A DNA stretch of 33,035 bases from Bacillota bacterium (lineage in GTDB: Bacteria > Bacillota > Bacilli > Alicyclobacillales > SLC66): the NCBI GenBank assembly GCA_021805735.1, contig JAJZEE010000038.1, positions 1 to 33,035 of the forward strand. Reading direction: 5' to 3'. The notes beneath the pieces were generated by a model. That model saw only the letters and a program-made list of their open reading frames with translations. It searched no databases and had not been told where the DNA came from. Both the position numbers and the translations under genes were made by a program. Shown piece after piece: positions 1-33,035 of the stretch; the stretch's first letter is position 1, and every line of letters begins with the position of its first letter.

Positions 1-114
1 AACGACTCCCCAAATCAGAAAGAATGGTGCGCCTCCCCTGAACATTTCTCCCCGTGCCTGCGCCACCAAACCCTTGATCAACCGCACATCCTTCAGCGCT
101 TCTTCGACATCCAC
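1..114 (-). CDS. Membrane protein, N-terminal fragment (runs off left edge)
   Basis: The minus strand carries an open frame of 38 codons that leaves the window at base 1. Its start is probably the GTG at 114-112, preceded by a GGGGGA Shine-Dalgarno-like run; a GTG at 129-127 is an alternative. The peptide opens with a charged helix (DVEEALKDVRLIKG) and then a hydrophobic stretch (APFFLIWGVV) that looks like the first membrane segment. The function is not recognisable from so little. The start region lies inside or next to the perfect hairpin at 117-173, so the leader of this mRNA would be strongly structured. The gene is probably real, but the start is uncertain. Confidence 0.5.
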   Translation of the reverse strand, partial: MDVEEALKDVRLIKGLVAQARGEMFRGGAPFFLIWGVV

Positions 115-116
115 TC

Positions 117-173
117 CATCATCCCCCACACATAGTACTCTGTAAAACAGAGTACTATGTGTGGGGGATGATG
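117..173. repeat. Perfect 27-bp inverted repeat with 3-nt loop
   Basis: Arms 117-143 and 147-173 are exact reverse complements around the loop AAA. There is no T-tract on either side, so it is not a typical intrinsic terminator. The left arm contains the likely ribosome-binding region of the partial gene on the minus strand, so it could control that gene's translation or be a footprint of a small mobile repeat. Confidence 0.85.
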
Positions 174-258
174 TCAATAGCCGATTGGAAACAGGTCATA
201 GCCTTGTGCTGCCGTCCCATCGCCGCCTCAAACAGCGACGAAACAGTTTTATTACCGA

Positions 259-555
259 CTATGTAACAAGGCAAGACTGTACAGTTCTTTGAAATGATGA
301 AGGATCATCCACATAAATGAACACGGAGTTAATTGCATTATTTACTCCAAACAACCCAGAACTTTGCACTGGATGTTTGAGAGCGATTTCAAACTGTGGT
401 TGATCTCCAAATCCAGTTTCAAAATCTAGTGTGGGCATGGCTGCGGAAACAAATCTGTCTTTTGAACGTTTAATTTTACCTTTAGATCGATCAACAGAAC
501 GAAAATACTCAATCGCCCAAGAAAGGGGTTGTAGGTCGCTCACACTACCGACCAC
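259..555 (-). CDS. Hypothetical protein, possibly N-terminally truncated
   Basis: This is a 98-aa open frame starting at GTG 555-553, with no convincing Shine-Dalgarno in front. The family is not recognised. The peptide has a basic N-terminal third (RSVDRSKGKIKRSKDRF) and a C-terminal part with mixed hydrophobic and polar residues (NNAINSVFIYVDDPSSF) that reads like a small alpha/beta fold. In frame upstream is a stop, preceded by ATG-GAC-AAC-TGA. A neighbouring frame just upstream also reads plausibly (TTDGQAIQWSVV), so a frameshift that removed the true N-terminus is possible. It is the same strand as the methyltransferase gene upstream, about 150 bp away. It could be a remnant or spurious. 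Confidence 0.35.
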   Translation of the reverse strand: MVGSVSDLQPLSWAIEYFRSVDRSKGKIKRSKDRFVSAAMPTLDFETGFGDQPQFEIALKHPVQSSGLFGVNNAINSVFIYVDDPSSFQRTVQSCLVT

Positions 556-701
556 TGGATCGCTTGTCCATCAGTTGTCCATGTGTGCTTCATCCTGTTC
601 CGATCTTATCCCCAACAACCGAATCCCACATTCACTCCGTCATATCTGATTTGAAATGTTCAGCGAATTAGACTTCATTGTAGTGCTATTCAAACAACGT
701 C

Positions 702-1508
702 CTATTTATACGCCAGACACATCCAATGAAGTCTTCCTGTTTGCAGCCATTGAACAGAGTGGAACCCGGAGCTGTACAGATGTTCGCTTAGGTCACCTAC
801 AAGCGAATAGACCTCGCTGTCGTCCCACTGGCCCAACATACTCTTGCGCGCCTCCGCAACCGCCGCATTGGAGGCAAACATGATGTCCAACAAACAGGCC
901 ATCCCGCCCTTCCGAATGACGCGATACACCTCCTCGCAGGCTGCTTGACGTTCCTCCAAAGGTACCTCATGGAAACAGAAGCTTGAAACGACAGCATCAA
1001 ACGCATTATCTGCAAAAGGGATTTGCCGAAAAGTACCAATCTGCAAGTCATAGCCAGGATGCAGTTTTCGGCATTCATCAATCATGGATTCTGACAGATC
1101 GATTCCAGAGATCTTCGCCCCCTGCGCTTCTAACAGTTGTGCAAATTTCCCTGTTCCAATCCCAATATCCAGTACCTGAACTCCGTTGGATACAGTGCAT
1201 ACCTGAGATGCCGTTTTCAAGCTAGTTTCATAGCCTTCCAAAATCCCGTTGGCGTTTCTCAGATCCTGATCGTAACTTGACGCCCAATTGTCAAATAATT
1301 CTTTTGTCTCCTCGATACCTCGTGTCAATGAGGTTCCCCCTTCCATTTCCCGTTCTGACTTTGGTATTATAAGCCACACTGCGAAGAAGACAACTGCACC
1401 GACAGCAATGCCAATCCACGAAATTTTTTGTGAAAAAAGTTCACTGAAGATCGAACCGAACACCGCGAACATGAGTGCGCCAAGCACAGCAGTCAATAAT
1501 ATTTTCAT
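702..1508 (-). CDS. Membrane-anchored class I SAM-dependent methyltransferase
   Basis: The 268-aa protein begins with two hydrophobic segments (roughly residues 4-24 and 31-47), which should anchor it in the membrane. A soluble methyltransferase domain follows from about residue 75. Motif I is VLDIGIGTGKFA, followed by the acidic motif SGIDLSESMI, the post-I segment DNAFDAVVSSFCFHEVP and a C-terminal IRKGGMACLLDI strand, as in the Methyltransf_11/25 families. The substrate cannot be deduced. I chose ATG 1508 because GGAG lies 9 nt upstream; an ATG 15 bases earlier would overlap that ribosome-binding site. The gene is divergent from the MFS exporter at 1759, with about 250 bp between. A two-helix anchor on this kind of methyltransferase is not common and may point to a lipid or quinone-like substrate (inference). 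Confidence 0.8.
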   Translation of the reverse strand: MKILLTAVLGALMFAVFGSIFSELFSQKISWIGIAVGAVVFFAVWLIIPKSEREMEGGTSLTRGIEETKELFDNWASSYDQDLRNANGILEGYETSLKTASQVCTVSNGVQVLDIGIGTGKFAQLLEAQGAKISGIDLSESMIDECRKLHPGYDLQIGTFRQIPFADNAFDAVVSSFCFHEVPLEERQAACEEVYRVIRKGGMACLLDIMFASNAAVAEARKSMLGQWDDSEVYSLVGDLSEHLYSSGFHSVQWLQTGRLHWMCLAYK

Positions 1509-1689
1509 CTGACGCAACTCCATTCTGTTCTGTGTACATTAGCCGTCTCCCAGCATTTTGATGGAGCTTCGACAGTTCCACAATCGCCTCATGCGCCGCC
1601 ATATGATTCGAGCGGCTGAAACGCCCGGATCGGCAGTCGGCGCAGATGCAACCAAGCGGAACGAAGCGCACTGGGGCGAGTCACCGCCG

Positions 1690-1718
1690 CTCTCATTCTT
1701 TTCGCGGTGTGCTAGAAT
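1690..1718 (+). promoter_or_regulatory. Possible extended -10 promoter for MFS exporter
   Basis: TG-C-TAGAAT at 1710-1718 fits an extended -10 element 40 bp before the MFS start. The -35 region at the right spacing (about 1690-1695) is a poor match. Confidence 0.4.
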
Positions 1719-1758
1719 GACAGTTGGCAAAGAGCTTCAAATGAAACGAGGCTGCACG

Positions 1759-2982
1759 ATGACTACAGTGACCGCGTCGAACCGATTTTCCCTCTCGGTA
1801 TATTTTCTTTTTGTGGAAGCCCTCTTTATGAATATGGGGTTCTTCATGCTCATTCCCATGCTGTCCATCCATTATCTATCGCTCGGCATGACCGCCCTGT
1901 TTGTGGGGAATCTCTACGCGGTTCGCATTCTGTCGCAACAGGGGCTGCAGCTTTTTGGCGGCGCGATCGCGGATCGCGTTCCCTATCGGTATGTGATTCT
2001 GGCGGGCTGCCTGATCCGCTCCGTAGGGTTCGCTCTGTTCGCCCTCATTGCAGCCGGGCCGTGGCTGTATGCGGCGGCTATCCTGTTTGGCGTCGGCGGC
2101 GCGCTGTTTGGACCGGCGGGAAACGCGGCGCTGGCTTCCCTCGTGCCTTCTGAATTGCAGGCGCGCGCCTTTACCATCCGCCAGGCAACGAGCAACATAG
2201 GCACCACAGTCGGTCCTGTGCTCGGCGCGTTTCTCGTCTACGATCACTTTAACGCGATTTGCTGGATAGCGGGAGCCATATTTGCCGGCATCGGGATCAT
2301 GAGCGTCGTGCTGTTGCCCAATCAGGCACCCTTGGACAACAAACCCACACTGTGGCGCGGGGTGCGCGCCATTGGACGCAATCGCGTGTTCATCCGCTTT
2401 GTGATCCTTTTCATGGGTTACTACCTGATCTATCAGCAAATGTACATCGCCATCCCCGATACCCTGCACGCGCTGCACGCACCGAAAACGGCGCTTGGGG
2501 AACTGTTCAGCCTGGAAGCGATTCTGGAAATCGCAGTGTCTTATCCGGCCATCGCATTGATGAACAGGTATGCCCATCGTTGGTCCGCTCCCAAAATCAT
2601 GGCGTTTGGCATGTATGTCATGGCGCTGAGTTGGCTCCCGCTCATCCTGCGCGTCAACGTATGGGGCGTCCTGGCCCCGGTGGTCGGCCTCTCCATCGGC
2701 TCGGTGATCACGATACCCAACCGGCAGACCTATACGGCGCTGCTGGCGGACAAACCGTACCTCGCCACGTACTTTGGCGTCGCTTCTCTCTCCATGGCGG
2801 TCGGCGCGTCAGTCGGAGCAAGCGGAGGCGGACTGCTGATGCGCGTCGCCTCACATCCACTCGGTTTCATCGCGTCGCCGCCCGCCCTCGTGTTCGCGCT
2901 CATCGCGCTGGCGTCCGGTTATTTGTTCTCCCGTCTGCCCAGCCCGTCTCCGCCGCTGGACTCACCCGGATATACGGGATAG
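1759..2982 (+). CDS. MFS transporter, drug:H+ antiporter (DHA1) type
   Basis: The 407-aa protein shows the usual MFS pattern of about 12 hydrophobic segments. The loop after helix 2 holds the family motif (GGAIADRVPYRYV, a form of G-x-x-x-D-R-x-x-x-R). An acidic/amide-rich segment in the first half (SELQARAFTIRQATSNIGTTVGPVLGAFLV) resembles motif C of proton-driven exporters of the MdtH/YfmO type. A multidrug or metabolite efflux role in the cytoplasmic membrane follows from family knowledge; the substrate is unknown. I chose ATG 1759 because GAGG sits 7 nt upstream, whereas longer in-frame starts have no such site. It is transcribed away from the methyltransferase and towards the GPH transporter, with the inverted repeat at 3032-3106 between them. 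Confidence 0.85.
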   Translation: MTTVTASNRFSLSVYFLFVEALFMNMGFFMLIPMLSIHYLSLGMTALFVGNLYAVRILSQQGLQLFGGAIADRVPYRYVILAGCLIRSVGFALFALIAAGPWLYAAAILFGVGGALFGPAGNAALASLVPSELQARAFTIRQATSNIGTTVGPVLGAFLVYDHFNAICWIAGAIFAGIGIMSVVLLPNQAPLDNKPTLWRGVRAIGRNRVFIRFVILFMGYYLIYQQMYIAIPDTLHALHAPKTALGELFSLEAILEIAVSYPAIALMNRYAHRWSAPKIMAFGMYVMALSWLPLILRVNVWGVLAPVVGLSIGSVITIPNRQTYTALLADKPYLATYFGVASLSMAVGASVGASGGGLLMRVASHPLGFIASPPALVFALIALASGYLFSRLPSPSPPLDSPGYTG

Positions 2983-3031
2983 ACTGTCATGGCGCTTCGC
3001 GCCACCATCAGCAGGATGAAAAACCCGCTTG

Positions 3032-3106
3032 GCCGGGCTCGTATACTGTGCCGAGGCGAGTTCGGCGCAGCCGTGTTTGAGCAGCGGCACAGTATACGAG
3101 CCCGGC
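3032..3106 (-). terminator. 22-bp inverted repeat, possible terminator of the long minus-strand operon
   Basis: Arms 3032-3053 and 3085-3106 are perfect complements with a 31-nt loop. Read on the minus strand, downstream of the GPH transporter, the repeat is followed 8 nt later by TTTTT. An alternative short CCCG/CGGG stem lies directly against that T-run. No T-run follows on the plus strand. The long loop is unusual for a terminator. Confidence 0.5.
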
Positions 3107-3147
3107 GGGCAGGGAAGGTATTTCCCGGGGTAGTTCCTTCGCAAGCG

Positions 3148-4515
3148 CTACATCGGGCGCCCTGCAAACGGCGGGGCCGCAAGCGGCGGGTCTGCCGCCA
3201 GTTCCGCGTCCCGTTTCGCCCGAAACTGCACGATGCCCTCCAGGCGATGGCCGTGAAGCGGATACAGATACAAAGCCACGAGAGCGATAATGATCGAAGA
3301 AAGGGGAATGATGCTGAGCATGGCGTGCATGCCGGCCAGCGCCTGAGGCGCCTGGTTGACGCGATCAGGCACATAGCCCGTCCGGGTAAACACCTGCGCC
3401 ATGACGATCGCCTGCAGAGTGACGCCAAACCGGATGATGAAGCCCTGCACACCGTAGTACATACCCTCTCTTCGCGCTCCCGAGCGCATCTCATCTTCGT
3501 CGATGACGTCCGAAATCAGAACGTCCAGCAAGATGAGCATGCCTGCCAACGCGGCTCCAAGCGGCACCATGGCGATCCATGCGGCTGTAAACGTTCTCAC
3601 GAAAGCATACGGAATCAGGGCCACGCCAAATATGGCGGCTGCCGCCATCATGGCAACGCGCGCGCCAGTACGCTTCGTGATCGCGCTCCACACGTATACG
3701 AATGGCAGAGCCGTAATGAACAGCGTGCCAAGCAGGATCGTCGTTTCACCGTGCGTCGCGTGAAGCACGTACTTGGTGAAAAAAGGCATCACGGCGGGAA
3801 TCAGAACAAACGGAAATTGGATGAAGAAACTGGCGACCACATAGGGAACAAAGGATCGATTCACAAACGTCAGGCGCAACGCCTGCAGGATGGGTACGCC
3901 CCGTTCCCCCTGCGGCTGCTGATCGGGCCGTTCGCGGATCCCGTACAGTGAAATGAGCAATGTGACCAACCCGATGGCCCCAAACAGCACGGCCATGGTC
4001 GTCCAGCCGAAGGCGCCGTAAAGCAGGGGCGGACAAGCCACGCCTAGAATCATCCCCAGAATTCCCATGCCTTGACGCCAAGCGGAGACGCCCGCCCGCT
4101 CACGGAGAGTCGGGTACATCTCCGGGAACAGAGCCGTCCAGTTAAGCACCACAAGGACAAACATAACATCGTAAAGGAAAACGCTGATGAGAAAATACCA
4201 GAATAATGCCGTGGAGGTATGATGGACAAACGGAACCCAGATAAGAATAAACGCGAGCGCAAACGGTATCGATCCAAACAGGATGTACGGCACGCGCCGG
4301 CCAAAACGCGTATGGGTCCGATCAGAGATGTGACCGACAAGCGGATTGAGGATTGCGTTCAAAACCCCCTGGATGCCCATTCCAAGCCCAATCAGGCTTG
4401 CTGACGCCTGTAGGTGATCGACGTAAAAGAAGAAGCCAAATGTTGCAAACGCCTGCGAATACAAACTAATGCCAAAGCTTCCTGCGCTATACGCGATCTG
4501 TTTGCCGAGCGCCAC
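3148..4515 (-). CDS. GPH-family (MFS_2) sugar:cation symporter
   Basis: The 455-aa protein has about 12 hydrophobic segments and the N-terminal region typical of the glycoside-pentoside-hexuronide family: an opening AYSAGSFGISLYSQAF, then NPLVGHISDRTHTRFGRRVPYILFG, which matches the family's D-x-x-x-x-x-x-GRRRP-type loop. Members such as MelB, XynB-like and YicJ-like proteins import glycosides with Na+ or H+. The start is GTG 4515-4513 with GAGGGGG about 10 nt upstream. It lies only 30 bp after the PIG-L deacetylase on the same strand, so the two are probably cotranscribed and may handle the same amino-sugar or glycoside (inference). It is the last gene of the block that begins with cggR. Confidence 0.85.
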   Translation of the reverse strand: MALGKQIAYSAGSFGISLYSQAFATFGFFFYVDHLQASASLIGLGMGIQGVLNAILNPLVGHISDRTHTRFGRRVPYILFGSIPFALAFILIWVPFVHHTSTALFWYFLISVFLYDVMFVLVVLNWTALFPEMYPTLRERAGVSAWRQGMGILGMILGVACPPLLYGAFGWTTMAVLFGAIGLVTLLISLYGIRERPDQQPQGERGVPILQALRLTFVNRSFVPYVVASFFIQFPFVLIPAVMPFFTKYVLHATHGETTILLGTLFITALPFVYVWSAITKRTGARVAMMAAAAIFGVALIPYAFVRTFTAAWIAMVPLGAALAGMLILLDVLISDVIDEDEMRSGARREGMYYGVQGFIIRFGVTLQAIVMAQVFTRTGYVPDRVNQAPQALAGMHAMLSIIPLSSIIIALVALYLYPLHGHRLEGIVQFRAKRDAELAADPPLAAPPFAGRPM

Positions 4516-4545
4516 GCTCCATCCCCCTCTTTACACTAAGGCTGA

Positions 4546-5325
4546 TCACATCCACTCTGCCTGGGTGTTATAATGCGTCAGTCTGCGGTGCATCACCTTA
4601 AGCAGTTCCGCGAAATGAAGGGGCTCCGAGGGCACAGTCACACGCGTGTCCGCCTCCTTGGAAGTCGCGCCCTGAAACTGCGTAATCGATTTCATAAACT
4701 CGGCCTCGGACCCCGAAAACTGGCTCTGATGCGCCAAAATGGCCGCAATCTTGCGCTCTATGTAAGCGTCGATGGCAACCTTTGTGTTGGGTCTGCTGGT
4801 TCCGTAAAATGCGATGACCGGGCACGCGTGCGGAGCCAGGCCACGGCTCGCGTCTTCCGGACTGTATTCAGGAAACCCGGCCAGAGCGAACGCGTCGGCA
4901 GTCGCCAGACCGGCCGCCCGGTGGTCCGGATGCACCTCATAGGGAAGCCACGGATCCATTGACAGTAAAAGATCCGGTCTGACCTGTCGGATCACTGTGG
5001 CGATGCGCTTGGCGAGGTCAGAAACCTGCGCCAGTCCCGTATCCGCCAAATCCAGCCAATGAAACCCTGAAACGCCCAGAATCGCCCCGGATGTTTGCAA
5101 CTCTCGTTTTCGCACCGCCGCAAGCCCCGCTCCAGCCACTTGCGGATCCGCGCTGCCCGCGCCGCCGTCCGTCAGCGTCAAGTACTCTACCACCACGCCG
5201 CGTTCTGCAAGCAGGGCAATGGTTCCTCCGATTCCGACCTCGATGTCGTCGGGGTGCGGCGCCACAGCGAGAACATGCCGGGCAGACAGGAGATCCGCAG
5301 GCTGCAGCAGAGCTTCAAGATCCAC
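4546..5325 (-). CDS. PIG-L (LmbE-like) family N-acetylglucosaminyl deacetylase
   Basis: The protein is a zinc-dependent de-N-acetylase of the PIG-L superfamily. The metal and catalytic motif HPDD is in VLAVAPHPDDIEVGIGGT near the N-terminus, and the second metal-binding motif is EVHPDHRAAG. Relatives remove acetyl from GlcNAc-containing compounds (BshB in bacillithiol, MshB in mycothiol, chitobiose deacetylases). This one could be BshB-like, but its place between two sugar-type transporters and behind eno argues for a catabolic substrate; this is not settled. I favour GTG 5325 (259 aa) because GAGGGAA lies about 5 nt upstream. The in-frame ATG at 5373 (275 aa) has no ribosome-binding site but starts just 23 bp after the MFS gene. 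Confidence 0.8.
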   Translation of the reverse strand: MDLEALLQPADLLSARHVLAVAPHPDDIEVGIGGTIALLAERGVVVEYLTLTDGGAGSADPQVAGAGLAAVRKRELQTSGAILGVSGFHWLDLADTGLAQVSDLAKRIATVIRQVRPDLLLSMDPWLPYEVHPDHRAAGLATADAFALAGFPEYSPEDASRGLAPHACPVIAFYGTSRPNTKVAIDAYIERKIAAILAHQSQFSGSEAEFMKSITQFQGATSKEADTRVTVPSEPLHFAELLKVMHRRLTHYNTQAEWM

Positions 5326-5396
5326 GAGACTTCCCTCATTTCCCACAATGCGATCGTCTGATGATGGTTTCATTATGCCAATTATTTCAGAGTTTG

Positions 5397-8050
<2,654 letters not shown>

Positions 8051-8151
8051 TCACTACAGGCCCACGGTCGCCCTCGGCTCACGACCGCTGTCAGTCCGAG
8101 AGCGCCGCCAGCCCGCGGGCGCCATCAGTTCAACACCACAGCAGCCCGCGA

Positions 8152-9690
8152 TCACTGGATGATGATACTCCCTCCCGTCATCTCTGCAGGTTGCCCGATT
8201 CCCAGCAAATCGAGCATGGTCGGCGCCATATCGGCGAGGACGCCCCCCTCGCGAAGGGTCAGCCCTAGCACCGTCACGATGCACGGTACGGGATTGGTGG
8301 TGTGAGTCGTACAGGGCGAACCCGTTTCCGGATCGATCATCACATCGGCGTTCCCGTGATCGGCGATGATGATCGCGGCTCCCCCCGCCTCCAGCAACGC
8401 GTCGACAACCTGACCCAGACAAGCGTCAGCGGCCTCGCACGCCTTGACTGCCGCTTCCATGATCCCCGAGTGGCCGACCATATCCGGGTTGGCAAAATTG
8501 AGAATCATCACATCCAGACGACCCTGGCGAATGCGCGCTTCTGCGGCGTCCGCCAGCTCATACGCGCTCATTTCCGGCTTCAGGTCGTACGTGGCCACCT
8601 TTGGCGAGGGAATCAGGATGCGCTCTTCTCCCACAAAGGGTTCTTCCCTGCCGCCGGAAAAAAACGAAGTCACATGGGGAAATTTTTCCGTCTCTGCAAT
8701 GCGCAACTGCGTCAGGCTCTGCTGTGTCAGCACTTCGCCAAGCGTGTTGTCCAGATTCGTCGGCCTGTAGGCGACATACCCTCCAACAGATTCACTAAAG
8801 CGCGTCAGGCACACGTAGTATGTGTGCGGGTGCCTGGGCCCCCGATCAAAGCCGCGAAAATCGTCATTGGTGAACACCTGCGAAATCTGTACGGCCCGAT
8901 CCGGCCGAAAATTAAACATGATGACTGCGTCATCGTCTTCGATCAGACCAACCGCGCGCCCATCATCGCCGACAATCACAACCGGCATGACAAACTCATC
9001 GGTAACCGAACGACGGTAGCTGTCTTCCAGCGCCGCCAGCGGATCCGTCGCCTGTTCGCCTTCCCCGTACACCATGGCCCGATACGCCTTCTCGGTGCGT
9101 TCCCACCGTTTATCGCGGTCCATCGCGTAGTAGCGACCCTGCACCGTCGCCAATTGACCCACGCCGACCTGCGCCATTTTGTCCGTCAGCCGCCGCACAT
9201 ACTCCCGCCCCGTATGCGGAAGCACATCGCGACCATCCAGGAACGCGTGCACGTAAACCTTGTGGAGGCCCTCCTGTTTCGCGAAGTCGATCAGCGCAAA
9301 GAGGTGATCGATGTGGCTATGTACGCCACCGTCAGACAACAGACCGTACAGGTGCAGGCTGCTCCCCTTTTCCCGCACGTGCCTGGCAGCGTCCACAAAC
9401 ACCGGATTGGCGGCAAATTCGCCTTCCCTGATGGCTTTCGAGATGCGAGTGAGATCCTGATACACCACGCGGCCGGCGCCCAGGTTCAGATGACCCACTT
9501 CCGAGTTGCCCATCTGCCCCTCCGGCAAACCCACCGCCTCACCGCTCGCCCGCAGTGTGGTAAACGGATACGTCTGACGATAGCGGTCAAAGTTTGGCTT
9601 GCGCGCGGCCGCTACGGCATTGCCTTCCCGCTCCTCACGCAACCCGAACCCATCCAATATGATGAGGGCCAGTGGTTTTGGCTTCTCCAT
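8152..9690 (-). CDS. gpmI: 2,3-bisphosphoglycerate-independent phosphoglycerate mutase
   Basis: The 512-aa protein interconverts 3- and 2-phosphoglycerate and belongs to the alkaline phosphatase superfamily. The first metal site is in LIILDGFG (Asp13). The phosphoserine nucleophile is Ser63 in [17 protein letters not shown]. The phosphotransferase domain carries [24 protein letters not shown] and [15 protein letters not shown]. The second metal site is in [12 protein letters not shown] and [11 protein letters not shown], with the final His in [10 protein letters not shown]. These Mn2+-dependent enzymes are typical of spore formers. The start ATG 9690 has a strong GAGGAGG about 8 nt upstream. 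It lies 35 bp after tpiA in the glycolytic operon. Confidence 0.98.
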
Positions 9691-9725
9691 ACACACTCCT
9701 CCTCGTACATCCAGTCGCCTCTGCG

Positions 9726-10538
9726 TTACAGCGCGCTTTGCCGCCACAGTTCCACAAACGATTCCGGCTTCAGACTGGCGCCTCCGACAAGCGCGCCGTC
9801 GATGTCCGGCTGTTTCAGATACGTTGCGATGTTGTCCGGTTTCACACTGCCGCCGTAGAGAATGCGCGCCTGTTGCGCGATTTCGGCGCCGAGCGCAGCG
9901 CGAATCAACTCCCGGATCAGAAGAATGACCTCCTGCGCATCCTGCGCCGATGAGGATCGTCCCGTGCCGATCGCCCACACCGGCTCATAGGCGACAACCA
10001 GCGAGGCGAGCGGCAAAGCGCCTGTCGCGGGTGGATTCTGATCGCTTTGCGCCTCCCGTTCGCGCAGGGCTGCGAGCACAGCGCCCACCTGGCTCCGAAT
10101 CACCGTCGCCGTCTGCCCGCCCTCTCTTTGCTCCAGAGTCTCGCCCACGCAAACGATCGGAATCAGTCCACGATCCAGAGCCACCACTGTCTTTTTGGCC
10201 ACGTTCGCATCGGATTCAGCGAAGTGCGCCCGCCGTTCAGAGTGACCCAGGATCACATAACGGCAGCCCAGCGCAAGCAGCATAGAAGCTGACACTTCAC
10301 CCGTAAATGCGCCTTCCTGCGCTTCGTGCATGTGTTGCGCGCCGACTCCCACATGCAGGGGTGCGAACGCATCCGCCAATCCAAAGAGAGCCGTGGCGGG
10401 CGCGCAGATCACTGCCTCGACGGCTGCGTCATCGCGAGGCAGAGTCGTTGCCGCAAGTTCAGCCGCAAAAGCGAGCGCATCCGCGTGGGTCTTGTACATT
10501 TTCCAGTTCCCCGCCAACAACTTGACGCGTGTCTTCAC
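9726..10538 (-). CDS. tpiA: Triosephosphate isomerase
   Basis: The 270-aa protein interconverts dihydroxyacetone phosphate and glyceraldehyde 3-phosphate. Catalytic Lys13 is in AGNWKM, His99 in ILGHSERR, and Glu185 in [12 protein letters not shown]; the phosphate-binding [11 protein letters not shown] is near the C-terminus. The start is GTG 10538-10536, sharing GTGA with the pgk stop, so translation is probably coupled. The protein is some 15-20 residues longer than usual because of an extra Gln/Asp/Pro-rich segment at about residues 160-177, just before the strand carrying the catalytic Glu. All catalytic residues are intact, so this is probably a benign surface loop. Confidence 0.97.
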
Positions 10539-11731
10539 AGGTTTCCGCCCCCTTTCGCCTGCAGCGCCGCCACTCCCGGCAGTTGCCGCCCCTCCAGAAA
10601 CTCCAGAGACGCGCCTCCACCCGTCGAAATATGCGTCATCCGCTCCGCCAGACCCGCCTTTTCCACGGCAGCGACAGAATCGCCGCCGCCGATGATCGTG
10701 ACTCCCTGAACGTCCGCAACGGCCTGCGCCACCGCGCTTGTGCCGATCGCGAATTGCTCCATCTCAAAGACGCCCATGGGCCCATTCCAGATAATCGTGC
10801 GCGACCGGGCAATCTCGTCCGCGTACAGTCTGATGGTTTGTGGGCCGATATCAAGCGCCATGTCGTCATCCTGAATTTCGTCGAGCGCAACGACCCGTGA
10901 CGGCGCGTCTGCCGCAAAACGTTTCGCCACCACCAGGTCCACTGGCAGAAGCAGTCTCTTTCCCGTCTCCGCCGCGAGCGACAGCAGTCCGCGCGCGAGG
11001 TCGGTCTTGTCCGCTTCCACAAGCGACTTGCCTGTACGATAACCCTGAGCCAACAGGAACGTGTTCGCCATACCGCCGCCAATCAGCAATGCGTCTACTT
11101 TTGTCAAGAGATTTTTGATGACGCGGATTTTGTCGCTCACTTTGGCGCCGCCGATGATCGCGGCAAAAGGACGCGCCGGAGTGGACAAAGCCGCCCCCAT
11201 GACACTCAGTTCGCGCTCCATGAGCAGCCCCGCCGCAGACGGCAGCAAGCGGGCGACGCCTTCCGTTGTCGCGTGCGCGCGGTGCGCGGCGCCAAAGGCG
11301 TCATTGACATACACATCCGCCAGTTGCGCAAACAGAGCGGCGAGTTCCGGATCATTGCTCTCTTCACCCTTATAATACCGCACGTTTTCAAGCAGCAGCA
11401 CAGCGCCGTCGCGAAGCTCCCGCGTACGCGCCAACGCCTGTGGGTCCACCGCGTCCTCGCAAAATTCGACAGGCGCCTGCAACAGTTGAGCCAGACGGTC
11501 GCGCACCGGAAGCAGTGAAAGCTCCGGCGCCCGCTCCCCCTTGGGACGCCCCAGATGACTCGCCAGAACGACGCGCGCGCCCTGCTCGCGCAGATACTGA
11601 ATCGTCGGCAAAGCGGCGCGTATGCGCGTATCGTCCGTAATGACCCCATTCTCCATCGGCACGTTAAAATCGACGCGGACCAACACGCGTTTCCCCTGTA
11701 CGGCAATGTCTCGCACTGTCAATGTATCCAT
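10535..11731 (-). CDS. pgk: Phosphoglycerate kinase
   Basis: The 398-aa protein transfers phosphate from 1,3-bisphosphoglycerate to ADP. Visible motifs are [11 protein letters not shown] near the N-terminus, SHLGRPKG for triose binding, [10 protein letters not shown], the hinge region with [11 protein letters not shown], the nucleotide-binding [10 protein letters not shown], and the C-terminal [13 protein letters not shown]. The ATG at 11731 gives the standard length; the ribosome-binding site is weak (GGGGG about 13 nt away). The gap after gap is about 30 bp. The stop overlaps the tpiA GTG start by four bases. Confidence 0.98.
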
Positions 11732-11760
11732 TTCCGGATTAGCGCCCCCTGCCCCGCGTC

Positions 11761-12774
11761 TTACAGTCCGTGTCCGGCAATGAATGCGGTCAGATCGACC
11801 ACGCGATTCGAATAACCCCACTCATTGTCATACCAGGACACTACCTTGGTCATGCTGCCCTCAATCACCATCGTAGAAAGCGCGTCAACGATCGACGAGC
11901 GTGGATCGCCGTTGAAGTCACGAGAGACCAGCGGCTTATCCGTGTAACCGAGAAATCCCTTGAGCGGCCCCTCTTTGCTGGCTTCCAGCAAGGCGCCATT
12001 GATATCGTCGACAGTCACTTTCTCGGTCAATTCCGCCGTCAAATCGACCACCGACACATTGGGCGTTGGCACGCGCATGGAAAATCCGTTTAGTTTGCCT
12101 TTCAGTTCAGGCAACACGAGCGACACAGCCTTCGCGGCGCCGGTGGACGTTGGGATGATCGACAGATTTGCGGCGCGAGCGCGGCGCAGGTCCTTATGAG
12201 GCAGATCCAGGATCTGCTGATCATTCGTATACGAGTGCACCGTCGTCATCAGTCCGTGAATAATTCCAAACCGCTCATGCAGCACTTTGGCGATCGGAGC
12301 CAGACAGTTCGTTGTGCAGGATGCGTTGGAGATGACGTGGTGCGACGCGGGATCATATTTGTCGTGATTGACACCCATCACAATGGTGATGTCTTCGTTT
12401 GTCGCCGGCGCCGAAATAATCACTTTCTTGGCGCCGCCGCTTACGATGTGCGCCTGTGCCTTGGCCTTGTCGGTGAACAGCCCCGTAGACTCGACCACGA
12501 CGTCGATCCCGTTGTCCGCCCATTTGAGATTCGCCGGGTCGCGCTCCGAGAACACTTTGACACGATGACCGTCCACAACAAGATCCGGGCCGTCCGCTTC
12601 CACATCATGGGGGAAAATGCCGTGAACCGAGTCGTATTTGAGGAGCATAGCCAGTGTTTCAGCGTTCGTCAGATCATTGACAGCGACAATGTCTATATCG
12701 CGGCGCGCAAAAGCGGCCCGAAACACATTGCGTCCAATTCGTCCAAATCCATTGATCCCTACGCGTACAGTCAT
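11761..12774 (-). CDS. gap: Glyceraldehyde-3-phosphate dehydrogenase, glycolytic type
   Basis: The 337-aa enzyme oxidises glyceraldehyde 3-phosphate to 1,3-bisphosphoglycerate with NAD+. The Rossmann start is [12 protein letters not shown]. The adenine-binding segment [22 protein letters not shown] is as in glycolytic GapA, and the catalytic Cys153 is in [12 protein letters not shown]. The S-loop has [21 protein letters not shown], and the C-terminus ends with [16 protein letters not shown] 12774 has AAGGAG 11 nt upstream. It follows cggR with a 150-bp leader that contains two GCTACAACGT repeats. The operon position supports the glycolytic rather than the gluconeogenic isozyme. Confidence 0.98.
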
Positions 12775-12847
12775 GTGTCGATCGACTCCTTGTATGGACA
12801 TATGCCAGTTCAGGGCGCACCCTCCAACTGGGTGGTTCTGTGACACT

Positions 12848-12881
12848 GCTACAACGTGGTTCCATTACAAAGCTACAACGT
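12848..12881 (-). repeat. Pair of 10-bp direct repeats in the cggR-gap intergenic leader
   Basis: GCTACAACGT occurs at 12848-12857 and again at 12872-12881, 24 bp start to start, in the untranslated stretch between cggR and gap. In Bacillus subtilis the cggR-gapA message is cleaved in this general region; whether these repeats mark a processing or regulatory site is inference. Confidence 0.6.
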
Positions 12882-12924
12882 CGCCGTAATCAGCGCAACT
12901 GGCCGTTGCGACCATCAACAGAAT

Positions 12925-13950
12925 TCACTTCTGACACTGCTCGATGATCGCTCGCGCCGCCCCCTCATCCGTGACCAGCGCGTCAATCTGATAGGCCAGC
13001 GCGACCGCGCGAATGGCCGCGCCCTTTGCGGCGCCTCCTGCCACTCCGATCACGGCCCGGATGCCAGAGAGGTCCTCCAGGCGCAACCCGACAGTGTTCA
13101 TGACGTGAACGATACAGCCCTGCGCGTCAAAATAATACCCAAACGCCTCCGCCACAGCTCCGCGCGACCGCAACAGCTCAATCGTAGCGTCATCGAGCCG
13201 CCGGCGGCGCGCCATGGTCAACGCGTCGCCGATACCGTGGATCACGATATCCGCACCCCTGATCCGCTGCACCATTTCTGACACGCTCGGTTCCTGCGAG
13301 AGTCGTTCCGCAGTTGCCTTGCTGAGCGATTCGGGCACGTGGAACATACGGTATGTACCGCCCAATTTGTCGGCGAGTTGCGAGGCTATGGTGTTGGCAA
13401 GCAGTTCGACGCGCTCGCCCAGACCTCCCCGCGCCGGCAGCACTTCAATCGCCTGTGGTTGCGCCGCGCGCGGCATCATGTCGGCTATCATAGCCATCGA
13501 TGATCCACCCGTGACCGCAACCGTGCAGGGCAGTCGCAGATGAGAGCGAAGCGTGTGAGCCGCCGCATGGCCGATATCGCGCATCACAATCTCATCTTCC
13601 GCGCTGTCGCCAGCCACGATCGTCACATGCTCAATGCCGAGCGCGCGCGCCAATACATGCTCCGTGTCATGACGACCATCCAGCGCGCGGATTACAGGAT
13701 CGAGTTCGGCGATCAGCGCTTCGCCCGCCTCGGTCACAGACATGCCGAGAGGCCCCACATCAATCAGTCCCTGCTCCTTGAACAGTTCGACATCCGCGCG
13801 TAAAATGCGTTCTGTCGTCCCGAGAACATGGGCGAGACTACGCCTGCCAATCGGTTGGTGCAGGTACACGCGCTGCAATACGCGGTACCGCGACCGGAGT
13901 TTGCCAGTCAATTCAGGCACCAGACGATGGCTTAACTGCAGCGAATTCAC
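12925..13950 (-). CDS. cggR: Central glycolytic genes regulator CggR
   Basis: The 341-aa SorC/DeoR-type repressor has an N-terminal winged helix (about residues 30-75, GRRSLAHVLGTTERILRADVE) and a C-terminal sugar-binding domain of the SorC family with VAVTGGSSMAMIADMM and VIGVAGGAAKGAAIRA. CggR proteins bind fructose-1,6-bisphosphate, which relieves repression of the operon. I chose GTG 13950 because GGAGG sits 8 nt upstream; a GTG at 13965 overlaps that site. It is the first gene of the glycolytic operon and lies immediately downstream of a matching operator at 14078-14115, so autoregulation is expected. Confidence 0.95.
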   Translation of the reverse strand: MNSLQLSHRLVPELTGKLRSRYRVLQRVYLHQPIGRRSLAHVLGTTERILRADVELFKEQGLIDVGPLGMSVTEAGEALIAELDPVIRALDGRHDTEHVLARALGIEHVTIVAGDSAEDEIVMRDIGHAAAHTLRSHLRLPCTVAVTGGSSMAMIADMMPRAAQPQAIEVLPARGGLGERVELLANTIASQLADKLGGTYRMFHVPESLSKATAERLSQEPSVSEMVQRIRGADIVIHGIGDALTMARRRRLDDATIELLRSRGAVAEAFGYYFDAQGCIVHVMNTVGLRLEDLSGIRAVIGVAGGAAKGAAIRAVALAYQIDALVTDEGAARAIIEQCQK

Positions 13951-14077
13951 ATCCTTCGCCTCCACTGCGGTACTGTAGACTTCACTGCCGCCTTGCGGCG
14001 CTAGAAACCGGGAAAAATATACGCGTGCGGCGACATTTCCGGATGCGCGCCCATGTTTCAGCGGCGCGAAGCCAACA

Positions 14078-14115
14078 GGGACTATTTGCGTCCCGCTATG
14101 TCAAAATGCGTCCCG
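14078..14115 (-). promoter_or_regulatory. CggR operator
   Basis: On the minus strand the sequence has the layout CGGGAC-N6-TGAC-N4-CGGGAC-N6-AGTCC. This is the tandem-repeat architecture and spacing known for the Bacillus subtilis CggR operator (CGGGAC-N6-TGTC-N4-CGGGAC-N6-TGTCC), with only small differences. It begins about 12 bp after the -10 box, so bound CggR would block transcription initiation or early elongation. Confidence 0.9.
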
Positions 14116-14126
14116 CTACACTATGT

Positions 14127-14155
14127 ACTATACCTTGACTTGCGGTTTTACTCAA
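14127..14155 (-). promoter_or_regulatory. Sigma-A promoter of the glycolytic operon
   Basis: The -35 TTGAGT (14150-14155) and -10 TATAGT (14127-14132) are separated by exactly 17 bp, directly upstream of the CggR operator and about 180 bp before cggR. Confidence 0.85.
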
Positions 14156-14158
14156 GAC

Positions 14159-14211
14159 GGCGTTTTCCCACGTGAACTCACAGCGCGTATGGACGCGCTT
14201 GGGAAAACGCC
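14159..14211 (-). terminator. 12-bp inverted repeat downstream of rpoN, possible terminator
   Basis: GGCGTTTTCCCA (14159-14170) pairs with TGGGAAAACGCC (14200-14211). A second nested stem AGCGCG/CGCGCT (14182-14199) lies in the loop. It follows the rpoN stop by 14 bp and ends just before the operon promoter. No strong T-tract follows, so a terminator role is only probable. Confidence 0.5.
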
Positions 14212-14225
14212 ATCGTCAGGGCGCC

Positions 14226-15566
14226 TCAATCCGCGAGTGCGCGGCGCAGCGACGATGAGGCAATCTTCATTTCTTCCCGATATTTGGCCACGGTGCGGCG
14301 CGATATCTGGATTCCTCTCGCCTGAAGCATGTTGGCGAGCGCCTGATCCGTCAGAGCCTCCTGGCTCTCCCCTTCGATCAAAGCCTTGATGGAAGCTTTG
14401 ACACTGGCCGATGACACTCCAGCGCCATCGCCCGCTTCGAGCCTCGATGAGAAAAAGTACCGCAGTTCAAAGACACCGCGAGGAGTCTGCACAAATTTCC
14501 CTGCCACCGCCCGACTCACTGTCGATTCGTGCAATCCCAGTTCATCTGCGATCATTTTCAACGTGAGCGGTTTCAAGCGCGTTGGACCGAAGTCGAAATA
14601 TTCCTGTTGGTAAGCCACGAGCGCCTCCACCACCCGATGGAGCGTTCTCCGACGCGCCTCAATGCTTCGCAACAGCGCTGTCGCGGACGATAAATTACGC
14701 AACAGATAGTCGCGGGTGTCACTTTCAGTTCCCCGTTCAGCACGGGCAAACGTCAGGTACGACTTGTACTCTTCATTCACACGGAGATGCGGGAATGCGA
14801 CGTCGTTGGCTGCCACGATATATCCGTCGCCCGTGCGCAGAATAGCCATATCGGGCACGATATAGGCAGCCCCGGATGCGCTATAGCGCAGACCTGGGTG
14901 CGGATCAAGGGATTGAATCAGGCTGAGCGCCTCATTCATGATCTCCTTCGAGCAACCGAGCCGCCCCATAAGTTGCGACCGCTTCCGACCGCACAGGGCC
15001 TTCCATTCCCCGGCCACCGTACGGATCGCTACATCGAGCACCGCAGCATCGACCGTTTGGGTGTATCCAGAACGCGCTGTCAATTGCAGGAGAAGACACT
15101 CACGCAAATCTCTCGCGCCGACGCCAAGTGGCTCAAAACTTTGCAATTCGCGCAACGCCAGCAGGACATCGGTCTTTCGAATCTGCAGATGTTCCGCTAT
15201 TTCTTCAACAGAAATCTCCAGATACCCACGCTCATCTAAACAGTCGATCAAATAGCGTACAAGTTTTCGCTGCGGTTGACACAGATCGCTGAATCGCAAT
15301 TGTTCCTGCAGAGTTAAAACCAGCGTGTCATGCTGCGCCACGGCGAGCGCGGCCACATCGCCGATACGGCCGACGCCGCGAAAGCGCGCCCGATCCTGAC
15401 GCTCTCTATGCACCCAATCGAGCATCGGATTTTCGGTAACCGCCTGTTCTGCGTAATCCCATAGCTCAGATGTCGACATTTGGAGGACAGCGATGGCCTG
15501 TTGCAGAGTTTGAGTCATCGCAAGACGCTGCACTTGCTGCTGGACGAGACTGTACGCTTGCTGCAT
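14226..15566 (-). CDS. rpoN: RNA polymerase sigma-54 factor
   Basis: The 446-aa protein has the three sigma-54 regions. The N-terminal activator-interacting region is Gln- and Leu-rich (LVQQQVQRLAMTQTLQQAI, then STSELWDYAEQAVTENP). The core-binding domain is in the middle. The C-terminal DNA-binding domain has the helix-turn-helix IADELGLHESTVSRAVAGKFVQT and ends with the RpoN box ISRRTVAKYREEM, which contacts the -24 element. ATG 15566 has GGAGGG 7 nt upstream. Transcription by this factor needs an AAA+ activator; none is seen in this window. Placement next to the cggR operon is also seen in other Bacilli (general knowledge). It is divergent from comER. Confidence 0.96.
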   Translation of the reverse strand: MQQAYSLVQQQVQRLAMTQTLQQAIAVLQMSTSELWDYAEQAVTENPMLDWVHRERQDRARFRGVGRIGDVAALAVAQHDTLVLTLQEQLRFSDLCQPQRKLVRYLIDCLDERGYLEISVEEIAEHLQIRKTDVLLALRELQSFEPLGVGARDLRECLLLQLTARSGYTQTVDAAVLDVAIRTVAGEWKALCGRKRSQLMGRLGCSKEIMNEALSLIQSLDPHPGLRYSASGAAYIVPDMAILRTGDGYIVAANDVAFPHLRVNEEYKSYLTFARAERGTESDTRDYLLRNLSSATALLRSIEARRRTLHRVVEALVAYQQEYFDFGPTRLKPLTLKMIADELGLHESTVSRAVAGKFVQTPRGVFELRYFFSSRLEAGDGAGVSSASVKASIKALIEGESQEALTDQALANMLQARGIQISRRTVAKYREEMKIASSSLRRALAD

Positions 15567-15660
15567 CGCTACACCCTCCGAAGGTTCCTGTCCTGTCGGC
15601 ATCGCATGAGCAAGAATCGGTGATACAAGCAAGATTCATGCCGCCGATTACCATATCACC

Positions 15661-15689
15661 ATTATATTTCGCTGCCCGTTGAAAAACTC
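15661..15689 (-). promoter_or_regulatory. Possible rpoN promoter
   Basis: A perfect -10 TATAAT is read on the minus strand at 15661-15666, about 95 bp upstream of the rpoN start. The -35 at 17-bp spacing (GAGTTT) is weak. Confidence 0.4.
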
Positions 15690-15790
15690 CTGCCTATTTG
15701 TAATCAACCAAATGTTGTACGGGTGTAAAGTGGAACTCCCCTGCATAACAATGATACAAAACCAATCGCCCCGGAAGGGAGGAACACACC

Positions 15791-16591
15791 GTGCGCATCG
15801 GGATTATTGGCGTCGGCCAAATGGGCGGCATGCTGACGACAGCGTTCACGGAGGCTGGACACTCTGACCTGTCCATCGCCAATCGAACACGCGCCAAGGC
15901 GGATCGCCTGCAAGCAGCGTTGCCAGGGGCCGTTACCGTGTGCGATACCCCATTGGTCGTTGCAGAACGCTCCGACCTCCTGTTTGTCTGCACAAAATCC
16001 ACCGACCTGATTCCCGTGATTGAGCAGATGAAACCGGCAATCGATGCACGCCACACCATCGTGTCGATTAACAGTAATATCAGTTTGGGTGAACTCCAAA
16101 CTCTGGCGACCTGCAACATTGCGAAAGTCATCCCGAGTGTCACCCAGTATGCACGCGCAGGCATACTGCTGACCATGTTTGGCGAGCGCATGGAGGATGC
16201 TGACCGGGAGTCGTTGCGACATGTGTTACAGACCATAGGCACCCCTTGGGAAATCGCCGAAGCGGACACTCGCATCTATTCTGATCTGAGCAGTTGTGGA
16301 CCAGCCTTTCTGTCCGACTGGCTCAATAACATGGCCCTGGCCGCAAGTGAACGCGGCATTTCCTATGACACAGCAGCGCAGTTGCTCGGACACATGGTGC
16401 TCGGGGTGGGAAAACTCCTCATCGAACGGGGAATCGGCTTCGCCGATATCATAGACACTGTGGCAGTTCCAAACGGAGTAACATCGGCCGGCCTTCGCGT
16501 TTTGAAGGAATGCGACCAGGAAATATTCAGAAAACTATTTGCGGCAACCGCAGACCGTCAGCGGGAAATCACTCAGTACGGCCACTCCTAG
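15791..16591 (+). CDS. comER: ComER-like protein of the pyrroline-5-carboxylate reductase family
   Basis: The 266-aa protein opens with the Rossmann dinucleotide-binding motif RIGIIGVGQMGGML and continues with IANRTRAKADRL and a central TDLIPVIEQMKPAI...VSINSNIS segment as in ProC-type proteins. The second half carries the helical dimerisation domain (DLSSCGPAFLSDWLNNM). It matches Bacillus ComER, which is encoded near the comE operon and affects sporulation and biofilm formation, more than true ProC. The start is GTG 15791 with GGGAGGA about 9 nt upstream. It is divergent from rpoN and no comEA is adjacent here. A role in proline synthesis cannot be excluded. Confidence 0.75.
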   Translation: MRIGIIGVGQMGGMLTTAFTEAGHSDLSIANRTRAKADRLQAALPGAVTVCDTPLVVAERSDLLFVCTKSTDLIPVIEQMKPAIDARHTIVSINSNISLGELQTLATCNIAKVIPSVTQYARAGILLTMFGERMEDADRESLRHVLQTIGTPWEIAEADTRIYSDLSSCGPAFLSDWLNNMALAASERGISYDTAAQLLGHMVLGVGKLLIERGIGFADIIDTVAVPNGVTSAGLRVLKECDQEIFRKLFAATADRQREITQYGHS

Positions 16592-16629
16592 CCTACTGCT
16601 GGCGACTCACGACACGACACCTATTCGCC

Positions 16630-16669
16630 ATATCCCTATACCCCAATATCCCCATATCCCAATATCCCA
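16630..16669. repeat. Five in-register 8-bp tandem repeats (ATATCCCN); G-quadruplex motif on minus strand
   Basis: The units are ATATCCCT, ATACCCCA, ATATCCCC, ATATCCCA and ATATCCCA. On the minus strand this gives five runs of three or four G separated by 4-5 nt loops, fitting the G3-N1-7 pattern. It lies between the convergent stops of comER and the L,D-transpeptidase. Confidence 0.85.
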
Positions 16670-16709
16670 CACCCAGGATCTGCATCCTGCAGCTTGTAGC
16701 TTGCACTCG

Positions 16710-17537
16710 TCAGGACGGGGTTCCACTGGCGTACGCCACTTGATTGGCGACCCTGGAGGCGCGTTCGGCCAACAACTGATCCGCGCTGGGATGATACAGC
16801 GTGCGGTTCAACAACCGTACCGGAGCCTGCTCAACCAACACAGGCGTGTGGTACGGGATATGCGTGAACACCCACCGCGCATCCGGAATCGTAAGGTGCA
16901 AACAGCCCTCCGACGCCTTGTGCCCGAGTTTTGCCGCAATCGGCAACAACAGTTGTCTCTGCTCGTTCATGGGAACGCTGTGAAACAGGAAGATGCCATG
17001 CCCCAGCCACGACACCCAGTAGAGCGCGCCCATCTGATATTGCTGCGCGTAAAACCACTGGCCGCGTTCCCCCTGAATGCGAAATATCCCCAAAGGCGTG
17101 CTGTTATCCGGTTTCGTATCGATGCCCGATGATGTCACCATCGTATAGAGCAGCCGTTTACCGTTGAAAATATACACCAATTGCTGCGCTATGCTCACAT
17201 CAATCCACACGTGATCTTGAGGTGTCAGAACCGGATACGGGCCGTTCGACGGCTTAAAGGGATCATATCGCATGTATACGCCGTCGATCGTTACCGGATC
17301 GATGGGAGGAGCGTTATCAGTCGTTACCACTGGAGCCCGCCGCTTCACGACGGAGCTTTTCATGACCGCCGTCTCGTCTTTGACGCTCCCCTTCACCAAC
17401 GCGGTTCCCCCCGTCAGCCCAGTCATTACGCCCCGAACCAGTCTCTCGCCGCCGGCCACCGCAGATCGCTGATGCGTCAACACCATACCCACTGCCGCAA
17501 CCAGCGCGATCACTCCGATAACCTTCCTGAGCCGCAT
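16710..17537 (-). CDS. L,D-transpeptidase (YkuD domain), membrane-anchored or secreted
   Basis: The 275-aa protein has an N-terminal hydrophobic helix (about residues 5-21) serving as signal or anchor, a low-complexity linker to about residue 100, and a YkuD domain from about 108 to 240. The catalytic motif is HKASEGCLHL with nucleophile Cys212 and His206; the upstream conserved His186 is in FLFHSVP. STPLGIFRI is typical of the fold. Such enzymes make 3-3 peptidoglycan cross-links or attach proteins to the wall, and spore formers use several. ATG 17537 has GAGAGG 7 nt upstream. It is transcribed towards comER, and the G-rich repeat lies just past its stop. Confidence 0.9.
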   Translation of the reverse strand: MRLRKVIGVIALVAAVGMVLTHQRSAVAGGERLVRGVMTGLTGGTALVKGSVKDETAVMKSSVVKRRAPVVTTDNAPPIDPVTIDGVYMRYDPFKPSNGPYPVLTPQDHVWIDVSIAQQLVYIFNGKRLLYTMVTSSGIDTKPDNSTPLGIFRIQGERGQWFYAQQYQMGALYWVSWLGHGIFLFHSVPMNEQRQLLLPIAAKLGHKASEGCLHLTIPDARWVFTHIPYHTPVLVEQAPVRLLNRTLYHPSADQLLAERASRVANQVAYASGTPS

Positions 17538-17742
17538 CAAACATCCTCTCCATTCCACCGCCGGAACAACCGCATAAGAGCACGGTAGCACGATGAATGG
17601 CCATGCACAAGGTCAGATCACTGGTAATTTTTATCATTTCGGCAACGTTGTATGAACAATGGCAGGGCGTGCGACTATCCGCTGAAAGAGCATACAGGGC
17701 AAGGCGAGTCGTGGGAGGAAGACCGAAAGACCGAACGCGACA

Positions 17743-17771
17743 TTGCACTTGCTCGGTGCTGCGTGTATAAT
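17743..17771 (+). promoter_or_regulatory. Promoter of tRNA-Arg
   Basis: -35 TTGCAC (17743-17748) and a perfect -10 TATAAT (17766-17771) are separated by 17 bp. The -10 ends 15 bp before the tRNA. Confidence 0.85.
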
Positions 17772-17786
17772 ATCTAAGTCTCACAT

Positions 17787-17861
17787 GCGCCCGTGGTCCA
17801 ATGGATAGGACGTAGGCCTCCGGAGCCTGAGGTAGGGGTTCGATTCCCTTCGGGCGCACCA
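17787..17861 (+). tRNA. tRNA-Arg, anticodon CCG
   Basis: The 7-bp acceptor stem GCGCCCG/CGGGCGC closes perfectly. The anticodon arm is TAGGC-CTCCGGA-GCCTG, giving anticodon CCG, which reads the Arg codon CGG. The T-arm contains GGTTCGATTCC. The CCA end is encoded (17859-17861). It stands alone with its own promoter and terminator. Confidence 0.97.
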
Positions 17862-17877
17862 CATATTCATAATCGGT

Positions 17878-17909
17878 CTCGAATGAATCGCCCATGTTCG
17901 AGTTTTTTT
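17878..17909 (+). terminator. Intrinsic terminator after tRNA-Arg
   Basis: The stem CTCGAA (17878-17883) with TTCGAG (17897-17902) is followed at once by seven T (17903-17909). The loop is 13 nt and the stem short, but the T-tract is good. Confidence 0.7.
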
Positions 17910-17940
17910 GTATTTTTAACGGGGCCGACTCTGTACTTCA

Positions 17941-17949
17941 TGCTATAAT
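17941..17949 (+). promoter_or_regulatory. Possible extended -10 promoter
   Basis: TG-C-TATAAT is a perfect extended -10 element. No clear -35 is seen. It would transcribe towards the small frame at 17995 and hicB. Confidence 0.45.
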
Positions 17950-17994
17950 AATGAGTGTCATCCGTTTCATGTGGCAACAGGAGTTGATCGATCT

Positions 17995-18135
17995 TTGCAA
18001 GGAGATACTAACAAGGAAATCAAGCCATCAAAACAGGCTAATTCTTCGCATGCTAGTCCTGCTGTCATCGACAGGCTTCCTGAACCGCGTCTGCAACAAA
18101 CAGAAATTCCAAAGAACTTTATTCTTGTAATTTAG
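17995..18135 (+). CDS. Possible small ORF or remnant
   Basis: A 46-codon frame starts at TTG 17995 with AGGAG 11 nt upstream and an extended -10 promoter about 45 bp upstream. The peptide begins hydrophilic and contains SPAVIDRLPEPRL, which faintly recalls the N-terminus of Rex-type redox regulators before losing any likeness. It may be a decayed gene start or nothing. A competing frame at 17894-18130 has no ribosome-binding site. Confidence 0.2.
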   Translation: MQGDTNKEIKPSKQANSSHASPAVIDRLPEPRLQQTEIPKNFILVI

Positions 18136-18230
18136 GAAGAAGAGCACTCACTGATACGCTGAAGCACTTCATCATCATGGTACGGTGCCGTGGATGCCGC
18201 GAAGACCGATTGACTGCGAGGGGTGCGCCT

Positions 18231-18443
18231 ATGAAAAGCTTCATGGCATTTGTCCAGTGGGATGCGGATAGCCAATTGTATATTGGACTTGTGCCGGGAA
18301 TCCCGGGCGCTCATTCCCAAGGCGTTTCATTAGATGAACTTCAAGCAAATCTCCAGGAAGTAGTAGCGTTATGCCTGGAAGAAGTGCCCCAAGATGAACT
18401 TCCTCAATTCGTTGGAATTCAGCAAATCAACGTAAATATATGA
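18231..18443 (+). CDS. hicB: HicB-family antitoxin, short form
   Basis: The 70-aa protein has the HicB partial RNase-H-like fold: an opening strand FMAFVQWDADSQLYIGLVPGIPGAHSQG, then the conserved SLDELQANLQEVVALCLEE helix. It lacks the C-terminal DNA-binding domain of longer HicB proteins, which is common in the hicB-first arrangement. It neutralises the HicA mRNA interferase by binding it. ATG 18231 has GAGGGG 7 nt upstream; a longer frame from 18177 has no such site. The stop overlaps the hicA start (ATGA). A near-identical second copy lies at 32029-32241. Confidence 0.93.
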   Translation: MKSFMAFVQWDADSQLYIGLVPGIPGAHSQGVSLDELQANLQEVVALCLEEVPQDELPQFVGIQQINVNI

Positions 18444-18667
18444 CTCGACTTCCGGCCCTTTCCGCAAAACAACTGAATCACGTATTGCTTACGCTGGGAT
18501 TTCGCGTAACCAGACAACGTGGCAGCCACGTGTTCTACAGGCACAGCGATGGAAGAACGACTACAGTTCCACACCATGCAGGAAGAGATATAGCCCGGCC
18601 ATTGCTCCATGAGATACTAAGAGAAATCGATCTTTCTCTAGAGGAACTCATTCGCTTGCTAGAATAA
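18440..18667 (+). CDS. hicA: HicA-family mRNA interferase toxin
   Basis: The 75-aa protein has the double-stranded-RNA-binding-like HicA fold. LSAKQLNHVLLTLGFRVTRQRGSHVFYRH contains the catalytic His30 in the GSHV motif, followed by TTTVPHHAGRDIARPLLHEILREIDLSLEELIRLL. Family members cleave mRNA and tmRNA and cause growth arrest or persistence. The start overlaps the hicB stop by four bases, so the pair is coupled. All key residues are present, so this copy should be active; the second copy at 32238 is broken. Confidence 0.93.
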   Translation: MTRLPALSAKQLNHVLLTLGFRVTRQRGSHVFYRHSDGRTTTVPHHAGRDIARPLLHEILREIDLSLEELIRLLE

Positions 18668-18740
18668 AAGGTACCCGGACTTCGAGGGACAAGCACCTTC
18701 CCTCTACACACATACGCACACAATACGAGGAGGTATTTTT

Positions 18741-19658
18741 ATGACTGCGAACGGTTTTACATCGCCTTTTTTCACGCTCGTGCGTCTGGGGTCAAATGTA
18801 TTTGCGGCGATAGCGAACCGCGGAACCGGTGCTCTGGGCAATGCGGGGATTATTGATCTTGGTGGCCAAACCATCGTGTTCGATACATTTCTCTCACCAG
18901 CGGCGGCAAGGGACTTGAGGCGGGCAGCGCAGACTGTTACTGGCGGCGATGTAACGCATGTCGTAAACAGTCATTGGCACGGTGATCACATCAACGGCAA
19001 TACAGTTTTTTCTGACGCGATGATCGTTAGCACTTCAGGAACTCGTGAACGGATGTTAGAGGTTAGTCGCTCGTCAGATGTGGAACAGACTATTCAGGGA
19101 CTTTTGTCATACCTCAAGAAGCGGCAACAGGAGCACGATGAATTGCCCCCAGGTAAGCATCGCGATGCTGTGGAAGCAGACATCGGAGACAGGCGGTCGT
19201 TGCTTGACAGTATTCGCGAAGTCCGTAACATCCTTCCAAACGTCACGTTTACCGATCAACTTGGTCTTTATGGTTCTTCTCGCAGTGCGGTTCTTCATAC
19301 ATTTGGCGGCGCGCATACTCACAGTGATGCATTTTTATGGGTGCCTGAAGAGCAAGTGTTGTTCTGTGGGGATATTTTTGTAAATCGTACACATCCGTGG
19401 GTTGGGCACGGACATATCGATAACTGGATAAGAACCATCGATCGGATAAGCGAATTCGATGTCGTTCAGCTGGTGCCGGGACACGGCGACGTAGGGAATA
19501 AAGATGATCTTTATGCGCATCGCGAATATCTTGTGCATCTATTATCGCTCATAGACGAGGTTGACAAGCAGGATATAACGATTCCCGAACAATATGCAGA
19601 TTGGAGTGCAGCGCATATGTTCTACCGCAATATCGATGCGTTGCGATCTCGAAAATAA
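18741..19658 (+). CDS. Metallo-beta-lactamase-fold hydrolase
   Basis: The 305-aa protein has the metal-binding motif NSHWHGDHINGN (His78, His80, Asp82, His83), a later His in FGGAHTHSDAF, the bridging Asp in VLFCGDIFVN and the C-terminal His in VPGHGD. These fit the MBL superfamily, close to cyclase/hydrolase members that cleave lactones, thioesters or similar substrates. A helical insertion at about residues 110-155 (LLSYLKKRQQEHDEL...) may form a substrate lid. ATG 18741 has GAGGAGG about 7 nt upstream. It is the last plus-strand gene before the catabolic operon, which converges on it. The substrate is unknown. Confidence 0.85.
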   Translation: MTANGFTSPFFTLVRLGSNVFAAIANRGTGALGNAGIIDLGGQTIVFDTFLSPAAARDLRRAAQTVTGGDVTHVVNSHWHGDHINGNTVFSDAMIVSTSGTRERMLEVSRSSDVEQTIQGLLSYLKKRQQEHDELPPGKHRDAVEADIGDRRSLLDSIREVRNILPNVTFTDQLGLYGSSRSAVLHTFGGAHTHSDAFLWVPEEQVLFCGDIFVNRTHPWVGHGHIDNWIRTIDRISEFDVVQLVPGHGDVGNKDDLYAHREYLVHLLSLIDEVDKQDITIPEQYADWSAAHMFYRNIDALRSRK

Positions 19659-19815
19659 CTTGTTAACTTTCATTGCGTATGTCTTCTCCTATTAAGAGAC
19701 TGTCCTTGCCGATTCGTCGTATAGAGCTGACCAACTGCGCCGCATCTCCCGTCAGTGGCATGCATCCTGTGTTTCCGGAGACATGAGTTCATGGCAGAGC
19801 CTGAGCCTAAATAGC

Positions 19816-20994
19816 TCAGATAACTCCTTTAACTCTTAGCTCCTCAACAGCATCCGGTGCAAATCCAAGCTGCTGGAGAATTGCCAATGTGTGCTCACCT
19901 AGCTCCGGAATGCTTCCCATCTTTACACCCATACCTTCCAACTGAACTGGGGGACACAGGGCTGGCAACGGTCCGACTGGCGATTCCACACTGTGCCACC
20001 GATTTCTGGCTGTCAGTTGTGGGTGCTCGGCGAACTCCAGGACTGAATTCATATGCGCCGTCGCAACGTTGGCAGCTTCAAGGCGTTCCATGACAACTTC
20101 AAGACTGAGTTGCTCAAAGACGGCTTCAATAATCTCCTTTAGCTCAAATCTGTTTTTCACTCTGTGTGCATTGGACTGAAACCGGACCTCGTTGGCCAAG
20201 AACGGCATTTTGAGAACAATGGAACAAAAATTCTCCCATTCTCTATCGTTTTGAACCGCGACAAAGATCTGCTTATTGCCAGCAACGGAGAACGGACCAT
20301 ACGGATAGATAGTGGCGTGACTTAGTCCTGTCCTAGCCGGCTCCCGTTTTGTAAACATTGAGTAATACAGCGGATGACTCATCCATTCGCCTAATGCCTC
20401 AAGCATGGATACATCCACGCGTGTACCGGCACCTGTTCTTGCGCGGGTCAACAGTGCTGTAAGAATACCTGTATAGGCGTACATGCCAGCCGCTATGTCA
20501 GCAATGGAGATTCCGACCTTGGAAGGCGCATCCGCGGTTCCAGTCATGGACGTCAAGCCTGTTTCGCACTGGATGAGCAGGTCATATGCTTTTCGGTCCC
20601 TGTATGGTCCATCAGGTCCGTATCCTGAAATATTGGCCATGATCAACCTGGGATATTTATCCTTCAGAGTTCCCCATCCATATCCAAGTCTCTCTACAGC
20701 ACCTGGAGCTAGATTTTGCGCGAGGACATCGGCCTGACCAAGAAGCAAGTCCAAAATGTGTCTGGACTCAGTTCTTTTTAAATCCAGGGTTACGGACTCT
20801 TTCGATCGATTCAACCAGGTAAAGTAACTGGACATTCCGTTCACAGCGTTGTCATAGTGCCTGGCGAAGTCTCCAGTTCCAGGACGTTCTATCTTGATAA
20901 CTCTCGCGCCGAGGTCCGCCAGTTGCCGCGTAGCAAAGGGAGCAGCGACAGCCTGTTCCAGCGATACGACCGTAATCCCTTCCAATGGCAACAT
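19816..20994 (-). CDS. Class III (CaiB/BaiF) CoA-transferase
   Basis: The 392-aa protein moves CoA between carboxylic acids by a covalent aspartyl intermediate. The N-terminus LEGITVVSLEQAVAAPFATRQLADLGARVIKIERPGTGD is diagnostic, followed by SVTLDLKR, NLAPGAVERLGYGW, ANISGYGPDGPYRDRKAYDLLIQCETGL (the catalytic Asp is in AYD) and ADIAAGMYAYTGILTALL. ATG 20994 has a strong GAGGAGG. It is the last gene of the minus-strand catabolic operon. No acyl-CoA ligase is present in the operon, so this enzyme probably loads CoA onto the pathway acid, using an end product such as acetoacetyl-, acetyl- or succinyl-CoA as donor (inference). Confidence 0.93.
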   Translation of the reverse strand: MLPLEGITVVSLEQAVAAPFATRQLADLGARVIKIERPGTGDFARHYDNAVNGMSSYFTWLNRSKESVTLDLKRTESRHILDLLLGQADVLAQNLAPGAVERLGYGWGTLKDKYPRLIMANISGYGPDGPYRDRKAYDLLIQCETGLTSMTGTADAPSKVGISIADIAAGMYAYTGILTALLTRARTGAGTRVDVSMLEALGEWMSHPLYYSMFTKREPARTGLSHATIYPYGPFSVAGNKQIFVAVQNDREWENFCSIVLKMPFLANEVRFQSNAHRVKNRFELKEIIEAVFEQLSLEVVMERLEAANVATAHMNSVLEFAEHPQLTARNRWHSVESPVGPLPALCPPVQLEGMGVKMGSIPELGEHTLAILQQLGFAPDAVEELRVKGVI

Positions 20995-21030
20995 GAATGC
21001 CCCTCCTCTTCACCGAAGGAAATCTTCTAT

Positions 21031-21339
21031 TCAACGCAGACCAAGAGTGGCTACTACGTCCATCGTGATCACAACCGTTGACGAATTCTCACACTTGTCT
21101 TGCAGGAAGGGTACCTCACTACTCGTGAGGTTCATGAGTGCTTCACAATATGTCGCATGGTTGATAATCCCCCGACGTTCGAGAACAAGTAAACTGTCAC
21201 GGATCCGTTCAAACAGTGGCTCGAGGTTGAGAAATCGTCTATTTTGTATTACGACCTTCTGACCTCTTGTCAGTAGTTCAATGACGGCAGAAATCAGTTT
21301 CTCCTGCTCGTACGTAAAATGCGCAATTGATTGTTCCAT
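21031..21339 (-). CDS. Unrecognised 102-aa protein of the catabolic operon
   Basis: I do not recognise a family. From ATG 21339, chosen because AAGGAG lies 6 nt upstream, the protein is 102 aa; an earlier ATG (21372) overlaps the HMG-CoA-lyase stop as ATGA. The first part is helical (HFTYEQEKLISAVIELLTRGQKVVIQNRRF). A second amphipathic stretch follows (LEPLFERIRDSLLVLERRGIINHATYCEALMNL), then a strand-like C-terminus (STVVITMDVVATLGLR). There is no signal peptide, membrane segment or metal motif. Its place between the lyase and the CoA-transferase, with tight spacing, suggests an accessory or regulatory subunit for the pathway (inference). Confidence 0.75.
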   Translation of the reverse strand: MEQSIAHFTYEQEKLISAVIELLTRGQKVVIQNRRFLNLEPLFERIRDSLLVLERRGIINHATYCEALMNLTSSEVPFLQDKCENSSTVVITMDVVATLGLR

Positions 21340-21368
21340 ATCTGTCTCCTTATTGATTGCACTGTAAC

Positions 21369-22265
21369 TCATGTTGCTTGTAACGCATGGCTTGGCAAAT
21401 GCCTTTCGTTGTATTGGTCACGGATGAACACGGCGCTATCCATCAGACGGTCATAATTGATACCCGTATGGATATCCATGCCGTGCAGCATGTAGAGCAG
21501 ATCCTCTGTCGCGATATTTCCGGCGGCGCCTGGGGCATATGGGCAACCACCCAGACCTCCGACAGCGGAATCGAACTTGAATACGCCATATTCCAGGCCA
21601 GTAAGTACGTTTGCTAAGCCCGTACCTCTCGTGTCATGAAAGTGTAAGGCCATACTATCCTGTCCCACAACGTCCAATGCCCTGTCGAGGAATTGTGATA
21701 CTTGAAGGGGATTCGCCACGCCGATTGTATCCGCGAACGAAATTTCATAGATTCCCGCCTCGAGTAACGTTTCAGCAATACTCAATGAAATATCTACGGG
21801 GACACGCCCTTCATAAGGGCAGCCAAACGTTGTAGAAATATACGCTCGAACGGGGAGCCCCGCTGCCAGAGCATGATGAGATACTTCCCTACAATCGTGC
21901 AATGACTCGACGATTGACCGATTGAGATTCTTGCGGTTGTGTGACTCGCTTGCGGAGAGAAACAGAACAACTTCGTCCACATCTGCTGCGAGCGCGCGCT
22001 CAAGACCTGATGAATTGGGAACCAGCGCAGCATAGGTAATCTCGTTTACCCGACGGATGTTGCGAAATACTTCGGAGGCATCAGCCAGCGGTGGTATCCA
22101 CCTGGGGTTCACGAACGAAGATACCTCAATGTAACTCAAGCCTGCCCCACTCAACAGGTCGATCCAGGCTACCTTATCCTCTGTCGGAAGTATCTTTGAT
22201 TCATTTTGCAACCCGTCACGTGGTCCCACTTCACGGATGATGACCGCTTCCGGAAACATAGACAT
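21369..22265 (-). CDS. HMG-CoA lyase family enzyme
   Basis: The 298-aa protein belongs to the DRE-TIM metallolyases. The N-terminal REVGPRDGLQNE carries the catalytic Arg and metal-binding Asp; SFVNPRWIPPLADASEV, TTFGCPYEGRVP, FADTIGVANP and LHFHDTRGTGLAN (metal His pair) follow, and GGLGGCPYAPGAAGNIATEDLLYML carries the signature Cys. The classical reaction splits 3-hydroxy-3-methylglutaryl-CoA to acetyl-CoA and acetoacetate; relatives cleave other 3-hydroxy-3-methylacyl-CoAs. ATG 22265 follows a GGGGGG run. It overlaps no gene and sits about 20 bp after the acyl-CoA dehydrogenase. The operon contains an AUH-like hydratase that would supply such a substrate. Confidence 0.93.
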   Translation of the reverse strand: MSMFPEAVIIREVGPRDGLQNESKILPTEDKVAWIDLLSGAGLSYIEVSSFVNPRWIPPLADASEVFRNIRRVNEITYAALVPNSSGLERALAADVDEVVLFLSASESHNRKNLNRSIVESLHDCREVSHHALAAGLPVRAYISTTFGCPYEGRVPVDISLSIAETLLEAGIYEISFADTIGVANPLQVSQFLDRALDVVGQDSMALHFHDTRGTGLANVLTGLEYGVFKFDSAVGGLGGCPYAPGAAGNIATEDLLYMLHGMDIHTGINYDRLMDSAVFIRDQYNERHLPSHALQAT

Positions 22266-22284
22266 ACGCAACCCCCCACAAGTA

Positions 22285-23442
22285 TCAATATGATCTTGGC
22301 AACCCCAGGACGTGTTCACCAACGTACGAAAGGATCAAATTCGTTGAAACTGGCGCAACCTGATAGAGGCGGGTTTCCCTGAACTTCCGCTCCACATCGT
22401 ACTCTTCGGCAAACCCAAAACCTCCGTGCGTCTGCAGCGCAACGTTGGCTGCCTCCCAGGACGCGTCTGCAGCAAGGAGTTTTGCCATATTTGCCTCAGC
22501 TCCACATGCCTCACCTTGGTCAAACAGTTGCGTGGCGCGATAGCGCATGAGGTCTGCCGCCTCCACGTTTACGTGTGCCCGCGCAATGGGGAATTGCACT
22601 CCCTGGTTCTTTCCTATGGGATTTCCAAAAACAATGCGCTGACTGGCGTATTTGGTCGCTCGATCCACAAACCAACGACCGTCTCCAATGCATTCCGCAG
22701 CGATGAGAATTCGTTCTGCGTTCATCCCGTCCAGAATGTAGTGAAATCCTTTTCCTTCTTCTCCAATGAGGTTATCAACGGGAACTTCCAGATTGTCGAA
22801 GTAGATTTCCGTCGTAGCATGGTTCATCATCGTTCGAATTGGTCGAATGGTCATCCCGTGTCCCAGAGATTTCTTGATATCCACCAACAAGACAGACAGT
22901 CCGTGGGTGCGCTTTTGCACGTCCTTCAAGGGGGTAGTTCGAACCAGTAGCAACATCAAATCTGAGAATTGAGAGCGGGAAATGAAGACCTTTTGGCCAT
23001 TGACTACATATCGATCTCCCTTTCGAACTGCGGTCGTCTTAAGTTGAGTCGTATCTGTTCCCGTATCAGGTTCAGTCACGCCGAATGCTTGAAGACGTAT
23101 GGACCCGTCCGCTATTTTCGGAAGATACTTTTCCTTCTGTTCCTTTGAACCATGCCGCAGCAATGTTCCCATCGTGTACATCTGGGCATGACACGCGCCG
23201 GAATTACCTCCGGAACGATTGATCTCTTCGAGGATGATTGAACCTTCCGTGATTCCAAGGCCAGCTCCGCCATACTCCTCCGGAATCAGAGCGGATAAAT
23301 ACCCTGACTGCGTCAAAGTCTTCACAAATTCCTCTGGATATTGATTGTCAGCGTCGACTCTACGCCAGTATTCGTCCGGAAATTTACTGCAAAGTTTCTG
23401 GACAGCCCTTCGTAGATTCGCATGGAGCTCGAGTTTGCTCAT
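22285..23442 (-). CDS. Acyl-CoA dehydrogenase with an isovaleryl-type catalytic Glu position
   Basis: The 385-aa FAD enzyme introduces a 2,3-double bond in acyl-CoAs. Typical segments are ALIPEEYGGAGLG, AFGVTEPDTGTDTTQLKTTAVR and NGQKVFISRS, and LQTHGGFGFAEEYDVER near the end. The usual C-terminal catalytic Glu of short- and medium-chain enzymes (YEGTSEI) is replaced by YQVAPVSTN. A Glu at residue 243 in DGMNAERILIA aligns with the catalytic Glu of isovaleryl-CoA and long-chain dehydrogenases (GLDLERLVLA). This favours a branched or bulky substrate. The start ATG 23442 lies about 60 bp after the hydratase stop. Electrons would go to an ETF not encoded here. Confidence 0.93.
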   Translation of the reverse strand: MSKLELHANLRRAVQKLCSKFPDEYWRRVDADNQYPEEFVKTLTQSGYLSALIPEEYGGAGLGITEGSIILEEINRSGGNSGACHAQMYTMGTLLRHGSKEQKEKYLPKIADGSIRLQAFGVTEPDTGTDTTQLKTTAVRKGDRYVVNGQKVFISRSQFSDLMLLLVRTTPLKDVQKRTHGLSVLLVDIKKSLGHGMTIRPIRTMMNHATTEIYFDNLEVPVDNLIGEEGKGFHYILDGMNAERILIAAECIGDGRWFVDRATKYASQRIVFGNPIGKNQGVQFPIARAHVNVEAADLMRYRATQLFDQGEACGAEANMAKLLAADASWEAANVALQTHGGFGFAEEYDVERKFRETRLYQVAPVSTNLILSYVGEHVLGLPRSY

Positions 23443-23504
23443 CGAAGTGTCCCCCGCATACTGCGTGATGATGAATGCAGCCTGGAAACAGGCAGCAACT
23501 ACTT

Positions 23505-24290
23505 TCAGAGACCCAGGAACTTAGGTTCGCGCTTTTCGTTGAAGGCCCTAATTCCCTCATATCGGTCTTCACTGGCAACACACTGGTTATAGAACTGAAT
23601 TTCAGCCAATCTGGCTTGTTCGTCAGTCATGGTGAAGAGGTCATCTATCCCACGCTTGCTCAACTTCACCGCAAGCGGGGCATTACGGCTGATTGTGTTC
23701 GCAAGGGCCAGAAATTCACTTTCCAGGTCATCCGGCGCGACAAGTCGGTTGCATAAGCCCATTGCATTCACTTCGTCCGCGCTGAATTTCCGGCCAGAAA
23801 GAATAATCTCCTTTGCCCTATGGACTCCTATCCTTTTGGCCAGAAGACGGGTACCCCCGCCACCCGGCATGATGCCTCGGGTGGTTTCAGGCAGTCCAAA
23901 AACAGCCCTTGTGGATACAATCCAGAGATCGCAGTTGAGAGCAAGTTCCATTCCGCCAGCTAATGCATACCCGTCCACGACAGCCACTGTCGGCATCGGC
24001 AGATCCGCCAGGCCATGAAACATCTTCTGGAACACTCGATGTTGATCACGCCACTGCGCATCGTCCAGGCTGTTGCGTTCCTTTAGGTCGGCGCCGGTAC
24101 AGAATGCCTTTTCGCTTGAAGAACGAACGCCGACAACCCGAATATCCTTCGTTTCACTCAACTCTCGGCATACTTCAATGAATTCCTCCGCCATGGCCGT
24201 GTTGAAGGCGTTCATTACATGCTCACGATGAAGCACTATTTGCGCCACGTGTGGGTGGTCGGGGAGGCGCTCCCAGTAGACGTTTGCCAT
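23505..24290 (-). CDS. Enoyl-CoA hydratase, AUH (methylglutaconyl-CoA hydratase)-like
   Basis: The 261-aa crotonase-fold protein should hydrate a 2-enoyl-CoA. Oxyanion-hole residues are in AFCTGADLKER and GYALAGGMELALNCDL. The two catalytic Glu are in GGMELAL and VFGLPETTRGIMPGGGGTRLL. GADLKER and PGGGGTRLL are closer to AUH, which acts on 3-methylglutaconyl-CoA, than to standard EchA. The start ATG 24290 has AGGAG 7 nt upstream; a GTG six bases earlier is possible. It follows the decayed dehydrogenase remnant and precedes the acyl-CoA dehydrogenase. A 3-methyl-branched substrate is likely by motif and context, but this is inference. Confidence 0.92.
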   Translation of the reverse strand: MANVYWERLPDHPHVAQIVLHREHVMNAFNTAMAEEFIEVCRELSETKDIRVVGVRSSSEKAFCTGADLKERNSLDDAQWRDQHRVFQKMFHGLADLPMPTVAVVDGYALAGGMELALNCDLWIVSTRAVFGLPETTRGIMPGGGGTRLLAKRIGVHRAKEIILSGRKFSADEVNAMGLCNRLVAPDDLESEFLALANTISRNAPLAVKLSKRGIDDLFTMTDEQARLAEIQFYNQCVASEDRYEGIRAFNEKREPKFLGL

Positions 24291-24296
24291 GGTCAC

Positions 24297-24475
24297 TCTC
24301 CTGTCAAGAACGCGTCATACGCTACTCGTTACCGCCAAACCGTTATTACCGAGAGCCACTTCCTTCACGATTTCCGGAGTCGACAAGCTAACGAGTGTCC
24401 AGCCTCCTGAAGTCGTTTGGCCATCGGACGCCCCATGTTGCCCAAGCCTACGAAGCCAACTTTCACAGCGACCAC
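24297..24475 (-). pseudogene. Internally deleted remnant of a 3-hydroxyisobutyrate dehydrogenase-like gene
   Basis: From GTG 24475 the minus strand reads a clear NAD-binding start, KVGFVGLGNMGRPMAKRLQE followed by AGHSL, as in the beta-hydroxyacid dehydrogenase family, then stops at 24365 after 36 codons. In another frame, directly overlapping, it continues as VSLSTPEIVKEVA, like the conserved STxSPE segment that lies near residue 95 in full proteins, and ends at about 24301. The intervening 60-70 codons, the catalytic domain and the C-terminus are missing. The remnant lies between the decarboxylase-family gene and the hydratase and keeps the operon direction, so the gene was once part of this pathway. 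Confidence 0.75.
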
Positions 24476-24487
24476 ATCCGTCTTCGT

Positions 24488-24859
24488 TTACTGAAATTCA
24501 TCAAACACCTTTTGTGCAATCTTGAAACTTTCTACGGCGGCCGGTACTCCGCAGTAGATTGCAGTTTGTAGAAACACCTCAACTATCTCCTCTTTCGTGC
24601 ATCCATTTCTAAGCGCTCCCCGAACGTGCAACATGAGTTCATCTGGACGGTTCAGAGCTGTCAGCATGGAGAGATTCACCAAACTGCGAATTTCCTTGGA
24701 CAATCCTGGTCTACTCCAGACGGTACCCCAGCAGTATTCTGTGACCAGTTGTTGAAATGGGATGGTGACCTCAGTCGCATTGGCCAACGACTTGTTCACG
24801 TACTCATCGCCGAGAACTTCGCGCCTTATTTGCATTCCTATATCATATTTATTGCTCAT
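24488..24859 (-). CDS. Carboxymuconolactone decarboxylase (CMD) family protein
   Basis: The 123-aa protein has the all-helical CMD fold. It resembles 4-carboxymuconolactone decarboxylase PcaC: GMQIRREVLGDEYVNKSL at the N-terminus, TEYCWGTVWSRPGLSKEIRSLVNLSMLTALNRPDELMLHVRGALRNGCTKEEIVEVFLQTAIYCGVPAAVESFKIA in the core, containing the HVRGALRNG and AIYCGVPAA motifs of PcaC. The family also includes AhpD-like peroxidases, but no CxxC is present. I chose ATG 24859 (GGAGG 9 nt upstream); ATGs at 24868 and 24865 are too near the site. Its role here may be decarboxylation of a lactone or beta-keto-like compound; the aromatic beta-ketoadipate pathway is not otherwise present in the window. Confidence 0.88.
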   Translation of the reverse strand: MSNKYDIGMQIRREVLGDEYVNKSLANATEVTIPFQQLVTEYCWGTVWSRPGLSKEIRSLVNLSMLTALNRPDELMLHVRGALRNGCTKEEIVEVFLQTAIYCGVPAAVESFKIAQKVFDEFQ

Positions 24860-24887
24860 GTTCATCATCCTCCACTCTATTGACTCT

Positions 24888-26108
24888 TCATAGATTTCTT
24901 ACGTCGTCCAACACTGCGCTAAGGTACTTCATAAAGAGCTCTGGATGTTCGGCCATTGGAAAATGTCCGATTCCTTTCATCGCAATGAACTGTCCACCCA
25001 TACGTTCCGCCGCTTGTCTACTCATCTCTGGCGTACACGAGTAGTCGTATTCCCCCGTCAAAATCCAGAGAGGACATTTTGCGGTTCCAATGGATTCGGA
25101 TACGGACGGCCAGTCCTGGCTGTAAAAATAGGTGTCTCCTTGATAAACGCCCGGCGCACCCTGCGAGTACTCCCAGAGAGTTAGCCTCCGTTCGTATTCC
25201 GGGCTGTCTGGCGCCATTAGGCCTGCTACCCAGGATTGAAGAAATCTCCCGCCGTTTACCTTGGGATGATTGGTCCATGGTACGTATCTTCCTCGTGTTC
25301 CAAATCCGCCTTCAATGGAGATCGCCGCTTTGAACAAGTCTCCGTATTCGGCGGCAAGATACAGCACAATCGCGCCACCCATTGAACTGCCAGAAATGAT
25401 GGGTCGCTTGTCCGCTAGACCTGTTGCCTTGATAAATCCAATAATCCAGTCGGTGTACATTTGTGTCGTCAGTTGATATGGGTTTTTCCACCATCCTTCG
25501 GGTGGTTCAGACCGACCATGAAATGGCATATCAACGGCGTACATGTGCCAATGTTTTTGCAGTGCTTCATTACCCAGCAAATGTTTGTACTGCCTGGAAT
25601 CCGAGCCGGCAGTATGGAGGAAAATAATCGGGTCCCCTGTTCCCGCCTCCTCGTAATACAGAACACATTCACCTTCAGGCATCTGTGTCCTTACATAGCG
25701 CCCCTGAATGGTTTCGGAAAGAAACTTCCGCGGACCAGTATGAGTCTGGTCATTCTCGCTGCGCGCCAGAGTACAAATCCGTTCGACAGCGGCCACGGAC
25801 TGCGCCCACTCCAGTCGATCTCCTTCAATGATAACTCCCGGCACATGAGCAATCATGGCTTGGAGAGTATTGTGAAAAGGAGGAGGGCTCGGGGAAAGAA
25901 ATTTTCCCCACGAGTCTGCCGGTACATCCAGGGTGAACGACCAGACGTCTCCAATCGTTTGTGAGTCTGTGACCTCTATAGAGTCGTCACTTAGTTTCCA
26001 TAGGTACCGTGACTTGTCCACCTTGATAAGAAAGCTCAAGTTCAAGTTTTTCTTCAGGTAGGCAAGTTCAGTGTCTTGTAAGCACTTGGTGAGCCAATCG
26101 TTCAACAT
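24888..26108 (-). CDS. Alpha/beta hydrolase with an N-terminal SCP2-like domain
   Basis: The 406-aa protein combines two parts. Residues 1-120 look like an SCP2 sterol-carrier-type lipid-binding fold: a strand-rich region ending with FTLDVPADSWGKFL, then a helix pair and VIIEGDRLEWAQSVAAVERI, resembling the SCP2 C-terminal pattern. From about 140 an alpha/beta hydrolase follows, with IIFLHTAGSDSRQYKHLL (oxyanion loop), the nucleophile elbow GSSMGGAI, an Asp in LTGEYDYSCTPEM and the catalytic His in KGIGHFPMAEHPELF. I chose ATG 26108 because GGAGGGG lies about 8 nt upstream. It probably hydrolyses an ester or lactone of a hydrophobic substrate (inference). It is 30 bp from the CMD gene. Confidence 0.85.
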   Translation of the reverse strand: MLNDWLTKCLQDTELAYLKKNLNLSFLIKVDKSRYLWKLSDDSIEVTDSQTIGDVWSFTLDVPADSWGKFLSPSPPPFHNTLQAMIAHVPGVIIEGDRLEWAQSVAAVERICTLARSENDQTHTGPRKFLSETIQGRYVRTQMPEGECVLYYEEAGTGDPIIFLHTAGSDSRQYKHLLGNEALQKHWHMYAVDMPFHGRSEPPEGWWKNPYQLTTQMYTDWIIGFIKATGLADKRPIISGSSMGGAIVLYLAAEYGDLFKAAISIEGGFGTRGRYVPWTNHPKVNGGRFLQSWVAGLMAPDSPEYERRLTLWEYSQGAPGVYQGDTYFYSQDWPSVSESIGTAKCPLWILTGEYDYSCTPEMSRQAAERMGGQFIAMKGIGHFPMAEHPELFMKYLSAVLDDVRNL

Positions 26109-26152
26109 CTTGATCCCCTCCGAAATGGACATTACCGTTGCATTGAAGCGTG

Positions 26153-27508
26153 CTATTCAGCGCCTAATTCCTCGAGAGAGCGGCCCTTTGTCTCCGGTCC
26201 AACTCGCCAAACCAGAACTACCGCAAGCCAAAACCCAATCGCCATGGTCAGGAAAACGCCGTAGTAGAAGTGCGTTGAAATGAAGATCCCAAAGACAATT
26301 GGACTGATGGCGGCTGCCAGACGTCCTCCTGCTGTGGCCCAAGCCGTAGCGCTGGATCGGACCTCAGTGGGGAACAACTCGGGCGCGTAAATGACCGTTC
26401 CGGCCACACCTTGTTCATAGATGAAACTGAGCAAAGCAGCGCCAGCAACGAGCACCCCAGGTGTATGCAGTGTTCCGAAAACCAGTGCCATGATACCGCC
26501 GAGTCCGAACCCAACGTAAAACAGTTGTTTTCGACCGAATTTTTCGACCGTATAAAACGCTGTTACCCGACCAAGAATAGCTGCGATTGCGACGTAGAGC
26601 GTGTAGGTGAACGTGTGAACCAGACTCAGATTAAACACATTTGACAGAATTGCAGGCAACCACAGCAAGAATCCATAATAACCGTAGTAGCTGAAAAAGT
26701 AGTATCCGACAGCTAGCAGCATGCGCGCTCTGTACTGGTTGCTCAGTAGTTCCGACAGAGGTACTCCCCGCGCCACCGGTCCGCTGTCGCTCAAGTACAC
26801 CTCTGCCCCCAGTTTCTGTAGACTCTCATTTGCTTCCCTTATCTTCCCTTTGCGCTGCAGCCACCTCGGTGATTCTGGCAGTACAGTGAAGATAGGTATC
26901 AACAAGACAATCGGTAAGCCGCCAATCAGAAACAGATACCGCCAGTTATTGATGTCGGCCGATATCAAGTTGAGGGCCAAAATGGCCGCGGCCAGTAGAC
27001 CAAAAGGCCAGAGAATGGTGATGAACCCGAGGAACCTGCCACGATATTTACTGGGAGCATATTCGGCTACCATCGATTCCACAATCGGCAGCATTCCCCC
27101 AATGCCCAAACCGGTAAGCACGCGCAATACCCCAAGTTCAACTTGCGTTTGCGCAAACATGGTTAAAACCGAAAATATGGAATACACGATGACCGAAGAT
27201 GAGAATCCCACCCGCCGGCCGAATGCGTCGGAGATACTCCCCCAAAGCACCGCGCCTACCATCATGCCCCAAATGGACGCAGAATTGATAAGCCCGGAAA
27301 CTTTCAAACTGATATGCATGATCTTGATGACCGCGGGAGTTGCGTAGGACATTAAGTATGTGTCAAACGAATCAAACACAAATCCCAGAGCAACAATGGT
27401 TAGTACATAGTAGTGAATCTTATTCGGCTTCAAAATGCCCACGATATTTCCAACCGTTTTCTCGTTCCATGCCTCTTTCATCGCTTCCATGACTTCACTA
27501 ACTCTCAT
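26153..27508 (-). CDS. MFS transporter, organic/aromatic acid:H+ symporter type
   Basis: The 451-aa protein has about 12 hydrophobic segments and starts FDSFDTYLMSYATPAVIKIM, typical of the AAHS/SV2 branch of MFS (FDxFD/DxxD in helix 1). The first half carries LWGSISDAFGRRVGFSSSVIVYSIFS and LTGLGIGGMLPIVESMVAEYAPSKYRGRFLGF; the second half has YTVEKFGRKQLFY and APELFPTEVRSSATAWATAGGRLAAAISP. Relatives import aromatic acids, nicotinate or small organic acids with H+. It lies between the aldehyde dehydrogenase and the alpha/beta hydrolase in the operon and probably takes up the pathway substrate. The ribosome-binding site before ATG 27508 is weak. Confidence 0.88.
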   Translation of the reverse strand: MRVSEVMEAMKEAWNEKTVGNIVGILKPNKIHYYVLTIVALGFVFDSFDTYLMSYATPAVIKIMHISLKVSGLINSASIWGMMVGAVLWGSISDAFGRRVGFSSSVIVYSIFSVLTMFAQTQVELGVLRVLTGLGIGGMLPIVESMVAEYAPSKYRGRFLGFITILWPFGLLAAAILALNLISADINNWRYLFLIGGLPIVLLIPIFTVLPESPRWLQRKGKIREANESLQKLGAEVYLSDSGPVARGVPLSELLSNQYRARMLLAVGYYFFSYYGYYGFLLWLPAILSNVFNLSLVHTFTYTLYVAIAAILGRVTAFYTVEKFGRKQLFYVGFGLGGIMALVFGTLHTPGVLVAGAALLSFIYEQGVAGTVIYAPELFPTEVRSSATAWATAGGRLAAAISPIVFGIFISTHFYYGVFLTMAIGFWLAVVLVWRVGPETKGRSLEELGAE

Positions 27509-27628
27509 ATGGCTGGATTTTAAAATTTGGGTATTTCTGAAGCAAACCGACGTTCGGGTTATGAGAGCATCACTCCCCTTGAAGCATTTCCATTCAAAGT
27601 GGTTCTGAGAGACTACCGATGAGCATCG

Positions 27629-29092
27629 TCAACTGAATCGAATCAGAACATTTTTCAATTGCGTGAAGTGCAGCAAGGCTTCCAAACCCTTTTCTCGCCC
27701 AAATCCACTCTTGCCATAACCGCCAAAGGGCAATTCAACACCACCTCCAACCCCATATGTATTGATGTAAATCTGACCCGCCCTTACCTCTTCAGCCATT
27801 ACGTGAGCGTTCCGAATGTTGTTTGTGAAGACACCGGCAACAAGTCCATACTCTGTTTCATTGGCTATCTCAATGGCTTCATCGATATCGTAAAACGTCA
27901 GGACCGAAAGCACGGGTCCGAAAATTTCCTCTGTTGCGACTCTGCTGCCTCTGCTCACTTGGTCAAATACTGTTGGAAGGACAAAGAATCCGTTTGTCAG
28001 TTTCTCGTCGAGGACGCGTCCTCCGCCGGTTCGAACCACGGCCCCCTCCTCGCGGGCGACGGCGACGTAATCCAGGACCCTATCCATTTGAGGACCGGAA
28101 ATAATCGGGCCAAGATCTGAATCTTGCAAACCAGGGCCAATTTGCAGACGTTCCATACGCTCGATCACCATATCCGTGAATTGTTCGTGAACCTTGGATT
28201 CTACAATCAATCGAGAGCCGGCCGAGCACGTCTGACCAGCATTCTGGATGATTGACTTGACAACGATGTCCGCGGCGTCTTCCAGGTTTGCGTCAGCAAA
28301 GACGATATTCGGGGACTTCCCACCCAGTTCAAGGGTCACCGGTACTACATTTCTTGCCGCCGCAGTCATAACGGAGATACCCGTTTCGACGGATCCGGTA
28401 AAGGACAAATGATTTACCTTAGGATGCGATGAAAGCGCTTTACCTGCCTCGTCTCCAAATCCAGGAACCACATTGATGACTCCATCAGGCAGCCCTGCCT
28501 TCTGGCAAATATCAGCAAGTCGTAACGCCGTCAGCGGGGTCTCTTCGGCCGGTTTGACCACGACAGTGTTGCCGACCACGATTGCCGGCGCGATGGCGCG
28601 AGATGCAATCTGTAGCGGGTAGTTCCAGGGGACAATGATCCCGCACACGCCAAACGGTTCACGTCTCGTGAAATCGAAGTATCCGGGATTAACAGGGATC
28701 GTCTGACCCAATAACTTGTCTGCCACGCCGGCATAATACTCAAAATATCGGGCAGCGACTTCTACGTCCGCCTTCGCCTGTTTGAACGGTTTCCCATTAT
28801 CACGACTCTCCAATATAGCAAGGTCCTGAGATTGATCGCGAATGATGGAGGCAATACGCAAAAAGATGCGCCCACGCTCTGCTGGAGGCATGTTTCGCCA
28901 GCCAGATGAATCAAACGCCCTGCGCGCTGCAGACACCGCGCCGTCGATATCTTCCGCATTCCCGCGACCTACTTGCGCAAGCACTTCCTGAGTAGCGGGA
29001 TCTCGCGTCTCAAACCATTCTCCCGAACTTGGCTCTACCCGTTTACCGTCGATCCACAAGTGATACAGTTCCAAAATTATGCCCCCAATCAT
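27629..29092 (-). CDS. NAD(P)+-dependent aldehyde dehydrogenase
   Basis: The protein has the complete ALDH fold: WNYPLQIASRAIAPAIVVGNTVVVKPAEETPLTAL for cofactor binding, FTGSVETG, the catalytic Glu in VTLELGGKSPNIVF, catalytic Cys in NAGQTCSAGSRL, and EEIFGPVLSVLTF with LPFGGYGKSGFGREKGLEAL near the end. It oxidises an aldehyde to the acid. Two starts are possible: ATG 29092 (487 aa, no ribosome-binding site) or TTG 29074 (481 aa, GGGGG 7-8 nt upstream). It follows the gntR gene by about 20 bp, so it is the first enzyme gene of the operon. The substrate specificity cannot be read; it is likely to feed the acid to the CoA-transferase. Confidence 0.93.
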   Translation of the reverse strand: MIGGIILELYHLWIDGKRVEPSSGEWFETRDPATQEVLAQVGRGNAEDIDGAVSAARRAFDSSGWRNMPPAERGRIFLRIASIIRDQSQDLAILESRDNGKPFKQAKADVEVAARYFEYYAGVADKLLGQTIPVNPGYFDFTRREPFGVCGIIVPWNYPLQIASRAIAPAIVVGNTVVVKPAEETPLTALRLADICQKAGLPDGVINVVPGFGDEAGKALSSHPKVNHLSFTGSVETGISVMTAAARNVVPVTLELGGKSPNIVFADANLEDAADIVVKSIIQNAGQTCSAGSRLIVESKVHEQFTDMVIERMERLQIGPGLQDSDLGPIISGPQMDRVLDYVAVAREEGAVVRTGGGRVLDEKLTNGFFVLPTVFDQVSRGSRVATEEIFGPVLSVLTFYDIDEAIEIANETEYGLVAGVFTNNIRNAHVMAEEVRAGQIYINTYGVGGGVELPFGGYGKSGFGREKGLEALLHFTQLKNVLIRFS

Positions 29093-29114
29093 TTTGTTGT
29101 TTGCGTGAATTGAG

Positions 29115-29753
29115 TCATTCGGGGAATAGTACGTCCAGAGATTTCAACGAACGAATCTCTTGCTGACGAATTGCATAACGGGCATCGCGAAGATTGTTTG
29201 ACCGCAGTGCTTCGACTTGTTTCCGGTGCTCGAGGCACGACGACTGCAGGTTGTTGCCCTGTCCCATGACCAAGAGCCGGAACGGTCTAACGGACATTCT
29301 CAGAGACTTATAAATACCCACCAACGTCCTGTTTCCGGCTATGTTGAAAATCTCCAAATGATACTTTTCATTTAGCTCATAGTAGGAATGAATATCGTTG
29401 GCTGTTGCAGCAACTTGTTGTTCCTCCAGAATCTCCTCAAGGGTGGTAAAATCCTGTTCCGTTCCCCTCGATGCTGCTTTTTCCATCGCCATTTCTTCCA
29501 AGCGATAGATAACGTCATACAGCTCGTGAATTTCCTCCTTTGTAAAGTTTCGTACTGCAGCACCGATATTCGGGATTTTCTCCACGAGACCATCTCGTTC
29601 CAGCATGAGTAGCGCGTCACGAACCATAGCCCTGCTGCATTGAAACTTCTCAATCAGGACGGCTTCAACAAGCCTTTCACCAGGGTGCAGAATTCCTCTA
29701 CCTATAAGCGAAGCGATTTCTTCTGCAATGTTAGCTGCCTTTTTACCCTTCAT
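29115..29753 (-). CDS. GntR-family transcriptional regulator, FCD (FadR-like) subfamily
   Basis: The 212-aa protein has an N-terminal winged helix (IAEEIASLIGRGILHPGERLVEAVLIEKFQCSRAMVRDALLMLERDGLVEKIPNIGAAV) and a C-terminal all-helical FCD domain from about residue 75 with LEEMAMEKAA, YYELNEKYHLEIFNIAGN and LEHRKQVEALRSNNLRDA, whose His and Asp/Asn residues usually bind a metal and a carboxylate ligand. It is the first gene of the catabolic operon and overlaps an operator/promoter cluster at 29805-29850, so it should repress its own operon until an organic acid is present (inference). Its start ATG follows GAGGGG very closely, so a weak initiation is likely. Confidence 0.93.
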   Translation of the reverse strand: MKGKKAANIAEEIASLIGRGILHPGERLVEAVLIEKFQCSRAMVRDALLMLERDGLVEKIPNIGAAVRNFTKEEIHELYDVIYRLEEMAMEKAASRGTEQDFTTLEEILEEQQVAATANDIHSYYELNEKYHLEIFNIAGNRTLVGIYKSLRMSVRPFRLLVMGQGNNLQSSCLEHRKQVEALRSNNLRDARYAIRQQEIRSLKSLDVLFPE

Positions 29754-29808
29754 AGCCCCTCAACACCTCGTGGAATTCTGGTACTGACAAGCACAGCACC
29801 GATCATCA

Positions 29809-29836
29809 ATAATATTATCGATAATATTGTTGACAA
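29809..29836 (-). promoter_or_regulatory. Promoter of the gntR catabolic operon
   Basis: On the minus strand, -35 TTGTCA (29831-29836) and -10 TATTAT (29809-29814) are 16 bp apart, about 55 bp upstream of the gntR start. The spacer is filled by operator-like palindromes. Confidence 0.6.
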
Positions 29837-29848
29837 TCTTATCGATAA
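29811..29848. promoter_or_regulatory. Operator cluster: two TTATCGATAA palindromes flanking ATTGTTGACAAT
   Basis: An 18-bp perfect palindrome (29811-29828) contains TTATCGATAA (29815-29824). The same 10-mer recurs at 29839-29848, 24 bp away. Between them ATTGT-TG-ACAAT (29826-29837) fits the GT-N-AC half-site pattern of GntR/FCD operators. All overlap the promoter. Confidence 0.7.
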
Positions 29849-29853
29849 TCAGA

Positions 29854-30192
29854 ATGTAAAACTATTTTGTTCACTTGTCAATGGGTTGGATCATGATTCA
29901 TGTGCTGCAATCCGTGTCAGCCTACGGCGAGCACACTGATGACAACCTGCTCATTCAAGAGGTCTCCATTGTATCGATTGGGCAATCTCATAAAACCCAG
30001 CCGCCGCAAGGCATGCTGGGTTCTTGGTTCTTGTCATCGTTTTTGCAACAGGTTGGACATGGTTCAGAACGCTGCTGGACCCGAACGATACCCGCACAAT
30101 CCGTTCGAAGAGAGTTCTTCGGCTTACCGATCCAGACTGTAGAGATACAAAACACATGTCAGGAAGCTCTCAAAGCGATCCTAACAACAGCG
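29854..30192. other. Gene-free stretch
   Basis: Between the operator cluster and the end of the substrate-binding protein gene I see no frame with a ribosome-binding site or recognisable protein, no repeat and no RNA gene. Plus-strand frames here run into the antisense of the substrate-binding protein and are probably chance. Confidence 0.5.
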
Positions 30193-31857
30193 TCAGTGCT
30201 TGGCGATCCACATGTATTGCAGCGGATCCCTGAGGTTCGCGTTGATGTAGAATCCTTTCACCCACGGTTGCACAGCGGCCGCATACACCGGATACACCAG
30301 CGGAATCCACGCCGCCTGTGACATGATGATGTTTTGCGCCTGCTTGTACACATTGTCGCGTGGAACGCCAGCCGGCATCAGCGCGGCCCTGTTCAGCAGC
30401 GCGTCCACCTGCGGATTGCTGTAGTTCGTCGAGTTGTTCACCGGCGCTTCATTGCTGTTGAACAGTATATCGAGGAAGTCAGACGGATCCGGGAAGTCTT
30501 CCAGCCACGCGAGAGTGAATATGTTTTGTTTTCCACTCTCATTGTTGGTCAGGAAAATACCCCATGATGTCTGGTTCACGTTTGCGTGAACGCCCACCTG
30601 CGCCAACATCTGCTGGGCCGCTTCCGCGAACTTCAGGTCGGTCGGACTGCTGTTGTCGGTGTAGATGGTCGTCGAGAAACCCTTTGGATACCCGGCTTTG
30701 GCAAGCAGTTTCTTCGCCAGCGTGGGATCGTAGGTGTACTGTGCATTCTTCGGCAGCACCTTCTCATACCCGGAGGGCATGCTGGGCGGGATGATCTGGT
30801 TCGCGGGAACCGCCAGACCGGACATGATGCGCACGAAAGTCTGCTTGTTGATCGCGTATTCCAGCGCACGGCGCACGGCGACATTGGCAGTTGGACCATA
30901 TTTGGTGTTCAGACCCAAGTAGTTGATCGCCACTTCCGTGGATTTGACGATGTCCTTGCTATATTGCGGGTTGGTCGAGAGCGGCAGATAATCCTGCGAC
31001 GGAATGCCACCCTGGTTCCACGATAGCAGGTCTGTCTTGCCCTGCTCGAAATGAAACAGCACAGCATTCTGTGAATTGTTGATGTTGAAGACGATTTTGC
31101 TGAGATAAGGAATGCCCTTTTTGAAGTAGTGCGGGTTGCGCACCAGCACGTAGTTCCGTCCAGCCGTGTACGACTGCAGCATGAAGGGGCCGCTGCCCAT
31201 CGGATGCGTATCGACGTAGGCTTCCGGATGCGAGTTCACGTACGCAGGATCAACAGCCGAGAAGAAGTGCATCGCCAACACGTTCAGGAACGTTGCGCTT
31301 GGGTTATTCAAGGTGATCTGCAGCGTGTGGGCATTCAGCGCCTTGATTCCAGTGACCGTCTTCGCTTTGCCCGCGACAAATGCGGCGGATCCCTGAATCA
31401 GCGGGGAGATGAAGCCTTGACCAGGAGAACGTATGCTGTTGCTCAGTACGCGCTCAAACTCGGTGACAAAGCTCTGCGCCGTGACGGGGGATCCGTTCCA
31501 GAAGTTCGCGTTGGTGATGTGGAACGTGTACACCTTGCCGCCATCCGAGATAGTCCAGGACGACGCCAGATCGGGCACCAGAGTATTGGTCGCACCCTTG
31601 TAGGTCACGAGTTGATCATAGAACTGCAATACAGCTTCAGCCGAGGTCGTGTCGAACGCTTTTGCAGGATCAAGGTTCGGGAACTGACTGGAGAGATCCA
31701 TGGTCAGAGTGCCGCCGTATACCGGCTGTGAACCCTCGGTCGCCTGGCTGGCAGTTTTCGGCGTGCTAACGGCCTGTGTGCTGCATCCGGCAAGCGCTGT
31801 GCTCAATATGCCCACAGAAGCGACAACCCCAAACAGCCGCAACTTACTTGACTTCAT
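30193..31857 (-). CDS. Oligopeptide/dipeptide ABC transporter substrate-binding lipoprotein (OppA/DppA family)
   Basis: The 554-aa protein has a lipoprotein signal peptide with lipobox LAGC (Cys25). The mature part is a family 5 solute-binding protein: YGGTLTMDLSSQFPNLDPAKAFDTTSAEAV, LASSWTISDGGKVYTFHI, FWNGSPVTAQSFVTEFERVL and the C-terminal half with YTYDPTLAKKLLAKAGYPKGF and EDFPDPSDFLDILFNSNEAPVNNSTNYSNPQVDALL. It would sit outside the membrane and deliver peptides or similar solutes to an ABC permease. ATG 31857 follows AGAGGGGG. It has its own promoter and no permease or ATPase genes next to it on either side, so it must work with components encoded elsewhere. The ligand is unknown. Confidence 0.95.
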   Translation of the reverse strand: MKSSKLRLFGVVASVGILSTALAGCSTQAVSTPKTASQATEGSQPVYGGTLTMDLSSQFPNLDPAKAFDTTSAEAVLQFYDQLVTYKGATNTLVPDLASSWTISDGGKVYTFHITNANFWNGSPVTAQSFVTEFERVLSNSIRSPGQGFISPLIQGSAAFVAGKAKTVTGIKALNAHTLQITLNNPSATFLNVLAMHFFSAVDPAYVNSHPEAYVDTHPMGSGPFMLQSYTAGRNYVLVRNPHYFKKGIPYLSKIVFNINNSQNAVLFHFEQGKTDLLSWNQGGIPSQDYLPLSTNPQYSKDIVKSTEVAINYLGLNTKYGPTANVAVRRALEYAINKQTFVRIMSGLAVPANQIIPPSMPSGYEKVLPKNAQYTYDPTLAKKLLAKAGYPKGFSTTIYTDNSSPTDLKFAEAAQQMLAQVGVHANVNQTSWGIFLTNNESGKQNIFTLAWLEDFPDPSDFLDILFNSNEAPVNNSTNYSNPQVDALLNRAALMPAGVPRDNVYKQAQNIIMSQAAWIPLVYPVYAAAVQPWVKGFYINANLRDPLQYMWIAKH

Positions 31858-31920
31858 CTGTTTTCCCCCTCTTATGTTGAGAACAAAAAATACGGAACAC
31901 GAAACTTTAGCTTTGACGTA

Positions 31921-31949
31921 ATATTATGGGCAAACAGTCGTTCAGTCAA
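31921..31949 (-). promoter_or_regulatory. Promoter of the substrate-binding protein gene
   Basis: -35 TTGACT (31944-31949) and -10 TAATAT (31921-31926), 17 bp apart on the minus strand, about 65 bp upstream of the start. Confidence 0.8.
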
Positions 31950-31989
31950 TAGTAGAATCTGGATTGTAACTGAGAGTTCTGAGCGTCGC

Positions 31990-32285
31990 GGATGCCGCGA
32001 AGACCGATTGACTGCGAGGGGTGCGCTTATGAAAAGCTTCATGGCATTTGTCCAGTGGGATGCAGACAGCCAATTGTATATTGGACTTGTGCCGGGCATC
32101 CCGGGCGCTCATTCCCAAGGCGTTACAATAGATGAACTTCAAGCAAATCTCCAGGAAGTAGTAGCGTTATGCCTTGAAGAAGTACCCCAAGATGAACTTC
32201 CTCAATTCGTGGAAATTCAGCAAATCAACGTAAATGTATGACTCGACTTCCGGCCCTTTCCGCAAAAAACTGGATAACGTATTGC
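31990..32285 (+). repeat. Second copy of the hicB region (duplicate of 18192-18488)
   Basis: The two stretches, 296 and 297 nt, are nearly identical from GGATGCCGCG, about 39 bases before hicB, through all of hicB into the first 48-49 bases of hicA, then diverge abruptly. They lie in the same orientation 13.8 kb apart. Differences in hicB are scattered single bases. Confidence 0.93.
32029..32241 (+). CDS. hicB: Orphan HicB antitoxin, duplicate copy
   Basis: The 70-aa protein is identical to the first HicB copy except for a handful of residues, such as SQGVTID for SQGVSLD, VEIQQ for VGIQQ and a final Val. The same GAGGGG ribosome-binding site lies 7 nt upstream of ATG 32029. Its own hicA is broken, so it has no partner here, but it could still bind the intact HicA encoded at 18440. 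The open frame is fully preserved, which suggests it is either recent or kept by selection, for example as a decoy or extra antitoxin (inference). Confidence 0.9.
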   Translation: MKSFMAFVQWDADSQLYIGLVPGIPGAHSQGVTIDELQANLQEVVALCLEEVPQDELPQFVEIQQINVNV

Positions 32286-32399
32286 AATCGGGTGCGGCTG
32301 CGCTATGACCCGTATCGACGACCCTATCTTGGCATAACCGGTCCGTGTGGTTGTCGGTACAGCTGTCCCCGGTTTGGCTGGTTGGCATTACGGAAATAA
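32238..32399 (+). pseudogene. Truncated, frameshifted hicA remnant
   Basis: The start MTRLPALSAK is the same as in the intact HicA and overlaps hicB as ATGA. A one-base deletion in the A-run after CGCAAAA shifts the frame. The DNA match to the intact gene ends at about 32285, before the catalytic GSHV motif. The frame then runs through unrelated sequence to a stop at 32397-32399 (53 codons). It cannot be an active toxin. Confidence 0.88.
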
Positions 32400-32663
32400 C
32401 GACAATGGCGGTGAGAATTACGCCGCCAAAGAGCGTGAGCACCTACAATGCCGATGCGGGAGGTAACTGACCACCATCTGTCACGATATCACGGAAACCA
32501 GACGTGCTGTGTTGTGTTATTGTGAAATTCTCAATTCAGTGGGAATTGATGGACACTCATTCGCGTGTTCCGTGCACCGCTCCATATCCGCGATCGCTTT
32601 AGCATCTCTGGCCTGCCGGTTCAACTCATATCAAAGGAGCACTGCCCGTCAAAAGCCGGAAAC
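32400..32663. other. Stretch without recognisable gene
   Basis: I find no supported gene here. A minus-strand frame from a GTG at about 32442 to 32167 opens with a signal-peptide-like sequence (LFGGVILTAIVVISVM) and later Cys/His-rich residues, but it runs through the antisense of hicB and lacks a ribosome-binding site. At most the part beyond 32286 is the remnant of a secreted-protein gene interrupted by the hicB duplication. Confidence 0.4.
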
Positions 32664-32849
32664 CTATTTCCCCTTATTGTTTCGCTGTTTTTGTGACCGA
32701 TCATCTCTTCGCATCTGTTTCATGACGAGGGCGTCTAACTCTTCACTGATTTGCACGACGCGAGGGTCTGACAGACTCACATTTTCCGCCACCAAATCAG
32801 ACAACCTGCGTCTTAATGCCTCCATCTTTGTCAGATCGTCCTGTTTCAT
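32664..32849 (-). CDS. Spo0E-like sporulation regulatory protein
   Basis: The 61-aa protein has the helical hairpin of Spo0E-family aspartyl-phosphate phosphatases: KMEALRRRLSDLV, a turn, then LSDPRVVQISEELDALVMKQM. SEELD (residues 35-39) corresponds to the family's SQELD signature, whose residues act on phosphorylated Spo0A. Members dephosphorylate Spo0A~P and delay sporulation. ATG 32849 has AGGGGGA about 9 nt upstream. Gln is replaced by Glu in the signature, which occurs in some members and may weaken activity. The call fits a spore former. It is a single gene with no coupled partner in the window. Confidence 0.8.
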   Translation of the reverse strand: MKQDDLTKMEALRRRLSDLVAENVSLSDPRVVQISEELDALVMKQMRRDDRSQKQRNNKGK

Positions 32850-33035
32850 CAGTACATCCCCCTGCGGGTTTATGGATCAGGTTCGTTTTAGTAATTGCCC
32901 ATAATAAGAGGTTCTTGCTCAAAGACGAGGATAATGGACTTCAACCTGATAAAACCATGTACGCATTGAGCAAGAAAATGCCCGCCCTGCCCGCACTCCT
33001 TCGGTGAATTGCCTTGATTCTGCTATTGATTCCTT
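32850..33035. other. Right edge, nothing recognised
   Basis: Upstream of the Spo0E-like gene I see no further gene, repeat or clear promoter before the end of the window. Confidence 0.4.

Follow-up and report, generated by a model that had tools for sequence, protein, structure and literature searches.

A ten-gene operon with one gene remnant, encoded on the minus strand of the window analysed here (the whole stretch of 33,035 nucleotides), probably degrades a branched C5 diacid, methylsuccinate and/or itaconate, to acetyl-CoA and pyruvate by means of a CoA-transferase, a dehydrogenase, a crotonase and an enzyme of the HMG-CoA lyase (HMGL) family. We assign this reading a probability of about 0.6. 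What is new is that the MaoC/Ich hydratase and the CitE/Ccl lyase of the known route are replaced by the crotonase and the HMGL-family enzyme. A literature search returned neither an HMGL-type citramalyl-CoA lyase in Bacilli nor a carboxylase-free lyase route.

In the proposed route, the diacid would be imported as such or formed internally from a lactone or semialdehyde precursor, with the aldehyde dehydrogenase P0009 giving the diacid. The class III CoA-transferase P0001 would convert it to the C4-CoA ester with succinyl-CoA as donor, and the PA0879-type dehydrogenase P0004 would form mesaconyl-C4-CoA, to which the crotonase P0005 would add water. The resulting citramalyl-CoA, predicted to be the (R)- and not the (S)-isomer, would be cleaved by the HMGL-family enzyme P0003 to acetyl-CoA and pyruvate. 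A preliminary description had arrived at a beta-methyl-branched acyl chain that is activated by the CoA-transferase, dehydrogenated at C2-C3, hydrated and cleaved between these carbons to acetyl-CoA with no carboxylase step, and this order of reactions is supported here. The second product, then taken for a ketone, would instead be pyruvate (or acetoacetate).

A ten-gene unit conserved in a congener

The ten open reading frames extend from 29753 down to 19816 (Table 1). Pfam and NCBIfam place them in the GntR/FCD, ALDH, MFS, alpha/beta hydrolase, CMD, ECH, acyl-CoA dehydrogenase, HMGL-like, 113-aa ORF and class III CoA-transferase groups, confirming the families first read from the sequence alone. 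All ten genes are found in identical order in a congener (G370, loci L032 and L049), with protein identities of 51-90%. This shared order identifies the operon as a real unit and, together with the ORF map, bears out the initial picture of ten genes and a remnant in one direction. Within the operon there is no carboxylase, acyl-CoA ligase or thiolase and no gene for acetoacetate activation; the absence of the first two had already been noted.

Table 1. Features of the operon and its upstream region
Feature	Position	Strand	Basis	Suggested role
Promoter and operator region	29800..29885	-	motif unique in genome at up to 3 mismatches	
GntR/FCD-family regulator (P0010)	29115..29753	-	Pfam GntR and FCD; first gene	probably autorepressor
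NAD(P)-dependent aldehyde dehydrogenase (P0009)	27629..29092	-	Pfam Aldedh	semialdehyde to dicarboxylate (proposed)
MFS transporter (P0008), aromatic-acid:H+ symporter-like	26153..27508	-	TIGR00895	
Alpha/beta hydrolase with extra N-terminal domain (P0007), lactonase/PcaD-like	24888..26132	-	Pfam/NCBIfam	
PcaC-type carboxymuconolactone decarboxylase homologue (P0006)	24488..24868	-	TIGR02425	
Remnant of 3-hydroxyisobutyrate-dehydrogenase-like gene	24297..24488	-	homologue matches in two frames	
Crotonase-type enoyl-CoA hydratase (P0005)	23505..24296	-	ECH_1	mesaconyl-C4-CoA hydratase (proposed)
Acyl-CoA dehydrogenase (P0004), methylsuccinyl-C4-CoA dehydrogenase (Mcd, PA0879) subfamily	22285..23442	-	sequence identity	
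HMG-CoA-lyase-family enzyme (P0003)	21369..22322	-	PRK05692	(R)-citramalyl-CoA lyase (proposed)
113-aa ORF (P0002)	21031..21372	-	intact in congener	
Class III CoA-transferase (P0001), itaconate/methylsuccinate CoA-transferase (Ict, PA0882) subfamily	19816..20994	-	sequence identity	

The 113-aa product is perhaps a shortened NAD domain of a 3-hydroxyacyl-CoA dehydrogenase. Its modest model (mean pLDDT 74) gave weak matches to such dehydrogenases (Foldseek probability 0.99, E = 0.15) and the congener copy a weak 3HCDH_N match (E = 0.077), while synonymous sites were saturated in the dN/dS comparison of the two copies.

Enzymes of the proposed route

P0004 shares 69% identity over 381 residues with the PA0879-type dehydrogenase of a P. 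aeruginosa itaconate cluster, and P0001 shares 54% identity over its full length with the PA0882-type transferase of such a cluster. Judged by sequence, both the Ict and the Mcd of the P. aeruginosa-type itaconate/methylsuccinate cluster are represented. P0004 carries the isovaleryl-type catalytic Glu, as previously read, at E243, with Q361 at the MCAD Glu position; E243 is invariant across 111 members of the dehydrogenase family. The enzyme is not close to isovaleryl-CoA dehydrogenase and is placed in the PA0879 subfamily. Methylsuccinyl-C4-CoA, or 3-carboxybutyryl-CoA, is isovaleryl-CoA with one methyl group exchanged for a carboxylate. Relatives with 75-79% identical dehydrogenases sit in clusters with a transferase, MaoC, CitE and MmgE/PrpD (L053 and L059). 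Characterised members of both enzyme families act on C5 dicarboxylates: PA0879 and its counterpart in C. necator act as (RS)-methylsuccinyl-C4-CoA dehydrogenases (PMC12290011), and PA0879 is required for methylsuccinate growth of P. putida carrying the cluster (PMC9875883). For acetate, propionate and butyrate, the activity of the C. necator Ict stayed below 0.1 U/mg, and the kcat/Km of this enzyme was 0.06 for glutarate versus 65 for (R)-methylsuccinate (PMC12290011). Since dehydrogenase and transferase both belong to dicarboxylate enzyme families, a branched dicarboxylate is the probable substrate. Such a diacid already bears the carboxylate that a carboxylase would add, so that the lack of this enzyme calls for no separate explanation.

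P0005 groups with dehydrogenase-linked ECHs in a clade of 15 rows (SH-aLRT 99) that is distinct from the ECHs of the leucine pathway (leucine clade support 97). P0003 belongs to the PF00682/PRK05692 family, with 413.8 bits against PRK05692 (cut-off 246). In the tree it forms, with the congener protein and that of L209, a clade (starred) sister to the HMG-CoA lyases of leucine operons, and dehydrogenase-linked HMGLs are spread over several separate lineages. It keeps the catalytic residues R41, D42, E72, D204, H233, H235, C266 and N275 (human numbering) of HMG-CoA lyase and, as in ordinary HMG-CoA lyases, the residues aligned with human R165 and Y167 are likewise R and Y. Human position 203 is G in 28 of 28 leucine lyases and A in the P0003 clade and two other dehydrogenase-linked clades; the literature search found no open structural paper with residue rules separating HMG-CoA from citramalyl-CoA lyases, so that the residues do not discriminate between these two substrates. 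The operon has no MaoC gene, the crotonase standing in its place. In the genome, CitE-type lyases (PF03328) gave no match over the cut-off and MmgE/PrpD (PF03972) no match; the HMGL is therefore the only lyase candidate found.

The crotonase and the HMGL were swapped in together for MaoC/Ich and CitE/Ccl, and this co-replacement is repeated. Among 110 loci carrying this dehydrogenase, all 13 with an HMGL gene also have a crotonase. The crotonase is present in 10/10 HMGL-only versus 1/22 CitE-only loci (Fisher p = 1.7e-7, calculated over interdependent loci). The dehydrogenase tree reduces these to two (starred) to four independent contrasts, all of which point in the expected direction and are too few for significance. 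By the priority rules, (S)-HMG-CoA is spatially equivalent to (R)-citramalyl-CoA. The specificity of the CitE-type PA0883 is for (R)-HMG-CoA, that of PA2011 (LiuE) for the (S)-isomer (PMC6689899). Replacement of MaoC/CitE by crotonase/HMGL as a matched pair is therefore predicted to turn the intermediate from (S)- into (R)-citramalyl-CoA.

Alternative acids, regulation and the upstream genes

A different diacid, 3-methylglutarate (or 3-methylglutaconate), would also need no carboxylase; its CoA ester would pass through 3-methylglutaconyl-CoA and HMG-CoA to acetyl-CoA and acetoacetate. With its ordinary HMG-CoA-lyase residues and its position as sister to the leucine enzymes, P0003 may still use HMG-CoA as substrate. 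The hydratase is of the AUH-like family, and at locus L050, which has ECH, ACAD and HMGL genes, the next genes encode a thiolase and a class I CoA-transferase, fitting acetoacetate. Against this, dehydrogenase and transferase are of C5-dicarboxylate subfamilies, the operon here lacks the thiolase and the acetoacetate activation gene, and glutarate is a poor substrate of the C. necator transferase, the value for 3-methylglutarate not being reported (PMC12290011). We consider this route rather unlikely.

The preliminary description had favoured a monocarboxylic, 3-methyl-branched (terpenoid) acid, which would give acetyl-CoA and a simple ketone. This is chemically possible, the (1-hydroxycyclohexan-1-yl)acetyl-CoA lyase (EC 4.1.3.35) of cyclohexylacetate degradation being a precedent for carboxylase-free cleavage to a ketone, and the isovaleryl-type Glu of the dehydrogenase agrees with it. 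The dicarboxylate subfamilies of transferase and dehydrogenase led us to drop it as the lead; C. necator Ict rejects monocarboxylates (PMC12290011), the lyase retains R, N and Y as found in the HMG-CoA lyases that cleave dicarboxylates, and a monocarboxylic acid now appears very improbable.

Upstream of the GntR gene, a promoter (-35 TTGACA at 29881-29876, -10 TACATT at 29858-29853) is accompanied by the repeats TTATCGATAA (29848-29839), TTGTCAACAA (29836-29827) and TTATCGATAA (29824-29815), all on the minus strand, and the GntR protein would bind these putative operator repeats. The regulator is 82% identical to its congener copy; the congener upstream region has a similarly placed palindrome array of different sequence. 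The operator motif has no second occurrence in the genome at up to three mismatches. Methylcrotonyl-CoA carboxylase genes are present in the genome on contigs C120 and C80, inside a leucine operon with another lyase. As the operator is unique, this carboxylase does not share the GntR site, a co-regulation that had been named as evidence against the route. Regarding the geranyl-CoA carboxylase of the atu pathway, the operon has no carboxylase genes, and the carboxyltransferases of the genome, whichever acyl-CoA they may act on, lie on other contigs. The operon could duplicate the final part of the leucine pathway and work with the carboxylase on C120/C80, but the leucine genes already own a lyase and a hydratase, and P0005 lies outside the leucine ECH clade; for these reasons and the unique operator we rejected this highly improbable reading, which the PA0879-subfamily dehydrogenase does not fit either.

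Among the upstream proteins, the transporter P0008 stays under the TIGR00895 cut-off (229 versus 418.6 bits). The CMD-family assignment of P0006 was correct and can be refined, the protein lying above the PcaC equivalog cut-off (TIGR02425, 159.9 versus 155.7 bits). The extra N-terminal region of P0007 (about 135 aa) stands as a separate gene in several relatives. Pfam detects no lipid-binding domain in this hydrolase, to which one had been ascribed, and its predicted structure is too poor (mean pLDDT 62) to settle the point; matches were to lactonase and epoxide-hydrolase folds, lactonases best, and did not identify the N-terminal domain. Locus L213, with a full itaconate-type cluster, holds an ALDH 59% identical to P0009. 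The remnant, between the CMD and ECH genes, consists of two pieces in different frames, corresponding roughly to residues 6-31 and 65-95 of homologues that are intact. In other Bacilli (L033, L037, L038 and L040) such intact genes adjoin the same set of hydrolase, CMD and GntR genes, with no diacid genes there. Both observations would suit a partly decayed composite. In that view a former lactone/aldehyde unit, made up of regulator, hydrolase, CMD and transporter genes, was deprived of its dehydrogenase gene and acquired the diacid genes, leaving an upstream part that perhaps contributes nothing to the pathway any more. This is hardly probable, as hydrolase, CMD, MFS and ALDH are intact and 76-84% identical to their congener copies and the acyl-CoA dehydrogenase accompanies the hydrolase in 6 of 11 other genomes, whereas 24 of 397 genomes overall have that dehydrogenase (p = 1e-5, a value that ignores genome size and kinship).

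Relation to known systems

The P. aeruginosa/C. necator cluster (ich-mcd-mmgE-ict-ccl, PA0878-PA0883) resembles the operon in its transferase and dehydrogenase subfamilies, the order of chemistry, the C4-CoA esters and the lack of a carboxylase. The operon differs in having a crotonase instead of MaoC/Ich and an HMGL-family enzyme instead of CitE/Ccl; it lacks the MmgE/PrpD isomerase of the five-gene version and adds an ALDH, a hydrolase, a PcaC-like protein and a GntR regulator. Hydratase and lyase families are common to it and the leucine (liu/yng) operon with HMG-CoA lyase, but here there is a CoA-transferase and no carboxylase, and the hydratase is in another clade, the lyase in a separate sister clade and the dehydrogenase in another subfamily. 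The R-citramalyl-CoA lyase of Chloroflexus aurantiacus (Friedmann 2007), an HMGL-family enzyme, cleaves the isomer proposed here, a likeness of family and reaction; it serves CO2 fixation, whereas catabolism is proposed here. In M. tuberculosis Rv2498c, one active site can cleave citramalyl-CoA and HMG-CoA (PMC6689899). This enzyme is of the CitE family and acts on (S)-citramalyl-CoA and (R)-HMG-CoA, the mirror image of the case proposed here.

More broadly, many Bacilli may run a stereochemically switched itaconate/methylsuccinate pathway via (R)-citramalyl-CoA, with crotonase and HMGL recruited jointly more than once and a lactone/semialdehyde entry module in this genus, a generalisation whose chances we put slightly short of even. 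Itaconate is an antimicrobial from macrophages and fungi, and the definition of its bacterial degradation route currently rests on a MaoC-type hydratase together with a CitE-type lyase. Should Bacilli employ the mirror-image pair, searches by the known itaconate genes would miss such pathways, and the substrate range of the HMG-CoA lyase family, many members of which are annotated as leucine enzymes, would need revision. With this co-replacement, the idea that the stereochemistry of hydratase and lyase must match can be put to a clear test.

Operon and surroundings

The preliminary description had seen ten genes and a remnant in one direction, and this was confirmed both by the gene families and by the gene order of a congener, where a search of other genomes found all ten in identical order (loci L032 and L049). 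According to Pfam and NCBIfam, the genes encode, in order, a GntR/FCD regulator, an aldehyde dehydrogenase (ALDH), an MFS transporter, an alpha/beta hydrolase, a CMD protein scoring over the NCBIfam cut-off for PcaC, a crotonase-type hydratase (ECH), an acyl-CoA dehydrogenase, a member of the HMG-CoA-lyase family (HMGL), a 113-aa ORF and a class III CoA-transferase. No Pfam or NCBIfam family matched the 113-aa ORF; its copy in the congener is intact (51% identity over 84 residues), and there are weak hints of a relation to the NAD domain of 3-hydroxyacyl-CoA dehydrogenases.

Features of the operon and its surroundings
Feature	Position	Strand	Remarks
Glycolytic genes	6716-15632	-	phosphoglycerate kinase, phosphoglycerate mutase, enolase; downstream of rpoN
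rpoN	14226-15632	-	sigma-54
HicB-like ORF, then HicA toxin gene	18177-18667	+	small toxin-antitoxin pair between tRNA-Arg gene and operon; HicB-like ORF by eye, without Pfam match; HicA PF07927
Metallo-beta-lactamase-fold protein	18741-19658	+	adjoins CoA-transferase gene, opposite strand
Operon, ten genes	29753-19816	-	
Remnant	24297-24488		most likely the remnant of the preliminary description; a 3-hydroxyisobutyrate-dehydrogenase-like gene in two pieces that lie in different frames
Peptide/solute-binding lipoprotein-like gene	30193-31857	-	immediately upstream of operon; by eye

Dehydrogenase, CoA-transferase and the class of acid

Searching species genomes with the window dehydrogenase gave at least 580 relatives; among the 80 best, identity to it is 65-90%. 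In 48 of these 80, a class III CoA-transferase gene lies no more than 5 kb away in the same orientation, and the neighbours of the dehydrogenases include FAS1/MaoC-type hydratases, RipB/Ich-like MaoC proteins, RipC/Ccl-like CitE lyases and MmgE/PrpD proteins. One locus, L132, belongs to a record deposited as a P. aeruginosa megaplasmid (NZ_CP131792.1) and carries the entire itaconate cluster in the published PA0878-PA0883 gene order together with a TRAP transporter. The window dehydrogenase and transferase are 69% and 54% identical to their L132 counterparts, which were equated with PA0879 and PA0882 by cluster order. Published work identifies PA0879 and its counterpart in C. necator as (RS)-methylsuccinyl-C4-CoA dehydrogenases. 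For the C. necator transferase, (R)-methylsuccinate is the preferred acid and succinyl-CoA serves as CoA donor; its activity on acetate, propionate and butyrate stays at <0.1 U/mg (PMC12290011). Growth on methylsuccinate of P. putida carrying the cluster requires PA0879 (PMC9875883). We favour a C5 route, of the methylsuccinate/itaconate type, with a probability of about 0.6. On this reading the interpretation in the preliminary description is right in part: the chemistry of its steps holds, but not the class of acid, a dicarboxylate instead of an acid from the terpenoid-type precursor suggested there, nor the product, given as a ketone.

It had also found the operon free of carboxylases. Elsewhere in the genome, carboxyltransferase genes were found on contigs C82, C80 and C137 and biotin carboxylases on C12, C120 and C96. 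C120 carries a biotin carboxylase, an HMG-CoA lyase and then the start of a hydratase running into the contig end, and a methylcrotonyl-CoA-carboxylase-like beta subunit lies at the end of C80. Since the corresponding genes are contiguous (MCCA-HMGL-ECH-MCCB) in about 20 relatives, one congener among them, this genome too has a leucine operon of the ordinary kind, which comes with a lyase and a hydratase of its own. Carboxylase genes of methylcrotonyl type thus exist outside the operon, but the repeat array upstream of the GntR gene was not found beside them, nor in any other copy in the genome, at ≤3 mismatches over 22 bases, a threshold that degenerate sites could escape.

Upstream genes

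In other Bacilli, homologues of the hydrolase, CMD protein and GntR regulator occur together with an intact 3-hydroxyisobutyrate-dehydrogenase-like gene, ALDH, transporters and a metallo-beta-lactamase-fold protein; the diacid genes are absent there. At one such locus, L037, the metallo-beta-lactamase-fold-like protein beside the hydrolase and CMD genes differs from that of the window. In L037, L038, L040 and L041 two ORFs take the place of the hydrolase gene, one of them a small gene for what is the N-terminal region in the window protein. Among 399 genomes of the class, the hydrolase was found in 13, the dehydrogenase in 26 and both in 8; when the window's genus is left out, they co-occur in 6 of 11 genomes (p = 1e-5, uncorrected). 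At locus L225, matches to the CMD, GntR and 3-hydroxyisobutyrate dehydrogenase proteins lie inside the dehydrogenase cluster. By analogy with PcaC and PcaD, a (carboxy)lactone would, speculatively, be decarboxylated and opened to a semialdehyde, which ALDH would oxidise to the diacid.

Hydratase and lyase

In the known itaconate cluster, hydration falls to a MaoC-type enzyme and cleavage to a CitE-type one, whereas the window operon has a crotonase and an HMGL-family enzyme in their place. Among 110 dehydrogenase loci gathered across the class and from plasmids, an HMGL gene was nearby in 13, all with a crotonase; CitE was present in 25, with MaoC/Ich in 18 and a crotonase in 4, three of which also have HMGL. 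Crotonase was thus found in 10/10 HMGL-only versus 1/22 CitE-only loci (Fisher p = 1.7e-7, too small because the loci are related to one another). The HMGL label requires at least three changes on starred branches of the dehydrogenase tree, which provides 2-4 independent HMGL/crotonase contrasts, all concordant, a number below the reach of significance. The HMGL tree contains several separate lineages of dehydrogenase-linked lyases (window, congener and L209, sister to the leucine lyases; L050, L212, L215 and L216; L224-L227; L176, L228 and L232), and the window ECH falls in a dehydrogenase-linked clade apart from leucine ECHs. The window's genome and two congeners yielded no MmgE/PrpD protein; for CitE-type lyases there were none above the Pfam cut-off, and the weak matches below it lie within frames of 588 aa. 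Several HMGL-type clusters (L209, L212, L215, L224-L226, L228) do have an MmgE/PrpD gene, which would fit a methylsuccinate isomerase. At loci L166-L175, HMGL genes are paired with a class III CoA-transferase and MFS, mostly without the dehydrogenase, and human position 203 is A in most.

In alignment, the window lyase retains R41, D42, E72, N138, R165, Y167, D204, H233, H235, C266 and N275 (human numbering), residues that have roles in HMG-CoA lyase. R165 and Y167 are lost in clades C (L224-L227) and D (L176, L228, L232). All 28 of the 28 leucine lyases have G at position 203, where the window clade and clades C and D have A. As judged from sequence, these residues favour a dicarboxylyl-CoA and fit HMG-CoA and citramalyl-CoA alike. 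They would also suit a C6 route from 3-methylglutarate via HMG-CoA, which we consider unlikely; the kinship of dehydrogenase and transferase to the methylsuccinate enzymes is on the side of the C5 route.

PA0883, the CitE-type lyase encoded in the itaconate cluster of P. aeruginosa, acts specifically on (R)-HMG-CoA, and PA2011 (LiuE) on (S)-HMG-CoA; the CitE-type enzyme Rv2498c has (S)-citramalyl-CoA and (R)-HMG-CoA as substrates for cleavage (PMC6689899). By the priority rules, the label (S) in HMG-CoA and the label (R) in citramalyl-CoA denote the same arrangement in space, so that a crotonase/HMGL pair would take the C5 route via (R)-citramalyl-CoA, and hydratase and lyase would change jointly. 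The R-citramalyl-CoA lyase of Chloroflexus, described by Friedmann in 2007, is reportedly a member of the HMGL family. Compared with the known cluster, the new element of this probable itaconate/methylsuccinate-type pathway is that hydratase and lyase have been replaced as a pair, a variant that several families of Bacilli apparently share.
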